Shown here one piece after another: positions 1-64,000 of a DNA stretch of 64,000 nt. The position numbers were made by a program, and so were the translations under genes. Where the stretch lies: the NCBI GenBank assembly GCA_944327085.1, contig CALVGG010000005.1, forward strand, positions 62,001-126,000. The letters are read 5' to 3'. The notes below the pieces were generated by a model. It was not told where the DNA came from. It saw only the letters and a list, made by a program, of their open reading frames with translations, and did no database searches. How positions within the stretch are numbered: position 1 is the stretch's first letter; every line of letters starts with the position of its first letter. Source of the stretch: an uncultured Elusimicrobiales bacterium. Its GTDB lineage: Bacteria; Elusimicrobiota; Elusimicrobia; Elusimicrobiales; Elusimicrobiaceae.

Positions 1-747
1 AAACTTGAAACAAGAAGCATCTGCTTTATCAGTTCCGCACTGAGAAGGACCCGAAGAAGCACCCTCAGCCACACACCAGCTGGTTGTACTGGTACCGTTA
101 CAATAATACAAAGCGGAAGGGCAGGTGGTTCCGTTGGAGGCATCATAACAATGGTAAGAACCGCAAATATAATCTTCCGCCTCCACCGTGCCGGTTTCGC
201 CGGCGCCAGGATACATCGTCAAGGTGCGGATAGGCGGCGTATCGCTGCTGCTGGCTATATTTTTGCCGTTTTCATATTTAACAATATCAAATTTAATGGT
301 TTGTAAAGGGAAAGCAATGGAATAGGTACTCATCGCCAAAGGCTTATTGGCGCAGTAAACCGTCATACATAAACCCAAGCACTGGTTAGGATAATTATTG
401 GCAACACCCGGGCCGGGATAAGGCTGGTCATATTCAATTAAAGCGGAGTTCTCCCAAGGGTCAGCATAAGTGGAACCGTTGGCATTAGTAATATCGGTTG
501 ATACAAAGCTGCGGTTTGACGGATCTGTTTTTAAGTTACCGCTAAAATCAGCCGCACTCCAACCGCAGTATTGCTGGGCCGTTTCCGTTGCCCCATTTTG
601 GTAAAACACCCCGGCAAATTTTACGTCTGCCTGGGCCTGGCCAAACACGGGGGTGGCCGTCAATACAAAAAACAAAGGCAAAGCCGCCAAAAAGGCTACT
701 TTACCAAGTAAAATTTTCCACATGCTTTTATTAGTAATTGTGTTCAT
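1..747 (-). CDS. Cysteine-rich secreted protein, 3' part cut off by window edge
   Basis: The frame is open from an ATG at 747 to the window edge (249 codons), so the C-terminus is missing. The N-terminus is a clear Sec signal peptide: basic start, hydrophobic core around residues 11-32, probable cleavage near FGQA. The mature part has about a dozen cysteines, several in short-spaced pairs (for example QCLGLC and CGSYHC), which suggests a disulfide-stabilised surface or extracellular protein. I do not recognise a family. An in-frame ATG at 762 is an alternative start, and one at 723 would still leave a signal peptide. It follows the cyclase gene on the same strand after a 200-bp gap holding a possible promoter. 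Confidence 0.75.
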   Translation of the reverse strand, partial: MNTITNKSMWKILLGKVAFLAALPLFFVLTATPVFGQAQADVKFAGVFYQNGATETAQQYCGWSAADFSGNLKTDPSNRSFVSTDITNANGSTYADPWENSALIEYDQPYPGPGVANNYPNQCLGLCMTVYCANKPLAMSTYSIAFPLQTIKFDIVKYENGKNIASSSDTPPIRTLTMYPGAGETGTVEAEDYICGSYHCYDASNGTTCPSALYYCNGTSTTSWCVAEGASSGPSQCGTDKADASCFKF

Positions 748-886
748 TGTGCAATTTTCCATAACCTTAAACCGGCTACTGTTTAATTGAATATATTCCA
801 AATCGATTGTGCCGTACCGATAATACGACGTGCCGGTCCAACGCATACAATATATTATATATAAAAATACGCGTCGTGCCTGCTTC

Positions 887-920
887 TATAAATTTTTGCA
901 ACTTTTGGAGAACTTGTCAA
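887..920 (-). promoter_or_regulatory. Possible promoter for the Cys-rich secreted protein
   Basis: On the minus strand a perfect -35 box TTGACA lies at 920-915. Seventeen bases further on is the AT-rich stretch AAAAATTTATA (897-887). The -10 is not well defined. It would give a leader of about 130 bases for the gene starting at 747. Confidence 0.35.
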
Positions 921-950
921 CTGTTTTATACTCCTTGCTGTGGGCGGAAA

Positions 951-2447
951 TTATTCCTCCGCACCGGCCACATCGCGGTATAAAGCAAAAGAACCGCGGC
1001 CGGACTGTTTTACCGCATACAAAGCCTTATCCGCCTTCTCCAGCAGGGAAGATTCGTCCTTCCCGTCCTGCGGAAAGACGGAAATACCCTGGCTGATGCT
1101 TAAATGTACGTCTTTTCCCTCCGTATACCGGGTGGGAAGCGTAATAGCGCGTATACGCTCCTGCAGGCGTTTGGCAATGATTTTTGCCTCTTCCCCATTG
1201 GTACGGGGGAGCATAATAATCATTTCGTCCCCGCCAAAACGGCATGGAAAGTCCGTCTGCCTTAAACTGGTGCGTATCACGCGGGCTACCTCTTTTAAGG
1301 CCCAGTCACCAATTTGGTGGCCGTAGCCGTCGTTAATCTGCTTGAACAGGTCAATATCCAAGATGATTAAAGACATAATTAAATCAAAGCGTTTGGAGCG
1401 GTAAAGCTCCTCGGCAAATTTTTCGTTAAAGAAACGCCGCACCGGCAGTTTGGTCAGCTCGTCATAGTTAGAGAGTTCCTGCACACGTTCAAACAGCATA
1501 GCGTTATCAATAGAAAGGGCAATTTGAGTAGAAAACTGTTTTAAAGAGATAAAATCCAAATACCCGATTTTGCGGCGGGAAAGCAAATTATCAAATGTTA
1601 AAAACCCCACCTTGTTGCGCTGCACTTTAAGCGGAATATAAATCACGCTGCGGCGGGACGTATAGGTATTGGGGGAGTCAAACACTTCGCGCAAGAGCTC
1701 TTTTTCCCCCTCTTTTAAGGCGCTTTCATCCTGCACGGTTACCTGGCCGGAAATATCCGCCCCTAAAATAGACTTTATTTTCGTGCCGTCATAATTGGTT
1801 AAATACAGGCGTACGCGGTCAAAGCGGAAATACTTTTGCACACCTTTTAAAATCAGCTCCAAGCCGTCATTAAGCCGCAAAGACGAGGCAAAAATGGTGG
1901 CCAGCTGGTTTAACGCCGTAGATACGGCCAAACGCTGGTTTTTGGCTTGGTCAATTTCCGTATTGCGCAAATTGTGGGAAATTTCTTCCGCCAGGGCTTT
2001 TATCAGTTTTTCTTCCTGTGCGGTAAACACGCGGTTTTTGCGAAAGCGCTCCATACGTATCACGCCCACGCGCTCTTCCATATACGTCTTTAGCGTTTCC
2101 CCGTTGATGGACATAGCCGGCCGCTGCCAGCGCACCAACACATAGGCCGCCGGGTAGCTTAAATCCGTGCTGATTACAAAACCTTCCCGAAGCAGGGTTT
2201 TCAAAAACATCGGTTCGTTAATGACGGAAATATCTTCCTGCATGTCCATACAGTATTCTTTCTTGCACATCATTTTAAGCGACAGGAGGGCACGGTCCTG
2301 CTGCCAGTCAAAAAAGTACACTCTGTCCAGCTTAAATAAATTGCGCAAAACAGGCAGGGCGCATTCCAACAGTTCCCGCTTGTTCTGGAAAGACTGGTTC
2401 AACTGCTTATGAAATTTATACAGGGTATAGGATTCTTTATCAAACAT
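951..2447 (-). CDS. GAF-GGDEF diguanylate cyclase
   Basis: A 498-residue soluble protein predicted to make cyclic di-GMP from two GTP. Two GAF-like sensory regions (about residues 1-160 and 170-325) precede a GGDEF domain (about 330-490) that opens with YDELTKLPVRR. The active-site loop reads GGDEM rather than GGDEF near residue 405, and the RQTD I-site lies five residues before it, so product inhibition is probable. No transmembrane segment is seen, so it should sense a cytoplasmic signal. It is last in the long minus-strand run; the upstream gene stops four bases before its ATG in the junction GAGGGGTAATTTATG, so the two are probably translationally coupled. Confidence 0.9.
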   Translation of the reverse strand: MFDKESYTLYKFHKQLNQSFQNKRELLECALPVLRNLFKLDRVYFFDWQQDRALLSLKMMCKKEYCMDMQEDISVINEPMFLKTLLREGFVISTDLSYPAAYVLVRWQRPAMSINGETLKTYMEERVGVIRMERFRKNRVFTAQEEKLIKALAEEISHNLRNTEIDQAKNQRLAVSTALNQLATIFASSLRLNDGLELILKGVQKYFRFDRVRLYLTNYDGTKIKSILGADISGQVTVQDESALKEGEKELLREVFDSPNTYTSRRSVIYIPLKVQRNKVGFLTFDNLLSRRKIGYLDFISLKQFSTQIALSIDNAMLFERVQELSNYDELTKLPVRRFFNEKFAEELYRSKRFDLIMSLIILDIDLFKQINDGYGHQIGDWALKEVARVIRTSLRQTDFPCRFGGDEMIIMLPRTNGEEAKIIAKRLQERIRAITLPTRYTEGKDVHLSISQGISVFPQDGKDESSLLEKADKALYAVKQSGRGSFALYRDVAGAEE

Positions 2448-2450
2448 AAA

Positions 2451-3656
2451 TTACCCCTCATATAAGGACAGTAAATAATTGATTTCTTTGCTAGCGCTGT
2501 CCAGTTCCCGGTCCAGGCTGGCCATGGTAAAGCGGCTTTCCACAATTTGGGTGGCGCTTACGGCCAACACTTTATTTAAAATTTCAATAACCGTCCCCGT
2601 TACCGTTATATTAGGCAGGGTTTTGGCCGAAGCCAAAATGCTGCCGTACGTTTGCAACCGGCGGGCCGAAGAAAAAATAAACTGTTCAAAAGCGTCTTCA
2701 AACGCGGGGAACACTTCCATCATGCCCGCGTAGCGGATTTGGTTATCGGTCCGGGCGCACCATTTTATAAAGGCCAGGGCGTTTTCTTTTTCTTTAGACA
2801 GCACGTTCACCATCAAGTTCATGCCGGACAGATAAGAAAAATACACATTGCCCGTAGTAGGTACCGGCACCGTTTTTACGCGCACACCGCGTTTGGTGTC
2901 AAAGCTGGCCACCCCCTGCTTGCGGGACATTAAAATACTGGCCTTGCCGGAAATCATCGTTCCTAGGCTGCCGCGTTCGCGCAAAATGGGCATATAATTT
3001 TTTAAGGCCAGGGTAACGTAATCTTTCATACCCGCTTTAAACTGGGCTGTGTGCACCAGGCTTTGTTTAAAATCGGCCGATATTAAATCGGCCCCGCGGT
3101 CCCAAATGGCGGGCAGGGCACTGCGTACGGAAAGGGAACCCCGCCAATCGCTGTTTTGCATAGGGTAATAGCCGGGGTTATCTTTAAAAGTATGTTTTAA
3201 AGCTTCACAAATTTGCAAAAGGCCTTCCCAGGTGGCCAGGTCCTCTTCCGGGTGGGAGGAAACTAATTTTAAATGGTCCCCGCGGTAATGCAGGGCACTC
3301 ATATCAAACCACCAGGGATAGGAATAAATATCCTTTGTACCGGGCAAGTAACAATGCGGTTTAAGCGGGAACAGGACGTTATTTAAGGAAAGGCCCGGGT
3401 CCAGCTTGGATAAATTTTCCGCCACGCCGGCGCGCGTTAAAAGCGCCGTCCAATAATGCGGGATTTGGATTACGTCCGGTATTTCCTCTTCCGGGGTGGG
3501 GTTTTTAATGGTAAAAATTTTACGCCACAATACATTGCGCGTAAACACGTGCACGGTAATATCCACTCCCGGGTATTCTTTTTTAAACAGGGCAGTGAGA
3601 TGGGCGTAATCCTCTTTGGTGCGGGCGCCGGAATCCGGCATTACCCAAATAATCAT
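2451..3656 (-). CDS. ABC-type sugar-binding-protein-like protein without signal peptide
   Basis: A 401-residue protein resembling family 1 extracellular solute-binding proteins. It opens directly with the first beta strand (MIIWVMPDSG), then has an alpha/beta pattern with IPDVIQIPHYW, and an MNLMV segment preceding a region rich in KW and AF helices typical of the family. Export of this family normally needs a signal or lipoprotein peptide, but here the reading frame is closed by the tsaD stop codon just two codons upstream, so none can be encoded. The start has a strong GGAGG site inside the tsaD end. It therefore looks cytoplasmic, and is coupled to the cyclase downstream; a ligand-sensing role is an inference. 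Confidence 0.7.
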   Translation of the reverse strand: MIIWVMPDSGARTKEDYAHLTALFKKEYPGVDITVHVFTRNVLWRKIFTIKNPTPEEEIPDVIQIPHYWTALLTRAGVAENLSKLDPGLSLNNVLFPLKPHCYLPGTKDIYSYPWWFDMSALHYRGDHLKLVSSHPEEDLATWEGLLQICEALKHTFKDNPGYYPMQNSDWRGSLSVRSALPAIWDRGADLISADFKQSLVHTAQFKAGMKDYVTLALKNYMPILRERGSLGTMISGKASILMSRKQGVASFDTKRGVRVKTVPVPTTGNVYFSYLSGMNLMVNVLSKEKENALAFIKWCARTDNQIRYAGMMEVFPAFEDAFEQFIFSSARRLQTYGSILASAKTLPNITVTGTVIEILNKVLAVSATQIVESRFTMASLDRELDSASKEINYLLSLYEG

Positions 3657-3659
3657 AAA

Positions 3660-4679
3660 TTACCTCCAGGTATGCACTTTCATGTTGGGATTAATATTAA
3701 TATCCCACGGAAGCGGCTTACCTACGGATTGGGCATAAATTAATTTTTTATAAGCGGCCAAGGCAATCATGGCGGCATTATCCGACGAGAGTTTGCGCTC
3801 CACAAAGCGCACCGTTAAGCCGGCCTCTTTGCCTTTTTCTTCCATCATTTGCCGCAGCAAGGTGTTTCCCGCCACGCCGCCGCCTACGGCAATTTGTTTT
3901 ACTTTATATTTTAGCGCAGCTTTAATGGTTTTGGTTACTAAAGTTTCCACCACGGCCGTTTCAAACGAGGCGCACACATCCGGCACGCTTACGTTTTGGT
4001 GGTCCCGCAAATAATAGCTGACGGCCGTTTTAATCCCGCTGAACGAAAAATCCCACGTGCCGGGCAGCAAAGGGCGCGGGAAATGTATGGCGTCTTTATT
4101 GCCCTGCAATGCCTGCTTGGATACCTGCGGCCCGCCGGGATACGGCAAGCCCAAAAGCTTGGCTACTTTATCAAAAGCTTCGCCGGCGGCGTCATCACGC
4201 GTGCGGCCTAGCTCTTTATACACGCCGTAATCTTTTACATATAAAAGTTCCGTATTGCCGCCGGATACCACCAACGCCACCAGCGGAAACTGAAGCGGGC
4301 GGCAAACGCGGTTTCCTTCAAACTCACACGCAAACAGGTGGCCTTCCAAATGGTTTACGCCAATTAAAGGCACCTGCTTATAGGCGGCCAAAGTTTCCGC
4401 CGCCACACGCCCCACCATAAGCCCCCCCGGCAGGCCGGGGCCGCTGGCAAAGGCAACGCAGTCTATGTGATGGCCCCCCAAAGCGGTTTCTATCACGGCG
4501 GCAATTTTGGCCGCGTGGGCGCGGCTGGCCAGTTCGGGCACTACGCCGTGGTATTTTTTGTGTTCGTCTATCTGGGAGTATACTACGTTAGACAACAGCT
4601 CCTCCCCCCCGCGCAAAACAGCGGCGGAGGTTTCGTCACACGTAGATTCTATACCTAAAATTGTAAAATCTTTTTTCAT
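3660..4679 (-). CDS. tsaD: tRNA N6-adenosine threonylcarbamoyltransferase
   Basis: A 339-residue member of the TsaD/Kae1/Qri7 family. It transfers the threonylcarbamoyl group to A37 of tRNAs reading ANN codons, together with TsaB and TsaE. Visible hallmarks are the N-terminal LGIESTCDETSAA, the metal-binding HLEGH (His110 and His114), the glycine-rich SGGNTELL and VGGGVAGN loops, and a C-terminal SSDNAAMIA. Length is normal for the family. It sits 15 bp after the S41 protease gene and is followed at three bases by the binding-protein-like gene, with the ribosome site of the latter lying within its last codons. Confidence 0.97.
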   Translation of the reverse strand: MKKDFTILGIESTCDETSAAVLRGGEELLSNVVYSQIDEHKKYHGVVPELASRAHAAKIAAVIETALGGHHIDCVAFASGPGLPGGLMVGRVAAETLAAYKQVPLIGVNHLEGHLFACEFEGNRVCRPLQFPLVALVVSGGNTELLYVKDYGVYKELGRTRDDAAGEAFDKVAKLLGLPYPGGPQVSKQALQGNKDAIHFPRPLLPGTWDFSFSGIKTAVSYYLRDHQNVSVPDVCASFETAVVETLVTKTIKAALKYKVKQIAVGGGVAGNTLLRQMMEEKGKEAGLTVRFVERKLSSDNAAMIALAAYKKLIYAQSVGKPLPWDININPNMKVHTWR

Positions 4680-4694
4680 AAATACTGCACCCGT

Positions 4695-6146
4695 TTATTT
4701 GGCCTGTTTATCGGAAGATTTTTCCTCCGCTTTTTTATCCTGTTTTTCAAGCTGGGCGTCTTTAGCGCTTTCGGCTTTTTTAGCTTCTTTGAAAGCACCT
4801 TTCTTAGTGCCGGCGGCGGCTTTCTTTTTGGCCTCTTTCTTAGCCTTGGCTTCTTGGGCTTCTTTTTGGGCCTGCTCCAGGGTTAAATCCCCTTTCAAGT
4901 AAGCCACGGCTTTATCCAGCACCGGGTCAGCCTCTTTAAATTCCGGCATAACAGGCGCTTTGCCGGGGGTGTATACCACATTATTATACTGCATAAAAAC
5001 TTTAATTTCTTCTTCCGGGTCCACCACTACTTCAATATCCGGGAAGATGCCGCCCTCGTCCGCCTTGGATTTATCGCGGTAATCGCGCTGGATCAATTTG
5101 CCGGACGGCGTATAATATTTGGCAATGGTCAGCCGCAGGCCAGCCCCGCCGCTAAGCGGCAAAACTTGCTGCACGCTGGCTTTGCCAAACGTGCGCTGCC
5201 CCACAATAACGGCCCGTTTATTATCCTGCAGGGCGCCGGATACAATTTCGCTCGCGCTGGCAGAACCCTGGTTTACCAAAACCGCCATGGGGATATCCGC
5301 GTACGGGGCTTTGGCGTCCGTCTTAAATTCCTGGTAAAATTCCTGCTTGCGGCCTTTGGTGTATACAATCATTTGCTTCTGGCCCATAAACAGCTTGGCC
5401 ATATCCACCGCACCGTTAAGCAAGCCGCCGGGGTTAAAGCGCAAGTCCAACACCAAAGACTGCATACCCTGTTTTTGCAAATCTTTTAACGCTTTGTTTA
5501 AAGCTTCCATGGTGTGGCCGGAAAAATCCACCACATACACATAACCGATTTTACCCGGCAACATGCGGTGGTATACCACTTCCGGAATGATTTTTTGGCG
5601 TTTAAGCGTTAAATCCGGCAGGGTTTTATATTCGCCGGTTTTGGCGTCTTTGCGGCTTAAAGTAAGTTTTACTTTGGTGCCCACCTCACCGCGCATTAAA
5701 TCCACGGCGTCGTCCAAGCGCATATCGGAAAGATCTTGGTCGTCCACAAATAAAATGCGGTCCCCGGGCATTACGCCGGCCTTAAAAGCAGGGGTGCCGG
5801 GCATGGGGCTCATAATGGTTACGTATCCGTCCACCATTTGCAGGCGGATACCTAAACCGCCAAAATCACCCCGGGTATCATTTTTTAAAGTTTTGTAATC
5901 TTTGGGTTCCAAATATTGGGAAAAATCGTCCAGTTCCCCCACCACGCCTTTGATGGCGCCGGTAATCAGCTGGTCCGTATCGGTATTTTCCACATAGTTT
6001 TCTTTTACGTATTCCAGCACGTCTACAAAAGTACGTATTTTGCGCAGTCCGCCGTCCGCCGCCGCATAAGCATACGGGAAAAGCGTCCCCACAAAAAACA
6101 AGCTTGCCGCGGCAATTGCCCAAGCACTGACTTTTCTGTTCTTCAT
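4695..6146 (-). CDS. S41 C-terminal processing peptidase
   Basis: A 483-residue CtpA-type serine protease with an N-terminal signal or anchor (hydrophobic 8-29), so it acts in the periplasm. A PDZ domain covers about 95-165 (FGGLGIRLQMVDG). The peptidase domain follows, with the predicted nucleophile Ser297 in GSASASE and general base Lys322 in FGKASVQ, 25 residues apart as usual. After residue 420 comes a Lys/Ala/Glu-rich tail of low complexity, which may interact with the wall or anionic polymers. The neighbouring envC-like gene suggests a joint role in peptidoglycan remodelling: in known bacteria Ctp proteases control wall hydrolases. Start chosen for the GAGG site before ATG. Confidence 0.95.
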   Translation of the reverse strand: MKNRKVSAWAIAAASLFFVGTLFPYAYAAADGGLRKIRTFVDVLEYVKENYVENTDTDQLITGAIKGVVGELDDFSQYLEPKDYKTLKNDTRGDFGGLGIRLQMVDGYVTIMSPMPGTPAFKAGVMPGDRILFVDDQDLSDMRLDDAVDLMRGEVGTKVKLTLSRKDAKTGEYKTLPDLTLKRQKIIPEVVYHRMLPGKIGYVYVVDFSGHTMEALNKALKDLQKQGMQSLVLDLRFNPGGLLNGAVDMAKLFMGQKQMIVYTKGRKQEFYQEFKTDAKAPYADIPMAVLVNQGSASASEIVSGALQDNKRAVIVGQRTFGKASVQQVLPLSGGAGLRLTIAKYYTPSGKLIQRDYRDKSKADEGGIFPDIEVVVDPEEEIKVFMQYNNVVYTPGKAPVMPEFKEADPVLDKAVAYLKGDLTLEQAQKEAQEAKAKKEAKKKAAAGTKKGAFKEAKKAESAKDAQLEKQDKKAEEKSSDKQAK

Positions 6147-6162
6147 AATTACCTCATCAAAT

Positions 6163-7338
6163 TTATTTTAACCATTTTAAAGGATCTACGGCTTCCGTCC
6201 CTTGGCGGATTTCAAAATACACGGCATAGCGCCCCGTACCGGAAGACGTTTGCGTATCCGGCCCCGCCGTACCTAATACCCCTTGGCTGGGCAGTTTGTC
6301 CCCCACGGAAACTTGTATTTCCAACAAGAACCCGTAAATGGAGAAGAAGCCTTTTCCGTGGTCCAAAATGACCACGTTGCCGTAGGAGCGGAAAGGCCCC
6401 GCGTAAATTACGCTGCCGCCGGCTGCCGCACGGACGGACTGCCCGCGCGTGGCGGCAATTTTAATCCCTTCGCGGAAAATCCACGTATTTAAATCCGCGC
6501 GGTATTCTTTACCAAATTTGCTTAACACTTTACCCGTTACCGGCCACGGCAAAGACTTGGGTGGCACGTCTATCGTCGGCCCGCCGGAAGCGGCTTTTTT
6601 GGTGCTGCCGGCCGCCTTTTGAGCGGCATTTTCTTTGGCTACCTGCGCCTTGCGGGAACGTTCAAACTGGGCCAGCAAATCGTTTAATTCTTCGGCGGAG
6701 CGGTTTAACTCGTTAATTTCTTTGCGCACCGCTTCCACTTTGCGTTTGGTAAGATCCAGCGCGGTTTTTTTCTTGCGGAAATTGGTGGAAATAACTTCCC
6801 GCTCTTCTTCCAACTTGGAACTGCGCGCCTGCAGTTGTTTATTTTTTTGCTCAAAAGTGGAGATTTTTTTGCCCGTTTGTTTTTGTTCCTCGTTCATGGC
6901 GGCGGTAAAGGCCGCTTTGTGGGTAATCATACGGTCCACAAAAATTTCTTCTTCCAGGCTATATCCTTCCGGGCATTCGTAACAGCGCGGGGTAAAATAA
7001 TATTCGTCCAGTTCGTCCAATACGGCGCGCTGCCACATAGGCATGCTTTTTTCCAACACGGCCAGTTTGTCCGCCGTGGAAAGAAGCGTTTGTTCAATAT
7101 AAGAAATGTCCGCCTCCACCTGGTTTTTTTTGCGTTCAGCCTCGCGGCGTTTTTTATCCAGGGCGGAAATTTCCCGCGCAATTTTTTGTTCCTCCGCGCG
7201 GTATTTTTTTAGTTCATTTTCTTTTTGGGCGGCTTGGCTTTTTAAACGCGCAAGCTCCTTGCGTTTGTCCTCCGCTTCGTTAGAGAACAAACAAGGAGCC
7301 CACAACAAAAATACAAAAAGCGTTAAAATTTTTGCCAT
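6163..7338 (-). CDS. envC: EnvC-like murein hydrolase activator with degenerate LytM domain
   Basis: A 391-residue exported protein: signal peptide about 1-19, long coiled coil about 20-235, C-terminal LytM (M23-like) domain about 260-391. The zinc ligands of active M23 enzymes are replaced: the first motif reads FREGIKIA, then HGKGFFSIYGF, and the last RYAVYFEIRQG instead of HxH. This pattern, with the ending AVDPLKWL, matches EnvC, which does not cut the wall itself but activates amidases and is controlled by FtsEX. Its start overlaps the end of the FtsX-like gene by 16 bp, which strengthens that reading. Direct enzymatic activity is unlikely. Confidence 0.85.
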   Translation of the reverse strand: MAKILTLFVFLLWAPCLFSNEAEDKRKELARLKSQAAQKENELKKYRAEEQKIAREISALDKKRREAERKKNQVEADISYIEQTLLSTADKLAVLEKSMPMWQRAVLDELDEYYFTPRCYECPEGYSLEEEIFVDRMITHKAAFTAAMNEEQKQTGKKISTFEQKNKQLQARSSKLEEEREVISTNFRKKKTALDLTKRKVEAVRKEINELNRSAEELNDLLAQFERSRKAQVAKENAAQKAAGSTKKAASGGPTIDVPPKSLPWPVTGKVLSKFGKEYRADLNTWIFREGIKIAATRGQSVRAAAGGSVIYAGPFRSYGNVVILDHGKGFFSIYGFLLEIQVSVGDKLPSQGVLGTAGPDTQTSSGTGRYAVYFEIRQGTEAVDPLKWLK

Positions 7339-8096
7339 TTAGTTAAAGTCCACCCCATTAGCCCGCAGAGCACAAACAGCGCGGCCTGGCGCCCGACCGA
7401 CGTAAAGGAATTCAGCGCCGGCAACAAATAGCCGGACGGATACACCAGCGCCGCTATAAACACCAAAGACGCCGCCGCCGCCAACACGCCGGAAAATACC
7501 CCCGCCCCCATATGCCGGGCAGAAGCAGGGTATGCCTCTACCAAAAACATAAAAAACACCAATAGTAACAACGCAAACACCATGGCCATATTTACTATGC
7601 GCAAACACAGCCCCACCAAAAAGATGGTGCGCGCGTGCTGCGGGCTGTATTTAGGCGATAAGCCCTGGTATTCCGCCGCCAAGTTATCCACAAAAGGCCC
7701 TATATTATTGACCGCTTTGTAATTTAACTTAAGCTCAAAATAAGCCGGCATTTTGTTGCGGCCCATTAAAAGAAGCGCCTCCGTCAGCTGGGGGTTCTTT
7801 TTTTGCAATGCGGCCAGTGCGTCCGCCGGGGAAAACAACTTTACTTCCATAATGTCTTCCTTGGCGCTTAGGCTTTCGCCCATTTGGGTAAGGTCTTCGG
7901 TTTTTACTTCCGGGTCTACGGTTAAGATGACCTTAAACTCATTATCCAAGCGGGTAAAATAGTCCTTTAGCTGTACTTGCGTAAAGCTGACTACCTGCAA
8001 CAGCACCGCCACCGCAAACGTAAGCGTAAACACGCGGCGGTACAGGCGGAAAATATGTTTGGACTTGCGCTTCTTCGGCTCCAAAAAATCATCCAT
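7323..8096 (-). CDS. ftsX: FtsX-like division permease
   Basis: A 257-residue membrane protein with the FtsX layout: short basic cytoplasmic N-terminus, one transmembrane helix (about 23-43), an extracytoplasmic domain of about 115 residues, then three helices (about 160-185, 198-220, 230-250). FtsX normally couples ATP hydrolysis by FtsE in the cytoplasm to EnvC-type activators outside. The EnvC-like gene overlaps its 3' end, supporting the assignment. No ftsE ATPase gene lies beside it or anywhere in this window, which is unusual. The start follows the phosphatase stop in the junction GAGGATTAATTTATG. Confidence 0.8.
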   Translation of the reverse strand: MDDFLEPKKRKSKHIFRLYRRVFTLTFAVAVLLQVVSFTQVQLKDYFTRLDNEFKVILTVDPEVKTEDLTQMGESLSAKEDIMEVKLFSPADALAALQKKNPQLTEALLLMGRNKMPAYFELKLNYKAVNNIGPFVDNLAAEYQGLSPKYSPQHARTIFLVGLCLRIVNMAMVFALLLLVFFMFLVEAYPASARHMGAGVFSGVLAAAASLVFIAALVYPSGYLLPALNSFTSVGRQAALFVLCGLMGWTLTKWQKF

Positions 8097-8099
8097 AAA

Positions 8100-9485
8100 T
8101 TAATCCTCGTCTTCTTCGGGCAGGGTGTCATTCCAACCCAGGGCCTGCATCAGTTTGCCTTTTAACTGCGTGTTATGATACACGCCTGTAAACCCGTCAT
8201 ACCCGCCATACGCCACGCCAATTAACATGCCAGACGTGTGGGACCCCGTATTCCAGCTAAGGCCTTTTACCTGGTTAATATGCTTTTTAATGGCCTCATA
8301 ATCGGTGGGGTTTTCCAGACCGGATAAATCAATATGATACCCCAAAGCCTTATCCATCATGGCCTGCATGGCGGCCGGGGTTTGTTTTTCTTTGGGAAGC
8401 TTTTTAAAGTCTTCGTTTACGTAAAACAACACGCGGGACTGTTTGGCCAAGTTATCAAATTCTTTATAGTCAATATAGTCCGTATCGCCGCCGTAAAGCA
8501 TTTCCCCCTGGGCGTTTTTGTGTTTTACCTGGTCCTCATCCAAATGGCGGTAAGCAAAAGCCGGGGCGCCGGTTTCGTGGTCGGCGTTTAAATAGATAAG
8601 GGTGTCTTCGTTCTTATCGGCAAAAGCGGTTAAAACCGGCAGGGTTTCATCCAGCGTGAGCATTTCGTAATAAGAAGCACCGCCGTCATTTTCGTGCAAG
8701 GCCCAGTCAATTTTTCCGGCTTCCACCATCAACACAAAGCCCTTTTCGTTCTGGGAGAGCACGCGCAGGGCGGCCTCGGTCATATCCTTTAAGGTGGGCA
8801 CATTGGGGTTTAAATCTTTTTCAATATAAAAGGGCATGGCTTCTTCGGTAAATAAACCCAGCAGTTTCTTGCCTTTGGCGTTAGCCAGCTGTTTTTTGTT
8901 TTTTACAATCGTGTAGCCTTGTTTTTTAGCCTCTTTTAACAGTTTTTTATTTTCACCCTTGGAAAAATATTTAAGGCCGCCGCCTAAAATAACGTCCGTG
9001 CCGGAAGCAATCATCTGCCGGGCAATGTCATACTTTTGGCCGCGGCTGCGGGAGTGGGCCACAAAGCCGGCCGGGGTAGCGTCCGTTACGTACGCGTCGG
9101 AAATAATACCGACGGACAACCCACGCGCTTTGGCTTCTTCCATAATGTTTTTTACGTCCAGGCCGGAATAATCCTGCCCGATATAATCCGGCAGGGAAAA
9201 CTGCCCCGTGGCCATTTGTGTGGCCGCGCCGGCGGAATCCGTAACAATGCTGGCGTGGGTGTTGTTAAAATAAAGCCCCACGTCGGAATCGTTAATAAAT
9301 TTTTCCAAATAAGATTTTTGGTCCGGGTAAGACGGGTTATGACCGTTGCGTACAGCCTCCATAAAAAACCCCATGGCGGAAGGGCCCATGCCGTCCCCAA
9401 TCACCCAAATTAAATTTTTAGCCGTTTTGGCCTGTGCGCCAAACGCAAAGAAACATACAAAAACTACCAACAACCATTTTTTCAT
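8100..9485 (-). CDS. phoA: Alkaline phosphatase family protein
   Basis: A 461-residue secreted metalloenzyme, predicted to release phosphate from phosphomonoesters. The signal peptide ends near AQAK (residue 20). The first metal ligand is Asp31 in VIGDGMG, the nucleophile is Ser84 in VTDSAGAATQ, and further metal-binding segments are GKIDWALHEND and NADHETGAP. It is placed inside a growth operon, between glgA and ftsX-like, rather than with phosphate-regulated genes, and I see no separate Pho box. A GGAG site lies eight bases before the ATG. The exact substrate cannot be read from sequence; the gene symbol is a family-level label. Confidence 0.9.
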   Translation of the reverse strand: MKKWLLVVFVCFFAFGAQAKTAKNLIWVIGDGMGPSAMGFFMEAVRNGHNPSYPDQKSYLEKFINDSDVGLYFNNTHASIVTDSAGAATQMATGQFSLPDYIGQDYSGLDVKNIMEEAKARGLSVGIISDAYVTDATPAGFVAHSRSRGQKYDIARQMIASGTDVILGGGLKYFSKGENKKLLKEAKKQGYTIVKNKKQLANAKGKKLLGLFTEEAMPFYIEKDLNPNVPTLKDMTEAALRVLSQNEKGFVLMVEAGKIDWALHENDGGASYYEMLTLDETLPVLTAFADKNEDTLIYLNADHETGAPAFAYRHLDEDQVKHKNAQGEMLYGGDTDYIDYKEFDNLAKQSRVLFYVNEDFKKLPKEKQTPAAMQAMMDKALGYHIDLSGLENPTDYEAIKKHINQVKGLSWNTGSHTSGMLIGVAYGGYDGFTGVYHNTQLKGKLMQALGWNDTLPEEDED

Positions 9486-9498
9486 AAAGGGAACACTC

Positions 9499-10938
9499 CT
9501 AATTTACCGTTCTTTTATACAAATCAATATATTCCTGGGCGGACTTATCCCAAGAGTTGTCCACCGTCATGGCGTTTTTAACCAGTTTAGCCCATTGGGG
9601 TTTATCCGCATATACTTTAAGGGCTGTTTCCAGGGTGGAGGCAATGCCGTTTTCGCTCAGGTTTTCAATAAAAAACCCGGTAGCGTTGGAAGCGGGATAC
9701 CCCGTTACCGTATCGGCCAGCCCGCCCACGCGCGTAACCACCGGCAGGGTGCCGTATTTCATGGCAATCATTTGGCTAAGTCCGCAAGGCTCAAAGCGGG
9801 AGGGCATTAAAAACAAATCCGCCCCCGCGTAAATTTTGTGGGCCAGTTCTTCGTCCAGCTTACCGCGGTAAGCCACGCAGGTTGGGTTGCTGCGGGCTAA
9901 GGCCTGGTAGGCTTTTTCCAGGCGCGGCTCCCCCGTGCCCAGCACGGTAAACAACACGCGCCCTTTATAGCGTTCAATAACGTTTACCACCGTGTCCAGC
10001 CCTTTTTGATAGTCCAGGCGGGATACAATACCCACCACCGGTTTATCCGGGTTTGGCTCCAAGCCGCATTCCTGCAGTAAAAGCATTTTGCAGGCGGTTT
10101 TGCCGCGAGGGAAATCAAAACTGTCATAACCCACGGGCAGGATGGGGTCGGTCTCCGGGTCCCAAATTTCGGTATCAATACCGTTCACAATACCGCAGAA
10201 ATTTTTGCTGCGGTAGCGCAAAATGCCTTCCAGCCCGAAGCCTTTGGAAGGATCGTTTTGAACCTCTTTTGCATAGGTAGGGCTTACGGTATTGATGTTA
10301 TCGGCAAACACCAAACCGCTTTTCAAGAAACTCATACCGCCGTAATATTCAAATTTGTCCGGCGTATAATCTACCGGGTGGAAGCCGGCTTTTTCATACG
10401 TGGAATAAGGATAATGCCCCTGATAGGCAATATTGTGAATGGTAAACAAACTGCGCGTGCGGGTGTAGAAAGCGTCCAGCTTATACACGGTTTTTAAATA
10501 AGCCGGGATAAGGCCGGTTTGCCAGTCGTGGCAGTGGATAATGTCCGGCCGGAAACCCACAAATTTGCACCCTTCCAGCACGGCGCGGCAGAATAAAATA
10601 AAGCGTTCATCGTTATCGGGGTATTCCCCGTTTTTGGTGCGGTAAAGTTCGGGGCGGTCAAAATATTTGCGGTTGCCTATAAAAAATACAATCACCGACC
10701 CCCAGTTAATGTAAGACAGCGTGACCTGTTCTATGCGGTCCCCTATGGGGATCAAATACACCCCGGGTACCACTTTTAAGGAAGATACCCGCGTAATGTT
10801 GCGGTAATGCGGCAGAAATAAAATAACCTTATTTCCTCTGCGCATGCCCAGCTGCTGGCTGAGTGCACCCACCACGTCTGCCAATCCGCCTGTTTTACAA
10901 AAAGGGAATGCCTCGCTGGCGGCCATAACGATATTCAT
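9499..10938 (-). CDS. glgA: Glycogen/starch synthase (GT5)
   Basis: A 479-residue cytoplasmic GT-B glycosyltransferase that lengthens alpha-1,4-glucan from ADP- or UDP-glucose. The N-terminal KTGGLADVVGAL (about 16-27) is the nucleotide-sugar-binding loop of bacterial GlgA. The C-terminal half carries SRLDYQKGLD and PSRFEPCGLSQ, which contain the catalytic and donor-binding residues of GT5, and PVVTRVGGLADTV. Full length. It implies that this organism stores or builds glycogen. It starts three bases after the scpB stop, with a strong AGGAGG site in the end of scpB. Confidence 0.96.
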   Translation of the reverse strand: MNIVMAASEAFPFCKTGGLADVVGALSQQLGMRRGNKVILFLPHYRNITRVSSLKVVPGVYLIPIGDRIEQVTLSYINWGSVIVFFIGNRKYFDRPELYRTKNGEYPDNDERFILFCRAVLEGCKFVGFRPDIIHCHDWQTGLIPAYLKTVYKLDAFYTRTRSLFTIHNIAYQGHYPYSTYEKAGFHPVDYTPDKFEYYGGMSFLKSGLVFADNINTVSPTYAKEVQNDPSKGFGLEGILRYRSKNFCGIVNGIDTEIWDPETDPILPVGYDSFDFPRGKTACKMLLLQECGLEPNPDKPVVGIVSRLDYQKGLDTVVNVIERYKGRVLFTVLGTGEPRLEKAYQALARSNPTCVAYRGKLDEELAHKIYAGADLFLMPSRFEPCGLSQMIAMKYGTLPVVTRVGGLADTVTGYPASNATGFFIENLSENGIASTLETALKVYADKPQWAKLVKNAMTVDNSWDKSAQEYIDLYKRTVN

Positions 10939-10940
10939 GG

Positions 10941-11900
10941 TTATTTATCCTCCTCTGCCCCGCCGGCGGCGGGTGCGTGTTCTTCCTGTTGGGTTTCTAT
11001 TGCTAAAGCTTCTTGTGTAAACTGTGCTTCCAATTCTTTTTCGCTTACGGGTTGCTGCGCCGGGGCCTCTTGGGGGGCCGCTTCGGCAGTGTGTTCATTC
11101 TGCCCTGGGGCAGTTTCCTGCGGCGGCAAAGCGGCGGGTTCTTCTTCCATACCCGGCAGGCCCGCCTGGTTTAAAGCTGTTTTATTGTAAGAAGTGCGGG
11201 TAAAGAACGGGTCCGCCCCGCCGTCCAGCGCTTCCAGTTTTTCGGCTCCTTCCAATTCTTCCAGCGGGATGATGGCCGGCTCCCCTACCGGGGGCAGCTC
11301 TTCATCAAAAGGCAAGTCCGCCTGTTTTTCATGCAAAGACTTGGCCGCAAAAACCTGCAGGTCCGGCAGTTCGGACACTTTGTTTAAACCAAACATTCTT
11401 AAAAATTCGTCCGTCGTTCCATACACCATCGGGCGGCCCACGGTATCTTTTTTGCCCACCACGCGCACCAAACCGCGTTCCAGCAGGCGTTCCAGGGGGC
11501 CGGCCACATCCACCCCGCGTATAGCTTCCATTTCCGCGCGGGTGATGGGCTGTTTGTAGGCGATAATGGCCAAGGTTTCCAGCGCCGCGTTGGAAAGTTT
11601 GGTGGTCATTTTTTCGTTATATAATTTACGCACCCAGCGGCCGTATTCCGGCTTGGTGGCCATTTGATAGCCGCCGGCTACTTCCACAATTTGCAAAGCA
11701 CTGCCCTGCTGGGCGTATTGCTGGGTTAATTCTTTAATAATATCCAGCACCTGGGCGGCATTGACGATTTCCACCACTTCGGCCAGGCGGGAAGGTTTAA
11801 CGGGCCTGTCCGTAATAAACAAAAGGGTTTCTATAATTTTCTTTACGTCTTCGGTTGTTTCCACCAGTTGCGTTTGGTTTTGGCTTTCTTGTGTTTCCAT
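10941..11900 (-). CDS. scpB: Segregation and condensation protein B with extended tail
   Basis: A 319-residue ScpB, the winged-helix partner that binds the Smc-kleisin complex. The conserved core lies at about 15-185 (ETLLFITDRPVKPSRLAE; ETLAIIAYKQPITRAEME; GRPMVYGTTDEFLRMFGL). After about residue 190 comes a long acidic, Pro/Ala/Glu-rich extension of roughly 125 residues that typical ScpB lacks and that is probably disordered. It directly follows scpA, as in most bacteria, with two bases between stop and start (TAATTATG). Confidence 0.95.
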   Translation of the reverse strand: METQESQNQTQLVETTEDVKKIIETLLFITDRPVKPSRLAEVVEIVNAAQVLDIIKELTQQYAQQGSALQIVEVAGGYQMATKPEYGRWVRKLYNEKMTTKLSNAALETLAIIAYKQPITRAEMEAIRGVDVAGPLERLLERGLVRVVGKKDTVGRPMVYGTTDEFLRMFGLNKVSELPDLQVFAAKSLHEKQADLPFDEELPPVGEPAIIPLEELEGAEKLEALDGGADPFFTRTSYNKTALNQAGLPGMEEEPAALPPQETAPGQNEHTAEAAPQEAPAQQPVSEKELEAQFTQEALAIETQQEEHAPAAGGAEEDK

Positions 11901-11902
11901 AA

Positions 11903-12664
11903 TTAAGCGGCCTCCCCATGCATAAGGGTTTTAAAATCTTTGTCTTTATTTTCCGGGTTTAAATAAATGCGTATATCGCCGCCGCGCTCATCCTGCCGGG
12001 CCAGCAATTTTTTAATTTTCATCAGCTCCAGCACCGCCATAAAACAGGTGATAATGCCCCGTTTTTTGGTTTCCCCCACAAAAATATCGTCCAGCAAAAT
12101 CCATTCCCGGTGGGAAAGCAGAGAAATGACCTTTTCCATTTTGCTTTCAATGGGGAATTCCTCTATTTTCAGCATTTCCACCCGTTTGCGTTCGTCCAAA
12201 CGGTCAAAAGCGCGTTTTACGGCGGCCAGTAAATCAAACATTTGCAAATTGATGACTTTTTCGCCGTTGTCAAAAATAGGGGCAGAGCGGTAAAACTGGT
12301 CTTTTAAAGCCTCGTGTTTTTGTTCCAAAAATTTGCTGGCTTCTTTGTATTTTTGATACTCCACCAGTTTGGCAATTAATTCTTTGGCCGGGTTGGGGCC
12401 TTCGTCCTCCGTGGTGGGGGCCTGGCTGGGCAGCAGCGTTTTGGCTTTTATTTGCATAAGCGTGCTGGCCATGACCAAAAACTCCCCCGCCACTTCCAAA
12501 TTAAGCTCCTTCATTACGTTTAAATAATCCAAATACTGCTTGGTTATTTCCGCAATGTTTACGTCGCACACATCCAAATTGTCTTTTTTGATAAGGTGAA
12601 GCAGAAGGTCCATCGGGCCTTCAAAGACATTAATGTGTACGTTGATAGGAGCCGGGTTTATCAT
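11903..12664 (-). CDS. scpA: Segregation and condensation protein A (kleisin)
   Basis: A 253-residue ScpA kleisin that bridges the two heads of the Smc dimer in chromosome condensation. The family signature FEGPMDLLLHLIKKDNLDV is at about 14-32, followed by ITKQYLDYL and the helical middle, and a C-terminal winged-helix segment (IITCFMAVLELMKIKKL). Length is normal. The ATG overlaps the trpS stop codon by four bases (ATGA), which fixes the start and implies translational coupling to trpS. scpB follows at once. Confidence 0.96.
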   Translation of the reverse strand: MINPAPINVHINVFEGPMDLLLHLIKKDNLDVCDVNIAEITKQYLDYLNVMKELNLEVAGEFLVMASTLMQIKAKTLLPSQAPTTEDEGPNPAKELIAKLVEYQKYKEASKFLEQKHEALKDQFYRSAPIFDNGEKVINLQMFDLLAAVKRAFDRLDERKRVEMLKIEEFPIESKMEKVISLLSHREWILLDDIFVGETKKRGIITCFMAVLELMKIKKLLARQDERGGDIRIYLNPENKDKDFKTLMHGEAA

Positions 12665-13722
12665 TTTATAATCCGCATGGCCTTTTTAGCTTCCAGCAGC
12701 ACCGGGGCGGCGGAAGCGCGGGCCTCCTCTTTGCCCTGTGCCACAATTTTGGCAAGCTGGGCTTTGTCGGCCTCAAAAATTTTGCGCCGTTCATTAAAGG
12801 CCGAAAGTTCCGGCTCCATTAACGCAAACAATTCTTTTTTGCAGGCCACACACCCCAAGGCCCCGGCTTTGCATTCCGCACAGCGGGTTTGATAATTGGG
12901 GTTGTAAATTTTATGAAAAGCATACACCACGCAGCCTTCCGGGTTGGCGGGGTCATTGGCTTTTTTCTTGTTCGGGTCCGTATACATGGACATTACTTTC
13001 TTGCGCACGCTGTCCACATCTTCGCCCAAATCAATGGTGTTGTGATAAGATTTGGACATTTTATGCCCGTCCAGCCCCGGCACCTTGGCAACAGACGTAA
13101 ACAACGGCTTGGGCTCCACAAATACGTCCACCCCGTAAATATCTTTAAAACGGCGCACGATATCGCGTGCAATTTCCAGGTGGGCGGTTTGGTCCTGCCC
13201 CACGGGCACAAACTCTGCCCGCTGGATTAAAATATCCACAGCCATTAAAACAGGATAGCCCAAAAAGCCAAAGGAAGAAATGTCTTCATCCGTCAGCCCT
13301 TTTACGCGTTCGGCCAGCGGGGTGTTTTCGTCCCCGGCTAACTGGCCGGCATATTTGCGGGCCAACAGCTCCTGAATTTGTTCCTTATAGGTGGGGTTTC
13401 TAAGCAACCACCCAAGCGGGGTAAGCATACAGAGAAGGGTATTTAATTCGCTTACTTCGGGCACGTCGGACTGGATAAAAATGGTGGATTGTTTGGGGTC
13501 TAACCCGGCAGTAAGCCAGTCTACCAGCATTTCCTCGCTATTATAGGCCAAATTTTGGGTATGGTCATACGCCGTGGTAAGGGCATGCAAATCCGCCACG
13601 AAAAAGAAACAGCGGTAATTTTTTTGCAAAGCCACCCAATTTTTTAATGCTCCGTGATAATTGCCCAAATGGAGCCGGCCCGTGGGCCGCATACCTGAAA
13701 CAACGATTTTATTGCTAGTCAT
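12661..13722 (-). CDS. trpS: Tryptophanyl-tRNA synthetase with Cys cluster motif
   Basis: A 353-residue class I aminoacyl-tRNA synthetase that charges tRNA-Trp. The HIGH-type motif is HLGN at 18-21 and KMSKS is at 221-225. Near the anticodon-binding part it carries five cysteines, at 264, 281, 284, 291 and 294. They include the spacing C-x19-C-x6-C-x2-C, very close to the C-x22-C-x6-C-x2-C motif that holds a [4Fe-4S] cluster in Thermotoga maritima TrpRS. An iron-sulfur form is therefore probable, fitting an anaerobe. The stop overlaps the scpA start. Confidence 0.96.
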   Translation of the reverse strand: MTSNKIVVSGMRPTGRLHLGNYHGALKNWVALQKNYRCFFFVADLHALTTAYDHTQNLAYNSEEMLVDWLTAGLDPKQSTIFIQSDVPEVSELNTLLCMLTPLGWLLRNPTYKEQIQELLARKYAGQLAGDENTPLAERVKGLTDEDISSFGFLGYPVLMAVDILIQRAEFVPVGQDQTAHLEIARDIVRRFKDIYGVDVFVEPKPLFTSVAKVPGLDGHKMSKSYHNTIDLGEDVDSVRKKVMSMYTDPNKKKANDPANPEGCVVYAFHKIYNPNYQTRCAECKAGALGCVACKKELFALMEPELSAFNERRKIFEADKAQLAKIVAQGKEEARASAAPVLLEAKKAMRIIK

Positions 13723-13736
13723 AATACAAAATACCT

Positions 13737-14369
13737 CTACAGAAGTAACAACTTATTTAACAAATTTAAAATAAAGTACGTGGGCGGAAGCAAGAGATAT
13801 TTCACGCCTCCCGTCAGTATCAACGCCAGTACAATATACATACCGTAGCGCCCAAACAAATGCTGGTAACGCACGGAAGCCCGCACCGGCAAAAGGGAAG
13901 CCACAATATTGCCCCCGTCAAGCGGAACAATGGGCATTAAATTAAACACGGCAAGCAGCACATTAATCAACACCCCGTACTGCAAAAACACAAAAGCCTG
14001 CTCCACCCCGGCACGCGGCAGCGGAGCCAGCAATAAAATTTTCATCACCAGCACCAATACCAGCGCTAGCAGCAAATTAATGCCGGGCCCGGCAGCGGCC
14101 ACTTTACCCATATCTTTTTTAGGGGAATGAAGCCTTAACGGATTAACCGGCACAGGCTTTGCCCAACCGAAAAGCGGCATGCCGAAAATATAGCAAAATA
14201 GCGGCACCGCCAGCGTGCCTATCATATCCACATGCGCAATGGGGTTTAAGGTTAAACGCCCGCTTAAATAGGCGGTATCATCCCCCAGGCGGTAAGCAGC
14301 CAGGCCGTGGGCAAACTCATGCAATACTATGGAAAAGAATAAAATGGGTATATATACAATGATTTCCAT
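13737..14369 (-). CDS. Site-2 protease family (M50) membrane metalloprotease
   Basis: A 210-residue integral membrane protein of the short Rip/SpoIVFB-like M50 branch without PDZ domain. The zinc site HEFAH is in the first helix and the third ligand is in NLMPIVPLDGGN. Four to five transmembrane segments fit the length. It probably cuts a membrane-embedded substrate, but no anti-sigma factor gene lies nearby, so the target is unknown. I chose the ATG at 14369 because the protein then begins with the first membrane helix. A TTG 51 bases upstream is possible but adds a charged, Cys-containing stretch that does not look native. A TATAAA box at 14393-14388 leaves only a very short leader. Confidence 0.88.
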   Translation of the reverse strand: MEIIVYIPILFFSIVLHEFAHGLAAYRLGDDTAYLSGRLTLNPIAHVDMIGTLAVPLFCYIFGMPLFGWAKPVPVNPLRLHSPKKDMGKVAAAGPGINLLLALVLVLVMKILLLAPLPRAGVEQAFVFLQYGVLINVLLAVFNLMPIVPLDGGNIVASLLPVRASVRYQHLFGRYGMYIVLALILTGGVKYLLLPPTYFILNLLNKLLLL

Positions 14370-14489
14370 ATATGGTAATTCTACTAATTTATACCCCCTC
14401 TTGCACGGCTGTTTTGGCAAAAAAAAGCTTTTTGAGCTCTTTTTATAAACCCGGCTGAAACACTATTTTGCACTATTTAAAAAAAATAC

Positions 14490-14518
14490 TTGACTTACCG
14501 CCCAAAACTAACTATATT
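14490..14518 (+). promoter_or_regulatory. Sigma70-type promoter
   Basis: TTGACT at 14490-14495 and TATATT at 14513-14518 are separated by exactly 17 bases. It points to the small gene starting at 14556, giving a leader of about 30 bases with an AGGA ribosome site. Confidence 0.75.
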
Positions 14519-14555
14519 TACTAAATATTCGGTAATAAAGGGGGAAAGCAGGAAC

Positions 14556-14864
14556 ATGCCGCTAAAAACATTAACTGATATTAACCGCCTTTTAACAGCC
14601 ATTACTCATTACAGCCAAACGCTTAACCAACCCGGGGTATATGCGCTTTGGTGCCAGGAAGGAAACAGCAAACGTTTATTATCCGTACGCCCCAGCGACG
14701 ATTTACGCCGCAGCCTGGAAGTATACGACACCCTGCAAACTTTGCGCGTGCACAGCGGCAACAAAATTACGTTTTCGGTAGGGTATATGCCGCGGTCTTC
14801 TTCTATTGAGCGGGAAACGCTGGCCAGGTTTTTATCCCGCAATTTTTCGGCACAGGCCGGTTGA
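14556..14864 (+). CDS. Small protein, possible degenerate GIY-YIG fold
   Basis: A 102-residue protein with its own sigma70-type promoter and its own terminator, so it is a monocistronic unit. The ATG at 14556 is preceded by GCAGGAAC; the upstream in-frame extension would start inside the promoter. The order of motifs resembles a GIY-YIG nuclease: PGVYALW (GIY position), KRLLSV (YIG position, not conserved), DLRRSL (the Arg helix), and a later ERETLARF where the metal-binding Glu would be. The YIG triad is lost, so catalysis is doubtful. This is a fold-level guess; otherwise it is an unknown small cytoplasmic protein. Confidence 0.65.
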   Translation: MPLKTLTDINRLLTAITHYSQTLNQPGVYALWCQEGNSKRLLSVRPSDDLRRSLEVYDTLQTLRVHSGNKITFSVGYMPRSSSIERETLARFLSRNFSAQAG

Positions 14865-14881
14865 TTTCCATTTGAAAAGCA

Positions 14882-14917
14882 AAAAAGCCATAAACCGTTC
14901 TTGGTTTATGGCTTTTT
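14882..14917. terminator. Bidirectional intrinsic terminator
   Basis: A perfect 15-bp stem (14882-14896 with 14903-14917) around a six-base loop, with A-rich and T-rich flanks. It serves both the plus-strand small gene ending at 14864 and the minus-strand CCA enzyme gene ending at 14932. Confidence 0.9.
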
Positions 14918-14931
14918 TTATGCATTAAAAA

Positions 14932-16062
14932 CTATTTTTTAGGCAGGCTCTCCACACAGGCCAAAGCCTCCGCCGGGGTGGATATCTGCCCCCGCCATTG
15001 TAATTCCGCACAATAATCCAACGCGGCCGATATTTTACTGCCCACAAAACCGCGGTTTTTTAAATCACTGCCGCGGATTAGGCAAGGCTCCAACGCAACA
15101 GGCGGCAAAGAAGGATATATAAGGCGAAGAATTGTTTTTTGCAAATCCGTAAGCGGGGCCATGGGGCAGCGGCATGCCGCACACACATTTAACGCCGGCT
15201 GAAGTTCCTGTGTTATTTCTTTGGGCAGGTGTAAAGATTTTAAAAAATCCTCGCCGTCTTTGCCCATCATACACACCAACACGCCTAAACGCTCCTGCAT
15301 GGTTTGGGCTTTGGCGGCCGCAGCGTTCCATTTTAAACCCGGGTAAATAAAATCCAACAAGCTGTATGTTTGCAGTAAAGCAAATACGGCCTGCGGCTGT
15401 TTTTCTTCCAAAATTTTGACAAACTCCCGGCTTACACGCTCCCGCGTGAGCAAAAGCGGGTATTGCTGGGCAACGGCTTCTTTAAATAAAACTTCCGTTT
15501 CGGGGGCCAATTTCCAGCCAAAACGCCCCGCAAAGCGAAGCGCCCTAAACAGGCGCGTGGGGTCATCCAAAAAGCTTTTATCGTGCAGAATACGCACCAG
15601 GCCGAGGTCTATGTCCTGCCGGGCGCCATACGGGTCAAAAGAGGAAGCAAAATCCTGCGGCCACAAACTAACAGCCCACGCATTTACGGTAAAATCCCGC
15701 CTGAACAAATCATCTTGAATGTTGGACGGCTCCACCACCGGCAGGGCCGCGGGGTGAGGGTAACTTTCTTTGCGGGCGCGCACCAAATCCAGCTTTAAGC
15801 CGTTTTCCAGCTCTACCCGGTAGGTGCCAAACTGGGTAAATTTGCGTTTTTTCCCGCCCCAGCGCCGCAGGCATAAATTAGCCAGCGGCTCCACATTGCC
15901 CTCAAAAGTAATGTCTATATCTAAAGTAGCTTTTTTTAAGTAAAAATCCCGCACGGCGCCGCCCACCAGCCAGGCCCGGGTGCCCAATTTTTGGGCATAG
16001 GCACCTATAGCCAGCAGTACCTCTTTATGGGTTTTGGGGACGGACACCAAGGGCTTACTCAT
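14932..16062 (-). CDS. cca: CCA tRNA nucleotidyltransferase / poly(A) polymerase family
   Basis: A 376-residue class II nucleotidyltransferase that adds or repairs the CCA end of tRNAs. The head domain has the flexible loop WLVGGAVRDFYL and the metal-binding DIDITFEG. RRDFTVNAWA and DDPTRLFRALRFAGR are further class signatures. The tRNA gene in this window does not encode CCA, so such an enzyme is needed. The C-terminal domain lacks an obvious HD motif. The start overlaps the stop of the CpXC gene by four bases (ATGA). Family members may instead be poly(A) polymerases, and sequence alone does not decide. Confidence 0.9.
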   Translation of the reverse strand: MSKPLVSVPKTHKEVLLAIGAYAQKLGTRAWLVGGAVRDFYLKKATLDIDITFEGNVEPLANLCLRRWGGKKRKFTQFGTYRVELENGLKLDLVRARKESYPHPAALPVVEPSNIQDDLFRRDFTVNAWAVSLWPQDFASSFDPYGARQDIDLGLVRILHDKSFLDDPTRLFRALRFAGRFGWKLAPETEVLFKEAVAQQYPLLLTRERVSREFVKILEEKQPQAVFALLQTYSLLDFIYPGLKWNAAAAKAQTMQERLGVLVCMMGKDGEDFLKSLHLPKEITQELQPALNVCAACRCPMAPLTDLQKTILRLIYPSLPPVALEPCLIRGSDLKNRGFVGSKISAALDYCAELQWRGQISTPAEALACVESLPKK

Positions 16063-16697
16063 GCCAGTACGGGCATTTCGGCCCCCTCCTGGCTCATTTG
16101 GTCCAAAAAATTCTGCAAAAGCAGGCTTTGCACCCCTTGTTTAATTACTTTGTGCGCGGCCAATGCGTATGCGTTGGGGCCCTCCCCCATGGGTGCGGGC
16201 ACATATAAAGGAAAGTGCTTCGCCCGTGCATACCCCGGTTTTAAACGCACAATGCTGCAACCGGCAGCCGCGGCCGAAGCAGCAACGACTTCCGACTCAA
16301 AAAGTGTTTTTTCTTCTTTCTCTAAAACTTCTTTTAAGCCGTCCAACCCAAACACATACAAGGGGGCATAATCCAAATGCAGGGTTTTGGATAAAACCTG
16401 TTTAATGGTTTGATAGTCCTGCTTCATTTTGGCTACCAGGGCGGCTTCTTTGTCTTTATCGGTATGAGAGAAGACAAAAACCAGCAGCTCGCTGGGGGCG
16501 TCCAAATACACTAAATTGCCGTCATGATGAAAAAAAGTTTTACATTCCGGGCAGCAAACTAAATTTAACTCCCCGCCCAAGGCGGCGGTTTTTAAATCGG
16601 GGTCTTGGTCCGCACGGACAAAGGACCAATACTCCACATCAAATTCTTCACAATGGTTCGGGCACTTGGCGCGCCCTTCTGCTTTTATTGATTTCAT
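16059..16697 (-). CDS. CpXC domain protein
   Basis: A 212-residue soluble protein whose first 75 residues match the CpXC domain: a first Cys pair KCPNHC (a four-residue variant of CPxC), the GGELNLVCCPECK second pair, then FFHHDGNLVYLDAP. The four cysteines probably hold a zinc ion. The rest is helical without a recognised domain. Function of CpXC proteins is not established. No ribosome site precedes the ATG, but a TGC-TATAAA extended -10 lies eight bases upstream, so the mRNA is probably leaderless. It is cotranscribed with the CCA enzyme. Confidence 0.8.
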   Translation of the reverse strand: MKSIKAEGRAKCPNHCEEFDVEYWSFVRADQDPDLKTAALGGELNLVCCPECKTFFHHDGNLVYLDAPSELLVFVFSHTDKDKEAALVAKMKQDYQTIKQVLSKTLHLDYAPLYVFGLDGLKEVLEKEEKTLFESEVVAASAAAAGCSIVRLKPGYARAKHFPLYVPAPMGEGPNAYALAAHKVIKQGVQSLLLQNFLDQMSQEGAEMPVLA

Positions 16698-16705
16698 ATC
16701 TATAT

Positions 16706-16714
16706 TTTATAGCA
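16706..16714 (-). promoter_or_regulatory. Extended -10 promoter, probable leaderless start (CpXC gene)
   Basis: Minus strand TGC followed by TATAAA (16711-16706), then eight bases to the ATG at 16697. No Shine-Dalgarno sequence lies between. Transcription would begin at or within two bases of the start codon. Confidence 0.6.
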
Positions 16715-16756
16715 AAATTAAGTACCTCTTGTAACTAAAACCCCGTTTTTACAAAA

Positions 16757-16765
16757 TGATAAAAT
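16757..16765 (+). promoter_or_regulatory. Extended -10 promoter, probable leaderless start (CDF gene)
   Basis: TGATAAAAT at 16757-16765, nine bases before the ATG at 16775, with no Shine-Dalgarno sequence. The same nonamer occurs before tgt, and TGCTAAAAT before ruvA. Confidence 0.6.
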
Positions 16766-16774
16766 ATATATCAT

Positions 16775-17689
16775 ATGACACATTCTTCCCAACGTATTCA
16801 AAAAGCCAATACGGTAACGGTGCAAGGTTTAATCATCAATACCGTATTGTGCGCATTAAAATTTTTAGCCGGTATTATGGGCCACAGTGCCGCCATGGTG
16901 GCAGATGCGGTGCATTCTCTTTCCGACTCGCTGACCGACATTGTTGTGCTGGCCAGTGTGCGCCTTTCCGGCCGCCCGGCCGATAAAGACCATGCCTACG
17001 GCCATGGCCGTTTTGAAACTTTGGCCACCCTGTTAATTGCCCTGGCTTTGGCCGCGGTGGGTGCCAAAATTTTATATAACGGGGTTTTGGCTGTGATACA
17101 CCTGGCGGAAGGCATGCCCATCGCCCGCCCGCACGCCATTGCACTGATTATGGCGGCCGTTTCCATTGCCGTAAAAGAATGGCTGTACCGCTACACCCTG
17201 CACGCCGCCAAACTGACGGACAGCCGCCTGCTGGAAGCCAATGCCTGGCACCACCGCTCGGACGCGATGTCCTCCATTGGCACATTATTGGGTATCTCAG
17301 GCGCTTATTTCTTAGGCAATAAATGGACCGTGCTGGACCCGCTGGCCGCCATTGTGGTAAGCTTCTTTATTTTTCAAGCCGCTTGGCAGATTTTTAAAGA
17401 TTCCATCAGCGAACTTTTGGAACAAAGCCTGGGGGAACAAGCAGAAGAAGAAATTGCCATTTTATGCAAAAACATACCCGGTGTGCAAGGCGCACACGAT
17501 ATAAAAACCCGCAAAATAGGCAACCGCAGCGCCATAGAAATGCATGTGTATTTGGCTGATGACTTAACCCTGCTTGCCGCACACGCCATTACCGAACAAA
17601 TGGAAGAACAACTGCTAAAACGCTTTGGGGCGGAAACTTTTATAACCATTCACCCGGAGCCGGTTTCCCTCAAACACAAAGCCCAATAA
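16775..17689 (+). CDS. Cation diffusion facilitator transporter
   Basis: A 304-residue inner-membrane efflux protein that exchanges divalent metal ions (Zn, Fe, Mn or Co) for protons. Six transmembrane helices are expected; the metal site residues are visible in helix 2 (VADAVHSLSDSLTD) and helix 5 (NAWHHRSDAMSS), giving an HD-type tetrad more typical of zinc transporters. DHAYGHGRFE is the conserved loop after helix 2. A cytoplasmic C-terminal dimerisation domain covers about 210-295. It is monocistronic, with a leaderless-type promoter and a terminator straight after. No metal-sensor operator is evident. Confidence 0.95.
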   Translation: MTHSSQRIQKANTVTVQGLIINTVLCALKFLAGIMGHSAAMVADAVHSLSDSLTDIVVLASVRLSGRPADKDHAYGHGRFETLATLLIALALAAVGAKILYNGVLAVIHLAEGMPIARPHAIALIMAAVSIAVKEWLYRYTLHAAKLTDSRLLEANAWHHRSDAMSSIGTLLGISGAYFLGNKWTVLDPLAAIVVSFFIFQAAWQIFKDSISELLEQSLGEQAEEEIAILCKNIPGVQGAHDIKTRKIGNRSAIEMHVYLADDLTLLAAHAITEQMEEQLLKRFGAETFITIHPEPVSLKHKAQ

Positions 17690-17700
17690 TAAACCTATTT

Positions 17701-17733
17701 AATCCCCCCGTTTATGGCAACGGGGGATTTTTT
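17701..17733 (+). terminator. Intrinsic terminator of CDF gene
   Basis: AATCCCCCCGTT pairs with AACGGGGGATT with one bulged C, followed by a T run, 12 bases after the stop codon. Confidence 0.9.
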
Positions 17734-17737
17734 GCAT

Positions 17738-17791
17738 ATGGGCCCTGTGGCTTCCGTTTATCCCCCCTTATTAAGGAAACGGCAGGCCCAT
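17738..17791. other. Inverted repeat hairpin between convergent genes
   Basis: ATGGGCC (17738-17744) pairs with GGCCCAT (17785-17791) and CCGTTT (17754-17759) with AAACGG (17777-17782). No T run follows, so it is not an ordinary terminator. Its function is unknown. Confidence 0.35.
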
Positions 17792-17830
17792 TTGGTCCCA
17801 CCTTAAAAACAGCCTTGTAACTGTTTACAC

Positions 17831-17868
17831 AATAAAAAACGCCCCGCGGTTTATCATCCGCGGGGCGT
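17831..17868 (-). terminator. Intrinsic terminator of the 1785-residue protein gene
   Basis: A perfect 11-bp GC-rich stem (17839-17849 with 17858-17868), followed on the minus strand by TTTTTTATT, 17 bases after the stop codon. Confidence 0.93.
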
Positions 17869-17884
17869 ACAAAACATATTGCGT

Positions 17885-20800
17885 TTATTTTTCCGGAACT
17901 TGCACGGCCTTAGGCATAGAGGGCATTAAGGGCAACGGTTTGGCATATACGCCCACCCCTAAGTTAGGCAACTGCAGTTTGACCGGTTTTAACTGAGTGC
18001 GGTTCCACGTGTTATACAGCACACCCGCACCCACCGGCCAGGAAAGCCCTTTAAGCCAGCTGGCGGAATGACCTTTTTTCAGCACACCCAGCGAGCCTAA
18101 AGATATGGCCGCCCCAGCACCCAAGAACGCATACGACATACCCAACGAATAGGCCGGGACTTGCTTTTCCAAAATCAGCGGCCCGTTATCGTGTTCGTCG
18201 CTCTTCATTATATCCATTGCTCCGCTAACCACCACCGGCGGCACCGCCATACCTATATTGGCGGCGGAAAACACCGTGCGGGAAGTAGCTTTATACACGT
18301 CTTTAATGCGTTTTTGTTCTTTTAAGTCTTTAGCGGCCTTTACAGCGTTTACCACTTCGTCCGAGCCCATATAGCGCGCCGTGGCCAAGTTTTGTAAAGA
18401 CTGGAACACATTGGCCGTACCCAAGCCAAGCAACGTGCCGCCGGCAATCAGTTTGCTCCAGTTCCAGGCGTCCATATTGCCGTTTTGATCTTTGTCAGCA
18501 GACAGCAACAACCCGCCGCCCGCAGCAGAAGACAATAAGGAGTATTGCAGCATTTTGGTATAGCGCACTTTTTCATCCGCGCCGAACAGGTTTAAAATCG
18601 GCCCGGCTTTCCAACGCGCGATGAACGGAGCCACCAACAACGCACCGCCGGTAAAGGTGGCAGTCAGGTTTTTCTTTTGATGGCTTTGATTTAAATTCCC
18701 GGCAGAAATATTGAACATATCGGCCGAAGCCCACTGCTGCGCCGCCGGTTTTAACATTTGGTTGGTAGCCTTGTTGTAAGCGGCGGATTCAAAACCGGTA
18801 AGCATAAACGCGCCGGCCATCATGGGCAACATGGCACGGCGGCCCACCAATTTATAGGCGTTTAAAGATTCATCTTTTAAGGTCTTCCACACTTTGCCTT
18901 TGGCAAATTTAAAGCCTTTTTCGCGCCCGATGGTGCGGTTAATGCTGGAAAAATGCATAATGCCCAAAGCCGCCAAGGAGCCCGCTTCCAACACCGGGAA
19001 GGAAGAGGCAAATGTAGGCGGTTTAGAGGCAAAACCGTCGCCATTTTCGGAATATAAACCGCCAAATACCAGGGGCGGAACGAGCAGCGCCGCAGAGCCG
19101 ATATTTTTGGCCAACATACTCTTTACCAGGCCCGTGCTGCCGCTGGCCTTACCAATCAGCGTGTTTAAGCTGGCGCGCAGCAAGGCGGAAGATAAGCCGA
19201 TGGCGCCCGCAGAAATATACAACCAATTATAACTGGGCAAGCCTTCAGGCCGTACGTTGGAAGTTTTATCTTGAGGGGTACTCCACACAAAACCGCCCAT
19301 TAACGGGAATGCCAACCCGGCCGAAGAGATAGCCAACGCCGCTTTGGTAATGCCCAAGGCACCCCAGCGTTTTACAAACGGGGTAAATACAGGGGCAAAG
19401 AAAGACGGAATAAACGGCAGGCCAAGCGTAATCCAAATTTTATCGGTTTCGCTGGCGCCATAAGGTTTGTTGCTGGGGTAGTATTCTTCCAAAGAGGCCA
19501 ACAACCCGGTGGAGGCAGAGCTTAAGCTGAGCCCGGTGGCCACATACATACGCCACAAACCCGTTTTTTTGGCGTCCACCACTAAAGAAAGAGGTTCCGT
19601 TACTTTGCTGGTGCGAAGCGCATTGACCAAGTTCCCCGCCTCCCCTTTGGGAATACCAAAGAAGAACGGATTTTTAATGTTTACGGTTTTGTTGGCCTTA
19701 TCCAAGAAAGAGAAACTGTTTTTGCCAACCACCAGTTTGTCCACCCCTAAACCGCCCATATTAAAGAATTTGTCGGCCTTTACCATCATGGGTACGGCTT
19801 GCAAAGAGCCGTCATCCAAGCGGCGGTACACCTGCAATAAAGAGGAGAAACGTTCTTCTTTATCACCGGTGAGCATCACGCGGGAGGCAAGCAGGCGGTT
19901 GTCTTTAAGCATCAGGGCACGGGCTTTTTCTTCCGCGCCGCGGCGCCAGCTTTGCGGATACCAGGAAAATTTTTCCAGCCAATTCTGCATGTTGTTCCAG
20001 CCGCGCATAAGCAGGCCCTGCTTGGCATAGGGAGACATCGTAACCATTAACGGATCGGAAGCCCCTGTCACCGCATTGGCCAATTTGGGCAATTCCCCGG
20101 GGCGGGCAATAATTTTAAAGTTTTCCAACTTAAAGGGCTTATCGGCCGCGTTAATCATGGAAAGGGTATATTCGCCCGTTTTTTCTTTGATAAAATCCAC
20201 ATGTTGATAGAACCGGTCAGACACACCGTTTAAACGCGGGTCCATCCGCAGGGTTAACGGCAGGGCCTGGGTGGAACCATCATCTAAACGCACAAAGGCG
20301 GCGCGGGCTTCATATTCCACAGACGGCTTACGCGTAACGGCTGACTGCAAACTGCGGGCCGCTTTGGGAGCTTTGATAGAAAAGTCCCGGCGCAAATTCC
20401 AAGCCAAAGTTTCGGTAAGTTTTAATTTTTCAGCCGGATTTAAGAAAGTGCTTTCATTAAGTACAACCCCTACTTTTTTGCCCAAAATTTGGCGGTATAC
20501 GGCATTACCGCGCAAAGCGTGGTAGGCATCGTTCCCAAAAGGAACAAAGCTTAAAAAGCGGCGCAGATTGCGGTTGCGGTACATATAAGACTGGTCCGCC
20601 AGTTCAACCGCTTTATCCAACACCTGGCTGGTTTCTTTGGCAAAGCCTGTGCTTACGCCCGCCGTTTTTAAATTATGCAAAACGGCCGCCGTGTTTATTT
20701 TGCCGTTGGGCATTAAGCTTACCGTTTTGCTAAGTTCCTGCGGAACGGTAAACGCTTTATTGCCGCGGATAAAGCCGGCAAATTCAAACATAGCGCGCTG

Positions 20801-23242
20801 ATTGGGCGTGATGGCAAAAGCATTGCCGCCGGCCGGAACAGCCGCATAAAGTTCTTTAAGCCATAAATTGCGGTACAAAGCGTCTTTACCAAAAAGACGG
20901 GTCTTAAAGGAAAAAGCCTCCCGCATAAACTGCTCATTTACATTAGTGGCGGCCACATCTAAGCGCTGTTGGGCTTGGGCCGCCACACGGGAAGATGCCA
21001 CTAAATTTTTGTCCAGCACAATTTTACCCGCTTCAAAACGGGCCGTGGACAAGGCCGAAGATACGGCCGTGCGGGTGCGGAACATATTGGAACCAAACTC
21101 GGCCGAGGCAAACATAGGAGCCTGTGCCCGGATAACACCCTCTAAGCGGGAAGCGATTTTGGCGTTTAAATTACGCGTCCAGTTAGGCCGGTGTATTTTA
21201 GACAATTCCGTCATTAAAGGGGCGGCATCGCCCAAGTTTTTAAAGCTGTTTAACACGCGGGTGCGCCCGGCCAGTTTACCCACAGAGGCCAACGCCCCGT
21301 TACCCAAAAGTTTCATCCAGCGGGCGGCTTTGGGCAGGTTGCGCACGATATCGGCCCCAAACCATACCAACATGGCCACATCACACGCGGCCGCGCCGAT
21401 ACCCCACCATTTGTTGCGGTCATAGGAGCTGCGTTTTAATACATAAATATTGTCGCCCTGTTTATAGGGTTTAATGTCATAGCCTTCTTTCACCTGTTTG
21501 CCTTTTACGGCCGCGGCAAACGCGGTGGAAAGTTTATTATCCAAGGCCATTTCTTCATCGGCGGTTAAATCCCCCATGGTATTTAAAAACAAATAGCGGG
21601 AGAATATGGCCGCCGGCGGCAAACCTGTGTTTTGGCTTAAAGCGGCCAGGGCCTGGCGGCTTTGGGCCACGGTGGAGGCGCCTTTTTGGGCTTCTTCTTT
21701 CGTAACGGTAATAACGCCCTTGCCGGCACCCGCATTGCTGAAATACTGCCCGGCACGCGTAATAATATTAGAGGGAGTATATTTTTCTGCCCCGCTTTTA
21801 CCGCTAAATAAAGCACCCGCTAAAAAGGGCAAAATGGTCTCACAATTAATAAAAAATTCATTGCCGCGGCGGGTTACCATACAACGGCCTACACCATAGT
21901 CTTGCAATACTTGCAGGCTGTCTTCGCTGCCTTCGGCCGCCAACATAAGGGCTAACTCTTCCCAGGCGTTGGAGTAGGTGTTGCCTTCCCCTTTAAATTG
22001 GGCCCGTTTAGAAACCTCGCCCAAATAACGCTGGTTGCCGCCTAACTCATACTTGGCAAAATCGTGAAATTCAGAAAAAGACAACGGAAAAACGGTATTG
22101 TGTTCCTTTTGAACGGCGGAATGTAAAATGCCGCCCACCGCTTTGGCCTCCCCCATAGACAACAAGGCCGAGGCACCGGCCAACAATACCGGGCCGGCCA
22201 CGCCATTAATATTTAAATGGCGTTCTACAAATTCGCTCACTGCCATAGAGGCATCAAAACTGCCCTTGCCCACCATACCTAAGCCGGACATGGCAGAAAA
22301 GGCCCGCTCGCACGAATAGGCGGATTTGGGGTTTAAGCAGCCGTCATTGGCTTGCAAGTCTTTAATAAAAAGGTCGGTCAGCAGGTCTTGTTCGTCTTGG
22401 GTAAAAAAGCTTTCGCCTTTTAAAGTACGGTAAGACAACAAACGCGGCGCAATGGTAATTACATAAGAAAGCGCTTTTTGCGGGTGTTTGTTATATAAAG
22501 AAAGCAATTCTTGTTTTTTAGCCAAAATGGCCTGTTCGTTTTGTTCGTCCAGATTCTTTTGGAAAGAGGCAAAGCGGTCTTTGGCGCCCATTAAGGCGGA
22601 GCGTTCCTCCGCCGCCAGCTGCGCTAAGGATTCCCGTTTCCAGGTGATTAATTTTTTGGTGTATTTAGAGGAAATGTCCTGTATTTCTTTTTCTATTTTT
22701 TGCAGGCGTTCCTGTTTTTTGGCAGCAGGCTCGGGTTCTTGCGGGGTGCTTTCCTGTATTCTTTGGGCTTTCAGGGCGGCAATTTTTTCATTAAATTGGG
22801 CAAGGGTTTTGTCATACTGGGAGGTAATATAGTCCCGCGTGGCGGCGGCTTCTTTTTCAATGGCGGCTTTATCTTGTTTTACAAATGCATCAAAAGCGGG
22901 TTCTTTGGATTGGGTAGAAAATGAAAAAAGAGGGAAGAAAAAGTTTTTAATGGATTCTAATTGTTTTAAAACAGGGTCTTTCTGTATTCTTTCTTGATTA
23001 AAACGTTGGAGGGCGGCTTCAAGGTGGGCGGAGGAATAAACAAAAGTGTTGTCTCTGGCGGCGGTAGTTTTTTCTTTAATAATCTTTTCTAGTTCTTCTG
23101 AGGAAATATTTAGTTTATGTTTGGAAGCGGAAACAGCTTGGGCGGCGGCTTCACCGGTTAGGTTAAAAATCATTACTAGCGCTACAATCAAAGACACAAA
23201 ACGGCGGGACAACTCTAATAAAGATACAGGTTGGTTTTTCAT
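17885..23242 (-). CDS. Giant 1785-residue exported/membrane protein of unknown function
   Basis: The protein starts with a signal peptide (cleavage near AAAQA, residue 36). A charged coiled-coil stretch follows at about 95-260 and a helical region at about 260-560. One hydrophobic segment is near 617-640 (VAMLVWFGADIV). A duplicated module occurs at about 980 (VRLDDGSTQALPL) and about 1140 (RRLDDGSLQAVPM), each followed by a beta-rich stretch. From about 1230 to the end there are about ten to twelve hydrophobic helices with the look of a major facilitator transporter, including FTPFVKRWGALGITK. No enzyme motif is recognised. It is monocistronic with its own promoter and terminator. A polytopic transporter-like domain fused to about 1200 mostly extracytoplasmic residues is very unusual. 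I do not know its function. Confidence 0.85.
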   Translation of the reverse strand: MKNQPVSLLELSRRFVSLIVALVMIFNLTGEAAAQAVSASKHKLNISSEELEKIIKEKTTAARDNTFVYSSAHLEAALQRFNQERIQKDPVLKQLESIKNFFFPLFSFSTQSKEPAFDAFVKQDKAAIEKEAAATRDYITSQYDKTLAQFNEKIAALKAQRIQESTPQEPEPAAKKQERLQKIEKEIQDISSKYTKKLITWKRESLAQLAAEERSALMGAKDRFASFQKNLDEQNEQAILAKKQELLSLYNKHPQKALSYVITIAPRLLSYRTLKGESFFTQDEQDLLTDLFIKDLQANDGCLNPKSAYSCERAFSAMSGLGMVGKGSFDASMAVSEFVERHLNINGVAGPVLLAGASALLSMGEAKAVGGILHSAVQKEHNTVFPLSFSEFHDFAKYELGGNQRYLGEVSKRAQFKGEGNTYSNAWEELALMLAAEGSEDSLQVLQDYGVGRCMVTRRGNEFFINCETILPFLAGALFSGKSGAEKYTPSNIITRAGQYFSNAGAGKGVITVTKEEAQKGASTVAQSRQALAALSQNTGLPPAAIFSRYLFLNTMGDLTADEEMALDNKLSTAFAAAVKGKQVKEGYDIKPYKQGDNIYVLKRSSYDRNKWWGIGAAACDVAMLVWFGADIVRNLPKAARWMKLLGNGALASVGKLAGRTRVLNSFKNLGDAAPLMTELSKIHRPNWTRNLNAKIASRLEGVIRAQAPMFASAEFGSNMFRTRTAVSSALSTARFEAGKIVLDKNLVASSRVAAQAQQRLDVAATNVNEQFMREAFSFKTRLFGKDALYRNLWLKELYAAVPAGGNAFAITPNQRAMFEFAGFIRGNKAFTVPQELSKTVSLMPNGKINTAAVLHNLKTAGVSTGFAKETSQVLDKAVELADQSYMYRNRNLRRFLSFVPFGNDAYHALRGNAVYRQILGKKVGVVLNESTFLNPAEKLKLTETLAWNLRRDFSIKAPKAARSLQSAVTRKPSVEYEARAAFVRLDDGSTQALPLTLRMDPRLNGVSDRFYQHVDFIKEKTGEYTLSMINAADKPFKLENFKIIARPGELPKLANAVTGASDPLMVTMSPYAKQGLLMRGWNNMQNWLEKFSWYPQSWRRGAEEKARALMLKDNRLLASRVMLTGDKEERFSSLLQVYRRLDDGSLQAVPMMVKADKFFNMGGLGVDKLVVGKNSFSFLDKANKTVNIKNPFFFGIPKGEAGNLVNALRTSKVTEPLSLVVDAKKTGLWRMYVATGLSLSSASTGLLASLEEYYPSNKPYGASETDKIWITLGLPFIPSFFAPVFTPFVKRWGALGITKAALAISSAGLAFPLMGGFVWSTPQDKTSNVRPEGLPSYNWLYISAGAIGLSSALLRASLNTLIGKASGSTGLVKSMLAKNIGSAALLVPPLVFGGLYSENGDGFASKPPTFASSFPVLEAGSLAALGIMHFSSINRTIGREKGFKFAKGKVWKTLKDESLNAYKLVGRRAMLPMMAGAFMLTGFESAAYNKATNQMLKPAAQQWASADMFNISAGNLNQSHQKKNLTATFTGGALLVAPFIARWKAGPILNLFGADEKVRYTKMLQYSLLSSAAGGGLLLSADKDQNGNMDAWNWSKLIAGGTLLGLGTANVFQSLQNLATARYMGSDEVVNAVKAAKDLKEQKRIKDVYKATSRTVFSAANIGMAVPPVVVSGAMDIMKSDEHDNGPLILEKQVPAYSLGMSYAFLGAGAAISLGSLGVLKKGHSASWLKGLSWPVGAGVLYNTWNRTQLKPVKLQLPNLGVGVYAKPLPLMPSMPKAVQVPEK

Positions 23243-23264
23243 ATATATAATCCTTAGTTAAGAA

Positions 23265-23295
23265 ATTATAAAACAGAAAGTTCCTTCTCTCTCAA
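23265..23295 (-). promoter_or_regulatory. Probable promoter of the 1785-residue protein gene
   Basis: A perfect TATAAT (23270-23265) with TTGAGA (23295-23290) 19 bases upstream, a slightly long spacer. An AAGGA ribosome site lies before the ATG at 23242. Confidence 0.5.
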
Positions 23296-23371
23296 TTTTC
23301 CATTAAAACCTTTTTGAGCGCAAGAGCCAAAAGGCCTATTTTTGGTTTGGGCCCAAAATACCCCCGCAGAC

Positions 23372-23409
23372 AAAAAACCGGACAAACCCCGCCTAAGGGT
23401 TTCGTCCGG
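23372..23409 (-). terminator. Intrinsic terminator, originally of tRNA-Arg
   Basis: A stem CCGGACAAACCC with GGGTTTCGTCCGG (one bulge), followed on the minus strand by TTTTTTG. It lies 10 bases beyond attL on the chromosome side, where the tRNA-Arg transcript would end in the phage-free chromosome. Insertion moved it 23 kb from the tRNA. Confidence 0.85.
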
Positions 23410-23418
23410 CACGGAAAA

Positions 23419-23437
23419 TTTGCCCCATATGGGATTT
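23419..23437. repeat. attL core
   Basis: The sequence TTTGCCCCATATGGGATTT is identical to the copy at 46755-46773. Chromosomal sequence with the old tRNA terminator lies to its left, phage sequence to its right. Confidence 0.88.
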
Positions 23438-23449
23438 TTATTATACAAA

Positions 23450-23497
23450 CTTTTTTCCCTATACAAAATATCCACCCTCCTTTTTTCCCTATACAAA
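23450..23497. repeat. Tandem 18-bp direct repeats beside attL
   Basis: CTTTTTTCCCTATACAAA occurs at 23450-23467 and 23480-23497, exactly 30 bp apart; a partial copy (TATACAAA) is at 23442-23449. The spacing of about three helical turns suggests a protein-binding array, for example for an excisionase or integrase. Confidence 0.55.
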
Positions 23498-23542
23498 CCC
23501 CCTAAACGATAGCAAAAATAAAAATGCTAAAAACAATAACGA

Positions 23543-23561
23543 TGTCAGCATTTTGTCAGCA
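23543..23561. repeat. Paired TGTCAGCA sites, left prophage arm
   Basis: TGTCAGCA at 23543-23550 and 23554-23561, 11 bp apart (one helical turn). The same octamer pair lies next to attR, so these are candidate arm-type integrase sites. Confidence 0.6.
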
Positions 23562-23735
23562 TGTACACTTAAAATTTTTCCGCATGGCGTATTCCTCTTT
23601 TTTGCCTTTGTTCCAACCCTGCACAGGGCGCAAATATCCTACCACCCGGGAGTATACTTCACACTTGGTGCCATGTACGTTTTTCAATTCTTCACGCAAA
23701 ACGGCCAACTTGGCCAAGATTTTTTCTTTAGACAT
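23556..23735 (-). CDS. 59-residue NrdD C-terminal-like protein
   Basis: A short minus-strand gene with a strong GGAGGGG ribosome site seven bases before its ATG. The centre reads CEVYSRVVGYLRPVQGWNKG, then KKEEYAMRKNFKC. This resembles the C-terminal glycyl-radical region of anaerobic ribonucleotide reductase (NrdD), in which a YSRVVGYLRPV-type stretch precedes the zinc-binding end; stand-alone peptides of this type are commonly labelled as the reductase. It is far too short to be an enzyme. It could repair or supplement a host reductase, as small glycyl-radical cofactors do for other enzymes, but this is inference. Its end overlaps one TGTCAGCA site. Confidence 0.75.
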   Translation of the reverse strand: MSKEKILAKLAVLREELKNVHGTKCEVYSRVVGYLRPVQGWNKGKKEEYAMRKNFKCTC

Positions 23736-23751
23736 CGTACCCCTCCCAATA

Positions 23752-23946
23752 TTAATACTCGCACGCCTCTTTGAAACTGTTTAAGGCGCGTAAATTCTGC
23801 AAGTTAAGGCTTTCAATACCCTGGTCCTGGAAGTCAAACTGTATGCGGCATACGGCCGCCGGCGAAGTTACAGCCCTACTTGCGCAACCGTTCAAGCAGC
23901 TCAGTGCGCTCACGGCTAGCATTAGCACGAATAATTTTATCCACAT
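23752..23946 (-). CDS. Outer-membrane spanin (Rz1-like lipoprotein)
   Basis: A 64-residue lipoprotein: MWIKLFVLMLAVSALSCLNGC is a signal with the lipobox LNGC (cysteine at residue 21). An AAGGA site precedes the ATG at 23946. Its 5' half overlaps the inner-membrane spanin gene in another frame, the classic Rz/Rz1 layout. In phages of diderm hosts the pair fuses inner and outer membrane as the last step of lysis. This implies that the host has an outer membrane. Confidence 0.82.
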   Translation of the reverse strand: MWIKLFVLMLAVSALSCLNGCASRAVTSPAAVCRIQFDFQDQGIESLNLQNLRALNSFKEACEY

Positions 23947-24070
23947 GCTCACTATCCTTTGCCTGTTTATCAAAAACGGCGTTTTCTGCAGCTTTGCGGC
24001 CGGAGCGGTATAGTACCGCCCCGAACACCGCCAAAGCCACAAGCCCAGCAAAAATAACCGCGTATATCAT
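23876..24070 (-). CDS. Inner-membrane spanin (Rz-like)
   Basis: A 64-residue protein with one N-terminal membrane helix (about 2-21) and a charged, probably coiled-coil periplasmic part ending in RERTELLERLRK. The length is short for Rz but the arrangement, overlapped by a lipoprotein gene, fits. An AGGA site lies at the end of the preceding holin-like gene, and the ATG is three bases after that stop. It is part of the lysis cassette. Confidence 0.75.
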   Translation of the reverse strand: MIYAVIFAGLVALAVFGAVLYRSGRKAAENAVFDKQAKDSEHVDKIIRANASRERTELLERLRK

Positions 24071-24073
24071 GTG

Positions 24074-24397
24074 TTATTCCTGTTTGGGGGGTTGGGTTAC
24101 TTGCGTATTTGTGTTATCAGCCCCAGCCTGGGGTAATTGAAAGCCGGTCTTTTTGGCAAACACTGCAGCCGCTGGAGCAAAACACGGGCCCCAGTCGGTA
24201 AGCACGTCATACGTTTTGGCCAAAAAGGTATCGTCTTTATCCGTCTTGGTTAGTTTAGCAATAGCCAATACTACCGGTTGCAATATCATAAGCACCACAT
24301 AAAGGCCGCCTATTACAACCAGCGCCCACATAAGCCAGGGGGCTTTATCAGCCAGCCCGGCTATAAACGTTACTACCTGTGTTACTAACTCTATCAT
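24074..24397 (-). CDS. Small membrane protein, holin candidate
   Basis: A 107-residue protein with one strong hydrophobic region (about 19-48, LMWALVVIGGLYVVLMILQPVVLAIA), perhaps two short helices, then a soluble tail ending in a Gln/Pro/Thr-rich stretch. It lies between the endolysin and spanin genes, so a holin is the natural guess. No family motif is recognised. The gene at 24789 is the other holin candidate; one may be an antiholin. Confidence 0.6.
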   Translation of the reverse strand: MIELVTQVVTFIAGLADKAPWLMWALVVIGGLYVVLMILQPVVLAIAKLTKTDKDDTFLAKTYDVLTDWGPCFAPAAAVFAKKTGFQLPQAGADNTNTQVTQPPKQE

Positions 24398-24399
24398 GG

Positions 24400-24789
24400 T
24401 TACTCCTCCTTTATCTCAATATGGGGGCAGTCTTTTAAGCGTTTAAACTCACCGCCCCATACAAAATTACTCATTATTTCCCCACGTTCTCTCAGTACCC
24501 GCGCTATGGCATCAAACCGAAGCCACATCTCTTTAAATCGCTCCAGGTTGTTCCAGTCTATCGGGTACGGCGCCAAATCCACCGCGTGGCTGGGCACCCG
24601 GTTATGTGCGCTTTGTGGGTAATGGGCAAAGCTTCGGCCGGCTTTATAGGCCGCTTCTTGTTCTTCCTTGGTGCGCCGGCCGCAAAGCACGCTTACGTCC
24701 ATTTGCTTAATAAGTTCCCGGCATACGGCCACAATATCCGGGTGGCAGGTAAGCAAACGTTCTTCACTAATTTTGCTGAATTTAGGCAT
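24400..24789 (-). CDS. Endolysin, M15-type L-alanyl-D-glutamate peptidase
   Basis: A 129-residue peptidase expected to cut peptidoglycan stem peptides. Metal-ligand candidates are His62 in QSAHNRVPSHAVDLAPYP, Asp71 in the same motif and His123 in DCPHIEI. CGRRTKEEQ is the conserved substrate-loop segment. There is no signal peptide, so release needs a holin. Length fits phage single-domain endolysins of this family. The start overlaps the stop of the preceding membrane protein gene by one base. Confidence 0.88.
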   Translation of the reverse strand: MPKFSKISEERLLTCHPDIVAVCRELIKQMDVSVLCGRRTKEEQEAAYKAGRSFAHYPQSAHNRVPSHAVDLAPYPIDWNNLERFKEMWLRFDAIARVLRERGEIMSNFVWGGEFKRLKDCPHIEIKEE

Positions 24790-25019
24790 TATTCACCTCC
24801 CGCATGGCGCTGCATAATAAACCCTTTAATGGTTTTTACGTCGTCTAAAATAATGTCTATCTTAACGCCGCTTTCCGTTAGGCGCCGTTCGTGCTCTTTT
24901 ACGGTGGCTTCCAGCTTTTCCACCCGCGGCGGAAGGCCGTACATGGTAAAACACCAAAACAACACCGCCCCGGCCGCTCCGGCTATATACAGCCAGGCTT
25001 TTATTTTTTCGGGGTTCAT
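24789..25019 (-). CDS. Small membrane protein with coiled coil, holin-like
   Basis: A 76-residue protein: one membrane helix (about 8-26, WLYIAGAAGAVLFWCFTMY) followed by a heptad-like helix (VEKLEATVKEHERRLTESG). The layout resembles haemolysin XhlA-type holin accessories, though there the helix order is reversed. It starts within the stop of the preceding tail gene (ATGA overlap) and ends on the endolysin start, so it belongs to the lysis cassette. Confidence 0.6.
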   Translation of the reverse strand: MNPEKIKAWLYIAGAAGAVLFWCFTMYGLPPRVEKLEATVKEHERRLTESGVKIDIILDDVKTIKGFIMQRHAGGE

Positions 25020-26593
25020 TGTTCCCCCTCGGCGGCTTTAAGTTCTATATACTTGGTTTCCAAGTCATAATATCCGGCTTCCACTCGGTCTGTCGGAAAA
25101 GAATTGGGTAGAATTTCTGTCGTTTTTTCATTAACCGTGCGCACTTGCCCCAAGAATTTAACACCGCTTACCGGATAAGCAGCTTCTTGCTTAAAAGACT
25201 TCCAAGCATAACTATCGTCACTAAAACGCACTTCAATTACTCCGCCGGAAGGTGTCTGCCAAGGGCTAAAAAAGAAATTAAGAGCGCTATTCCAATTCCA
25301 AGTATTCACAACGGCGGCAGTATAGTTAAACTTTTTGGTTAAGGTATGCGCGGCCGCATCATATACAATTTCACTTAAGCTATGAGCGGGTGGGAATAGC
25401 TGCCATTTATTTTCCCCAACCGATAATATGGGAAAACCTAAACAACCGCTTAAGAAATACGCCGTATCAGCTGAAGCGGGAGAATTTGAATTGAAACATT
25501 GCGGCAATTCTATTTCCAGCACGTTGTAATTGTTCATTAATTCCAACACCTGCAGTTTGGGGCGGGTTATTCTATCCGGTAATTGTACGGAGCTATCGGG
25601 CACACAATTAATTAAAATGTTGGCTTGGTGGAAGAAAAACCCCCGTTTGGGACCCAAACTTTTGGTAACAGAGGTTATAACGTCCTCCGTAACGGTGTAA
25701 ACGTCCTCATATAAGTTCTTTACTGTTCTATCATCATAAGAGCCTTTTCCTAAAGTAAATACCCTGTTGTTTTTTTCGTCAAACATACTGTCAATGACAT
25801 CGTAACCGTCGCTTCCGCGTAACGTGCAAAACTGCTCCGGGTTGTCTACTTTGGCCAAGCGCACATCGTTCCAGCCGTTATACCAGGCAAACAAACTGCG
25901 GTCGTTAGAAATACTGGCAGCGGGCATGTTGCTATAAACGCTTATCCCGCTTATGGCTTTTACAAAAGTAAGCGCCGGCGTTTGGTAGTTAACGTCGTAA
26001 ATTTCAAAGGTGGTGCCGCCCGTCCAGGCAATAAGGGTGTTCCCGTCCCGGCTGCGGCCCAGCCATACTTCACCGCTAGGCGCGGTTTGAAAGTTTACCT
26101 GCGCCACTTGGGCTTGGCAGGCAGCTTCTATATTTTCATACTTTCCGGGCGGAATTAAGAATAAAGTGGGGCCGGCGGCTACGGCCACATAGCCGTCATT
26201 TAAAAAACGGAAATTAAAAGGGCTTCTTTCCCCGGATATACCCACCATGCTGGCATCCAACACAATAGGGCCCAATATATTTTGTTTTTCGTTCTCTATC
26301 ACCAGGTTGTTTAATTTGTCCGCCATGGAAATTAAACTATCCTGCGGGGTAGAGGGCGCGCCTTTTTCCGTAAGCCGCTGGGCCAGGGCGTTTTTACCCA
26401 GGCTTACGGCTGTTTGTAATTCTGCCAGGGCTCCGGTTTCCAAAGTGCTGGCCACAGTTTTGGAAATTAAATCTAAGCTGGTCCGTTGGGCTTCTTGTGC
26501 CCCCGGCATTTGCGTTGCAAACTGGGCCGTAGGTGATAAAGAAGAAACCGGCTCTAAATCGTTAATTTCTTTTAATTTTTTTTCATCCGCCAT
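25016..26593 (-). CDS. Tail-associated protein with propeller-like repeats
   Basis: A 525-residue phage protein placed after the tail fibre. The N-terminal 100 residues are helical (oligomerisation or attachment), and the rest is beta-rich with repeated blocks such as GEVWLGRSRDGNTLIAW and ISNDRSLFAWYNG that look like propeller blades. No enzyme motif is seen. A receptor-binding or fibre-tip role is an inference from position. Confidence 0.55.
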   Translation of the reverse strand: MADEKKLKEINDLEPVSSLSPTAQFATQMPGAQEAQRTSLDLISKTVASTLETGALAELQTAVSLGKNALAQRLTEKGAPSTPQDSLISMADKLNNLVIENEKQNILGPIVLDASMVGISGERSPFNFRFLNDGYVAVAAGPTLFLIPPGKYENIEAACQAQVAQVNFQTAPSGEVWLGRSRDGNTLIAWTGGTTFEIYDVNYQTPALTFVKAISGISVYSNMPAASISNDRSLFAWYNGWNDVRLAKVDNPEQFCTLRGSDGYDVIDSMFDEKNNRVFTLGKGSYDDRTVKNLYEDVYTVTEDVITSVTKSLGPKRGFFFHQANILINCVPDSSVQLPDRITRPKLQVLELMNNYNVLEIELPQCFNSNSPASADTAYFLSGCLGFPILSVGENKWQLFPPAHSLSEIVYDAAAHTLTKKFNYTAAVVNTWNWNSALNFFFSPWQTPSGGVIEVRFSDDSYAWKSFKQEAAYPVSGVKFLGQVRTVNEKTTEILPNSFPTDRVEAGYYDLETKYIELKAAEGEQ

Positions 26594-26605
26594 AAAATAA
26601 GCCTC

Positions 26606-27202
26606 CTATTGAACTGGGAAAACACTTCCTGCACTTAAAACCGCACTGTTATAAAGCGCACTGCTACGCACCTGGGTACGGTCTGCATATACATTAACGC
26701 CCGTTGCGGCTTGTATATTAATGGGCTGTAATATATATGGGGTGGAATTGATAAACAAAGCGGTTACGCCGTCTTTGCAAGCTATTTCCACTAAATTATC
26801 CCCTTCTTTAAACGCGGCCGGCCCCAGCCAAAACACGTTGGGCAGCCCCACGGCCATTAATTCCAGCACGTGCCCGCGCTTGGGGGAAGACTGTAAATAC
26901 AGTGCACCGTTAATACTTATCAGCGGGGTAAAGGTGGAAATATTAGCCGGGGTAAAAACAAAAGACAAGCACCAGTCCTTTAAGGCAGAAAACTCTTTGA
27001 CCTTATTGTTTATATCCGTGTTGGAAAACAACAAGCGCACTTTTCCCCCCGCATCCAGGTAGCCCTGTGCTTCTTTGTCATACATGAGGTATTTATTTTG
27101 GTCGGGGCGTATCCACACACACCGCCCCCCTAAATAGGCCCGTTCCATGCTTTTGCCGGCGTAAAAAATTTGTGTAATTTTTTTCCCGTTCAACCAAAAC
27201 AT
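26606..27202 (-). CDS. Putative tail appendage protein, LamG-like
   Basis: A 198-residue phage protein. It opens with MFWLNGKKITQIFYAGK, typical of small virion decoration or tail proteins, followed by a beta-rich domain (about 40-198) resembling a concanavalin or LamG-type fold. The ATG overlaps the fibre stop codon by one base (TAATG), so it is translated with the fibre gene. It may bind host carbohydrate; that is inference only. Confidence 0.5.
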   Translation of the reverse strand: MFWLNGKKITQIFYAGKSMERAYLGGRCVWIRPDQNKYLMYDKEAQGYLDAGGKVRLLFSNTDINNKVKEFSALKDWCLSFVFTPANISTFTPLISINGALYLQSSPKRGHVLELMAVGLPNVFWLGPAAFKEGDNLVEIACKDGVTALFINSTPYILQPINIQAATGVNVYADRTQVRSSALYNSAVLSAGSVFPVQ

Positions 27203-28776
27203 TATTCTTCCTCCTCATACACCAAACAAAGCTGGGTGGGCGGGATATTGGTTCTGCTTTCGTATTGGGTTTGTGTGCCGCTCCACATGCTCACCACGCC
27301 CCCGTTTGCCGCCACCAAATTGGGAGTAATATTAAAGGCAACTATCCATGGGTATTCACGCGCATGGGCCGGTTGGGTTTCTTCCCCGTTATAATGCTCC
27401 CCTAAATTGGCGCTATTGAGTTTCATTTTAAAGGCTTCCCACGTACCGCTGCCGTCATTGCCATAAGTATTTGGGAAACCTTCCTTTTCCAGGGCTCCTT
27501 CGGCTTCGTTATTGTTTCCAAAAAAGCGTCCCAATTTCCCGGTTATTGGGCGCATGGTATCTTTGAAGGCCCCGCGCTTTTCGTCTTCTCGCACGGCCGC
27601 TATAAAACGGCGGTATATGGGCAGGGTAAGTGTGCCGGTTACTTCGTCTATCACATAAAAAGGCACGTGCCCGTGCTCAGCCAGCATTTGGCTGTAAGCG
27701 CTTTGTTCCAGGCAAAGCTCCGGGTGTTTTTTTACAAAATTCCACAAACCGGGGTAATTCTTGTGCGCATCCGTTACGGTTTCCCCGGTCCAGCCCGGAA
27801 GGGCGCCCAGGTTATCCTCGGGCAATTTGCTTTGAGAAAAATATAATTCCCCCACCTGTTTGGGCAAAAATTTATCCAAGCGTTTTTGGGCTTCCTCCAC
27901 GCTGGCTAGTGCCGCTTGCGCGCTGCTTTCAGCAGATGCGGCCGCCTCGGCCGCGCGCTGGGCCACTTCCCCACCGGGCATAGTGAGGGTGTCCCCCCAC
28001 ATAAAAGTAACATTGTCCCCCGTTTGTAAGGCCGGCGTGAATAAAACTTGCTGTCCGTAAGGGTTGCCTTTTTCGGCCAAATCGGGGTTTATTACTTCGG
28101 TATAGTCGGCCGCCGGTATTTTAAGAACCCCGTTTACAAATACTTTTAATGTGTTTGCGTCGGCCAGGTATTTTTTATTTAAATCAAAAGTGCTTAAATC
28201 CCCGTCATAAGGGCCAAAAGCCGTTCCTGCCGTGTAGTCTTCCCGGTGGGCATATAATTTTTCAGCCTGTTCATAAGCGTTTACGGCAGCTTCCAGCGCG
28301 GCCTGGGCTTGCTCTTTGGCTTCGTCTGCCAGGCCGGTAACTTCCCCATACAAGGCGCGTATTTGAGCCACCAACTCTTGGGCGCCCGGGTTTTGCGTGT
28401 CCCCTTCCGGTACCAGCAAAGCACGCTCTAATTGCTCGGCTAACATCTGTTGCGCCATGGTTAGCTTGTCCAGGGCTTGCGTCCATTTTTCGTCCCAAAA
28501 CTGTATGGGTTGGCTTAACGGCACATCGCGCACCACAATCACGCGCCAATTTTCTTTTGGAGCTTCAAATAACCGAAGGGTTTGCCCTTCCACCTCATAA
28601 TCCGTATCTTCGTTTAGTAAGGTCTGTGCGCCCAGCGGGTCGGTTAAAAACACTTTAATTTGATATTTTTTGCCGAACTCCCCGGCCGCATTGGCCAAGA
28701 AGGTAAACGGAACGCTAAACTCGGTGCTGTTTCCGTCCCCCATAAAAACGCCTTTTGCAGTTTCTTGGTTAATCAT
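27202..28776 (-). CDS. Tail fibre protein, T7 gp17-like N-terminus
   Basis: A 524-residue protein whose first 130 residues match the phage T7-type tail-fibre attachment domain: FMGDGNSTEFSVPFTFL, DTDYEVEGQTLRLFEAP, VVRDVPLSQPIQFW. A coiled-coil shaft (about 135-185), a second GDGxxTxF-like beta module (about 190-260) and a long C-terminal domain follow, probably for receptor binding. It lies directly after the polyvalent protein gene, the position of gene 17 in T7. Confidence 0.85.
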   Translation of the reverse strand: MINQETAKGVFMGDGNSTEFSVPFTFLANAAGEFGKKYQIKVFLTDPLGAQTLLNEDTDYEVEGQTLRLFEAPKENWRVIVVRDVPLSQPIQFWDEKWTQALDKLTMAQQMLAEQLERALLVPEGDTQNPGAQELVAQIRALYGEVTGLADEAKEQAQAALEAAVNAYEQAEKLYAHREDYTAGTAFGPYDGDLSTFDLNKKYLADANTLKVFVNGVLKIPAADYTEVINPDLAEKGNPYGQQVLFTPALQTGDNVTFMWGDTLTMPGGEVAQRAAEAAASAESSAQAALASVEEAQKRLDKFLPKQVGELYFSQSKLPEDNLGALPGWTGETVTDAHKNYPGLWNFVKKHPELCLEQSAYSQMLAEHGHVPFYVIDEVTGTLTLPIYRRFIAAVREDEKRGAFKDTMRPITGKLGRFFGNNNEAEGALEKEGFPNTYGNDGSGTWEAFKMKLNSANLGEHYNGEETQPAHAREYPWIVAFNITPNLVAANGGVVSMWSGTQTQYESRTNIPPTQLCLVYEEEE

Positions 28777-28778
28777 AA

Positions 28779-31700
28779 TTACTCTTTATCTCCCGTTATT
28801 TTACCGGCGCGGTTTTGCGTGTAACCCACCGCGCGCAGGCTCCCGCGAACGGGTTTGCCCGTTACAATATCTACCAAGCCGCCGCCCATATTCATAACGC
28901 TTTGCGTGGGAAGGCCGGTATATTTGGCCACGGCCAAAAATACGTTTATAAATTCCATGGTGTCTACCTCGTCGGCATTGACGGTTTTTACCCCCTTGGC
29001 CACATCACGGGTTATATCGTCAAACATCGGCAGGCCCATTTGGCGCGGGGCGGTTAGTTTGCCTTCACTTACCAGGCTGGCGGCATTGTCTACAAAAAAC
29101 CCGGCCACGCCTTCCCCAAACGGGTAAGCGCCAAAAAATTGGCTTACCGGGCTGGTCAGCAGGTTTTTTAAATCTTCTTCCCGGTCGTCATCATCAGCCG
29201 CAAACCATCCCTGGGTTAAAGCGGTGTAAACCATAGGGTTTAGTATGAGGTAAATAAAAGCAGTCTTGGCAAATTTACTTTGGGATATTTCCCCGTTTTT
29301 AAATTGCACATAAGCATCAACCACTTTGCGTACATATTGCAGCTGTTGGTTTTTAAACACCAAAAACATCCGCGTGCCAAAGCTGTCTGCATTGGCCTGG
29401 CCCTGGCTTAAGTGCACCCGCAAACTGCTTTGCAGGGTGCGTGTAGCTTGTTTTTCAAATACCCGGGCGGCTTCTTGCTGAGATAGGCCCTCTACTTCCA
29501 GCAGATATTTCATATAAGGGTATCCGCCAAATATTAAACTGGCTTTATCACCCAAGCGGGTATTAATCAGCATAAAGTTGGTGAATGTATTCCACCGGCT
29601 TTTAATGGGGGCCACTTCGTCGCTGGCCATAGCGCGGGCCGTATATTCGTTCATGCCGCCCATTTCATAACGGGCTTGTATATACGGGCTGGCTTTTAAC
29701 ATAAAATCCGCCGTTTTGCGTGGGTTGGCCAAAGCTTCTGCAAACCATTTTGCCCATAACCCCCAAGGCATGTTTTCCGCAAAGGACACACTGGAAGCAA
29801 ACTGTTTAATACCGGTTATGGGTTTAAGGCCCATAACGGCTTTTACCCAGCCGTTAAACAGTTTATTCATTACAGAATAAAACTCATCCTTAACTTGGGC
29901 TTTTTGCGGGGCTTGTTGGTCTAAAAGCGCCATGAATTTAGAATAAAGTTTCTTGCCGTCCTGTTGCCCAAATTTTTCTAAAAACGCGCTTTCTACATCT
30001 CTATCTTTAAAAATACGCTTATTGGCAGCGTAATTTTCGGCCTCAAAAATAAATTCCCCGGCCCGGCGCAAATGTTTTAAAACCAAATCTATGGGGTTTA
30101 CGATACGCTGGATAACCCGCTGGCTTTGTACACGTTTTTTAATAAAACTGGGTGATTTTGAGTTTTGCACAAATTCCTGTTTTAAATCTATGCTGTCCGT
30201 TACCCGCTCCGTTACGGAAGGGAAATAAAATTCCACTTTCGGCAGTTTAAAACCATAAATGCGCTGGTGTACTTGGCTTTCCTGTTCGTAATGTTTTTCC
30301 ACCAATTCCTGCAGGTTTTTAGCTGCCTGCAAATCCTGCGGGGTTAACCAGTCAAACAAATTTTTCAGCTGGTCTTGGCCATACGCATAATGCAACCTGC
30401 CGGACAGGCCAAAATCCTCCGTACCGTTAGCCGTATCAACAAAGTTATGGTTTTGGTTCCAAATCCAAAAAGTAAGCGCTTCCAAACGGTTAATGGTTTG
30501 CACACGCGGCGCATTGTATGTAACCGGTTTTCCGTTTTTAAACAAGGTTGCTATTACCTCGCCATTGGCCTGGTCTTTCACATAAGCATAGTTTGTCAGC
30601 TGCATGGTGTCTTTTTGCATTTCTGCAATTTTGTCTAAGATTTGCTGAGAAGTCTTTAATTGATAGGCCGTCCCCACGGCGCGTAAAATGTCTTTATTTA
30701 TTTGCGCATTAAAAACGGCTTCTTTAATTTGGTTGGTTTCCGGGGCCAGTTCCTCTCTAAAGTTTATCTTGTGTTTTTTTAACCCCTTGTTTACCGGCTC
30801 CTTTTGCGCTATACTATTGTTAAGAACAGCGCCCAAATCCTGACGACTAAACGTAGGCAGGGTTTGCGTAGCAGCGGAGCCAGTACTAACCTGCCCGTTT
30901 GCATCTGTTCTTTTTTTATTGCCTTTTGGGCTGGTTGCATCCCACCCAGTAAGCAACCACGTTTTTTGTTTTCCGTGCTCATCCAAAGACAAAACAGCCT
31001 CTATATTGCCTTTTTGCAATACCAAAGTTTTTTTGGAAGCAGTAAAACGCTCCACTCTCCCCGCCACAACGGTATCAATAACTTGGGGCAAAATATCCGC
31101 CCCATGTTTTTGGGCAATATGTTGCAGGCCTTTGTTGTTATCGCCCCAAATAAAGGTTACATCGGGGGTACCGCCATATTGCACAAAGTCCGGCCGCAAA
31201 CCGGGCACCGTTTCTTCTTCACTTCCGGCCGCTATTTTTTTAAGCGCCGCCAAAGACTGTTCGGCTCTGCTAGGTAAAGGGTCGCTCTCGTACATGTCCG
31301 TTTCATATTGGCCAAACGCAATGTCTATAAATGTTTGCAAATCTACCCCACCGTGCAGTAAATACGTTACAATTCCTTTGGGCAATTTACGCTCTTTCAA
31401 AGACAAGCAGGCTGCCAAACGTATATTTGCTTCCTGCACGGCGCGGCGCTCACCGTCCAAACGTTTTTGGGCTGCGTCCCCACGTACAGCGGCCAAAGCA
31501 TCTTCATAAAAAGCATGTAAATCCTGCATGGTTACTTCGCCGCCCGGGTCTGCTTTTATCCATAATACGCGGTTGATAAGCGCCTGGAACACACTGGGCG
31601 GATTATCGGGGTCTATGCTTTCTACAGCTGCCTCGTACTGTTGCAGTGCCTCTTGCTGGCTGCCGCCCCATATCTTGGAAGCGTCTTCCAAAAATTTCAA

Positions 31701-34700
31701 CATATACGGCGTATATTTGGCCCGTCTTACGGAGCCTAATTTTTCATAGGCTTTGCGGTTAAATAATGCGCTCAATTTACCGCGCATATATTTTTTATAA
31801 TTACGCTCTTGAATTTTTCTCGCGTGATTAATAAATTCGTTTATGTTTTTTTCCGTCAGCAAGCGGTAGCGCTTGTTGCTTCTGGCCAAAACGGCGCTGT
31901 ACTTGGCCACATCCGCATAGGTAATATGCGGTATGCCGCGCAAAACGGCCTGCATGGCCATTACATATTTGCCGTCTAAATTACTTTCTTTAAGCACTTT
32001 TTCCGCTTTTTCTTTGGCGGCGGCCTGTTCTTCACTCAAAATGCCCATCAACGGCAATTTAAAAAGCGTTTGCTGCGCCTGGCGCACTTCTTCCTGCGCG
32101 GCGGCGGCAATATCGTTAAACCTTTTAAGTAATTCAACGCGCACTTTATCCCAGTTGGTGTCTGGTACGGCCAGCTTGCGTAAATCCCGCTTGCCTTCAT
32201 CCGTCTGGGCCCAGGCAGCTTCCATCTGTTCCAGTATCCCGGTCAACACGTCATGGATTTCCTGCGGCGTTTTGGCGTGTTTAAGAAGTTTTTTCATATC
32301 CTCTTTATGAGCAAGCTGGCGTTTATCCAACTCTGCCATCACGCGCTTTTTAATGCGCAGGGCGTCTTGCTCAAATTTCAGCCGCTTCTTTTCCACCGCA
32401 TCGGCGGATAATTTGGTATTTTCCGCTTCCACCTGTCCGGCCATCGTTTCCAGGTTGGACAGCGTACGCCGCAAAAGTTCCAAGTCTTTGGCTTCCACCG
32501 CCCGGTAGCCCATTTTTTCCAACTGGGCAATACTTTTAAGGGTTTCCTGCGCGGTCTTAATATCCGGGAATATCTGCAAGATAGTGGCCATATTTTCTTC
32601 AAACGCCGCGCGCGCTTGCGCCACCACCTGGTCTTCTATACGGTAAACCTTTTCCCCCTCCAAAGCACGCTGTATCAAATCATACGCCGCCGCTAAAGTT
32701 TCTTCGGTGCTTTCTTCAAACTCCATGTATCCGTGCTTTTGAAGCCATACATCGGGCCGGTCGTCCACCCCACCTTTTTTATCGTAAATTTTGGCGTTCT
32801 TGTAGGCTTCTTTATCTATTTTGCCGGCGTTGGCGTACTCTGCCCCGTGTTTTCGCAAATCTTTCAGCAAATCCTGTTTAGGGGCGGCCGGTTTACGTAC
32901 GGACAGCGTTTTTAACAACTCTTTTATGTCTTGTATGCTCAACCCCTCAAAATCCATTCCTTGCCCACGCTTCATTTGTTCCACCAGTTTTTTAGCCGCG
33001 TCCAACTTACTGCCTATTTTGCTTTTTTGTATCTGTGCCTGAGGGGCCAGCAAGCGGTCAAATATACTTTTTACTTCCGGGGTTATTTTCAAATACTCTT
33101 TGGCCGCCTGATAAATTTCAGCCAGCCACTGGGCAAATTTTTCAAACACGCTTTCCAACTGTTTATTGGGGGCCTTACCGGCGGCCAAATACCCTTCAAA
33201 ACCTTGGGCAAATTTTTCCTGCTGGGGGGTGCTGTAGCGGCCGTTCTCTTCCGGTGCGCCAAGCCATGCGTCCAAATCGGCCGTTAGTTGGGCAAATTCT
33301 TCATCGGCCGATACGCCCCTTGCCCTTGCCAACATGGCAAGCTGCACGTGTGCCAACTCGTGCACGATGGTGGAAGCGTCTCCCTTTTGAAATATTTTGA
33401 TAATAGCCCGGTTGGCTTCTTCGTCTATGGTTACGCTGCCGCGCGGCGCCGGCCGGCTTTGATAATATTCCTGTTTTGCTTGATAATTTTTGTTATATGT
33501 TAAGAGTTTCTCCTTGACAAATTCCTCTTTTCTGCGTATATTATATATAGAGCCTTTAAGGCTATCCTCCTTGAGCAATTGGAGCTCTTGCGGCCGGATA
33601 GTTTTAAGGGCTTTTTCTTCGTCTATATAAATTAAATTTCCCTCTTTGATATTGCTGGCCACAAAACTATTAAAGTTATCTTTGCCATACATACTGGGAA
33701 TAACATTTATTTTCCCTTGAGTATCACGCAAAATAGTAATTACTTGGCGGTTGCTGTTATCCTTAGCGGAAACTACGGCCACCAGGCTGTTTTGGTCCGT
33801 ACGGGATTTGAACACGGCCACCGGGTCCGCTATTAATTGGGGCAAATTTTCTATGTCCTGTATTTTAACGTTATGTTTGCCCTCTGTAATTTTTTTCAAT
33901 ACGTTTACAGATAACCCAAACGGCTTTTCAGCAAAGCCCAAACGCTCATACAGCCCTATTCTTCCAATACGAATAAGCTGCCCTGTTTTTAATGTTCCTG
34001 CCTGGGCTTTTTTCAAATCCTCTTTATAGGTGTTAAGGCTTGTTTGGGAGGGAGCAAACAAGTTTTCCCCTTCCTGCCAAAGCGTGTTGGTATCCGGCAA
34101 AGTATTGACAAAGTCCTCTTTCGTACGTATACTATTTGTAAGGATGTTTTTACCTATGGTACCGGCTTGGATAAGCGGTTCTGGTAAGGACATCCTGTTT
34201 TTGTCTATATACACCACATTGTTTTTTCGTACGGTACTTTCAACAAATTTGTCAAATTTCCCGTGTTCATAAACAGTAGGGATAAAGGTAAAACCATTTT
34301 CTTTTGGAGAAGGTCTTAAAATCGCCACTATTTGGTCTTTTCCTGCTTTTTCGTTCAGTACAGCTACATATGCCCCTGGCTTTGTGTTGGAGCGAAAAAC
34401 GGCAACTGGGTCGGCCAATAGTTTAGGTAAATTTTCCACCACTTCCTGCGGTACATTGTGATTGTGTAAATTTTTATCTGCCTTTAATTCTTCTTGGGTA
34501 AGCAACCCCAGGGCTTTACGAAGGGCCAGTTTGTTTGTTTTTAATTCCTGTTTAGGCAGGCCCAATTTCTCATACAACGGAGGAATTACCCCCATATCCA
34601 CTTTGGTATTATTGGGGGTGTGCTTATCCGAAAGCACCGCTTTTACGTCTGCCTTAAACTTCCTGGCCACGGTTTCGTCCGGGGCAAACAAGTTTTTCCC

Positions 34701-37700
34701 TTCCTGCCAAAGCGTGTTGGTATCCGGCAAAGTATTGACAAAGTCCTCTTTCGTACGTATACTATTTATAGGACTCTGATTATGGAGAGGACGCGATTGG
34801 AGCGGGCCCCATATATCAGAGTCTTTCTCTTTGATATACAGCACCCCACCTTCTTCTGCGGTTCTTCTTACAAAATTCTCAAAATTTCCCTTGTCATATA
34901 CACTGGGAATAAAAGAAAAACCCTCTGCGCCTTTTTTATTCGGGGAGATAGCCGCTATAATCTGTTTTCCTTCGTCATTTGTTGCATCCAAAACCGCCAC
35001 ATACCCGTTCGGATTAGTAGAGTTAGGAGAAGATTTGAACACCGCTTTCGGGTCCGCCACCAGTGCAGGCAGGTTTTCCAACACCTCTTGCGGCACCTTG
35101 TGCAGGTTTCGGCCCGCTTTGCCTGTTGCTTTCAACAGGGTTGTTTTATTGGTTTTCAAACTCCCGTAAGGCAAGCCCAATTTCACATAAATAGCAGGCA
35201 AATTTCCCATGTCAAACGAAGTCCCTGCCGCAACACTTTGGTCAGATAAGGCTTTGCGCACCTGCGCTTTAAACCGCTGGGCCGTCTGCGCGTCCGGGGC
35301 AAACATTTCTTGGCTCTTGACGAACTCCTGCAAACCCGCTATACTATTATCAATACCGCTGCCAACGAGAACCGGCTTTTTATGGCTAGGGCGTTGGAGC
35401 GGTTCATTTTTTGCCCAATTATCTATATACATGGCGGCGGCTTGGTTAAACGTGTCCCCAGTCTTGATTTTGGCCACAATATCCGCTATACTGATATTAG
35501 CAGGACTGCCCAGGAGTTCGCCGCCGTCATTTTTAGATGACGGGAGCAGAGAATTAAAAATAAATGGTTTCTGCGCCTGGGAGCCCTGTTCTTTTTTCAT
35601 CCAAGCGTCAATACCTTTTTCCGTTCCCTTAAATCCAGTAGTAAGTAAAGTATACCCCGGTTGTATTTCCACACTTACCCCATAAAACGTATTCCCCGCT
35701 TTTATTTTAAGTAAAACGGGTACGCCGTCAAAACGGGGCTTTACGCTAACCCCAACGCCTATAATACCGTCTTTCAAACCGGACAGGATATTTTCCCAGT
35801 CCTGGACTGTATTTTTATGTTTATTGTAAGTATGCTTTATAATATCAGACGGCAAACGAATTTCTTCTTCTCCCGCTTGAAACGAATAATAACTCCTGTC
35901 GTCAGAAGCAGATTTCAAAGCGGTATCATAAAAAGCATCCAGCTCTTTTTCTCTGCTTCTATACATGGCGGCGGATTGGTAAAACGTGTCCCCAGTCTTG
36001 ATTTTGTCCACAATTTCCGCTATACTAATAGTAGAAGGCTGACCGGAAATGACGTCCTTGCGTTGCAAGGCTTGGCCCACCCCGATGAAGTGAGGCGCGG
36101 GGGTTCCGGCAGCTTTCTCTATAAGAGAACGACCAGAAATAACGTCCCCGGTTTCCGGGGCTTGACCCCGTCTGAGAGGTGCAGACGTTCTGGCGTTCTC
36201 TTTTTTCATCCACGCGTCCACACCTGTATTTGTAGATTTAAAGAACGTATTTAACCGTATATTCCCGTTGGGGAAAACGGTTATTTCCAGTCCATATATA
36301 CCGCTCGTTCCATTTACTTTCGCCAGTACCCCAACCCCCGGTCCAAAACGCGGGGTAGTTATAGTAATCGCCGCTATATTATCTATATCCGCAAGGCCTT
36401 TTTTCCATTGGGTTGCCGTCATTTCGGGGTGCTTTTTATCGTGCAAAACGGTATCGCTGGGGATTTGTAATTTTACCCCGCTTTGGGTTGTATGGGTATA
36501 GTAGGATTGTTTGCCCCCTTTGTTTTGCTGGGCCGCCTCGTAAAATTTGGCAAAGTCATTGTGAGGGCTCTTATACATAGCCGCGGCTTGATTGTATACA
36601 TACGCTGCGGTCGGGTTTTGATTCGTCCCCAGTATGTTTAACTTCATATAGCGCATTTCTTCCGGGGCAATACCCGTTAAACGGTAAAAAGCCAGTTGAT
36701 TGGCGTGGGCAATCTCGGCCGTTTGTTCGGCCTCTTCCTCGCTCATTCCGGCTTCTTGGGCTTCTTTTTTAAGTTGCTCGCGTGCATCCCATGCGTTATG
36801 CTCCACCTTACGCTGTTGCGCCTGGGTGAGCGTAGCTTTAAAGGTTCCGGCGTCGCGGTCCTCTGCCGTAAGCGGGCTGTTTATCTCGCCTGATACGCTG
36901 CCCAATGCTTCTTTGGTAAAATCTTCGCTTATAGCCGTATTGGCCAGTTCAGTAGCCACTTTATGTGCTTCTTCTTCCTTTACCCCCGCGGCCATTAAAT
37001 TTTTGGCTATGTTCTGGCGGTATACAAAAAAGTTACCCCCAGCCGCCGCGCCGCCGGGAACTCCACCCAAGATAAACGCAATAAATCCCTCATATAACGC
37101 CTGTTTGGCTTTTTCCCGCCATGAAGTATCTTCTACCCCGCCAACATCGTTAATTACGTTACTGCCAATGCTTTGCGTGGCTTCCTGCACGCCCTCAATC
37201 ATTCCGCCGCGCGCCGCACCAATAGCCGCAGCCGTACCCCCTTGCACGCTAAGCGGTTTCTTTTTTATGGACTTTAACGCCTTAGACGTAAACTTATCCA
37301 GTACCCCGTTCACATTTAACAGTTTTAAAAAAAGTTTATCCCCCACAAATTCCGTAGCGGCTATCCAGGCGGCATTGCTTAGCCCCAGTTTATAGGCTTT
37401 CACCGGTTCCACACCGGCTTCTATAGCTTGTTCATAAGTGCCTTGCCCCTCCGCCGCACCAAAAATAGCGCTCATAATAGCTGGGTTACGCGTAATGGCC
37501 AAAGCAGCAATACTGGTAAGCACACTGCCGGCACCACTGCCCAGGTCATACAAAAAGCCGTCTTTTTGCGTTTTTTCTAGTCCGGCGCGTTTGGTAAACA
37601 AGCCCACCACCGCTTTTACTTTGTTGTTAAAATCATCCGCCCATTTTTGGCTTCTTTGGTATTCTTCCTGCGCGCGTTGGCGGTCCGCTTCTGTGGGGAT

Positions 37701-38132
37701 ATACGCACCGCCTGTACCCGCAGCCGCCGCTTCCCCCATTTTATTCATAAGCGCCAACCCCGTTTTAATAGAAAACGCCCCTGCCTGACGCGCCGTATTT
37801 ATCACCGCCGCTTCGGCCCCGCGCCGAAAACTTTCCGGCAATACACGCCGCCAAGGGGTAAGCGCATTTTCTGTGGCACCGGAAAGCACGTTAAAAGAGC
37901 GTTTTTTAAGTTCGCCGGAAACCACTTCTTCCGTCGGCGCGCCCAAGTCTACCATGGCAAAATAATTTTTTTTGGGTTTACCTAAAATCTGTGTATCCGT
38001 AGCATAAAGGATTTCGTCCGCGCGCTTTAAATCTGTATATACCGGTATTTGGTACGAGTCTATCCACACGCTTCTTTTATGCGCGGGTGGTTGTATAGCA
38101 TTCATTGGTGTATTTTGCCGTTCTTCTTTCAT
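28779..38132 (-). CDS. 3117-residue polyvalent internal virion (ejection) protein
   Basis: It occupies the T7 gene 16 position, so it is probably ejected with the DNA. Regions in order: helical N-terminus with hydrophobic stretches (about 200-400); two copies of a toxin-like module (about 524-645 and 724-849, both ending in GVDAWMKKE or GIDAWMKKE); three tandem domains like the phage MuF C-terminal domain (about 924-1537); a zincin-like HELAH motif (about 1580); a long helical region (about 1700-2270); a domain like the phage Barnase/EndoU/colicin/RelE nuclease families (about 2314-2410, GLQHIAQKHG); and a conserved C-terminal part typical of large polyvalent proteins. Toxin and protease roles are inferred from domain resemblance. 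Internal DNA repeats show recent duplication. Confidence 0.85.
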   Translation of the reverse strand: MKEERQNTPMNAIQPPAHKRSVWIDSYQIPVYTDLKRADEILYATDTQILGKPKKNYFAMVDLGAPTEEVVSGELKKRSFNVLSGATENALTPWRRVLPESFRRGAEAAVINTARQAGAFSIKTGLALMNKMGEAAAAGTGGAYIPTEADRQRAQEEYQRSQKWADDFNNKVKAVVGLFTKRAGLEKTQKDGFLYDLGSGAGSVLTSIAALAITRNPAIMSAIFGAAEGQGTYEQAIEAGVEPVKAYKLGLSNAAWIAATEFVGDKLFLKLLNVNGVLDKFTSKALKSIKKKPLSVQGGTAAAIGAARGGMIEGVQEATQSIGSNVINDVGGVEDTSWREKAKQALYEGFIAFILGGVPGGAAAGGNFFVYRQNIAKNLMAAGVKEEEAHKVATELANTAISEDFTKEALGSVSGEINSPLTAEDRDAGTFKATLTQAQQRKVEHNAWDAREQLKKEAQEAGMSEEEAEQTAEIAHANQLAFYRLTGIAPEEMRYMKLNILGTNQNPTAAYVYNQAAAMYKSPHNDFAKFYEAAQQNKGGKQSYYTHTTQSGVKLQIPSDTVLHDKKHPEMTATQWKKGLADIDNIAAITITTPRFGPGVGVLAKVNGTSGIYGLEITVFPNGNIRLNTFFKSTNTGVDAWMKKENARTSAPLRRGQAPETGDVISGRSLIEKAAGTPAPHFIGVGQALQRKDVISGQPSTISIAEIVDKIKTGDTFYQSAAMYRSREKELDAFYDTALKSASDDRSYYSFQAGEEEIRLPSDIIKHTYNKHKNTVQDWENILSGLKDGIIGVGVSVKPRFDGVPVLLKIKAGNTFYGVSVEIQPGYTLLTTGFKGTEKGIDAWMKKEQGSQAQKPFIFNSLLPSSKNDGGELLGSPANISIADIVAKIKTGDTFNQAAAMYIDNWAKNEPLQRPSHKKPVLVGSGIDNSIAGLQEFVKSQEMFAPDAQTAQRFKAQVRKALSDQSVAAGTSFDMGNLPAIYVKLGLPYGSLKTNKTTLLKATGKAGRNLHKVPQEVLENLPALVADPKAVFKSSPNSTNPNGYVAVLDATNDEGKQIIAAISPNKKGAEGFSFIPSVYDKGNFENFVRRTAEEGGVLYIKEKDSDIWGPLQSRPLHNQSPINSIRTKEDFVNTLPDTNTLWQEGKNLFAPDETVARKFKADVKAVLSDKHTPNNTKVDMGVIPPLYEKLGLPKQELKTNKLALRKALGLLTQEELKADKNLHNHNVPQEVVENLPKLLADPVAVFRSNTKPGAYVAVLNEKAGKDQIVAILRPSPKENGFTFIPTVYEHGKFDKFVESTVRKNNVVYIDKNRMSLPEPLIQAGTIGKNILTNSIRTKEDFVNTLPDTNTLWQEGENLFAPSQTSLNTYKEDLKKAQAGTLKTGQLIRIGRIGLYERLGFAEKPFGLSVNVLKKITEGKHNVKIQDIENLPQLIADPVAVFKSRTDQNSLVAVVSAKDNSNRQVITILRDTQGKINVIPSMYGKDNFNSFVASNIKEGNLIYIDEEKALKTIRPQELQLLKEDSLKGSIYNIRRKEEFVKEKLLTYNKNYQAKQEYYQSRPAPRGSVTIDEEANRAIIKIFQKGDASTIVHELAHVQLAMLARARGVSADEEFAQLTADLDAWLGAPEENGRYSTPQQEKFAQGFEGYLAAGKAPNKQLESVFEKFAQWLAEIYQAAKEYLKITPEVKSIFDRLLAPQAQIQKSKIGSKLDAAKKLVEQMKRGQGMDFEGLSIQDIKELLKTLSVRKPAAPKQDLLKDLRKHGAEYANAGKIDKEAYKNAKIYDKKGGVDDRPDVWLQKHGYMEFEESTEETLAAAYDLIQRALEGEKVYRIEDQVVAQARAAFEENMATILQIFPDIKTAQETLKSIAQLEKMGYRAVEAKDLELLRRTLSNLETMAGQVEAENTKLSADAVEKKRLKFEQDALRIKKRVMAELDKRQLAHKEDMKKLLKHAKTPQEIHDVLTGILEQMEAAWAQTDEGKRDLRKLAVPDTNWDKVRVELLKRFNDIAAAAQEEVRQAQQTLFKLPLMGILSEEQAAAKEKAEKVLKESNLDGKYVMAMQAVLRGIPHITYADVAKYSAVLARSNKRYRLLTEKNINEFINHARKIQERNYKKYMRGKLSALFNRKAYEKLGSVRRAKYTPYMLKFLEDASKIWGGSQQEALQQYEAAVESIDPDNPPSVFQALINRVLWIKADPGGEVTMQDLHAFYEDALAAVRGDAAQKRLDGERRAVQEANIRLAACLSLKERKLPKGIVTYLLHGGVDLQTFIDIAFGQYETDMYESDPLPSRAEQSLAALKKIAAGSEEETVPGLRPDFVQYGGTPDVTFIWGDNNKGLQHIAQKHGADILPQVIDTVVAGRVERFTASKKTLVLQKGNIEAVLSLDEHGKQKTWLLTGWDATSPKGNKKRTDANGQVSTGSAATQTLPTFSRQDLGAVLNNSIAQKEPVNKGLKKHKINFREELAPETNQIKEAVFNAQINKDILRAVGTAYQLKTSQQILDKIAEMQKDTMQLTNYAYVKDQANGEVIATLFKNGKPVTYNAPRVQTINRLEALTFWIWNQNHNFVDTANGTEDFGLSGRLHYAYGQDQLKNLFDWLTPQDLQAAKNLQELVEKHYEQESQVHQRIYGFKLPKVEFYFPSVTERVTDSIDLKQEFVQNSKSPSFIKKRVQSQRVIQRIVNPIDLVLKHLRRAGEFIFEAENYAANKRIFKDRDVESAFLEKFGQQDGKKLYSKFMALLDQQAPQKAQVKDEFYSVMNKLFNGWVKAVMGLKPITGIKQFASSVSFAENMPWGLWAKWFAEALANPRKTADFMLKASPYIQARYEMGGMNEYTARAMASDEVAPIKSRWNTFTNFMLINTRLGDKASLIFGGYPYMKYLLEVEGLSQQEAARVFEKQATRTLQSSLRVHLSQGQANADSFGTRMFLVFKNQQLQYVRKVVDAYVQFKNGEISQSKFAKTAFIYLILNPMVYTALTQGWFAADDDDREEDLKNLLTSPVSQFFGAYPFGEGVAGFFVDNAASLVSEGKLTAPRQMGLPMFDDITRDVAKGVKTVNADEVDTMEFINVFLAVAKYTGLPTQSVMNMGGGLVDIVTGKPVRGSLRAVGYTQNRAGKITGDKE
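34054..34767. repeat. 84-bp near-perfect direct repeat inside the polyvalent gene
   Basis: 34054-34137 and 34684-34767 differ at one base and lie exactly 630 bp (210 codons) apart. The encoded peptide joins two MuF-C-like domains (NSIRTKEDFVNTLPDTNTLW). The flanking domains are much more divergent than the repeat. Confidence 0.9.
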
Positions 38133-38151
38133 AAAATTTATCTCTCCCTAT

Positions 38152-39864
38152 TTACCGTTCATCTTCAAAAAAAATGTCTATCACTTCATTCCCATCTTTT
38201 TTAATGCGCGCGCGCTGGCCGTTCCAGCTGCCTGCTTTATAGCGTTCCACCGCGGTGGAAAGTTCTTTATAATACGCTTCCTTGGGGGCCGTGGGCTCCT
38301 GGGAAAGTTCCATAATACGCCCGTTATAAATGGCCGCGTCCACCACTCCTACCGGCACCCCGTATTTAGCCGCCACAAACTCTTTTCTAACCTCGTCAAA
38401 AATCGGTTCCAAAATTTTTTTATTGTCCCGATATGAATCCGCCAAATTGATATTTCGTTCGGCGGTTTTGCGCATCATATTTTCATACATACCGGCTATG
38501 TCTTCCACCGGAAAATCCATATTCCCTGGGGATTGGGAAAGTTTTTGTAATTTTTTCTGCACCCACTCGTCCCCGCTAGTAGAAAACCAATCGGAATCCG
38601 GCCTTTTTATAATTCGCGTTCCCAAAGCCCGGCGCAAGTTATTTAAGTTTTCTTGCGCTTTTTGGGTGTCTTGCGCCGTAAATGCACCCGATAAAATACG
38701 TGCCCGCAAATCAGCAGCAGCAGCCGCCAACGCCGCCGGGGAATCCAAATCTTTGTTATTTACTTTGTAATCGTCTAATTCATCTCCTATATCAAAAGCG
38801 TCATAGGCGGTTTTACTGGCAGCATAGTTGGCTATTTTCTGTTGGCCCATGCGGCCGGAAGGGTCGTCCAGCAAATCCTCCACAAAGTTTAAGTAAGAGG
38901 AAAACTCCTTGGCGGTTAAATCAATGCCGGCCGCGTTTAATTCTTCCAGCGCGGAAAACATATTTTTGCTTTTCACCTGGAAATCCTGCTGCAAAGCCAG
39001 CGGGTTTTTTTCATAATCGCGCACGGCGGCGTTGTATAAATCTTTTAAGGCAGCCTGGTGGTTTTGGCTTTTTAATTTGTCGGTTTCTTTTTTAGCAGCT
39101 TCTTCCTGCGCTTCTTGCCAGCGCAAGGCGCGGTTTTTCCAGCTCAGCTTTTCTTCCACCGTCAAATTGGTGTATTGGTTCTTATCGTCCATGGGGGACA
39201 CTATTTTCCCGTTTTTATCCTTATAGGCAATTTGGGCCGGGTCCGCGTCAAAAAGCCAATGCAGGCGGGAAACAGTCTTGTCTTTATCGTACTGGCCGGC
39301 AAGTTCCTGTTTTTGAAGCGGGGTAAATCCGCTGAGTTCCAGGTAGCTTTCAAAATCACGGTCCAATTCGTGCTGCACCTCGGGGGCGGCGTAAGCGTAA
39401 TCATACGCTTTTTGCCGCACGGTATCCTGCGCGGTTTGAAAATTGATGCGCGAAAGCAGGTTGATTTTTTTGGCGTCCGTATCATTTTTTAAGGCGTCAT
39501 AATAATTGGCGCCAAAATCCCGCTCCCAACGTTTAAACAGGCGTTCACCCAAATACTCTTTGCCGGTCGCTTTCATTTGCTCCAGCGCGGAGGATACTTC
39601 CGCGTCAAACTGGGTAGGGTCTTGGCTTTGGTCCAAGCGGTTTTGAAGGGCTTTGTATTGGTTGTCCAGCTGCTCCTCAAAATTCTGCATTTTCAGCTGT
39701 TCGCTGCGGGCTTCCTGGCGTTGCAGCTCCTGGCTGATGGAATTTATGGTGCCCGCTAAATTTTGCAGGTTTTGGCCCGCTTGGCCGGGCTGGTAGTTCA
39801 AGTTCTGTTTGGCTCCACGTGGGGCCGCACTGCTCATAATAGGGTTAATTTTCGGTTTATCCAT
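38152..39864 (-). CDS. Internal virion protein, gp15-like position
   Basis: A 570-residue, mostly helical protein rich in Gln, Lys and Glu with no signal peptide or enzyme motif. Its place between the gp14-like and the 3117-residue ejection protein genes matches T7 gene 15, whose product forms part of the DNA-ejection tube. Segments such as WERDFGANYYDALKND and FESYLELSGFTPLQKQ resemble those seen in such proteins. It starts 12 bases after the gp14-like stop. Confidence 0.7.
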   Translation of the reverse strand: MDKPKINPIMSSAAPRGAKQNLNYQPGQAGQNLQNLAGTINSISQELQRQEARSEQLKMQNFEEQLDNQYKALQNRLDQSQDPTQFDAEVSSALEQMKATGKEYLGERLFKRWERDFGANYYDALKNDTDAKKINLLSRINFQTAQDTVRQKAYDYAYAAPEVQHELDRDFESYLELSGFTPLQKQELAGQYDKDKTVSRLHWLFDADPAQIAYKDKNGKIVSPMDDKNQYTNLTVEEKLSWKNRALRWQEAQEEAAKKETDKLKSQNHQAALKDLYNAAVRDYEKNPLALQQDFQVKSKNMFSALEELNAAGIDLTAKEFSSYLNFVEDLLDDPSGRMGQQKIANYAASKTAYDAFDIGDELDDYKVNNKDLDSPAALAAAAADLRARILSGAFTAQDTQKAQENLNNLRRALGTRIIKRPDSDWFSTSGDEWVQKKLQKLSQSPGNMDFPVEDIAGMYENMMRKTAERNINLADSYRDNKKILEPIFDEVRKEFVAAKYGVPVGVVDAAIYNGRIMELSQEPTAPKEAYYKELSTAVERYKAGSWNGQRARIKKDGNEVIDIFFEDER

Positions 39865-39875
39865 AACTTGCCGCC

Positions 39876-40454
39876 TTAAAGAGAAAGTTTTGCTTTCAAA
39901 CTTTTATTGCCCGCACCATAAGAGGTGGCAGAAAAAGTATTATTGTAAGCCTGATTAAAGGCTTCTTTGTTATTGGCCGTAGGGCGTTTTCCGCCTCCCC
40001 AGCCGTAATACTGCGCGGCCGAACCCAGCGTTTGCGCGGCGCCGCCGGCCAGGCTCATGTGTAAATTGAGGCCGCGGCTGTTAGCGGTTTGCTGGGCCAA
40101 ATACCGGTTGTAATTGGCCGAATTTTTATACTGTGCCCATTGGGTTTGGTTTTGGTAGGTAAGGTCTGCCACGTTTTGCAGGGCGTTTTTATGGCTTTGT
40201 GTGGCCAGGCGGTCATAAGTAGGGCCATAAAGTCCGTTTTCCGCCATAGACGCGGTTAAGGAAGCCATACTGGCGCGCACGTTTTTTAAAGCGCTGTCCT
40301 GCGTTATAGCGCCTTCCTGCGCGGTTAAACGGGCGTTGGCCTCGTCCTGCGCGGCATATTGCTTATAGAGGCGTTCCTGTTCCAAATTTTGTACATATCC
40401 ACCCAAAGCACCGGTGGTGTTTCCTACCGCTTGCACAATCCAGCTCATAAGCAC
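39876..40454 (-). CDS. Internal virion core protein, T7 gp14-like
   Basis: A 192-residue protein. The start (MSWIVQAVGNTTGALGGYV) followed by an alanine- and glutamine-rich helical body is characteristic of T7 gp14-type core proteins, which are ejected and form a pore in the outer membrane. GLNLHMSLAGGAAQTLGSAA may be the membrane-active part. The start overlaps the preceding gene by 10 bp. Confidence 0.75.
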   Translation of the reverse strand: MLMSWIVQAVGNTTGALGGYVQNLEQERLYKQYAAQDEANARLTAQEGAITQDSALKNVRASMASLTASMAENGLYGPTYDRLATQSHKNALQNVADLTYQNQTQWAQYKNSANYNRYLAQQTANSRGLNLHMSLAGGAAQTLGSAAQYYGWGGGKRPTANNKEAFNQAYNNTFSATSYGAGNKSLKAKLSL

Positions 40455-40867
40455 CTCGCGTATATATCGTAATCTTGGCCGTTTAAGAATTTTTTAAGCG
40501 TGCCCTCCCGCTCAAAGCCAAGCAGTTTGGCCAAGCGGTGAGCGGGTTTAAAATCCGTTTTTACGGTCATTTCCACCCGTTCTGTCTTATAAATTTCATA
40601 ACAGCGCCGCATGATGCGCACTATGGGCAACATATCACGCCCACAATTTTGCGAAAGCAAACTAACGGCCATACGGCGTTTGGGGCTCAAACATACAAAA
40701 CCGATAACGGCCATTACTTCTTCCCCGTCAAAGAGGGAAAAAAGCACACTGTTCTGCAAACCGCCCAGCAAATCTTCCTGGCGTTGCTCGGCTTGCACTT
40801 GGAGTTTTTCCAAATGGCAAGGCGAAAAACTTTCAATTCGGTTAATCACTGGCCACCTCCACGTCAA
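40445..40867 (-). CDS. GNAT-fold phage protein, gp13 position
   Basis: A 140-residue protein with an acetyltransferase-like pattern: LFDGEEVMAVIGFVCLS, a helix ILPIVRIMRR region, and KPAHRLAKLLGFEREGTLKKFLNGQDYDIY, where the last lines match the GNAT motif for growing from peers (GFEREG). Phages related to T7 carry a small gp13-like gene at this spot, often of this fold. Whether it acetylates anything or is structural is unknown. It overlaps both neighbours. Confidence 0.65.
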   Translation of the reverse strand: MTWRWPVINRIESFSPCHLEKLQVQAEQRQEDLLGGLQNSVLFSLFDGEEVMAVIGFVCLSPKRRMAVSLLSQNCGRDMLPIVRIMRRCYEIYKTERVEMTVKTDFKPAHRLAKLLGFEREGTLKKFLNGQDYDIYARCL

Positions 40868-43481
40868 TAAATAAGGCCAACAAATGCCAGGGCAAAGGCT
40901 CCTGCATTTTTAACACCACGCGCGGGGCGGTGGTATTGGGTGTTTGCTTGGTGGTAACAAATACAGCGGTATTGTTGCCCGGCCAGGCTATTTTTATATC
41001 GCCCGATTTTAACAGGGTGCGTTCGGTTTTGTCCTGTCCATTTCTGAGCCGCGCGGTGTAAATATGTTTGTTTTCGGCCTGGTATAAAAACTGAGCACTG
41101 TTAAGCACCCGGGCTATAATTTGGTTTATGCGGTAACTTTTGGCCTGCCCGCTACTGTTGGCATCTAAATTTAAAGGCATTGGTTCAAACACGGTGAGGT
41201 ATGGCAGCCCCACGGTAATTACGCTGGCGGGTTTATCCAGCGTAATTTGGCCATTTAATACCTGTTTGTTTTTAAAAGGTACCCCGTCCGCCAGGCCCTC
41301 CACCTGGGCCCCTTCCAAATGCTCTAAGCCTTCTATCAGCACGGTAGGGCTTTTTACTTTAAACTGTTTGGCACAGTCCAGGCACCAAGCGTACGTTAAG
41401 TTATAAAGGCTGGTTTCGTCCTCGTTATATTCGGCGGGTACGTCCAGCGGCAAAGGCGGGCGCAAATATTCCACGTTATAAACGTCTTGCCCGTTTATAT
41501 GGCGTTTTACTACAAACCAAACATCGTCAATTTGGCCGTCCGGTGCGGGAATAACCGCCAGGCTTTCAAAAGTGCCTTGGGTAGTATGGCGGTGGAAGGC
41601 CCTTACATTTTGTGTCTTATTGTAAGTAAGGCCCAGCAGGCTGCCGTCGTTTAAAATCGTCCATATCAAACGGTCCGGTTCGTACTGCAAATCCCAGTCT
41701 TTTATGCCGCGCGCCAGGTAATTTTGGGCCAGCAAACTAAGTTCTTCCGGTTCGTAGCGGTCTGTGTCGGAGCGGTACGCCAAATCATACATGGCTTTTC
41801 CTTTGGCGCCCAAAAAAAGCAAACTGGAACCCAATAACACCGGGCGTTGGGCCGGGCTTCCAATTAAACAAATAATGTCGTAAGCTACGTTGGTTGGGCC
41901 AAACGCTTCGCTGGTGGTTTGTGGGCGCACTTCCAGCACGCTGCCCTGGGTGCCTATATACAAATAATCCTGTACGGCGGCCCAGCTAAGCGTGTTTAGT
42001 TCCGTCAAAAAATACAGGTTAAAAGCGTTGTCGTCCAATACTTCGCCAAAGGTTAAATCTTCAAAGTTTTCATAATCGCCGGTTTTTCCAAAAAGTGCAG
42101 CCGGGCCTTCTTGGGTATCCATAAGAAGTACCAGGCGGTCCTTGAAGTATCTTAATCCGCTGGCATATACCCCGCCTTGGCCCAATACGCCCAGCTCCCA
42201 TTTATAGGTGCCTTTGTCCAATTCTTTGGGGAAGTTCTCATGCACATACACCTTTACTTGGTTTTCACTCACAAACTGGGTAATTACCCCCCAGCCGTAA
42301 CCGGAGTGCAAATATTTCCAAGATATTTTCCCGTCGCTTTCGCTGCCTTCGCTGTGGGTAGGTTTTACACTGCCGCAAGTTCCCTCAGAGATAGCTTCAT
42401 AAAACTTACCGTCGCTTTTTAAAATATCCCCCGCCTTTACTTCTGTGCGGCCCTGGTACCAATACTCCACGCCTTCGTTCTGCATCGTTAAACGTATCAA
42501 GCGGCCTTCGTCCGCCAGGCTAAAGGCGGAAAAATTGCTCTCTGAGCCAAACGTCCAGGTGGTTTCTTGCCAGCCGTCGTCGCGGCCGTCCGTACGGTGG
42601 CGCCAACAGCGCAATTTTATGCTTTTCTCGCTGTAACGGCGTTCCAGGGTGGTATCGGCCAATTTAATGGCGCTGTATCCGGCACCCAGCACATCGGCAC
42701 GTATACCGCATTGTACGCTGTTAATGGCTTTTACAATGTACTCGTTATAGTTGTTTTGGTTGTGTTTATCCCCGCGCGAGTAGCGGCATAACAAAGTATC
42801 CTCAAAGTATATCTCTACGGCTACCCCGTCAATACTTCCGCCATAGCCAACATTTTCTGTGGCCAGCCAAGGCCCCCAGGAAGGGTGGTCTATTTCTATC
42901 ACCCCGCCGGCGCTGCTGGTTATCGTAACCGTTCCGCTGGTTCCGGCCACGCTCATCATTTTTTCGGTGTCTGCATTTAAACGGCACCAGGGGCCGCCTT
43001 TTAAATTAACCTGTTCAAAACGCCAGTCATAATCCCCATAGCGTGATAACTTTTGCAGCGGGGTGGTTTCATGGGCAAAATACAGCACGTCGCCAATTTG
43101 CAAATAAGAAACTTTCTTGCCTTTGGCCCCGGTCAGTTGGTCTATGGAATAAGGGGTTAAAATCTCATAAGGGGTTTGGTCCGCCAGGCAAAGTAAAGCA
43201 TGGTTTTTATAAACGCGCATGGCGTAGTCCGTAAACTCCAATATATAGGCCACGTTTTCGTTTAGTTTAAACGGGATTAGTACCGCCGGTAAATTATTGC
43301 GCGTTTGGGCCACATAGGCCGTACCGCCGCGCCGTTTCACGCCGCCAAAGGCCGTAAGCACGGCATTTTGCACCGTGCGGCAAGAGTACGGGTAAAGCTG
43401 CAAATCGGCCCGGCTTTCCATTTCCGGTGAAACAAGCCCGTTGTTAAATTGGTTCAAAGCCACACGCGTTTTAAAAGCCAT
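40842..43481 (-). CDS. Tail tubular protein B, T7 gp12-like nozzle
   Basis: An 879-residue virion protein. I chose the ATG at 43481 because GGGAGGG lies just upstream and the product then begins MAFKTRVALNQFNNGLVSPE, the usual start of this family. FGGVKRRGGTAYVAQTR and FKLNENVAYILEFTDYAMRVYK are conserved parts. It forms the tail nozzle, attached to tail tubular protein A. It overlaps gene A by 11 bp and the GNAT-fold gene by 26 bp. Confidence 0.88.
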   Translation of the reverse strand: MAFKTRVALNQFNNGLVSPEMESRADLQLYPYSCRTVQNAVLTAFGGVKRRGGTAYVAQTRNNLPAVLIPFKLNENVAYILEFTDYAMRVYKNHALLCLADQTPYEILTPYSIDQLTGAKGKKVSYLQIGDVLYFAHETTPLQKLSRYGDYDWRFEQVNLKGGPWCRLNADTEKMMSVAGTSGTVTITSSAGGVIEIDHPSWGPWLATENVGYGGSIDGVAVEIYFEDTLLCRYSRGDKHNQNNYNEYIVKAINSVQCGIRADVLGAGYSAIKLADTTLERRYSEKSIKLRCWRHRTDGRDDGWQETTWTFGSESNFSAFSLADEGRLIRLTMQNEGVEYWYQGRTEVKAGDILKSDGKFYEAISEGTCGSVKPTHSEGSESDGKISWKYLHSGYGWGVITQFVSENQVKVYVHENFPKELDKGTYKWELGVLGQGGVYASGLRYFKDRLVLLMDTQEGPAALFGKTGDYENFEDLTFGEVLDDNAFNLYFLTELNTLSWAAVQDYLYIGTQGSVLEVRPQTTSEAFGPTNVAYDIICLIGSPAQRPVLLGSSLLFLGAKGKAMYDLAYRSDTDRYEPEELSLLAQNYLARGIKDWDLQYEPDRLIWTILNDGSLLGLTYNKTQNVRAFHRHTTQGTFESLAVIPAPDGQIDDVWFVVKRHINGQDVYNVEYLRPPLPLDVPAEYNEDETSLYNLTYAWCLDCAKQFKVKSPTVLIEGLEHLEGAQVEGLADGVPFKNKQVLNGQITLDKPASVITVGLPYLTVFEPMPLNLDANSSGQAKSYRINQIIARVLNSAQFLYQAENKHIYTARLRNGQDKTERTLLKSGDIKIAWPGNNTAVFVTTKQTPNTTAPRVVLKMQEPLPWHLLALFIDVEVASD

Positions 43482-44049
43482 GGGCACCCTCCCATGGGGT
43501 TGGCTGCAAAGACAGAACCGGCATTTGGATAGCATTAGAGCGCTTGGCGTTTCTAATACCCAGCTGATACTCTTGCAAAAGGGTGTTTTTTCTTTGCGGG
43601 TCCTGTTTTAAAATTTCGCACAGCTCATAGGCCAGCCGTGTGGTAAATACTTCCACAAAATAGGGCGGCAGGCTTAATTTAGAAATATCACGCGTAATGT
43701 AGGTTAGTTTAAGCGGGGGCTCTAAATTGGTAAGAATTTTGTTGCCTTCCAGCACGTAAGCGTCCCGTGCTTGGGGCGGTAAATCTTCTAAACCTACCAG
43801 GCGCAAACAGTCGGCCGGAAGGCTATAAGCGTTGTTATAGCCAAAGGCAGGTTTATCTTGGTCTTTGGGAAGGGCCACGCGTTTTACGGCAAACACCCAG
43901 TGATAAATAGACAGTTCATAATCCAGCACGCTGCCGTACGCCAGCTTTACCGCGCGGGCGGTAGGGGTGTCTTCGTCCAAATTGGTAATAGGGGTTTGGC
44001 CCAGTTTTAACAGTGCCTTATTGGCCATTTCTAATTGGGTAACGCTCAT
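43471..44049 (-). CDS. Tail tubular protein A, T7 gp11-like
   Basis: A 192-residue adaptor that joins the portal to the nozzle in podoviruses. MANKALLKLGQTPITNLDEDTPTA and the following YELSIYHWVFAVKRV match the gp11 family start; YSLPADCLRLVGL and LPPYFVEVFTTRLAYELCEIL are further conserved parts. The portal it should bind is not encoded in this element. It follows two hairpins after the capsid gene. Confidence 0.88.
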   Translation of the reverse strand: MSVTQLEMANKALLKLGQTPITNLDEDTPTARAVKLAYGSVLDYELSIYHWVFAVKRVALPKDQDKPAFGYNNAYSLPADCLRLVGLEDLPPQARDAYVLEGNKILTNLEPPLKLTYITRDISKLSLPPYFVEVFTTRLAYELCEILKQDPQRKNTLLQEYQLGIRNAKRSNAIQMPVLSLQPTPWEGAHGF

Positions 44050-44070
44050 GTGCAGCCTCGGTTCTATTTT

Positions 44071-44118
44071 AGGGGAGGGGTGTTTTCCCCTCCCCTTTGC
44101 CGCCCAAACATCGGGCGG
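44071..44118 (-). other. Two tandem hairpins after capsid gene
   Basis: AGGGGAGGGG (44071-44080) pairs with CCCCTCCCCT (44087-44096), and CCGCCC (44100-44105) with GGGCGG (44113-44118). They fill the 77-bp gap between capsid and tail tube genes on the minus strand. There is no long T run, so they may act as a partial terminator, an RNase site or an mRNA stabiliser, as at the T7 gene 10-11 boundary. Confidence 0.6.
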
Positions 44119-44126
44119 GAGGAAGT

Positions 44127-45011
44127 TTAAGCCGCCGTAACTTCAATAGCGGCGCATTTGGCTTCTTCCAAACGCGTAGCGCCCAAAGAATATTCGGCGT
44201 AGATTTGCTTTGCGTGGGACAAATCACCCCGTTCGCTGAATTTAATGGTAATATCCAACCATTTGCCAAGGGCTAAACCGCTTTTGCAGTACACGGGGCA
44301 GATATATTTGCCCTCGCTATCTGCAAAATTGTAACGCACAAAATTAATCCCGGAGTACGGGGTTAATTTTTTACCAGCCAAAGGCTTGTTGTCGCTATAA
44401 TCCCCGGAAATATATACCCCCGCCTCTTTCAATTGGGCTTCCACGGCCGGAGGAACCAACATAAAAATTTCCTCCTGTTCCACGTCTACGTCTTTGGCCT
44501 GCAAACGCTGTTGGGCAAGGTTAATCTTTTTAATAATATCCCCGCCGCCTTCGTCTGCCGTAACCGTCATGGCCGTATCATAATTGGTCGTGGTTTCGGC
44601 TTTTTGGCCCGTTTTGGCCGCGGCCAAGTAGGCCTTGTAGATAATGTCGTCAATGTCGCGGTGGTAACAGCCCAGAATAGACTGCACTAATTGGTCTTCC
44701 GGGTCTACATCCATACGGATTTTATCCCAGGTGTCAATTAATACGGCCCCGCTTTTTAAAGTGGGCTCAAACCAGCGGACAAAGCGGTCAACATCTACCA
44801 CATTGGTTGCTTCGTACCGCCCGGTCCGTGCTTTGGTAGAGAACTTTCCCAAGAAGTTAGCCGCCACGGCCGTTTCACCCTTAATATCGGGCTGTACCAT
44901 AACGGTAGCTTCTAACTTACTTTGCGTCTGCTGAGCACAGAGGCGAACCGCCGTAGCGTATTTTAACGCTAAGTGGTGCATTTCAATTTGGTTGAAGGTA
45001 GAACCGTCCAT
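44127..45011 (-). CDS. Major capsid protein
   Basis: A 294-residue protein placed after scaffold and before tail tube genes, as T7 gene 10. The start (MDGSTFNQIEMHHLALKYATAVRLCAQQ), DVDRFVRWFEPTL, WDKIRMDVDPEDQLVQ and the C-terminal FSERGDLSHAKQIYAEYSLGATRLEE agree with the podovirus HK97-fold capsid family. A GGAG site lies before the start. Single full-length copy with no frameshift extension. Confidence 0.82.
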   Translation of the reverse strand: MDGSTFNQIEMHHLALKYATAVRLCAQQTQSKLEATVMVQPDIKGETAVAANFLGKFSTKARTGRYEATNVVDVDRFVRWFEPTLKSGAVLIDTWDKIRMDVDPEDQLVQSILGCYHRDIDDIIYKAYLAAAKTGQKAETTTNYDTAMTVTADEGGGDIIKKINLAQQRLQAKDVDVEQEEIFMLVPPAVEAQLKEAGVYISGDYSDNKPLAGKKLTPYSGINFVRYNFADSEGKYICPVYCKSGLALGKWLDITIKFSERGDLSHAKQIYAEYSLGATRLEEAKCAAIEVTAA

Positions 45012-45013
45012 TT

Positions 45014-45217
45014 TTATTTCTCCTTTTTAAACAATTTTAAACCCCTATCCTCATCAGGGCTTTTTTTGGGGGTAATCCCCAAATCTTTTTTTAATTTTTC
45101 CACCACCGGCGCCAATACTTCATAGATAAACTCTTTGGTAAAAGCACTGGGCGGGCGGGTATTTAGCCTATGTAAGGCTATACGTACATCCCCGCGTGTA
45201 ATATGTTCTTTGGGCAT
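45014..45217 (-). CDS. Small phage protein of unknown function
   Basis: A 67-residue basic protein lying between scaffold and capsid genes with one- to two-base gaps on both sides. It is helical with a Lys-rich end (KLKKDLGITPKKSPDEDRG). I recognise no family. Position suggests a role in head assembly. Confidence 0.6.
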   Translation of the reverse strand: MPKEHITRGDVRIALHRLNTRPPSAFTKEFIYEVLAPVVEKLKKDLGITPKKSPDEDRGLKLFKKEK

Positions 45218-45218
45218 A

Positions 45219-45698
45219 TCACACCCCTACGGCGGCCTTGGTTAACTCGTCCAGCAGTTTTACTGCGGCCGGGTCTTTGGCCATAAATTTTTTGCCAAAT
45301 TCTTTGTCTTTAACCAGCGCGTCCAATTTGGCCTGGGCTTCCTGCGGGGTATAAACAGCCTGGCTTGCAGGGCCGGAAGCACCTTTTACTTCCGCGTCCA
45401 TGGTGGTAGAGCCAATGGCAAACATCAGTTTCATTAATTTACCAGAGCCCAAAGCGCGCTCCATAGCGTCCAGCTCGCCGGAATTTAAACCGTATTTCCG
45501 CGCGGCCTGGCGGGCCACTTCTTCGTTTTTTTGGTACTCGGCGCCCCACTCTTTTTGCAAATCGTTCATTTGCTGGGCCTGCTCTTTGGCGTAGGCTTCT
45601 TGCTGGGCGGCGCGGGCCTGTTTTACGTATTCGTTCCAGCCTTCGGCCAGTTTGGACGCCTGGCCTTGGCTAAGCCCGGCGGAAAAAAGCACCGGCAT
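45219..45698 (-). CDS. Scaffold protein, apparently N-terminally truncated
   Basis: A 159-residue Ala/Gln/Lys-rich helical protein. From its first residues (AGLSQGQASKLAEGWNEYVKQ) it already aligns with the middle of phage scaffold proteins of the type GLTxEQAxxLxxxY, followed by W and a C-terminal SxxMxxL helix. In the family an N-terminal segment of several dozen residues normally precedes this part. No ribosome site precedes the ATG at 45698, and the upstream sequence is the integrase gene on the other strand. I infer that the 5' end was lost by the deletion that also removed portal and terminase genes. Confidence 0.65.
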   Translation of the reverse strand: MPVLFSAGLSQGQASKLAEGWNEYVKQARAAQQEAYAKEQAQQMNDLQKEWGAEYQKNEEVARQAARKYGLNSGELDAMERALGSGKLMKLMFAIGSTTMDAEVKGASGPASQAVYTPQEAQAKLDALVKDKEFGKKFMAKDPAAVKLLDELTKAAVGV

Positions 45699-46716
45699 AA
45701 AATATGCTGACTATGTTCTCAACGGAAAACGTATCCGCAAAAGTTTAAAAACTAAAAACAAAGCGGTGGCTTTGCTTAAGGCTGCCCAGCTAGCAGAAGA
45801 TAACGGCAAACAAAACCAGCCAGATATTTTGTGGAAAGATTTTTTATCCAAATATGAAGCGTTTATCCAAGCTAACCGTAGTAAGAATACCGTAGACATT
45901 TTTAAAAACGCCAAAAACAAATTAACATCTTGGCGCACTTTTACATATCTAAAAGAGTTAACCCCCCAGGTATTAGACGAACTAAAAACACACCTAAAAA
46001 ATAATGCAAAATCTTCTTACGTGGCTGGCATTAACCGTAGTATACGTGCCTTAAAGACTATGATGCGCCAAGCGGAAAAATGGGCTCTTATATCCCCTCA
46101 AAAATGGGAAATTGTAAGTAAATTCAAAGAGCCTAAAGGGCGCATAGAGTTTCACTCTACCCAAGAAATAGCTGCTATTTTATCCCATTTAAATAAAGAT
46201 TGGCAAATAGTAGTATTACTGGGAGTTCGCGCGGGCTTACGGCGCGGTGAAATGGCTGCTTTGCGCTGGGCGGATGTGGATTTTAAAAACAACCAGCTCT
46301 ATATTGCCCCCAACAAAACTGAAAAATACCGTTTTGTACCTATGTCCCAAGACTTACGGGCCGCCTTGTTAAATGCACAAAAACGGGCCAAAAATGATTT
46401 TGTAGTTACAGTAGGGGACCCTTCTGCCCGGCAGTCGCAATACTTCTTATCTGTGGCGTATAAAAAGAAAATGGCCCACTTTGAAATGAACGGTAAAAAA
46501 ATACACTGTTTTTTGCATAAATTGCGCCATACTTTTGCCTCGCACCTAGTGCAAAACGGCGTTGATTTATATCGTGTATCAAAATTGTTAGGCCATAGCA
46601 GTATAAAAATGACAGAAATTTACGCTCATTTGGCACCAGCAGACTTACAAACAGCTATTTTATCGCTGCCCCAAATACCCCATATTGATACTAAAAAAAA
46701 TGCTGACAGCAAATAA
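45652..46716 (+). CDS. int: Tyrosine recombinase (phage integrase), 5' end uncertain
   Basis: Catalytic residues are all present: Arg197 (GLRRGE), Lys222, His289 and Arg292 (HKLRH), His315 (LLGHSS) and the nucleophile Tyr324 (TEIYAHL). It lies next to attR and should integrate at the tRNA-Arg end. The N-terminal arm-binding domain begins abruptly with YADYVLNGKRIRKSL at residue 18; in relatives roughly ten residues including a first beta strand precede this. The first 16 residues here are only the antisense of the scaffold gene, and no ribosome site is visible. The true 5' end is therefore probably deleted and the gene may be inactive. The base composition is more AT-rich than the surroundings. 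Confidence 0.85.
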   Translation: MDAWPWLSPAEKSTGIKYADYVLNGKRIRKSLKTKNKAVALLKAAQLAEDNGKQNQPDILWKDFLSKYEAFIQANRSKNTVDIFKNAKNKLTSWRTFTYLKELTPQVLDELKTHLKNNAKSSYVAGINRSIRALKTMMRQAEKWALISPQKWEIVSKFKEPKGRIEFHSTQEIAAILSHLNKDWQIVVLLGVRAGLRRGEMAALRWADVDFKNNQLYIAPNKTEKYRFVPMSQDLRAALLNAQKRAKNDFVVTVGDPSARQSQYFLSVAYKKKMAHFEMNGKKIHCFLHKLRHTFASHLVQNGVDLYRVSKLLGHSSIKMTEIYAHLAPADLQTAILSLPQIPHIDTKKNADSK

Positions 46717-46732
46717 AACTGTCAGCATTTTT
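46697..46732. terminator. Bidirectional terminator at the end of int
   Basis: A perfect 13-bp stem AAAATGCTGACAG (46697-46709) with CTGTCAGCATTTT (46719-46731), with T runs on both strands. It overlaps the last codons of int. On the minus strand it ends transcripts of tRNA-Arg, whose own terminator is now at attL. Confidence 0.85.
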
Positions 46733-46739
46733 GTCAGCA
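46701..46739. repeat. TGTCAGCA sites, right prophage arm
   Basis: TGTCAGCA at 46720-46727 and 46732-46739 (12 bp apart), plus an inverted copy TGCTGACA at 46701-46708 that is part of the terminator stem. It mirrors the pair next to attL. Confidence 0.6.
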
Positions 46740-46754
46740 CTATAAATACAAATC

Positions 46755-46773
46755 TTTGCCCCATATGGGATTT
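46755..46773. repeat. attR core, inside tRNA-Arg 3' end
   Basis: TTTGCCCCATATGGGATTT, identical to attL. It covers the 3' acceptor strand and the T-arm end of the tRNA, so the phage restores the gene on insertion. Confidence 0.88.
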
Positions 46774-46829
46774 GAACCCATACCACCGGTTCCGAAGACC
46801 GGTACTCTATCCAGTTGAGCTAACGGGGC
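46757..46829 (-). tRNA. tRNA-Arg (anticodon UCG)
   Basis: A 73-nt cloverleaf: acceptor GCCCCGT with ATGGGGC, D-arm GCTC, anticodon stem CCGGT with ACCGG and loop CTTCGGA (anticodon TCG, reading CGA), T-arm ATGGG with CCCAT around TTCAAAT. The CCA end is not encoded. Its last 17 bases are provided by the prophage att core. Confidence 0.95.
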
Positions 46830-46837
46830 CCGTTTTT

Positions 46838-46866
46838 ATTGTATCAATAAATTGTAGGGTATGCAA
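46838..46866 (-). promoter_or_regulatory. Promoter of tRNA-Arg
   Basis: Minus strand TTGCAT (46866-46861), 17-bp spacer, TACAAT (46843-46838) with TG one base upstream (extended -10). The tRNA 5' end follows eight bases later. Confidence 0.75.
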
Positions 46867-46932
46867 AAACCAGTATATAAGGAAAGAAAAACACCGACTG
46901 AAGGCGGGGGTATTACAGGGAAAAGTAAAATT

Positions 46933-46941
46933 TGGTAAAAT
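46933..46941 (+). promoter_or_regulatory. Extended -10 promoter of yebC
   Basis: TGGTAAAAT, matching the TGNTAAAAT element seen before ruvA, tgt and the CDF gene. Here a leader of about 26 bases with an AAGGAG ribosome site follows. Confidence 0.55.
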
Positions 46942-46973
46942 AAAAATATCTTAATGCAGTAAGGAGTATACCT

Positions 46974-47732
46974 ATGGGTGGACATTCACACTGGGCCGGT
47001 ATTAAACACAAAAAGGCCCTCGTAGACGCTAAAAAAGGTAAAGTATTTACCAAAATTTTAAGAGAAATCACCATCGCCGCCAAAATGAGCGGCGGCAACC
47101 CTGACCAAAACCCCCGCTTACGTAAAGCTATCGACGACGCTCGCGCCGCCAATATGCCTTCCGATAACGTAAAACGCGCTATCATGAAAGGTACCGGCCA
47201 ATTGCCCGGTGTTTCTTACGAAGAAATCACTTATGAAGGCTACGGCCCCGGTTCCGTGGCGGTCATTGTGGAATGCACCACGGACAATAAAAACCGCACT
47301 TTTTCCGAAATCCGCAAAATTTTCACCAGCCACGGCGGGTCCATCGGCACGGCGGGCTGCGTGTCTTATATGTTTAAAAACAAAGGGCTTATTGTAGTAA
47401 AGAAAGAAGACATCGGCGAAGATGAACTGATGGATTTGGCCCTGGAAGCCGGCGCCGAAGACGTGCGCACCGCGGCGGACGTGTACGAAGTAATCACCGC
47501 CCCGGAAATGGCCGCTTTGGACGCGGTTAAAAAAGCCATTGAAGCCAAAGGCATTACGCCGGTATCGGCCGATTTGTCTATGCTGCCCGATACGGAAGTA
47601 AATATTACCGACGAGCACACCGCCGAAACCTTAATGAAAATGCTGGAAGCGCTGGACGATCACGACGACACCAAAAACGTGTACGACAACTCCAGCATTG
47701 ACGAAGCGGTAGCCGCCAAATTGGAAGCATAA
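46974..47732 (+). CDS. yebC: YebC/TACO1 family regulator
   Basis: A 252-residue protein of the YebC family, starting MGGHSHWAGIKHKKALVDAK and continuing with GGNPDQNPRLRKAIDDARAANMPSDNVKRAI. Members have been described as transcription regulators and as translation factors that help ribosomes through proline stretches. It has a normal length and an AAGGAG site. It stands just upstream of ruvC, an arrangement common in bacteria (yebC-ruvCAB). Confidence 0.95.
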   Translation: MGGHSHWAGIKHKKALVDAKKGKVFTKILREITIAAKMSGGNPDQNPRLRKAIDDARAANMPSDNVKRAIMKGTGQLPGVSYEEITYEGYGPGSVAVIVECTTDNKNRTFSEIRKIFTSHGGSIGTAGCVSYMFKNKGLIVVKKEDIGEDELMDLALEAGAEDVRTAADVYEVITAPEMAALDAVKKAIEAKGITPVSADLSMLPDTEVNITDEHTAETLMKMLEALDDHDDTKNVYDNSSIDEAVAAKLEA

Positions 47733-47740
47733 GAGGCCGC

Positions 47741-48313
47741 TTGACCAATCAAACAACCACCGTTTTAGGTATAGACCCTGGTTTAGACAGAACGGGATGG
47801 GCCATTCTTACAAGGGATGCCCGTTCCGTTTTGTCTTTAGTGGCTTGCGGTTTAATACACACCCAGGCCGGGCAGGAATTACCCACACGGCTGGATTATA
47901 TTTTCCGTCAGTTTCAGCAAATTATTCAAACCTACGCCCCACAGCAAGTGGCTATGGAGCAAAACTTTTTTCTAAAGCGTGCCGTAACCATGGCCAACAC
48001 GGTTATGACGCGCGGCGTCATTTTGCTGGCGTGCGAACAAGCCCAAAAGAAAATTACCTTTTACCCCCCAAAACGCGTAAAAATGATGTTATGCGGCACC
48101 GGCACGGCCGATAAAAAACAAGTGCAGCGCATGGTGCAGCTTACCCTAAACCTAAACAAGCCCCCCCAGCCCGACGACGTGGCCGACGCCGTGGCCATTG
48201 CCATCTGCCATTTAAAAACTGCCCCGCTAAGTAACATGATAAACGTAAAGGCGGCCTTCCTGGAAAAACTGAAAGCCGCCCGGGAACAACAAATTAAAAA
48301 AATTAGTAAATAA
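47741..48313 (+). CDS. ruvC: Holliday junction resolvase RuvC
   Basis: A 190-residue resolvase that cuts Holliday junctions made during recombination. The catalytic acids lie in LGIDPGLDRTGWAIL (first Asp), AMEQNFF (Glu) and the C-terminal PDDVADAVAIAICH (two Asp). The start is TTG at 47741 with an AAGAGG site four bases before it; this leaves an eight-base gap after yebC. Its stop abuts the stop of the convergent pilin gene with no space for a terminator. Confidence 0.95.
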   Translation: MTNQTTTVLGIDPGLDRTGWAILTRDARSVLSLVACGLIHTQAGQELPTRLDYIFRQFQQIIQTYAPQQVAMEQNFFLKRAVTMANTVMTRGVILLACEQAQKKITFYPPKRVKMMLCGTGTADKKQVQRMVQLTLNLNKPPQPDDVADAVAIAICHLKTAPLSNMINVKAAFLEKLKAAREQQIKKISK

Positions 48314-48898
48314 TTACATAATCCGCCCGTTTTTACTGCCGCTTATGGCGCGGCATAAAGGGGAGGCTTCTGCATTTTCATCAAAAGATTTAAACCCGAA
48401 AAATCCATAATCCGGGCGAAAATCCTCCGTACACCAAACTAGTAAAGTTCCTTCAGGCGGGGTAAGCGTCATTAAAATAGCAAATTGTTTGTTACTATAA
48501 GTGGCTTTAACGGGGTAGGCTTTTCCCATTAATTTGCCGGTGGCGGACAAGCCGCCCTCTATATAAAACTGCATATGTTTACCGCGGAAGTTATTGTATC
48601 CGTAACCAAAATTGCCCCCCATATTAGGCAGTTCAATATCAAGCACATCTAAAGAGCGGTTGTATTTATTATTAGCCAAATAATAGCTTCTCTCGGCATC
48701 GGCCAGTTGTTTAAATAAAGTAACCGCTTCCGAGGCACGCGCCTTGGCCACTGCTTTTTCATATTGCGGCAACGCCACCGCCGCCAATATGCCAATAATC
48801 AGCACCACCACCAACAGTTCTATTAACGTAAAGCCTTTGTATGGGCCGGCGGAGAAGTTTTTTAAACGGGCTATTTGCCCCATATACCAGTTTTTCAT
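48314..48898 (-). CDS. Type IV prepilin-like protein
   Basis: A 194-residue pilin. The prepilin leader is 22 residues and basic, cut after Gly22 to leave Phe23 as the methylated first residue with Glu at +5 (FTLIELLVVVLIIGILAAVALPQ). The globular part has two cysteines, in LVWCTEDF and PLCRAISG, in the D-loop style. The gene stands alone, in reverse direction, between ruvC and ruvA. It has an AGAGG site and a palindrome in the promoter region. No pilus assembly genes are in the window, so it may be one of several scattered pilins. Confidence 0.93.
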   Translation of the reverse strand: MKNWYMGQIARLKNFSAGPYKGFTLIELLVVVLIIGILAAVALPQYEKAVAKARASEAVTLFKQLADAERSYYLANNKYNRSLDVLDIELPNMGGNFGYGYNNFRGKHMQFYIEGGLSATGKLMGKAYPVKATYSNKQFAILMTLTPPEGTLLVWCTEDFRPDYGFFGFKSFDENAEASPLCRAISGSKNGRIM

Positions 48899-48918
48899 CT
48901 TTTACCTCTTTTTTGATT

Positions 48919-48941
48919 AAATTTTGTTTCTAACAAAATTT
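48919..48941 (-). promoter_or_regulatory. Palindrome upstream of pilin gene, possible operator
   Basis: AAATTTTGTT (48919-48928), a three-base centre, then AACAAAATTT (48932-48941). It lies 21 bases before the pilin start, where a regulator could block or activate transcription. An A13-type tract lies next to it. Confidence 0.5.
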
Positions 48942-49016
48942 ATCAAAAAAAAAAAACAAAACAACCCCTTCCTATACAAAACAGCCCAAAAGTAAAAAGC
49001 GTGGCGCTTTTCAATA

Positions 49017-49025
49017 TGCTAAAAT
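49017..49025 (+). promoter_or_regulatory. Extended -10 promoter, probable leaderless start (ruvA)
   Basis: TGCTAAAAT at 49017-49025, then six bases to the ATG at 49032. No -35 box or ribosome site can be seen. Confidence 0.65.
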
Positions 49026-49031
49026 GAAGAT

Positions 49032-49643
49032 ATGATAGGCTATTTAAGAGGAGAAGTGCTGGAAGTGCGGGAGGACGGCGTCCTTCTGCTGTGTGCGGGC
49101 GTGGGATATGAAGTAAATATGGCCCACTCCTGCGTGCTGGAGTTAGAAGCCGGGAAAGAAATCTCTCTATATATTTCCGAGTCTATTTCCCCTTATGACG
49201 GCACTGTGCTGTACGGTTTTTTAACCAAAGAAGACAAAGAACTTTGGACGCTTTTCAAAACCGCCATTCCCAACACGGGTGCCAAAAAAGCCTTGGAATT
49301 TTTAAACAAAGCCTTGCGCAGCGTGGCGGATTTTCACAAGGCCATTGTTTCCAAAGACCCTAAAATTTTAACGGGCATTTTTGGCTTTACCGCCAAAACG
49401 GCTGAAAAATTAATCAACTCTTTAAAAGACAAGATGGACGCCGTATCCATACAGGGCGAAAGCAAAATAAAAGTATTGGACGAAGCCCCCTTTATGACCC
49501 CCGTGCTGGAGGCCTTATCGGCGCTTGGGTATTCGGCCTCGGAGTCCCGCCGCGCCATTGAAAAACTTTACGCAGAAGGCGTTAACCCGAACGACAAGAT
49601 AGAAAATATTATTAAAGAAGCTTTGCGGGTACTTAAAAAATGA
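49032..49643 (+). CDS. ruvA: Holliday junction DNA helicase subunit RuvA
   Basis: A 203-residue protein that binds Holliday junctions and loads RuvB. It begins with the domain I sequence [19 protein letters not shown], has the paired helix-hairpin-helix region in the middle, and the C-terminal RuvB-binding domain [19 protein letters not shown]. The stop overlaps the ruvB start by four bases. The start seems leaderless. Confidence 0.95.
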
Positions 49644-50662
49644 GCAACCAAAACGATATTTTAGACGTTAAACAACTTAGCGAAGAAGCCGGCGGCATGG
49701 AAGCTGCCCTGCGCCCGGGCACGCTGGACGAGTTTGTAGGGCAGGAGAATTTAAAATCCAACCTGCGCGTATTTATAGAAGCCGCCCGCGCCCGCAAAGA
49801 AGCTTTGGACCACTGCCTTTTTTACGCCCCCCCCGGCCTGGGTAAAACCACGCTGGCCAACATTTTAGCCAAAGAAATGGGCGTAAACATTAAAGTAACT
49901 TCCGGCCCGGTGCTGGCCCGCCCCGGGGATTTGGCCGCCATGCTTACTACCGAACTGGCCGACGGCGATATTTTATTTATTGACGAAATACACCGCCTAA
50001 ACCCCGCCGTGGAAGAAGCCCTTTACCCCGCCATGGAAGATTTTACCTTCTTTATTAATACCGGCAAAGGGCCTGGCTCCACCACGTTAAAACTGGCCGT
50101 GCCTAAATTTACGCTGGTGGGTGCCACCACACGCTCCGGCCTACTTACCGGCCCGTTGCGTGACCGCTTTGGCATTGTGTTTAACTTAGGTTTTTATGAA
50201 ATTTCCGAAATCACGGATATTTTGGCCCGCTCTGCCCGGCTGTTAAACATCGCGGCCGACCGGGACGGCCTGAGCGAACTGGCCAAACGCTCCCGCGGCA
50301 CCCCGCGTATTGCCAACCGCCTGCTGCGCCGCGCGCGGGATTTTGCCCAAGTAAAAGGGCAGGGCGTTATCACGCAGGAAATTGCCACCCTGGCTATGAA
50401 CTCGCTAGACATTGATAACGAAGGCTTAGACAGTGTGGACAAACGCATTCTGGAAGCGTTGATTGACCGCTTTAACGGCGGCCCGGTGGGTGTGGAAAAC
50501 CTGGCTATTGCCGTGTCCGAAGCGGTAGACACGCTGACGGACGCCATAGAGCCCTATTTAATTAAAGCCGGCTTTATTGCGCGCACCCCGCGCGGGCGCG
50601 TGGCTACCCCCAAGGCCTATAAACATTTAAACCGCAAACCGGCAACGGATTTATTATTCTAA
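49640..50662 (+). CDS. ruvB: Holliday junction branch migration ATPase RuvB
   Basis: A 340-residue AAA+ motor that drives branch migration with RuvA. Visible motifs are [12 protein letters not shown], Walker [12 protein letters not shown], Walker [11 protein letters not shown], sensor 1 [17 protein letters not shown] and the C-terminal winged helix ending [14 protein letters not shown]. Start is fixed by the ATGA overlap with ruvA. Confidence 0.97.
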
Positions 50663-50664
50663 CC

Positions 50665-51837
50665 ATGAAAAAACAAATCCTTTTTTTACTCTTAGCCATT
50701 GCAGGCGCCGTGCTGATGGCGGCCTGCGCCACTCCCTCCGCGCGCCGGGCGGGGCAAGCCTCCGCCCAAACCCAAAAAGACACCACCGTGCGCGTACTGC
50801 TGGCGGAAAAACAAAAATCCGCCACGTTTAAACACTCGGGCCTTTTGTATATTTATACGAGTGACCGTTCCAAAAAATACAAAATTTCCCGTGCGGGGGC
50901 TTTATCCGCCCGGGCGCTGGGCGGCGGCAAAGTGCAAGCCGGCACCCTGCAAAGCGCCCAGCCCATTGTGCTGGAACCGGCCCCCGGCAAAACCATTACT
51001 TTTAACGGCAACGCCTACGCGGGCAAAATTTATTTAATTCCGCAGGGCAGTGTGTTTCATATTGTGGAATATGTACCCCTGGAAACCTACCTTTACGGAG
51101 TTTTGCCCTATGAAATGAGCTACACCTGGCCCGCCGAAGCCTTAAAAACCCAAGCGGTGGCCGCGCGCACCTTCACTTTAAAAAGCATGGAAACCACCGG
51201 CAAGCGTTATTTTGATTTATATAACGATGTGCGCAGCCAAATGTACAAAGGCACCGGCAAGGTGTACCCTTCTGTAAAAACCGCGGTGGACAAAACCCGT
51301 GGGCAAGTGCTTGCGTATGAAGGCAAACTATTCTACACCTATTACCACGGCAACTGCGGCGGCGCGACGGACAGCGTAACCAGCTGGAACCCGGGCGCCA
51401 AAGCCATCAAGCCGCTCTCCGGCGCCAAATGCGGGTATGATAAACACGCCAAAAATTACAACTGGCAACAAACCGTATCCCGCCAGAAAGCGGAAAGTTA
51501 TGCCGCTTCTTTGGGGTTAAAAGGAAAATTAAAATCCATCAAAATCGCCCGCAAAACCGGCACCGGCCGCGCCACCAACATTACCGTGCGCACCCAAAAG
51601 GGCAGCAAAACCGTACCCTGCGGCAACTTCCGCATGGCGTTTGGTTTAAAAAGCTGCAAAATTACCAAGCTGTCTTTGCGCAAAAAAGATGTTTTGTTTA
51701 AAGGCCGCGGCTCCGGCCACGGAGTCGGCATGTGCCAGGACGGCGCCAACGGCATGGCCAAAGCCGGCAAAGACTACAAACAAATTTTAAAAAGATATTA
51801 CCCCGGGGCAAAACTCACCCCTATTAAGGACTTATAA
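50665..51837 (+). CDS. SpoIID/LytB domain lipoprotein
   Basis: A 390-residue exported protein with lipobox LMAAC (Cys21), so it is anchored in a membrane. The SpoIID domain covers about 130-385: EYVPLETYLYGVLPYEM, LKTQAVAARTFTL, YYHGNCGGATDSV and GRGSGHGVGMCQDGANGMA. SpoIID-type proteins are lytic transglycosylases acting on glycan strands stripped of stem peptides; in non-sporulating bacteria they work in division. It starts two bases after ruvB and ends two bases before queA. Confidence 0.9.
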   Translation: MKKQILFLLLAIAGAVLMAACATPSARRAGQASAQTQKDTTVRVLLAEKQKSATFKHSGLLYIYTSDRSKKYKISRAGALSARALGGGKVQAGTLQSAQPIVLEPAPGKTITFNGNAYAGKIYLIPQGSVFHIVEYVPLETYLYGVLPYEMSYTWPAEALKTQAVAARTFTLKSMETTGKRYFDLYNDVRSQMYKGTGKVYPSVKTAVDKTRGQVLAYEGKLFYTYYHGNCGGATDSVTSWNPGAKAIKPLSGAKCGYDKHAKNYNWQQTVSRQKAESYAASLGLKGKLKSIKIARKTGTGRATNITVRTQKGSKTVPCGNFRMAFGLKSCKITKLSLRKKDVLFKGRGSGHGVGMCQDGANGMAKAGKDYKQILKRYYPGAKLTPIKDL

Positions 51838-51839
51838 TT

Positions 51840-52877
51840 ATGGCATTTGAACGCTTTAAAAAATTAAACTTAGACCCGCTGATAGCCAAACAGCCGGCCA
51901 CCCCGCGCGACAGCGCCCGCCAAATGGTGCTCCACCGCGATACCCACACCATCAAACACCGCATTTTTAGAGACATTCACGAATATCTAAACCCCGGCGA
52001 CACGCTGGTAATGAACAACACCAAAGTATTCCCCGCCAAACTGTTTGCCCACAAACCCACCGGCGGCAAGGTGGAAATTTTACTGGTGCGCCCCACCGTG
52101 AATAACCGCACCTGGGCTGTGCTTACGCGGGATTATAAAGAAGGCATCACGCTGGATTTTGGAGACGGCCTAAACGCCAAAGTGTTGGGCAAAACGGAAA
52201 ATAACGAGGCTGTACTGGAATTTAATACGGACGACATCCTCCCCTTCTGCCACGCGCACGGCCTTATGCCTTTGCCCCAATATATTGAAAAAGCCCGCAA
52301 ACACAGCGGCCTTACCCCCAGCATAGAAACGGACAAAGAACGCTATCAAACCGTGTATGCCAAGTACGAAGGCTCCATCGCCGCGCCCACGGCCGGCTTT
52401 CACTTTACGCCGGAACTTTTGCAAAAAATAAAAGACAAAGGCGTTAATATTGCCTACATTACCCTGCATGTGGGGTGGGGCACTTTTAAACCTCTGCGCG
52501 GGGAACCGCAGGAGCACCATATGCTGGCCGAACTGGGCGAAATCTCCCCCCAAACGGCCGATTTGGTAAACCAAACCCACGCCAACGGCAAGCGGGTATT
52601 TTCCGTAGGGACCACCAGCACCCGCACGCTGGAAAGCTTTACGGATGATGACCGCCACACCCACAGCGGCAAAAAATGGACGGACCTGTTCATCTACCCC
52701 GGTTATAAATTTAAAGCCATTGACTGCTTAATTACCAACTTTCACTTTCCGGACTCTACACCTTTGTGTATGACGTCCGCCTTTGCCGGCGAAGATTTTA
52801 TTTACGAGGCCTACCTGCAAGCGGTGGAAAAGAAATACCGTTTCTACTCGTTTGGGGACAGCATGATGATTTTATAA
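51840..52877 (+). CDS. queA: tRNA preQ1 ribosyltransferase-isomerase
   Basis: A 345-residue QueA, which uses S-adenosylmethionine as ribosyl donor to make epoxyqueuosine on tRNA. Signatures: TPRDSARQMVL, MNNTKVFPAKL, SIAAPTAGFHFT, YITLHVGWGTFKP and the C-terminal FHFPDSTPLCMTSAF. Together with tgt 1 kb downstream it covers the two committed steps of queuosine formation on tRNA. An AAGGA site lies in the end of the preceding gene, with the junction TAATTATG. Confidence 0.96.
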   Translation: MAFERFKKLNLDPLIAKQPATPRDSARQMVLHRDTHTIKHRIFRDIHEYLNPGDTLVMNNTKVFPAKLFAHKPTGGKVEILLVRPTVNNRTWAVLTRDYKEGITLDFGDGLNAKVLGKTENNEAVLEFNTDDILPFCHAHGLMPLPQYIEKARKHSGLTPSIETDKERYQTVYAKYEGSIAAPTAGFHFTPELLQKIKDKGVNIAYITLHVGWGTFKPLRGEPQEHHMLAELGEISPQTADLVNQTHANGKRVFSVGTTSTRTLESFTDDDRHTHSGKKWTDLFIYPGYKFKAIDCLITNFHFPDSTPLCMTSAFAGEDFIYEAYLQAVEKKYRFYSFGDSMMIL

Positions 52878-52942
52878 TTATTTAGTATAGTAACAATATA
52901 TTTATTTTAAAAGAACAAATGTTTTAAGGAGTATTTATTAAA

Positions 52943-53204
52943 GGCGCAGCAACGCCGGGAAGTTACAATTTCACTATTTTTGGAACCGAACATTGTTTGG
53001 TGAGCTTTTAACTTAGTTAAAGGCATTCTTAACGTCCAAAAATAGTCGTTTGAGGCATAGAAAACTGGAACTGATCCCTCTGGTTTTTTATGCCAAGTGT
53101 TTTCGTGTTTTTATAAAGCACGAAAACCACGGCTATTATATTTGGGTTACGTTAAGAAGCTCAAGTTTAATGGCCGTTTTTTATGGCAGTTCCTAAAAAG
53201 TGAA
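52943..53204 (+). ncRNA. Candidate structured RNA between queA and yrbL
   Basis: This 360-bp gap has no open frame but strong nested pairing. A closing stem joins TTCACT, TTTT and GGAAC (52970-52986) to GTTCC, AAAA and AGTGAA (53189-53204). Inside, TGAGCTT (53001-53007) pairs with AAGCTCA (53157-53163), stacked on CTTAACGT (53028-53035) with ACGTTAAG (53149-53156). That stem encloses two hairpins: 15 bp (53054-53068 with 53080-53094) and 9 bp (53099-53107 with 53119-53127). A short GGCG hairpin precedes (52943-52956). It could be a cis leader of yrbL or an independent RNA. I could not match it to tmRNA, RNase P, SRP, 6S or preQ1 riboswitches. Confidence 0.55.
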
Positions 53205-53236
53205 GGATCGTCCATCACAACAACCAGGAGGCCATA

Positions 53237-55064
<1,828 letters not shown>

Positions 55065-55069
55065 AAATT

Positions 55070-55094
55070 ACCCCGCCTGCAGGCGGGGTTTTTT
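55070..55094 (+). terminator. Intrinsic terminator of tgt
   Basis: ACCCCGCC pairs with GGCGGGGT around TGCA, then TTTTTT, five bases after the stop codon. Confidence 0.93.
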
Positions 55095-55144
55095 ATGGGA
55101 TATCCTGTACCCAAAAACCAAACTTTTCCCCCTTTTGGCACACA

Positions 55145-55174
55145 AAAAACGCCCTGCTTTGGCAGGGCGTTTTT
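55145..55174. terminator. Bidirectional intrinsic terminator
   Basis: AAAAACGCCCTGC (55145-55157) pairs perfectly with GCAGGGCGTTTTT (55162-55174) around TTTG. It ends the minus-strand ddl unit and backs up the tgt terminator. Confidence 0.93.
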
Positions 55175-55205
55175 AAATAGGGAAATAAAACAGAAAAAAT
55201 AATTT

Positions 55206-55655
55206 TTATGCTTCTTTTTGAGTTTCCTTTTTAACGGCGGGGGCTGGCAATAAATAAAATATTAAATATGCTTTAAACAGCTCCAGCGTGAAAGACAAAG
55301 AAATAAAAACGTATTTGTATACGCTTAATTCCTGCACCGTCATTTGGTGGGACACATAATACAGCCGCCCCAGCATTCTAATAAGCGGCGTAAAAGTAAA
55401 ATCCGCATTGCTCCACAGGGCCAGCAGCGCCTGCAACAAGGCCAGCACAAACACAAACCGCTCCCGCAGCAATATAAACACCGCTTGCCCCGCATACAGA
55501 ATTAAAAACCCCAAATGCAGGCGCAGCAATATGCCGCCGCTTAAAACGTCCTCCCACAACAGTACAAAATTTACCAAAGCGCCAAACAGACAGAAAATAA
55601 AAATTACTTTCAGCCATATGTTTAAACGCATAAAAGAGGATAGAAGTTTGTGCAT
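55206..55655 (-). CDS. Small four-helix membrane protein of unknown function
   Basis: A 149-residue protein with four hydrophobic segments (about 13-33, 41-61, 64-84, 110-133) and a Lys/Glu-rich C-terminal tail. I recognise no family. It starts four bases after the ddl stop and ends the unit just before a terminator, so it is probably cotranscribed with ddl and linked to envelope work, but this rests on position only. Confidence 0.7.
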   Translation of the reverse strand: MHKLLSSFMRLNIWLKVIFIFCLFGALVNFVLLWEDVLSGGILLRLHLGFLILYAGQAVFILLRERFVFVLALLQALLALWSNADFTFTPLIRMLGRLYYVSHQMTVQELSVYKYVFISLSFTLELFKAYLIFYLLPAPAVKKETQKEA

Positions 55656-55659
55656 ATAC

Positions 55660-56733
55660 TTATCTGTTTAATTGCAGTTTAGCCTTTTCTTGATGAACCT
55701 GTAAAGCTATTTGGATTAAGCCGTCCAAAATATCCGTATATTTATAGCCGCTGGCTTCAAACAATTGCGGGAACAGGCTGGTTTCGCTCATGCCCGGCAG
55801 GGTGTTAATTTCGGAAAAATAATATTTGCCGTCTTTGCCCAGCAAAAAATCTACCCGTGCCAAACCGCACGCACGCAACGCCGAAAACACAGTCAAAGCA
55901 TCACGCTGCATTTGCTCTTGCATAGCAGGGGGTATATCGGCCGGTACGCGCGTTTCGCACCCGCCCTGCACCAGGTACTTGGCTTCATAGTCAAAAAACT
56001 CATTAGCCAGCATTTTCAGCTCCCCGCAGGAGGATGCCTTGGCAGCAGGGCCGCAGCCGTATAAAGCGCAAAAAATTTCGCGCGCGTTATCCACGCCTTT
56101 TTCTACCAGCACAAATTCGTCAAACGCCAAGGCTTTTTCAATAGCAGGGTGAAGCTCTTCCGCCGTTTTTACTTTGGTTACCCCCACGGAAGAGCCCAAA
56201 CTCATCGGTTTTACAAATACGGGGTAGCCTTGCCGGCCGGCCCAGGCTTCCAGGGCGGCGCGGTCATACGCTTGCCCGCGGCGGATTTTTTGATAAGGCA
56301 GTACCGCCACCCCGTGCTGCTGAGCCACCAATTTGGTAATTTCTTTGTCCATCCCCATGGCTGACGCCAACACCCCACACCCTACATACGGGGTGTTAAT
56401 ACTTTCCAAAAGGCCCTGCAAAACGCCGTCTTCGCCATTGGTTCCGTGCAAAACGGGGAAAAACACGTCCACACTGAGTTTAAAAGAACCGTCCGGGCTG
56501 ATTAACTGGCAGTCCGGCAGCAGGCAGGGGGTAAGCGGCTTATCCTGCGGGGTTTGTTCACTGCACGCGGTTTGTAAAAACCAATGGCCTTGGCGGCTGA
56601 TAAAAATGGGAAAAACGGTATATTTGTCCTTCTGTGCGCTTAGCAAACGGCAAACGGTTTGCGCACTGTGGACGGAGACTTCATGTTCGGTGGATTTACC
56701 GCCGTATAATACGGCAATTTTTAAAGGCTGCAT
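55660..56733 (-). CDS. ddl: D-alanine--D-alanine ligase
   Basis: A 357-residue ATP-grasp ligase that makes the D-Ala-D-Ala end of peptidoglycan precursors. Signatures: YGGKSTEHEVSVHSAQTV (glycine-rich start), HGTNGEDGVLQG, PVFVKPMSLGSSVGVTKV (ATP site), and DFLLGKDGKYYFSEINTLPGMSETSLFP with metal-binding Glu and Asn. The Tyr/Ser residues that set D-Ala specificity lie in the usual regions. The AAGGAG site is only a few bases beyond a terminator hairpin of the preceding gene. Confidence 0.96.
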   Translation of the reverse strand: MQPLKIAVLYGGKSTEHEVSVHSAQTVCRLLSAQKDKYTVFPIFISRQGHWFLQTACSEQTPQDKPLTPCLLPDCQLISPDGSFKLSVDVFFPVLHGTNGEDGVLQGLLESINTPYVGCGVLASAMGMDKEITKLVAQQHGVAVLPYQKIRRGQAYDRAALEAWAGRQGYPVFVKPMSLGSSVGVTKVKTAEELHPAIEKALAFDEFVLVEKGVDNAREIFCALYGCGPAAKASSCGELKMLANEFFDYEAKYLVQGGCETRVPADIPPAMQEQMQRDALTVFSALRACGLARVDFLLGKDGKYYFSEINTLPGMSETSLFPQLFEASGYKYTDILDGLIQIALQVHQEKAKLQLNR

Positions 56734-56751
56734 AGATAAAAACTCCTTATA

Positions 56752-56777
56752 AAAAGCCTGACTTTCATCAGGCTTTT
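56752..56777 (-). terminator. Terminator-like hairpin between coiled-coil gene and ddl
   Basis: AAAAGCCTGA (56752-56761) pairs with TCAGGCTTTT (56768-56777), followed on the minus strand by TTTTTAT. The ddl ribosome site starts right after the T run, leaving no room for a separate promoter downstream of the hairpin. Confidence 0.8.
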
Positions 56778-56786
56778 AAAAAACGG

Positions 56787-58685
56787 TTATTTGTCTTCCC
56801 GGAAGATGGACCATTTCATTCGGCCGATAAAGCTGTCCGTTTTCTCCAGGAAATCCTCCCCCGGGCCGAAATCGTCCTGAGCTATGGGCTGGGCCACTTT
56901 AATTTCCGGCAGGTCTTCCTCGCTGCGCACCTTGGGGCGCAAAGTTTCGGTCACTTCTACGGGCACCTCGTTAATGGGCAGGACTTTGGGCGCGGCAGGT
57001 TTAACAGGCTGCGGCGCCTTGTGCACCTGCACCAGGGCAGGGGCATCCGGCGGCAAGGGTTTATGCGGGGCAGCCGGCGGAGCAGGCGGCACAGGCCCCT
57101 GCACCACATGGCTGGAACGAAGGTTCTTGTTTTCGTTCGATAAACTTTCTTTTTCCTGTTCCAATTCGCCTTTTTGTTTAAGCAAAAGGTCTTTTTCCTG
57201 GGTTAAGGTTTGCTTTTGCTGTTCCAGCAAAGAGCGTTCCTGCGCCCAGTTGTCTTTTTGACGGGTTAAAAATTCTTTTTCACGCGTAAGGGAGGCTTGC
57301 TCACGCTGGAGCTCCTCGTTCGCCGCGTTTAATTCTTCCGTCTTGCGGGCCAATTCTTCGTTAACCGTGCGCAACTGCTCTTGATTGCGAAGCAGGGCCT
57401 CGTTATTATCATGCAAAGAGGCCGCCTGGCGGGTTAAATCCTGATTGGCCGTCTGCAAGGCGTCGCGCTCGCCGGATAAGTGGGCGTTTTGCGCGGTAAG
57501 CACGTCAATTTTGCGTTTCAAATCTTCAATAACCGCGTCGTTGCGGTTGATTTTTTCCAACAATTCTTTAAAGTTGGCTTCCAGCAATTGTTTTTCCTGC
57601 AGCACGGCTTCCAGCTGTTCCTGCACGGCGGCCAGCTTGGCGGCCAGTTCGTCGCGCTCTTCTTCCAGCGTGCGGATGCGCTCCCCAAAGACCGACATCT
57701 GCTGACGGGACTTGCCGGCATATTCGTTTTCCAAATCGCTCAAAGAAGCTTTTAAATCTTCCAGCTCTTTGGTTTTGGCTTCATACTTGGCCAGCAGTTC
57801 TTCTTTTTCAGAAGCAATGGTGTGCAGTTTTAAATTTTCCGCTTTTAAGGATTCAATTTCTTCCACCTGCTTCATGCAGACGTTGGAAATTTCATGCAGT
57901 TGGTTTTCCAAGCTGCTTACTTTTTGCTGGTACTGCTGCTTGATGGAAATGATGCGGCCTTCAAAATTAAAGGATTTAAAGCGTTCTTCGGCCGCGGTTA
58001 ACTGTTCGCGCAAAGACAGGATTTCTTTGGCTTGCTCGGCCGATTTTTTAAGGGCTTCCATTTTTTCCTGCTGAACTTTTTTAATTTCTCTGTCCAGCGC
58101 GCTGTTTACCGCTTTTAACTGGGAAGCCTTTTGATGCAAACTGGTAATAATGCGTTCTTTTTCTTCGCGCTCTTTGCGGGCGTTTTCTTCCTGCTGGGCG
58201 CGGTAAGTTTCCGGCTCAAAGGTGGAAATATCCGCCGCGTTTACGGACGGGAAAGCCGGGGCTTTATCGTCAAACCCGCGGCGCACGGCCGTATCGGTAT
58301 ACCCCAGCACGCGGGCCGTTTGGGCGCGGGAAAGGGTTTCCACACTGGCTTTTAAACTGTTGATGGTATCGGCCAGGCCGGAGAGGAAAGAATCTTTATC
58401 TTTTTGGCTTTCTACGGCCTCGCGGGTGCGGGCCAGTTCGGTTAAGATTTTATCGTTCTGAGAGGCGGACGCTTCAAAGCGTTCTTCCAATTCCTGTATT
58501 TTTTCTTCCAGCTTTTCAAACGAACGGTTATACTGGGCCTGACGGTTGGCGGCGTTTAATTGTTTTTTGCCGTCAAATTTTTCTTGGCGGGGCATGGGGT
58601 CTGCCGGGGGCAATTCCTGCATCCGGAAACGTTCCAAAAAGTCTGAAAAATCCGTTTGTCCGTCAAATTCGGTATCAAAAGCCAT
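56787..58685 (-). CDS. Long coiled-coil protein of unknown function
   Basis: A 632-residue cytoplasmic protein. A short acidic N-terminus (DTEFDGQTDFSDFLERF) is followed by almost continuous heptads from about residue 45 to 525, first with breaks, then very regular with near-repeats such as LTREKEFLTRQKDNW, LTQEKDLLLKQKGELEQEK. A Pro/Ala-rich linker (about 535-575) and a short conserved-looking end (LPEIKVAQP, GEDFLEKTDSFIGRMKWS) follow. It has no signal peptide or enzyme motif. Its own strong promoter and a terminator make it nearly monocistronic. A cytoskeletal or cell-pole scaffold role is possible; unknown. Confidence 0.75.
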   Translation of the reverse strand: MAFDTEFDGQTDFSDFLERFRMQELPPADPMPRQEKFDGKKQLNAANRQAQYNRSFEKLEEKIQELEERFEASASQNDKILTELARTREAVESQKDKDSFLSGLADTINSLKASVETLSRAQTARVLGYTDTAVRRGFDDKAPAFPSVNAADISTFEPETYRAQQEENARKEREEKERIITSLHQKASQLKAVNSALDREIKKVQQEKMEALKKSAEQAKEILSLREQLTAAEERFKSFNFEGRIISIKQQYQQKVSSLENQLHEISNVCMKQVEEIESLKAENLKLHTIASEKEELLAKYEAKTKELEDLKASLSDLENEYAGKSRQQMSVFGERIRTLEEERDELAAKLAAVQEQLEAVLQEKQLLEANFKELLEKINRNDAVIEDLKRKIDVLTAQNAHLSGERDALQTANQDLTRQAASLHDNNEALLRNQEQLRTVNEELARKTEELNAANEELQREQASLTREKEFLTRQKDNWAQERSLLEQQKQTLTQEKDLLLKQKGELEQEKESLSNENKNLRSSHVVQGPVPPAPPAAPHKPLPPDAPALVQVHKAPQPVKPAAPKVLPINEVPVEVTETLRPKVRSEEDLPEIKVAQPIAQDDFGPGEDFLEKTDSFIGRMKWSIFREDK

Positions 58686-58720
58686 GGTAAATCCCTAGAA
58701 GAAAAATGAACGTACACTAA

Positions 58721-58749
58721 ATTTAATCACAATACGAGGAAAGTGTCAA
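58721..58749 (-). promoter_or_regulatory. Sigma70-type promoter of coiled-coil gene
   Basis: Minus strand TTGACA (58749-58744) with TTAAAT (58726-58721) 17 bases on. An AGGGA site precedes the ATG at 58685. Confidence 0.75.
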
Positions 58750-58787
58750 GTTAAAAACACGCTTTTCTCACACGGGAAAGGGGTTTT

Positions 58788-60035
58788 TTATTTTTTCCCC
58801 CGCTCAAGCAGTTTTTGGCGCACCAGCCCCACCAAATAAAAAGACCCCGTACACACCACTTTTTGCGCGTGGAACGCGGCTGAAAACGCGCGGGAAGGAT
58901 CTTTAAAAAACCGCACTTTTACCCCTTTGGGAAGGGCGGATAAAATATCCTGTTTATCCGCACCGCGCTTTACGCTGGGGATAGTAACAATAATGTCTTT
59001 AAAATGAGGGCAAAGCAAAGCAAGCAGTTTTTTGTAGTCTTTGTCTTTCATAAAACCGCATAACAGGGTGGCATCCTGCGCGTAAGGGGTTTTGGCCAAG
59101 AACTCTAAAAACAATTCCACTGCCTGGGCGTTGTGGGCCCCGTCAAACACAAAGGTTTTGCCCGCTTGGCTTAATACTTCAAACCGGCCGGGCAGGCGCA
59201 CCCCCGCAAAAGCGCGGGCGATGGCGGCGTCCTCTATTTTTAAATATTTTGCCAGCCGGTACACCACACACGCGTTGATACCCTGGCGCCGGCCCAAAAC
59301 AGAAAGCGGCCACTCCTGCCCGTCTTTGGTACGCAGAATGGTTTGATTGTTTACAAAATCAAAGGCGTACTCATAAAAGGGTTCCCCCTCGCCTATAAAA
59401 TAAAGCGGGGCGTGTTTTTCTTTGGCGGCTTTTTTTATTTCTTCGCGCGCGGAAGGGTTTACCGTGCCCGAAAAGCAAGGCACGCCGGGCTTAATAATGC
59501 CGGCTTTTTCCCGCGCTATTTGAGATAGAGACGAGCCCAGCAGCTGCATATGGTCCAACCCAATAGACGTAATTACACACGCCGCCGGAGAGCAAATATT
59601 GGTGGGGTCTTTTCGCCCGCCAAGGCCCGTTTCCAACACGGCATACTGCACGCCCGCACGGGCAAAATGGCACAAGGCGGCCGCGGTAAGAATTTCAAAA
59701 AAGTTCAGTTCCTGCTCTTCTTCCTGAAAAACCTGAAGCACGGCGTCCGTAAATTCCTGACGGGAAACCGGGGCCCCGTTTACTTGTATGCGTTCGCAAG
59801 GGTCACACAAATGCGGGGAAACAAACAGCCCCGTTTTAAAGCCCGCCTCTTTAAGCACCTGCGCAGTGAGGATAGAAACAGAGCCTTTGCCGTTGGTGCC
59901 GGCTACGTGGATAATTTTAAAACGGTTCTGCGGGTTGCCCAGCCGCTCAAGCAAAGCGCGCAAGCCTTCCAGCCCGGCCCCGCAACCCACGCCCGTTCTG
60001 GTTAAAATATAATCAAATACAATTTTAAAACTCAT
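58788..60035 (-). CDS. folC: Folylpolyglutamate/dihydrofolate synthase
   Basis: A 415-residue Mur-ligase-like enzyme that adds glutamate to folates (and may make dihydrofolate). The P-loop is HVAGTNGKGSVS (about 44-55), with FVSPHLCDPCERIQVNG, the ITSIGLDHMQLLG segment and the C-terminal FDGAHNAQAV. FolC is the best reading; the location next to murA is not diagnostic. It overlaps murA by 11 bp. Confidence 0.94.
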   Translation of the reverse strand: MSFKIVFDYILTRTGVGCGAGLEGLRALLERLGNPQNRFKIIHVAGTNGKGSVSILTAQVLKEAGFKTGLFVSPHLCDPCERIQVNGAPVSRQEFTDAVLQVFQEEEQELNFFEILTAAALCHFARAGVQYAVLETGLGGRKDPTNICSPAACVITSIGLDHMQLLGSSLSQIAREKAGIIKPGVPCFSGTVNPSAREEIKKAAKEKHAPLYFIGEGEPFYEYAFDFVNNQTILRTKDGQEWPLSVLGRRQGINACVVYRLAKYLKIEDAAIARAFAGVRLPGRFEVLSQAGKTFVFDGAHNAQAVELFLEFLAKTPYAQDATLLCGFMKDKDYKKLLALLCPHFKDIIVTIPSVKRGADKQDILSALPKGVKVRFFKDPSRAFSAAFHAQKVVCTGSFYLVGLVRQKLLERGKK

Positions 60036-61296
60036 TTTTATCCGGGTTATAACGGCGGATATCCGCCCCCAAAGCCGTTAGTTTTTGCTCCAAATCTTCG
60101 TAACCGCGGTCTATATGATAAACGCGTTCAATTTCCGTGGTGCCCTGCGCGGCCAAGCCCGCAATGACCAAGGCCATGCCGCCGCGTAAGTCAGACGCCA
60201 TAACATGAGCGCCGGAAAGTTTTTCCACCCCGTTTATGCGGGCAATGCTTTTTTCCGTTAAAATATCTGCCCCCATACGCACCAGTTCCGGCGCGTGCAT
60301 AAAACGGTTTTCAAAAATGTCTTCGTCAATTTCGCTGGCGCCGTCGCACAAAGTCATCAACGTCATCCACGGAGCCTGCAAATCCGTGGCAAAACCCGGG
60401 TAAGGGGCGGTTTTCATACGCATGGGTTTTAAGCGCCCTTCGTAAGGAAGCACATGCACACTGCGGGAGGTAATTTCCAGCGGAACGCCCGCCTCTTGCA
60501 AATCTTCAAGCAAAATGGAGTTATGCTCCGGCACGCAGTCTTCCACCACCACGTCCCCGCGGGTGGCCGCGGCGGCAATCATATAAGAACCCGATTCAAT
60601 ACGGTCCGCCACCACGCTGTGTTCAGCCCCGTGTAAAGAAGCTTTGCCATGCACCACCAAATTGCCTTTGGCGTCCGCCGTAATATCGGCCCCCATTTTG
60701 CGCAAGAATTCTACCACGTCGTCCACTTCCGGCTCTTTGGCTACGTTTTCCAACACGGTTTCCCCTTCAATCAAGCAGGCGCACATCAGTAAGTTCTGCG
60801 TGGCACCCACACTGGGAAAGCGCAACACAATTTTGGCCGGCTGCAAAGCCTGGGCCTGCAAAATGACATTGCCTTGCTGGGTAATAGCCGTAGCGCCCAG
60901 TTTTTCAAACCCTTTTAAATGGATATCCACCGGGCGCACGCCAATGGCGCAGCCGCCGGGCAAAGGGATCTCGGCTTTCTTAAAACGGGCCAACAGCGGC
61001 CCCGCCACCCAAAAACTGGCGCGCATTTGCTTGACCAGTTCATAAGGCAGGCTGTTTTTGAGGGGCCCGTCGGCCGTGATGGTAGCGGTGCCGTTGACGT
61101 ATTCAATTTTTTTGCCTAAATATTCCAAAATTTTAAGTGTGGTGCGCACGTCGCGCAAGTTGGGAACGCGGTGGATAATGCAGGGTTCGTCCGTCAGTAA
61201 TGTGGCTACCAAAATGGGAAGAGAAGCGTTTTTGCTTCCGCTGGTGTGCACGGTGCCTTGCAATTTTTTACCGCCGTTAATAATAAAACGATCCAT
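60025..61296 (-). CDS. murA: UDP-N-acetylglucosamine 1-carboxyvinyltransferase
   Basis: A 423-residue enzyme for the first committed step of peptidoglycan synthesis. Lys22 and Asn23 (GSKNAS) contact substrate, and the active-site cysteine is Cys116 in GGCAIGVRP. Because this position is Cys, sensitivity to fosfomycin is expected from family knowledge. Length is normal. An AAGGAG site precedes the ATG. It lies in the common order prfA-prmC-murA. Confidence 0.97.
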   Translation of the reverse strand: MDRFIINGGKKLQGTVHTSGSKNASLPILVATLLTDEPCIIHRVPNLRDVRTTLKILEYLGKKIEYVNGTATITADGPLKNSLPYELVKQMRASFWVAGPLLARFKKAEIPLPGGCAIGVRPVDIHLKGFEKLGATAITQQGNVILQAQALQPAKIVLRFPSVGATQNLLMCACLIEGETVLENVAKEPEVDDVVEFLRKMGADITADAKGNLVVHGKASLHGAEHSVVADRIESGSYMIAAAATRGDVVVEDCVPEHNSILLEDLQEAGVPLEITSRSVHVLPYEGRLKPMRMKTAPYPGFATDLQAPWMTLMTLCDGASEIDEDIFENRFMHAPELVRMGADILTEKSIARINGVEKLSGAHVMASDLRGGMALVIAGLAAQGTTEIERVYHIDRGYEDLEQKLTALGADIRRYNPDKNEF

Positions 61297-61328
61297 AAAC
61301 TCTCCTTACAATATGCTCAATAATTAGT

Positions 61329-62174
61329 TTAAATTTTACGGGCAAGAACAAAACGGTCTATTCCAAATATATCTTTTTTTACTTCGGCCTGCCAGCCCCG
61401 CGCACAAAGCGCCTGGGCTACCCCCGCAGGCTGCCCCAGGCAAAGTTCCAGCCCCAGCACGCAGCCGGGTGCGGCAAAACGGGGCAAAGCGTCCAATATT
61501 TGGCGGGTTAGCTGCAGGCCGTCCGCACCGCCGTCCAGCGCCAGGGCCGGTTCCCGCTGTACTTCGCGCGCTAAAGCCGGTATATCGCCAGACGGGATAT
61601 ACGGAGGATTGGAAACAATTAAATCAAACTCACCCTCCAGCCGTTCAAATAAGTTACTTTGCACAAACCGGATGCGCTTTGCCAGTTGATAAGTTTGCGC
61701 GTTGGCACGGGCAACCTGCAACGCGGCCGGGGATACGTCCGACGCGGTAACACGCGCCTGTTTAAAAGCACGCGCCAGTGCCAGGGCAATACAGCCGCTT
61801 CCCGTGCATAAATCCAAAATGCGTATGGCAGACTGCGGGGCAAAAGCCCGGCAAGCAAGCTCCACCAAATTTTCTGTTTCCGGGCGGGGAATAAGCACCG
61901 CAGGGTTTACCGCTATATTCATACCGCAAAAGGGCTGAAAGCCCACAATATACGCCAGCGGCTCCCCCTGCGCGTGGCGGGCAAGCAGCGTTTCAAAAAT
62001 GCGCTGTTTATCCTCGGGCACCGGCTCCTGCCCAAAGGCCTCCAGCCAGGTGCGGCTTACCCCCAGCACATGCGCCAGCAAAAACTGCGCATTGGCGGCA
62101 GGGTCCTCGCTTCCGGACGTTTGCAAAAGTGCCCGGGCGGACTGCAAGACGGTATGCACGGTGGGCAAAGTCAT
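61329..62174 (-). CDS. prmC: Peptide chain release factor N5-glutamine methyltransferase
   Basis: A 281-residue S-adenosylmethionine-dependent enzyme that methylates the Gln of the GGQ motif in release factors. The catalytic motif is VSNPPYIP, the cofactor loop ILDLCTGSGCIALALA, and the helical N-terminal domain ends with ETENLVELA. Its substrate gene prfA lies upstream in the same unit. It overlaps the glycosyltransferase gene by four bases. Confidence 0.95.
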   Translation of the reverse strand: MTLPTVHTVLQSARALLQTSGSEDPAANAQFLLAHVLGVSRTWLEAFGQEPVPEDKQRIFETLLARHAQGEPLAYIVGFQPFCGMNIAVNPAVLIPRPETENLVELACRAFAPQSAIRILDLCTGSGCIALALARAFKQARVTASDVSPAALQVARANAQTYQLAKRIRFVQSNLFERLEGEFDLIVSNPPYIPSGDIPALAREVQREPALALDGGADGLQLTRQILDALPRFAAPGCVLGLELCLGQPAGVAQALCARGWQAEVKKDIFGIDRFVLARKI

Positions 62175-63145
62175 AATAAAGAGTCCAAAGCGTGAAGAAA
62201 TTCTTGGTACGGGAATAAATTGACGGAAGAAACGTCTGTTTTAATAATACGGGCGGAAGGATTGTCCGGGTCGTTATACATAGAATAGGTATTATAAAAA
62301 ATGACAGATTTTTTGCCAAAACCGCTGGCCACATGCGCCACCGCCGTATCCGGCGTAACCACCAGTTGGGCGCCTTCTATTAAGGCAAACAGGTCAAATA
62401 CGTCCCGCGTGGGGTAGACAAATAAAGTTTGTTTATTGGTACAGGCGGAAACATAATCGGCCACCCGCTCTTTTTGGCTGGGCATACAGGGAATGATTAT
62501 CGCTAGCCCGGTACGTGAAGCCAAATCCGGTGCGATGCGCAAAAAAGAAGATTTATTGAGGGACCGTGCCTCTACAGACCCGAACAAATTTAACACCGCA
62601 TATCCTTGGGGAGCATGTTTCTGCACAAAATCATCCCTCCGGGAGCGGTGCTGCGGAGAAAAAGGTAAATCATAACTGCGGGAAGGATTTTCCACCCCCA
62701 ATTGCCGCAGAATGGCTTGTTCGTGCTCGTTTCTGCGGCCGGGCACTTTACCTAAAGGCACGGGGCTTGTGTAACAATCCAACACTTTATCCCCACCGAT
62801 AATGCGCTTAAACAAAGTCCAGTTTTTATAAGGTTTTTCGCTGGAATCCAGCACCAAATCAAAATGGCGGCGGCGCAAACGCAAGGCGTGCCAGAGAAGG
62901 CTTACCCAATGTTGATGGGGGCGCAACACGCGGCGGATGGGAAGCGGGTAAATTTCATCAATATATTTAATAGCGCGCAAATACCCGACGGCAGAGCCAA
63001 AACACACCACCGTAATTTTAATATTGGGATTTGCTTTTTTAATTTCCCGGTAACAGCAGGAAGAGATCAACGCGTCCCCCAGGGAGCCTTCCCCCCGCAA
63101 CACCAGAATGTTTTTTAAATCCCGCACATTGGGAATTTTTTGCAT
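62171..63145 (-). CDS. Family 9 glycosyltransferase (heptosyltransferase-like)
   Basis: A 324-residue GT-B protein. The N-terminus NILVLRGEGSLGDALISSCC is the acceptor-side glycine loop, and VTPDTAVAHVASGFGKKSVIFYN is the GT9 donor-binding signature (D-T-A-V/H-A). Relatives add heptose to the lipopolysaccharide core, so it fits an outer membrane. The start at 63145 lies 12 bases after prfA; an upstream in-frame start would overlap prfA and encode a poor N-terminus. Sugar and acceptor are unknown. Confidence 0.88.
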   Translation of the reverse strand: MQKIPNVRDLKNILVLRGEGSLGDALISSCCYREIKKANPNIKITVVCFGSAVGYLRAIKYIDEIYPLPIRRVLRPHQHWVSLLWHALRLRRRHFDLVLDSSEKPYKNWTLFKRIIGGDKVLDCYTSPVPLGKVPGRRNEHEQAILRQLGVENPSRSYDLPFSPQHRSRRDDFVQKHAPQGYAVLNLFGSVEARSLNKSSFLRIAPDLASRTGLAIIIPCMPSQKERVADYVSACTNKQTLFVYPTRDVFDLFALIEGAQLVVTPDTAVAHVASGFGKKSVIFYNTYSMYNDPDNPSARIIKTDVSSVNLFPYQEFLHALDSLL

Positions 63146-63156
63146 ATTAAACCCGT

Positions 63157-64000
63157 TTAAATTTGAAGATTTTTTAATTTTTCTTCCACACGCCACGCGC
63201 GCAGATCTTCCAAAATAGGTTCAATATTGCCTTGCATAATTTCGGTTAAATTATGGTAGGATTTTTCGGTGCGGTGGTCCGTCACGCGGCTTTGCGGGAA
63301 GTTATAAGTGCGGATTTTTTCCGCCCGGTCCCCCGTGCCTACCTGGGATTTACGCTCATCATAAATTTCTTTATTGCGCTTTTCTTCTTCCATCTGATAC
63401 AATTTGGCGCGCAGCATGGCCATGGCTTTTTCGCGGTTTTTGCCTTGGTGGCGTTCTTCCCGGCAGGAAACCACCACCCCGGTAGGTTTATGGATAATGC
63501 GCACGGCCGTTTCCACCTTGTTTACGTTCTGGCCGCCGGCCCCGCCGGAACGGCAGGTTTCCATAATTAAATCTTCAGGGCGGATTTCAATGTCAATTTC
63601 TTCCACCTCCGGCATAATGGCTACGGTTACGGTAGAAGTATGCACGCGGCCGGCGGTTTCCGTATCGGGCACGCGCTGCACGCGGTGGGTGCCGGCTTCC
63701 CCCCTAAGCCAGGAGTAGGCTCCATCCCCTTTAATAAACATACTCACGTATTTGCAGCCTTTTAAGCCTGTGGGGGTAAATTCCAAAATTTCGGTCGTCC
63801 AGCCCCTGGTTTGGGCAAAATGTTGGTATACGCGTAAAAGTTCGTTGGCAAACAGGGCGGCTTCGTCCCCTCCGGCACCGGGGCGGATTTCTAAATAAAT
63901 GTTTTTGGAGTCGTTCGGGTCCGGCGGAATGACCAAAATGCGCAGTTCTTTTTGCAGCAGCGGCAGTTTAGCTTCCAGCTCGGCCAGTTCGTCGGCCGCC
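63157..64000 (-). CDS. prfA: Peptide chain release factor 1, 5' part cut off
   Basis: The frame is open to the right window edge, so the N-terminal domain is partly missing. The stop-codon-reading PxT motif appears in [18 protein letters not shown], and the peptidyl-hydrolysis motif in [26 protein letters not shown] and [13 protein letters not shown] are family marks. PxT rather than SPF makes it RF1 (UAA and UAG). Its modifier prmC is two genes downstream. Confidence 0.96.

What the first reader, a model, noticed from the sequence alone, without database searches (positions are those of the whole stretch)
17885..23242. A 1785-residue protein fusing a transporter-like domain to a huge exported region
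Signal peptide, coiled coil, long helical part, duplicated RLDDGS beta modules, and then a roughly 550-residue multi-helix end with major facilitator character. I know no described protein with this plan. It has its own promoter and terminator and is one of the largest chromosomal genes here. It could be a lineage-specific envelope machine.
Basis: partly seen in the sequence, partly recalled or inferred. Interest (0 to 1): 0.65.

Follow-up and report, generated by a model that had tools for sequence, protein, structure and literature searches.

The report
Giant transporter with fused exported domain
A very large membrane protein of a gut bacterium joins an exported helical domain to a transporter-type (MFS) membrane domain; it belongs to a family of such giants found so far only in one bacterial family, and its substrate and purpose are unknown.

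Summary
The 1785-residue ORF is real, but on the minus strand. It is intact and under purifying selection in five related genomes, at a conserved chromosomal place. An AlphaFold model of residues 1010-1785 matches solved MFS transporters clearly (VIA-align Z 28.4 over 357 residues). One relative passes Pfam's MFS_1 cut-off, although the window protein itself does not match it. The exported part is probably only residues 36-612 (even cysteine counts in 26 of 27 relatives). A helix near 624 then appears to cross the membrane, so 636-1224, beta modules included, is best placed in the cytoplasm, leading into a normally oriented MFS; cysteine depletion there argues somewhat against this. A profile of the protein hits 65 of 340 Elusimicrobiota genomes, all in the window's own family. 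Paralogues carry two MFS domains or kinase, Zeta-toxin-like, protease, TPR or response-regulator domains. Most likely it is an inner-membrane secondary transporter whose exported domain captures substrate or docks a partner; substrate unknown. New variant of a known kind: MFS inside a lineage-specific giant architecture.

The parts
17885..23242 (-). Giant gene, 1785 aa
   Evidence: intact in 5 of 5 close genomes, dN/dS about 0.13 against the nearest
23265..23295 (-). Putative promoter TTGAGA-19-TATAAT
   Evidence: sequence; conserved block in 5 aligned upstream regions; not found by the 16-18 nt scan
23138..23242 (-). Signal peptide, residues 1-35
   Evidence: hydropathy peak at 24, basic n-region; A34 and Q35 invariant in the 11-row alignment
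22487..22906 (-). Coiled-coil hairpin, residues 113-252
   Evidence: AlphaFold, pLDDT mostly 77-93
21443..22483 (-). Alpha-solenoid domain, residues 254-600, exported; cysteine pairs 302/311 and 454/467
   Evidence: general HEAT/ARM resemblance; paired cysteines
21341..21409 (-). Membrane-crossing helix, residues 612-634, with D621 and D631
   Evidence: hydropathy 1.73 (family mean 1.42) and basic flank after it; D621 and D631 invariant in the 17-row alignment
20291..21337 (-). Basic linker, residues 636-984, probably cytoplasmic
   Evidence: 636-1230 net charge +6.4% against -0.1% for 36-612
20030..20290 (-). Beta module 1, residues 985-1071
   Evidence: strands (the model starts at residue 1010)
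19577..19822 (-). Beta module 2, residues 1141-1222; P1198-K1199 in 30 of 30 aligned domains
18080..19573 (-). MFS domain, 12 helices, residues 1224-1721
   Evidence: relative L059 passes MFS_1 cut-off
18788..18790 (-). E1485, conserved acid in helix 7
   Evidence: 30 of 30 aligned domains
17888..18079 (-). C-terminal tail, residues 1722-1785
   Evidence: low confidence from model residue 714 on
17839..17868 (-). Intrinsic terminator
   Evidence: 11-pair stem with 10 GC pairs and T run

Best explanation
An inner-membrane protein of the major facilitator fold with a large exported helper domain. The signal peptide sends residues 36-612 (coiled-coil hairpin plus alpha-solenoid, held by one or two disulfides) to the periplasm; the helix at 612-634 crosses back; a basic linker with two tandem beta modules sits in the cytoplasm right before helix 1 of a normally oriented 12-helix MFS core. 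Shown by computation: fold, module duplication, family distribution, conserved residues within the membrane domain. Inferred: topology. Inferred with less confidence: that it moves a small molecule, coupled to protons or another ion through residues such as E1485, with the exported domain capturing substrate or docking an envelope partner and the beta modules gating from inside. Architecture about 0.85; transport as the main job about 0.55.
For: MFS fold: VIA-align Z 28.4, rmsd 3.1, 357 residues to VMAT2 and Z 27.5, 356 residues to SotB; Foldseek 258 matches at E<=0.001, the 50 shown being MFS-type transporters. MFS_1 at 44.9 bits over the 33.4 cut-off in full-length relative L059; 9 of 27 relatives match MFS_1 at E<=10. 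Conserved residues in 30 of 30 domains, including paralogues with other overall plans: K1379, E1485, R1543, N1611, G1294; N1360 in 29 of 30. The MFS part is the most constrained (dN/dS 0.035/0.404 against 0.106/0.683 for 36-612), unlike a mere anchor. Topology: putative inner loops 16.0% K+R, outer 8.8%; even N-domain cysteine numbers in 26 of 27, of which 23 have any. The exported domain with its membrane helix also occurs in relatives without an MFS domain, so it is a portable module.
Against: The window protein itself has no significant Pfam, NCBIfam or PDB sequence match, and hhalign against 8 ordinary MFS proteins of the same genome is weak (Prob 17%, E 0.0015). C-terminal model mean pLDDT 66 from 18 sequences. 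The supposed cytoplasmic stretch is nearly free of cysteine (2 in 13,208 residues in 27 proteins; 52 in 3,716 in 12 window proteins taken as cytoplasmic), which would suit an exported segment; the MFS part is depleted as well (5 cysteines in 27 proteins), so the sign is ambiguous. No substrate, partner gene or operon.
Confidence: 0.6

Rival explanations
1. Receptor or transceptor: the MFS core no longer transports but senses a ligand, and the exported and cytoplasmic parts pass on the signal.
For: Relatives put other outputs on similar frames: a 4510-aa protein with Response_reg, TPR, Ank and an MFS match, kinase-like and Zeta_toxin domains next to MFS_1; giants with the same N-terminal module but no MFS.
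Against: The window protein has no recognisable output domain, and the MFS part keeps conserved charges in its helices and is the most constrained part.
Confidence: 0.2
2. Fused periplasmic adaptor of an efflux route: the coiled-coil hairpin reaches an outer-membrane channel, as separate adaptors do for MFS pumps.
For: Long helical hairpin 113-252 on an exported domain joined to an MFS pump fold.
Against: The N-terminal model is almost all helical, without the lipoyl and beta-barrel domains of adaptors (adaptor anatomy recalled); no channel gene beside it.
Confidence: 0.12
3. Structural scaffold: the MFS domain is a passive multi-pass anchor for a large envelope or cytoplasmic scaffold.
For: Most of the protein is not transporter; giants with the same N-terminal module seem to use only one membrane helix.
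Against: Strongest selection on the MFS part and 30-of-30 conserved polar residues inside it.
Confidence: 0.08

Closest known systems
Major facilitator superfamily transporters (Pfam MFS_1; best structural matches VMAT2, SotB, SV2A)
   Same: 12 helices, MFS fold over 357 residues, basic loop with conserved G between helices 2 and 3
   Different: Preceded by signal peptide, exported 577-residue domain, extra membrane helix and two beta modules; no MFS_1 match of the window protein itself
LplT-PlsC-Aas fusions (also in this genome, G000:C1:140831; name recalled, not tested by a family search)
   Same: MFS domain fused to other domains in one large protein
   Different: There the MFS domain is at the N-terminus and the partner looks like a cytoplasmic acyltransferase/synthetase; no exported N-terminal domain
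MFS proteins with a large domain on the non-cytoplasmic side (SV2A; PepT1/2 extracellular domain, PMC4597091, seen in the search listing only)
   Same: Substantial domain on the outer side of an MFS core (recalled for SV2A)
   Different: Theirs lies between membrane helices (recalled); here it is N-terminal with its own signal peptide and return helix
Huge proteins of Elusimicrobiota (PMC11573180, passages seen)
   Same: Phylum noted for a high propensity for proteins over 5000 aa; poorly characterised
   Different: The passages read do not describe MFS fusions or this family
ATP-grasp-MFS protein of another Elusimicrobiota family (G170, L137, 1048 aa)
   Same: Signal-peptide-like hydrophobic start (by eye) and C-terminal MFS_1
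   Different: The middle is an ATP-grasp/L-amino acid ligase-like enzyme

Membership tests
Major facilitator superfamily | 12 transmembrane helices in two halves | tested here: met
   12 hydropathy peaks 1242-1710; helices in the model
Major facilitator superfamily | MFS fold | tested here: met
   Z 28.4 over 357 residues; 493 of 999 chains with Z>=8; Foldseek
Major facilitator superfamily | Sequence profile match | tested here: inconclusive
   none for the window protein; 44.9 bits over cut-off for homologue L059; weak hhalign
Major facilitator superfamily | Motif A in the loop between helices 2 and 3 (recalled) | tested here: inconclusive
   G1294 in 30 of 30 with basic residues before it, but the usual acidic residue is not conserved
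Major facilitator superfamily | Transport by alternating access | not testable with these tools
   needs biochemistry
LplT-Aas type fusion | Acyltransferase and AMP-binding domains after an N-terminal MFS | tested here: not met
   MFS is C-terminal; no such domains found
Periplasmic adaptor (EmrA/HlyD type) | Lipoyl and beta-barrel domains around the hairpin | tested here: not met
   N-terminal model almost all helical
Phage or plasmid cargo | Carried on mobile elements | tested here: not met
   no match in phages, plasmids, viral contigs; same chromosomal place without the prophage in relatives L033, L034, L035

The most novel reading that the evidence does not exclude
Gut Elusimicrobiaceae possess a large, mosaic class of envelope proteins in which one exported, disulfide-held N-terminal module on a membrane helix is joined to interchangeable inner-membrane and cytoplasmic outputs: one or two MFS cores, kinase-like, Zeta-toxin-like, protease or response-regulator domains. 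They work as ligand-gated transporters or transceptors, and recombination between near-identical modules swaps outputs in some species.
Probability: 0.25. Interest if true: 0.8.

Novelty: new variant of a known kind. Interest (0 to 1): 0.5.

Why it matters
MFS transporters are among the best studied membrane proteins and are usually compact. Here a bacterial family with genomes of about 1.5 Mb spends several kilobases per gene on MFS cores fused to exported and cytoplasmic modules, in several copies. If they transport, they offer a transporter with a built-in periplasmic receptor; if they signal, a new transceptor design. No family model covers the window protein, so it is probably annotated as hypothetical.

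Tried and rejected
Prophage cargo: the gene sits next to a prophage in the window, but in relatives L033, L034 and L035 it lies directly beside tRNA-Arg and yebC without it, and a 19-bp repeat of the tRNA 3' end (46755 and 23419) marks the insertion. Rejected.

Defence system: no PADLOC match for the window protein or two larger paralogues. Solved-structure relatives by sequence: none significant. N-terminal fold: no Foldseek match under E 0.001 (best 0.011) and VIA-align best Z 9.0, under the level its note gives for helical repeats; no efflux adaptor appeared among the 50 rows shown by either.

Automatic choice of the membrane helix by strongest peak mis-picked another hydrophobic segment in several of 43 proteins, giving 33 of 43 even cysteine counts; recounted by alignment A1 for 27 proteins, 26 of 27. 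Proteins outside A1 were not recounted.

Literature: searches with Elusimicrobi + major facilitator + giant (1 paper, unrelated title), Elusimicrobium minutum + genome (78, 15 listed), Elusimicrobi + giant + genes (65, 12 listed), Elusimicrobiaceae + gut + transporter (21, 10 listed), giant genes/Omnitroph/cell wall degradation (12, 8 listed), MFS fusion terms and LplT/Aas terms showed no description of this plan; only listings, plus passages of PMC11573180 and PMC11257099, were read. The library lacks most subscription papers.

The MFS_1 census of 16 family genomes and 16 others was cut off by the output limit, so no count of giant MFS genes per genome is given. Of the frames over 1000 aa in the second set, five were fetched (G100 C34 and C60, G081, G300, G170): G100 C34 and G081 end like acyl-ACP synthetase fusions by eye, the G100 C60 frame resolved into ordinary ORFs of about 500 aa, G300 and G170 are other MFS fusions. 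The other large frames there (in G190, G150, G102) were not fetched.

Full report
The observation. The ORF at 17885-23242 is on the minus strand, starts with ATG and codes for 1785 residues. Four close relatives in other genomes have it full length (1780-1787 residues, no stop), at 88, 75, 75 and 68% identity. Synonymous changes far outnumber others: dN/dS 0.068/0.526 against the closest and 0.248/1.472 against the farthest of the four. The MFS part (1225-1721) is the most constrained in every comparison. It has a strong terminator and a conserved upstream element, TTGAGA-19-TATAAT, although the spacer is longer than the scan accepts.

Anatomy. Residues 1-35 form a signal peptide. An AlphaFold model of residues 1-720 from 17 sequences (mean pLDDT 73.8; blocks from about 80 to 610 mostly 77-94, with weaker stretches near 380-410 and 505) shows a coiled-coil hairpin (113-252), then an alpha-solenoid (254-600), then one long helix 598-646 holding the hydrophobic segment. 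The nearest solved folds are HEAT/ARM repeats, at levels common for any helical repeat. Residues 985-1071 and 1141-1222 are two copies of one beta module. A model of 1010-1785 from 18 sequences (mean pLDDT 66.1, pTM 0.61, no residue at 90 or more) gives the beta module and a 12-helix bundle. VIA-align puts the bundle on VMAT2 at Z 28.4 (rmsd 3.1, 357 residues) and on the bacterial antiporter SotB at Z 27.5 (356 residues); Foldseek's best is SV2A, E 2.9e-7. The match is of fold; sequence identity is 8-16% in the rows shown.

Sequence support for MFS is indirect. The window protein has no Pfam match to MFS_1 even at E 10. Of 27 aligned full-length relatives (A1), 9 match MFS_1 at E<=10; L059 passes the curated cut-off, 44.9 against 33.4 bits, over positions 5-323 of 347. 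Profile comparison with 8 ordinary MFS proteins of the same genome is weak (Prob 17%, E 0.0015), but with the paralogous giants of the two-MFS group it is strong over the beta modules and the first half of the bundle (Prob 99.3, E 3e-20). Across 30 aligned domains, K1379, E1485 (helix 7), R1543, N1611 (helix 10), G1294 and P1198-K1199 of the beta module are in 30 of 30, N1360 (helix 4) in 29 of 30.

Topology. Cysteines 302/311 appear together in 11 of 18 proteins and 454/467 together in 14 of 18; the number of cysteines between the signal peptide and helix 612 is even in 26 of 27 proteins, 4 of them with none. This is the pattern of disulfides in an exported domain. The helix at 612-634 has D621 and D631 invariant in 17 of 17, hydropathy 1.73, and a basic stretch behind it. 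In the MFS part, loops predicted inside have 16.0% K+R and 5.9% D+E, loops outside 8.8% and 13.6%. All this fits: N-domain out, cross at 624, linker and beta modules in, MFS in its usual orientation. Against it, the linker is almost free of cysteine (2 in 13,208 residues) while 12 window proteins that I took as cytoplasmic have 52 in 3,716. The MFS part is depleted as well, so this may be a property of the whole protein.

Distribution. The single protein matches 38 of 340 Elusimicrobiota genomes, a profile of 27 relatives 65 of 340, all in the window's own family f1 and in 3 of 100 genera. A scan of the GTDB contig collection (two peptide patterns, so close relatives only) gave 15 loci, titled Elusimicrobiales, Elusimicrobiaceae, Elusimicrobia or uncultured bacterium; the titles that name a source are of yak and sheep gut. 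Phages, plasmids and viral contigs gave none. In the window's close relatives the place is fixed: cca - DUF - cation efflux - giant - tRNA-Arg - yebC - ruvC; L036-L038, at 28-29% identity, keep most of these neighbours. Further off (L039-L042) the neighbourhood differs, so no neighbour is a constant partner.

The wider family. The own genome has at least three further giants cut by contig ends: C1 (1393 residues left; beta modules and MFS matches), C11 (1169 residues) and C9 (848 residues, MFS). L100, the G075 relative of the C1 protein, which has two MFS_1 stretches, hits 74 of 340 genomes; 73 are in the same family, and the one outside (G234) is a 447-residue frame. Larger members in other genomes combine MFS_1 with Zeta_toxin, Kdo/WaaP-type kinase and Trypsin_2 domains (L122, 3667 residues), with a kinase domain (L117), or TPR, ankyrin, response-regulator and a partial MFS match (L120, 4510 residues). 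The window protein's N-terminal module also heads giants of 1693-3081 residues without recognisable MFS: eight by hydropathy (L051-L055, L057, L060, L061), of which three were scanned against Pfam.

How it works. The best reading is a secondary transporter with a built-in exported receptor or docking domain, energised through residues in the membrane such as E1485. Fold, duplication and distribution are shown by computation; topology is inferred from charge and cysteine patterns; transport, coupling and the roles of the exported and beta modules are inferred from fold and conservation alone. A transceptor role is the main rival, because relatives carry output domains.

Novelty. The MFS core is a known kind. 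The combination of signal peptide, exported coiled-coil and solenoid, return helix, twin beta modules and MFS was in none of the libraries searched nor in the paper searches listed. I therefore call it a new variant of a known kind, confined on present evidence to one bacterial family.

Noticed in passing
G000 contigs C1, C11 (ends), C7 and C4; L096, L139, L140, L100, L113: Twin giants with a shared middle: in the own genome two C-terminal parts on C1 and C11 begin with the same 77 bp (100%) and then diverge; in G075 the shared stretch is 381 bp at 96.9%. Six of the ten best hits of the N-terminal start in five genomes lie within 6 bp of a contig end; the contig lengths of the other four were not all checked. 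The shared stretch differs between species but is near-identical within each, which suggests gene conversion or cassette exchange.
   Followed up: partly
23419-46773: Prophage bounded by a 19-bp repeat of the 3' end of tRNA-Arg (46757-46829); it carries a 3117-aa MuF_C protein, a capsid protein and an M15-type peptidase. Its border lies about 177 bp upstream of the giant gene's start codon.
   Followed up: partly
L122, L120, L121, L117 (unnamed Elusimicrobiaceae genomes): Giants of 2494-4510 residues combine MFS or MFS-like cores with Zeta_toxin, Kdo-type kinase, AvrB_AvrC-like, trypsin-like, TPR, ankyrin or response-regulator domains; function unknown.
   Followed up: partly
L137 1185-4331 (G170) and L136 4397-8998 (G300): Other Elusimicrobiota families have different large MFS fusions: one with ATP-grasp and L-amino acid ligase C2 domains before the MFS, one with at least 1000 unmatched residues before it.
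   Followed up: no
L043, L044, L045: Two giants of this family stand in tandem, 217-365 bp apart; the downstream partner has no N-domain cysteines in the two that were aligned, so the pair may form a heteromer.
   Followed up: no
48314-48898 and relatives L033, L036, L037: Type IV pilin-like ORFs (GFTLIELLVVVLIIGILAA) vary in number between ruvC and ruvA from genome to genome.
   Followed up: no

What the first reader, a model, noticed from the sequence alone, without database searches (positions are those of the whole stretch)
28779..38132. A 3117-residue ejected protein carrying several toxin-like and one protease-like domain
In the T7 gene 16 position, the protein combines ejection-type helical regions with MuF-C-like domains (three), a duplicated toxin-like module, a HELAH zincin motif and a Barnase/EndoU/colicin/RelE-like domain. 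Polyvalent proteins are known from other phages, but this density of repeated effector-like modules in a podovirus core protein is remarkable. It may be cut after ejection and deliver several effectors.
Basis: partly seen in the sequence, partly recalled or inferred. Interest (0 to 1): 0.65.

Follow-up and report, generated by a model that had tools for sequence, protein, structure and literature searches.

The report
Modular phage protein carrying nuclease cassettes
A prophage in an Elusimicrobia-type bacterium encodes a giant protein, in the place of the proteins that short-tailed phages inject, that strings together interchangeable RNase-like modules and a protease-like domain; the class is known, but one module and the short motif between modules look new.

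Summary
Window 28779-38132 (minus strand) encodes one uninterrupted 3117-aa protein in the T7 gene 16 position of a podovirus-type prophage. It is a phage polyvalent protein, a class described in 2017 (PMC5512222). Its C scaffold and zincin are homologous to BPP-1 Bbp10; T7 gp16 shares the position but no detectable sequence. Cargo: a diverged pair of a module without Pfam match (A1, A2; a decayed third copy follows), three MuF_C domains over Pfam's cut-off, one PBECR1-like domain below it. MuF_C (8 of 8), PBECR1-like (6 of 6) and module A (8 of 9) keep the His + Ser/Thr pair of BECR nucleases; models of A2 and the third MuF_C look RelE/BrnT-like at middling scores. Zincin ligands are intact, its fold support weak. 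Relatives carry other polyvalent cargo and swap modules as near-identical cassettes. New here: a motif, [FYLW][FYW]Q, marks module junctions (58 sites in cargo, 7 in scaffold plus zincin, 21 proteins); my searches found no paper on it. It could be a processing site for the embedded zincin (inferred). Effector density is high but not unprecedented. The prophage itself is truncated.

The parts
28779..38132 (-). giant polyvalent ejection-type protein, 3117 aa
36693..38132 (-). N scaffold, residues 1-480
36168..36644 (-). module A copy 1, residues 497-655; His564/Thr629
35553..36035 (-). module A copy 2, residues 700-860; His767/Thr832; folded alone (710-860)
35358..35504 (-). decayed third copy of module A, about residues 877-925, core missing
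34803..35345 (-). MuF_C module 1, residues 930-1110; His1011/Ser1077
34173..34730 (-). MuF_C module 2, residues 1135-1320; His1225/Thr1286
33543..34100 (-). MuF_C module 3, residues 1345-1530; His1420/Ser1480
32973..33500 (-). zincin-like domain, residues 1545-1720; HELAH 1591-1595, Glu1639
31278..32915 (-). helical scaffold H, residues 1740-2285
30738..31286 (-). module B, PBECR1-like, residues 2283-2465; His2338/Thr2395
28782..30740 (-). C scaffold, residues 2465-3117, Bbp10-type
36588..36596 (-). junction motif YNQ, residue 513 (loose form)
35976..35984 (-). junction motif FYQ, residue 717
35442..35450 (-). junction motif FNQ, residue 895 (loose form)
34704..34712 (-). junction motif LWQ, residue 1141
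34074..34082 (-). junction motif LWQ, residue 1351
33459..33467 (-). junction motif YYQ, residue 1556, just before the zincin
38152..39864 (-). gp15-position protein
   Evidence: position; kept in relatives
39876..40454 (-). gp14-like internal virion protein
40445..40867 (-). gp13-position protein
   Evidence: and position
40842..43535 (-). tail protein B
43471..44049 (-). tail protein A
44127..45011 (-). major head protein
45219..45698 (-). truncated capsid scaffold protein
27202..28776 (-). tail fibre-type protein

Best explanation
A polyvalent ejection protein of a podovirus with T7-like gene order, related to BPP-1, that infects Elusimicrobia. A Bbp10-type scaffold (N, H and C parts) would be packed with the core proteins and ejected with or ahead of the DNA. 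Cargo sits in at least three docks: between N and zincin, inside H, and between H and C. In this copy the intact cargo is six BECR-type RNase-like domains (two A, three MuF_C, one PBECR1-like). In the cell they would cut RNA early in infection: of the host, of an RNA-based defence, or of a rival phage. The zincin beside the cargo most likely processes the chain, perhaps at the aromatic-aromatic-Gln motifs at the junctions, so that the domains act separately. Modules are exchanged between phages as cassettes through shared linkers. Shown: architecture, homology to Bbp10, catalytic signatures, gene order, module exchange, motif enrichment. Inferred: ejection, RNase activity, targets, proteolysis.
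For: MuF_C x3 over cut-off; His + Ser/Thr pair kept in 8 of 8 MuF_C, 6 of 6 B, 8 of 9 A; A2 and MuF_C models nearest RelE/BrnT-type toxins; zincin ligands in 14 of 14; C scaffold and zincin homologous to Bbp10; gene order of T7, BPP-1, AF, CP2, vir555; relatives carry ART-PolyVal, LPD1, LPD3, LPD5, LPD13, RadC; cassette exchange with G058; junction motif 58 cargo against 7 scaffold plus zincin, 0 of 500 shuffles reach 58.
Against: Fold matches are middling: no Foldseek PDB match at E <= 0.001 for either model, pLDDT 57.4 and 65.7. Profile comparisons of A, B and MuF_C with each other are not significant. B is below PBECR1's cut-off, and 3 of its 4 more distant relatives scanned show no PBECR1 match. 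The zincin model is all helix and its first fold matches are helicases. In P0001 alone the loose motif is not enriched. Outside this family the motif is sparse. Nothing here shows packaging, ejection or activity.
Confidence: 0.8

Rival explanations
1. The junction motif is only the end of the preceding fold plus a recombination seam. Cassettes are swapped through repeated linker DNA, and the giant protein is ejected and works uncut.
For: Identical DNA between window and G058 ends at the motif (residues 717 and 1353) and a 70-nt perfect repeat covers two linkers. ART tails end in IYY-type letters also where Gln is missing (4 of 16 lack it). PMC5512222 section 8 recalls that N4 virion RNA polymerase, which has such a domain, is packaged uncut.
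Against: Q is the most skewed of 20 possible last letters, and the motif is depleted in scaffold (7 against 20.3 expected). It stands next to unrelated modules. Codons at 26 non-redundant sites vary much as in the background, so the constraint is on protein, not DNA. [FYLW][FYWN]Q lies in the 40 residues shown before the zincin core in 12 of 24 proteins against 7.7% of random 40-mers.
Confidence: 0.45
2. The MuF_C, A and B domains serve in packing or as RNA or DNA binders in the virion, not as RNases.
For: Phage Mu's MuF carries a PBECR domain called inactive in PMC5512222 section 19.
Against: The His + Ser/Thr pair is kept in 8 of 8 MuF_C, 6 of 6 B and 8 of 9 A; in A the exception, L034, lacks both. 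The modules are dispensable and exchangeable between relatives, unlike a structural part.
Confidence: 0.12
3. The gene is a relic or a captured host gene of a dead prophage, with no present function as an ejected protein.
For: No portal or terminase beside it; the scaffold gene is cut at the integrase. The only matches to those genes in G000 lie on another contig. Host capture is proposed in PMC5512222 section 32.
Against: A 9.4-kb frame without a stop. The C part differs from G013 by 15 synonymous and 1 non-synonymous change and from G058 by 4 and 3, so any decay is recent. G013, with portal and terminase genes, carries a relative in the same place.
Confidence: 0.4

Closest known systems
Phage polyvalent proteins (PMC5512222), e.g. 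Helicobacter jhp1044 with several PBECR domains
   Same: Many effector-type domains and a zincin in one chain beside virion genes; duplicated and shuffled PBECR-type domains
   Different: Bbp10-type podoviral scaffold with docks; module A without Pfam match; Gln motif at junctions, not mentioned in the passages and sections I read
Bbp10 of Bordetella phage BPP-1 (2052 aa) and the giant proteins of phages AF and CP2
   Same: Gene position, C scaffold, zincin
   Different: In the tblastn search of residues 118-3117 they matched only around the zincin; the A, MuF_C and B cargo was not matched there
T7 gp16
   Same: Gene order 12-13-14-15-16-17
   Different: No detectable sequence homology in the N and C scaffold comparisons; no Pfam transglycosylase found in residues 1-500
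MuF polymorphic toxins of temperate phages (PMC5576092)
   Same: Phage-encoded toxin-like modules exchanged on a virion protein
   Different: They rest on the MuF packaging-module domain; here Pfam finds only MuF_C, a different domain

Membership tests
Phage polyvalent protein | several effector-type domains in one polypeptide | tested here: met
   relatives
Phage polyvalent protein | encoded among virion genes | tested here: met
Phage polyvalent protein | carried in the virion and delivered into the host | not testable with these tools
   needs virion proteomics
MuF_C (PF18819) | score over Pfam cut-off | tested here: met
   65.5, 63.5, 74.6 bits; cut-off 27.6
MuF_C / PBECR as active RNase | His in the helix and Ser/Thr in a late strand | tested here: met
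   8 of 8
MuF_C / PBECR as active RNase | RNA cleavage | not testable with these tools
   bench assay needed
PBECR1 (PF18809), module B | score over Pfam cut-off | tested here: not met
   18.5 of 27.6 bits; L068 relative 16.3; L041, L043, L048 no PBECR1 match
PBECR1 (PF18809), module B | His and Thr pair | tested here: met
   6 of 6, 3 of them identical in protein
BECR fold, module A | helix plus four to five strands like RelE/BrnT | tested here: inconclusive
   topology fits, Z up to 6.7, model confidence low, no Foldseek match at E <= 0.001
BECR fold, module A | His and Ser/Thr pair | tested here: met
   8 of 9
Zincin-like metallopeptidase | HExxH and a later Glu | tested here: met
   14 of 14 aligned; L038 has one extra residue between the His
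Zincin-like metallopeptidase | three-stranded sheet with active-site helices | tested here: inconclusive
   model all helix; a zincin match only at Z 4.2
Bbp10-type podoviral protein | zincin and C-terminal homology, same gene position | tested here: met
T7 gp16 | sequence homology | tested here: not met
   hhalign E 0.23 (C) and 0.13 (N); H not compared
MuF polymorphic toxins | MuF (SPP1 gp7-type) domain | tested here: not met
   Pfam finds only MuF_C
MuF polymorphic toxins | adjacent immunity gene | not tested
   neighbours are virion genes by position and PHROG; no immunity search made

The most novel reading that the evidence does not exclude
The aromatic-aromatic-Gln motif is a cleavage code: an ejected phage polyprotein that its embedded zincin cuts at module junctions, freeing six small RNases at once, with the motif selected against inside the scaffold. 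This would be a phage parallel to the Gln-directed processing of animal-virus polyproteins (recalled), and would explain how cassettes can be swapped freely.
Probability: 0.33. Interest if true: 0.75.

Novelty: new variant of a known kind. Interest (0 to 1): 0.5.

Why it matters
Polyvalent proteins were predicted to be cut by their own zincins, yet the sections I read name no site. The junction motif gives a concrete, testable one, and module A adds a likely nuclease family that Pfam, PHROGs and NCBIfam did not recognise. If right, phages that inject one giant protein deliver many separate enzymes, and borders of unknown effectors could be found from the motif.

Tried and rejected
P0001 in viral contigs: no pattern match. 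BLASTP of the protein against itself listed only the full self-match; iterated profile search showed the duplicates. Module A in 50,697 phage records: no match. hhalign of A, B and MuF_C with each other: not significant. Loose motif in P0001 alone: 7 against 4.0 expected, p 0.10; only the family-wide test is significant. Motif in other named giant proteins: LS06 six sites, one an LFQ before YHGTP; BPP-1 four, one an FYQ before the zincin; BcepMigl one in 4616 aa; Tunturi_5 none; of the two H. cinaedi proteins one has none and one has one. So it is not general to polyvalent proteins. Prohead protease as the cutting enzyme: considered because PHROG labels relatives of the scaffold 'protease'; dropped because Pfam of the 3 relatives scanned Phage_T7_Capsid, below cut-off, and the third nothing. 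T7 gp16 homology: not found. Weak Pfam rows (LysM2_NFP, DUF4388, RsgI_M and the like) judged chance. NCBIfam found nothing near a cut-off in 8 slices, MuF_C copies 1 and 2 left out.

Rows dropped before the motif counts: L056 (near copy of L055); fragments L032, L042, L046, L047, L049, L050; and the proteobacterial L051-L053 (reported). In L041, L043 and L048 everything outside the scaffold and zincin matches was counted as cargo.

Full report
WHAT IS THERE. Residues 1700-3117 have matches in 20 of 340 genomes of the same phylum, the window's own included. The 7 of 7 named genome records with a related C scaffold are Elusimicrobia-type MAGs by title. The gene is one open frame of 3117 codons on the minus strand. 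From the capsid onwards the order is capsid, tail A, tail B, gp13-position, gp14-like, gp15-position, giant protein, tail fibre type. That is the order of T7 (which shows genes 12-17) and, for the stretches seen, of AF, BPP-1, CP2 and vir555; BPP-1 has one internal virion gene fewer before its endolysin gene.

ARCHITECTURE. Iterated profile searches over relatives give N scaffold 1-480; A1 497-655; A2 700-860; MuF_C 930-1110, 1135-1320, 1345-1530; zincin 1545-1720; helical scaffold H 1740-2285; B 2283-2465; C scaffold 2465-3117 (limits rounded by me). MuF_C copies score 65.5, 63.5 and 74.6 bits (cut-off 27.6); B matches PBECR1 at 18.5 (cut-off 27.6). B also matches the DarB-like protein of BcepMigl (E 8e-8) and Helicobacter prophage proteins (best E 5e-6, most near 0.09). 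Module A matched none of 50,697 phage records, and two IMG/VR scans gave one and the same locus, L060. A third copy of A, its core missing, lies at about 877-925.

CATALYTIC SIGNS. The BECR pair (His in the N-terminal helix, Ser/Thr in a late strand; PMC5512222 section 19) is present in 8 of 8 MuF_C, 6 of 6 B, three of them identical in protein, and 8 of 9 A; the ninth, L034, lacks both. AlphaFold2 of A2 (5 sequences, mean pLDDT 57.4, core blocks about 65-84) gives helix, four strands, helix. VIA-align puts toxins of the RelE/BrnT kind or toxin-antitoxin entries in rows 1-4 (Z 6.7, 5.9, 5.5, 5.2) and in at least 21 of 50 rows by title, next to unrelated rows such as cystatins and NTF2-like designs at Z 5.2 and below. 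Foldseek finds nothing at E <= 0.001, its top rows being designed proteins. The model of MuF_C copy 3 plus zincin (14 sequences, pLDDT 65.7) finds BrnT (Z 5.8) and RelE (4.9) for MuF_C. For the zincin part helicase helices come first (Z 6.2); anthrax lethal factor, a zincin, comes at Z 4.2. No PDB match passes E 0.001. In BFVD 7 matches pass, three of them named MuF C-terminal proteins and one a polyvalent ART. Zincin His, Glu, His and the later Glu are invariant in 14 of 14, L038 having one extra residue between the histidines, a variant the 2017 paper also reports (section 8).

SCAFFOLD AND DOCKS. C is homologous to the C-terminus of Bbp10 (hhalign E 7.9e-7; 121 bits by iterated search, with AF 123 and CP2 23), the zincin to Bbp10's (E 6e-24); that region of Bbp10 served as a seed of the CLCA_X set in PMC3650047 (passages). 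T7 gp16 shows no homology to N or C. Of 16 relatives with both H and C matches the H-C gap is 43 residues or less in 13, holds B in 2, and holds 539 other residues in 1; L055 and L056 are near copies. LPD13 sits inside H of L036 and L034, with a MuF_C match in L034 as well. Other cargo in relatives: ART-PolyVal, LPD1, LPD3, LPD5, MuF_C, RadC. B also occurs in L041, L043 and L048, in which no N, H or C match was listed.

EXCHANGE. Against G058: N 99.6% identical, A1 100%, A2 35.6%, MuF_C copy 2 99.5%, copy 3 97.8%, H about 1740-2036 46.6%, H 2030-2285 78.5%, B 100%, C 99.5%. Copies 2 and 3 are in reversed order, and of copy 1 only its first 22 residues match separately. Against G013 N is 27.2% and C 99.8%. 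Identical DNA ends at TF (residue 717, inside FYQ) and at TLWQ (1353), and a 70-nt repeat covers linkers 1122-1145 and 1332-1355. The MuF_C copies are 37-51% identical to each other; dN/dS is 0.21 and 0.22 in two pairs, with dS above 2 and so rough, and could not be computed for copies 1 and 3.

JUNCTION MOTIF. Over 21 family proteins [FYLW][FYW]Q occurs 58 times in 27,816 cargo residues and 7 times in 24,671 scaffold-plus-zincin residues; [FY][FY]Q 39 and 1. Other last letters: E 36/19, N 38/16, K 45/27, D 39/34; reversed motif 25/18. Q is the most skewed of the 20. Shuffles expect 19.5 in cargo (0 of 500 reach 58) and 20.3 in scaffold (500 of 500 reach 7). 38 of the 58 are non-redundant, and 20 of 21 proteins have a cargo site. 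53 other structural proteins of these phages have 23 in 24,662 residues. In 13 proteins the density within 15 residues of a Pfam stretch edge is 9.5 per 1000, inside 1.1, elsewhere in cargo 2.3 (10, 3 and 27 sites; sites are partly homologous, so the p of 0.0004 is optimistic). ART tails end in aromatic-X-Gln in 12 of 16. In the 40 residues shown before the zincin core [FYLW][FYWN]Q stands in 12 of 24 proteins, AF, BPP-1 and CP2 among them, against 7.7% of random 40-mers of the same proteins; the looser [FYL]xQ stands in 17 of 24 against 30%. Codons at 26 non-redundant sites: CAA/CAG 19/7 against 1632/832, TAT/TAC 31/5 against 1449/589, TTT/TTC 10/6 against 1919/407; no single DNA word is kept. 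In P0001 alone the loose motif is not significantly enriched. In other giant proteins it is mostly sparse.

STATE OF THE PROPHAGE. It is truncated: the scaffold gene keeps 159 aa against 244-277 in relatives whose gene is not cut by the locus end, and it abuts an integrase. G013 has a portal-type adaptor and both terminase genes. G000 has one match each to portal (27%) and large terminase (54%), on another contig.

WHAT IS KNOWN. PMC5512222 (abstract, passages, sections 8, 19, 32, 33) defines the class, proposes zincin self-processing, and reports PBECR mosaics; 'linker' does not occur in it and 'cleavage site' only in its reference list. In PMC10386132, PMC8954989 and PMC5576092 the word 'polyvalent' does not occur (passage searches). 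PMC9239159 (passage) mentions a 2986-residue gp16 like Bbp10. PMC5694885 and PMC10052503, on prohead proteases, were seen in the search listing only. Searches listed no paper on the junction motif; only the listed rows were looked at.

JUDGEMENT. A new variant of a known kind. The processing reading is the part most worth testing.

Noticed in passing
window 45219-46716: The capsid scaffold gene keeps only its C-terminal part (159 aa) and overlaps the start of an integrase on the other strand; portal and terminase genes are missing.
   Followed up: partly
window 35358-35504: Decayed third copy of module A: its first letters (FNQAAAMY) are joined to its last (IDNWAKNEPLQ) with the core missing.
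   Followed up: partly
L041, L043, L048: Module B sits in three other proteins without the window protein's N, H or C scaffold matches.
   Followed up: no
L036:13129-13611 and L034:9109-9696: LPD13 is inserted inside the helical scaffold of two relatives, in L034 together with a MuF_C match.
   Followed up: no
window 17885-23242, minus strand: 1785-aa protein beside the prophage without any Pfam match at E <= 0.01.
   Followed up: no
L106:7630-8463 and relatives: PHROGs labels relatives of the scaffold 'protease' while Pfam calls two of three Phage_T7_Capsid below cut-off; the PHROG label may be wrong.
   Followed up: partly
G000:C2:121949-128722: Another phage-type region in the same genome, with a large terminase (54% identical to G013's) and a portal-type protein (27%).
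   Followed up: no

What the first reader, a model, noticed from the sequence alone, without database searches (positions are those of the whole stretch)
52943..53204. Unrecognised, strongly folded RNA candidate between queA and yrbL
The region encodes no protein, yet its pairs nest into one coherent shape: a long closing stem, a two-part inner stem (TGAGCTT/AAGCTCA stacked on CTTAACGT/ACGTTAAG), and two inner hairpins of 15 and 9 bp. Five independent helices nesting without conflict over 235 nt is unlikely by chance in AT-rich DNA. It ends 32 bp before a gene start with an AGGAGG site, so it may be a leader controlling yrbL, or a free-standing RNA. It matches no class I know.
Basis: partly seen in the sequence, partly recalled or inferred. 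Interest (0 to 1): 0.75.

Follow-up and report, generated by a model that had tools for sequence, protein, structure and literature searches.

The report
Multi-copy switching RNA leader in Elusimicrobiota
The sequence is one copy of a previously undescribed RNA switch that sits at the start of up to about 50 different genes per genome (pili, sugar coats, DNA-defence enzymes) in a phylum of gut bacteria; it appears to turn genes on or off by folding in two mutually exclusive ways, and it probably pairs up with copies of itself.

Summary
The folded RNA is real. The window region folds far better than shuffles (z -7.3), has no Rfam match and has homologues in 95 of 341 genomes of its phylum, with 0 to 56 copies per genome. 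160 of 164 copies examined share their strand with the downstream gene, which starts a median of 43 nt beyond the RNA; 125 of 165 have a strong -10-like box just upstream.

The RNA carries two mutually exclusive, conserved folds. In one, the last hairpin plus a U-run forms an intrinsic-terminator-like structure. In the other, a long helix closes a three-way junction and captures that hairpin's 5' strand. In 153 of 157 copies the antiterminator is the best fold just before the terminator is completed; in 148 of 157 the terminator is the best fold afterwards. This indicates a transcription attenuator.

Two features are unusual. The 10-bp central helix differs in every copy of a genome. The apical loop of P2 switches between many palindromes, as in dimerising RNAs. 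Downstream genes resemble those that are phase-variable in other bacteria. The yrbL copy is one instance; yrbL itself is interrupted here. Input signal and dimerisation are untested inference.

The parts
52880..52945 (+). 5' part of the module: putative promoter region and the AAGGAG motif at 52926-52931
   Evidence: Across copies, 125 of 165 have a strong -10-like box within 80 nt upstream of the core (36 in shuffles). In the window itself the -10 is weak (TATAGT near 52887), so the promoter here is inferred.
52943..52956 (+). 5' hairpin P0 (GGCG/CGCC), sequence variable between copies
   Evidence: Read from sequence; similar small hairpins before P1 in many copies.
52974..52983 (+). S1, 5' strand of P1 (CUAUUUUUGG); sequesters S2 in the terminated state
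   Evidence: P1 93% of cells paired on A1.
52986..53000 (+). Hairpin P1a
   Evidence: Compensatory changes in all 4 consensus pairs.
53004..53024 (+). Hairpin P1b
   Evidence: Compensatory changes in all 5 consensus pairs.
53026..53035 (+). 5' strand of the copy-specific central helix (UUCUUAACGU)
   Evidence: Median 10 contiguous bp within a copy vs 4 when strands of different copies are combined; 110 distinct strands in 126 copies; all distinct in G041 (40/40) and G136 (34/34).
53036..53049 (+). S2 (CCAAAAAUAGUCGU): pairs with S1 (P1) or with S3 (antiterminator)
   Evidence: S2:S3 97% of cells paired on A1; >=7 bp in 147/166 copies vs 5% with shuffled S3.
53054..53094 (+). Hairpin P2; its loop holds the palindrome GAUC at 53073-53076
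   Evidence: 15 of 16 pairs with compensatory changes; loop palindromes 19/29 distinct loops vs 2.2 expected, control loops 0.
53097..53127 (+). Hairpin P3
   Evidence: 9 of 11 pairs with compensatory changes.
53129..53137 (+). S3 (ACGGCUAUU): 5' strand of the terminator hairpin, captured by S2 in the antiterminated state
53149..53158 (+). 3' strand of the central helix (ACGUUAAGAA), in the loop of P4
53129..53183 (+). Hairpin P4 followed by a U-run: putative intrinsic terminator
   Evidence: P4 93% paired; U-run of 5 or more in 146 of 166 copies. The simple terminator scan does not report it because it allows loops of only 3-8 nt.
53226..53231 (+). Shine-Dalgarno AGGAGG
   Evidence: Read from sequence.
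53237..53866 (+). yrbL, interrupted by in-frame TGA at 53360-53362
   Evidence: Homologue in G046 intact (89% identity), Pfam PF10707 E 6.6e-35.

Best explanation
This is one copy of a new family of 5'-leader RNAs, about 220 nt of conserved core, that control the downstream gene by transcription attenuation. Each copy brings its own promoter. As the RNA is made, P1 (S1:S2), P2 and P3 form first. When the 3' strand of the copy-specific central helix emerges, it can pair with its 5' partner and act as a toehold: S2 leaves S1 and pairs with S3, giving one long helix that closes a three-way junction with P2 and P3. In that state the terminator cannot form and the gene is transcribed. If S2 stays with S1, or S4 wins S3 back, hairpin P4 plus the U-run ends transcription before the gene. 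Shown by computation: conserved homologues, co-directional placement, covariation of both folds, mutual exclusivity, and the change of best fold with transcript length. Inferred: that P4 terminates in the cell, and that the palindromic P2 loop pairs with the same loop of a second leader (kissing dimer), so that leader concentration or a ligand or protein shifts the balance. The signal is unknown.
For: Energy z -7.3. 38 of 63 consensus pairs with two-sided compensatory changes. Both folds far above shuffles and slid controls: covariation score 0.557 vs 0.218 +/- 0.010 and 0.499 vs 0.224 +/- 0.008, 0/500 shuffles. S2:S3 >=7 bp in 147/166 vs 5% for shuffled S3. A187 in S3 occurs with U84 in S2 and never with C84; in L141, L150 and L153 the S2:S3 pair is kept although A187 mismatches in P4, and in L140 likewise at column 184, so S2:S3 is selected independently of P4. 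S3 pairs S2 in 153/157 truncated and S4 in 148/157 complete transcripts. Own promoter-like box and U-run; 160/164 co-directional, median 43 nt to start, SD found in 149. Palindromic loops: 19/29 vs 2.2 expected; controls none; loop 6-mer hardly commoner elsewhere in the same leader (17/98) than in other leaders (14%), so no partner within the molecule. The same argument was used for OLE L9.3, switching GGCC/GAUC/AGCU, in PMC12286853.
Against: No transcription data: neither termination nor read-through was observed. Much of the S2:S3 evidence is conservation plus few varying positions, and related copies are not independent. S2:S3 is shortened or bulged in about a tenth of copies and absent in the weak own copy L172. 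CCAAA:UUUGG reaches 5 bp in only 99/166 copies. The terminated fold is also the thermodynamic minimum, so without a trigger the element may simply terminate. Some P2 loops are not palindromic (UCGCU, CUCAUUA, CUCGCUA, GACG type), and the commonest palindrome UAAUUA is all A-U and would kiss weakly. In the window the promoter box is poor.
Confidence: 0.68

Rival explanations
1. A classical riboswitch: the same terminator/antiterminator, but the P1 region or the P2/P3 junction is an aptamer for a small molecule common to all copies (for example a signal controlling surface structures).
For: Attenuator architecture; a shared regulon with surface genes; conserved junction segments such as GUCGU and CGAGU.
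Against: The downstream genes share no metabolic theme, and 35 of 40 copies in one genome precede prepilins. Conserved junction bases are few (junction identities 0.49-0.73). The palindromic loop and copy-specific helix are not needed for a riboswitch.
Confidence: 0.3
2. A protein-responsive leader: a phylum-specific RNA-binding protein or NusG-type factor binds the invariant P4/P3 parts and sets the balance.
For: The base of P4 (ACGGCU...RGCCGU) is nearly invariant in A1, more than a terminator needs; surface-gene regulon like that of RfaH-class factors (own knowledge).
Against: No candidate protein was sought; invariance is also explained by S3 having to pair with both S2 and S4.
Confidence: 0.2
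3. A free-standing small RNA with its own promoter and terminator; the gene behind it is incidental.
For: Own promoter-like box and terminator.
Against: 160/164 copies share the strand of the next gene, at a short distance with an SD; the antiterminator fold would have no purpose.
Confidence: 0.07
4. A proliferating DNA repeat (MITE- or REP-like), whose hairpins serve transposition and whose structure is only inherited.
For: 0 to 56 copies per genome; clean presence/absence of the module between queA and yrbL; the same central-helix sequence sometimes precedes different genes in different genomes.
Against: Copies in one genome are strongly diverged (central helix 30% identical) yet keep both folds by compensatory change; strict co-direction. 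Mobility and function can both be true. Terminal repeats and target duplications were not examined.
Confidence: 0.08

Closest known systems
Transcription attenuators with terminator/antiterminator switch (riboswitch, T-box and pT181-type leaders)
   Same: 5' leader, terminator hairpin with U-run, a competing upstream strand that captures the terminator's 5' arm.
   Different: No match to any Rfam riboswitch or T-box model; a copy-specific 10-bp helix as toehold; a palindromic loop; up to about 50 copies per genome before unrelated genes; no ligand or antisense RNA known.
OLE, ROOL and GOLLD ornate RNAs (PMC12286853)
   Same: Symmetric kissing loops recognised by a loop that switches between palindromes; in OLE L9.3 GGCC/GAUC/AGCU.
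   Different: Those are longer RNAs with known oligomer structures; this one is a 220-nt leader with no Rfam relation to them, and no oligomer has been seen.
HIV-1 dimerisation initiation site
   Same: Six-nt palindrome in an apical loop (DIS in PMC7357161); here usually two bases before it and one after, a layout like that of the DIS loop (own knowledge).
   Different: Viral genome packaging; GC-rich palindrome. Here many different, mostly AU-rich palindromes in a bacterial leader.
Phase-variable (contingency) gene control
   Same: Similar set of controlled genes: pilins, glycan enzymes, restriction-modification genes (review PMC11868660).
   Different: No DNA inversion or repeat-length change was seen; the control would be in RNA.

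Membership tests
Any family of Rfam 15 | Covariance-model score at or above the gathering threshold | tested here: not met
   Only the tRNA matches in the window; best matches in the region and in consensus-like copy L009 are chance.
Intrinsic-terminator attenuator leader | Located 5' of and on the strand of the controlled gene | tested here: met
   160/164 co-directional, median 43 nt.
Intrinsic-terminator attenuator leader | Terminator hairpin with U-run and a mutually exclusive, conserved antiterminator | tested here: met
   (computational).
Intrinsic-terminator attenuator leader | Regulated termination in vivo | not testable with these tools
   No transcript data held.
Riboswitch | Binding of a small-molecule ligand by the RNA | not testable with these tools
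   No ligand suggested by the gene set.
T-box leader | Match to the T-box model (specifier loop and antiterminator bulge) | tested here: not met
   No Rfam hit.
OLE / ROOL / GOLLD | Sequence-structure match to the family model | tested here: not met
   No Rfam hit.
OLE / ROOL / GOLLD | Palindrome-switching loop indicating symmetric intermolecular pairing | tested here: met
   argument as in PMC12286853. A shared feature, not membership.
OLE / ROOL / GOLLD | RNA homo-oligomer observed | not testable with these tools
   Needs mass photometry or cryo-EM.
pT181-type attenuator | Antisense RNA encoded opposite the leader | tested here: inconclusive
   A minus-strand promoter-like site (53164-53135) exists in the window; it looked poor in the two other copies checked by eye, and was not counted across copies.
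MITE / REP repeat | Terminal inverted repeats, target-site duplication | not tested
   Only the queA-yrbL junction was inspected.

The most novel reading that the evidence does not exclude
A portable, self-recognising RNA switch class: a promoter-leader module that spreads in front of surface and defence genes throughout a genome. It decides read-through by RNA-RNA contact between leaders (palindromic kissing loops shared by classes of genes), while each copy keeps a private toehold helix so that it switches only in cis. This would be an RNA-level counterpart of phase-variable control.
Probability: 0.25. Interest if true: 0.92.

Novelty: new variant of a known kind. Interest (0 to 1): 0.82.

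Why it matters
I know of no other large cis-regulatory RNA that occurs up to about 50 times in a 1.5-Mb genome before unrelated genes (own knowledge; none turned up). It would give the first handle on how Elusimicrobiota control their very large sets of pilin-like genes, glycan genes and restriction enzymes. The set of naturally varied leaders, each with a private helix and one of about ten palindromes, makes it directly testable whether bacterial mRNAs regulate themselves through RNA dimerisation.

Tried and rejected
Rfam at gathering and permissive thresholds: nothing. Viral contigs, phages and plasmids: none. A prepilin-specific function was rejected: the window's genome has 52 prepilin matches, but its 4 copies precede yrbL, a pyruvyl transferase, a DNA methylase and an McrB-like AAA protein. 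A link to yrbL was rejected. Within-genome avoidance of shared central helices: all strands differ, but the deficit of 8-mer sharing (2 seen, 4.6 expected) is not significant, and cross-complementarity is equal within and between genomes, so active orthogonality is not shown. An intramolecular partner for the P2 loop was rejected.

Full report
OBSERVATION. Window 52900-53240 folds at -112.7 kcal/mol; 100 dinucleotide shuffles give -73.4 +/- 5.4 (z -7.33). The region lies between queA (51840-52877) and yrbL (start 53237), has its own SD before yrbL, and matches no Rfam family.

HOMOLOGUES. A plain DNA search of 101 relatives found matches in 30 genomes, all of the same genus, often several per genome at about 70% identity. 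Twenty-six full copies were aligned (A1); RNAalifold gave 63 pairs, 38 with two-sided compensatory changes. A covariance model (R1) found copies in 95 of 341 genomes of the phylum: nearly all genomes of genus g1, all 18 of g15, and scattered genera of a distant family f21. With laxer filters, counts are 4 copies in the window's genome, and 50 matches in G041, 56 in G136, 20 in G045, 22-25 in two f21 genomes, 0 in G029. Contig lengths tie G001 to Candidatus Avelusimicrobium excrementipullorum and G300 to Endomicrobium, so g1 is Avelusimicrobium-like and f21 Endomicrobium-like. G118, one contig of 1,643,562 bases, is E. minutum Pei191 by size (own knowledge). Pattern hits outside the phylum did not hold up, and phages, plasmids and viral contigs gave nothing.

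CONTEXT. For 166 copies with flanks, the downstream gene was examined: in 160 of 164 the coding strand equals the RNA strand, the start codon lies a median of 43 nt behind the RNA, and an SD was found in 149. In G041, 35 of 40 copies precede prepilins. Elsewhere they precede a polysaccharide pyruvyl transferase, LicD, glycosyltransferases, DUF4422, type III and EcoRI-type methylases, HsdR- and PLD/helicase-type proteins, an McrB-like AAA protein, TPR proteins, and lipoprotein- or signal-peptide-like proteins. 125 of 165 have a strong -10-like box within 80 nt upstream (36 expected from shuffles), and 146 of 166 have a run of five or more T after the last hairpin. In G041 and G036 queA is followed directly by yrbL, with the SD overlapping the queA stop; in G000, G046, G048 and G001 the RNA module lies exactly between them (about 360 bp in the window). 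The module is therefore gained or lost separately from the gene.

ANATOMY. Core elements, 5' to 3': P1 (S1:S2) enclosing hairpins P1a and P1b and the 5' strand of a central helix; P2; P3; then P4 (S3:S4) with the 3' strand of the central helix in its loop; then the U-run. The central helix has a median of 10 contiguous pairs within a copy and 4 when strands from different copies are combined; 110 of 126 strands are distinct, and all 40 in G041 and all 34 in G136 differ. Its sequence identity between copies is 0.30, lower than any other helix segment measured (0.38-0.99). It is identical in the four yrbL orthologues, L001-L004.

TWO FOLDS. S2 (CCAAAAACAGUCGU in the consensus) is complementary both to S1 and to S3 (ACGGCUGUU). 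S2:S3 is paired in 97% of cells of A1, central helix 87-88%, P1 93%, P4 93%. S2:S3 reaches at least 7 bp in 147 of 166 copies against 5% with shuffled S3. The telling variants (column numbers of A1): S3 carries A187 only where S2 carries U84, never with C84. In L141, L150 and L153 this keeps S2:S3 although A187 then mismatches in P4, and L140 does the same at column 184. Energies: terminated fold without the central helix -84.7, antiterminated -77.1 kcal/mol on average. For transcripts ending at the 3' strand of the central helix, S3 pairs S2 in 153 of 157 copies; for complete elements S3 pairs S4 in 148 of 157. In the window the change can be followed step by step: S2:S3 and the central helix are the best fold at ends 53156-53162, P4 from 53177. 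That is the behaviour expected of a transcription attenuator.

PALINDROMIC LOOP. The P2 loop is usually NN-palindrome-N, with UAAUUA, UUAUAA, UCAUGA, UUGCAA, UUCGAA, UCUAGA, UAGCUA, GAUC, AGCU or GGCC. Of 29 distinct loops, 19 hold a palindrome of six or more (2.2 expected, maximum 9 in 2000 shuffles), against none in P3, P1a and P1b loops. Adjacent bases of one loop cannot pair with each other, and the loop sequence is not repeated elsewhere in its leader more than expected, so pairing between two molecules is the natural reading. Kretsch et al. used the same reasoning for OLE and GOLLD (PMC12286853). A minority of copies have non-palindromic loops, so dimerisation, if real, is not universal.

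HOW IT MOST LIKELY WORKS. Shown by computation: the family, its placement, the two folds, the order in which they become favourable. Inferred: P4 terminates transcription; the central helix is the toehold for antiterminator formation; the P2 loop dimerises leaders and biases the choice. Because the controlled genes are of the kind that is phase-variable elsewhere (PMC11868660), a stochastic or concentration-dependent switch is attractive, but no evidence here separates it from control by a ligand or protein.

KNOWN OR NEW. It works like a transcription attenuator and meets the computational features of one. It is not a member of any Rfam family. The palindrome-switching loop is shared with OLE and GOLLD, which is a resemblance, not membership. 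I therefore call it a new variant of a known kind: a new RNA family with two unusual additions.

Noticed in passing
window 53360-53362: yrbL is interrupted by an in-frame TGA where the G046 homologue has a glycine codon; the G048 homologue has two stops. The leader stays well conserved in front of these damaged genes.
   Followed up: partly
L030, L299, L317, L324 (P2): A minority form of P2 is shorter and carries a GACG/CCGACGG motif instead of a palindromic loop; possibly another contact motif.
   Followed up: no
window 52926-52931 and upstream of P1 in many copies: An AAGGAG motif and a small hairpin often precede P1, without a conserved start codon behind them. Role unknown.
   Followed up: no
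window 53164-53135, minus strand: Promoter-like site TTGAGC-18-TATAAT inside the RNA on the opposite strand; it could give an antisense RNA, but looked poor in two other copies checked by eye.
   Followed up: partly
G000, G041, G136, G029, G118: Very many prepilin (N_methyl) matches per 1.4-1.7-Mb genome: 52, 114, 108, 58 and 80, only some with this leader.
   Followed up: partly
L104 (E. minutum-sized genome G118, 1542027-1545203): A weak copy (41 bits) precedes a zinc-ribbon gene of the MALIKCNEC type that also carries strong copies in g15 genomes.
   Followed up: no
L019, L026, L129 and other pairs: The same central-helix sequence appears in different genomes before different genes, suggesting that leader modules are exchanged between loci.
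   Followed up: partly
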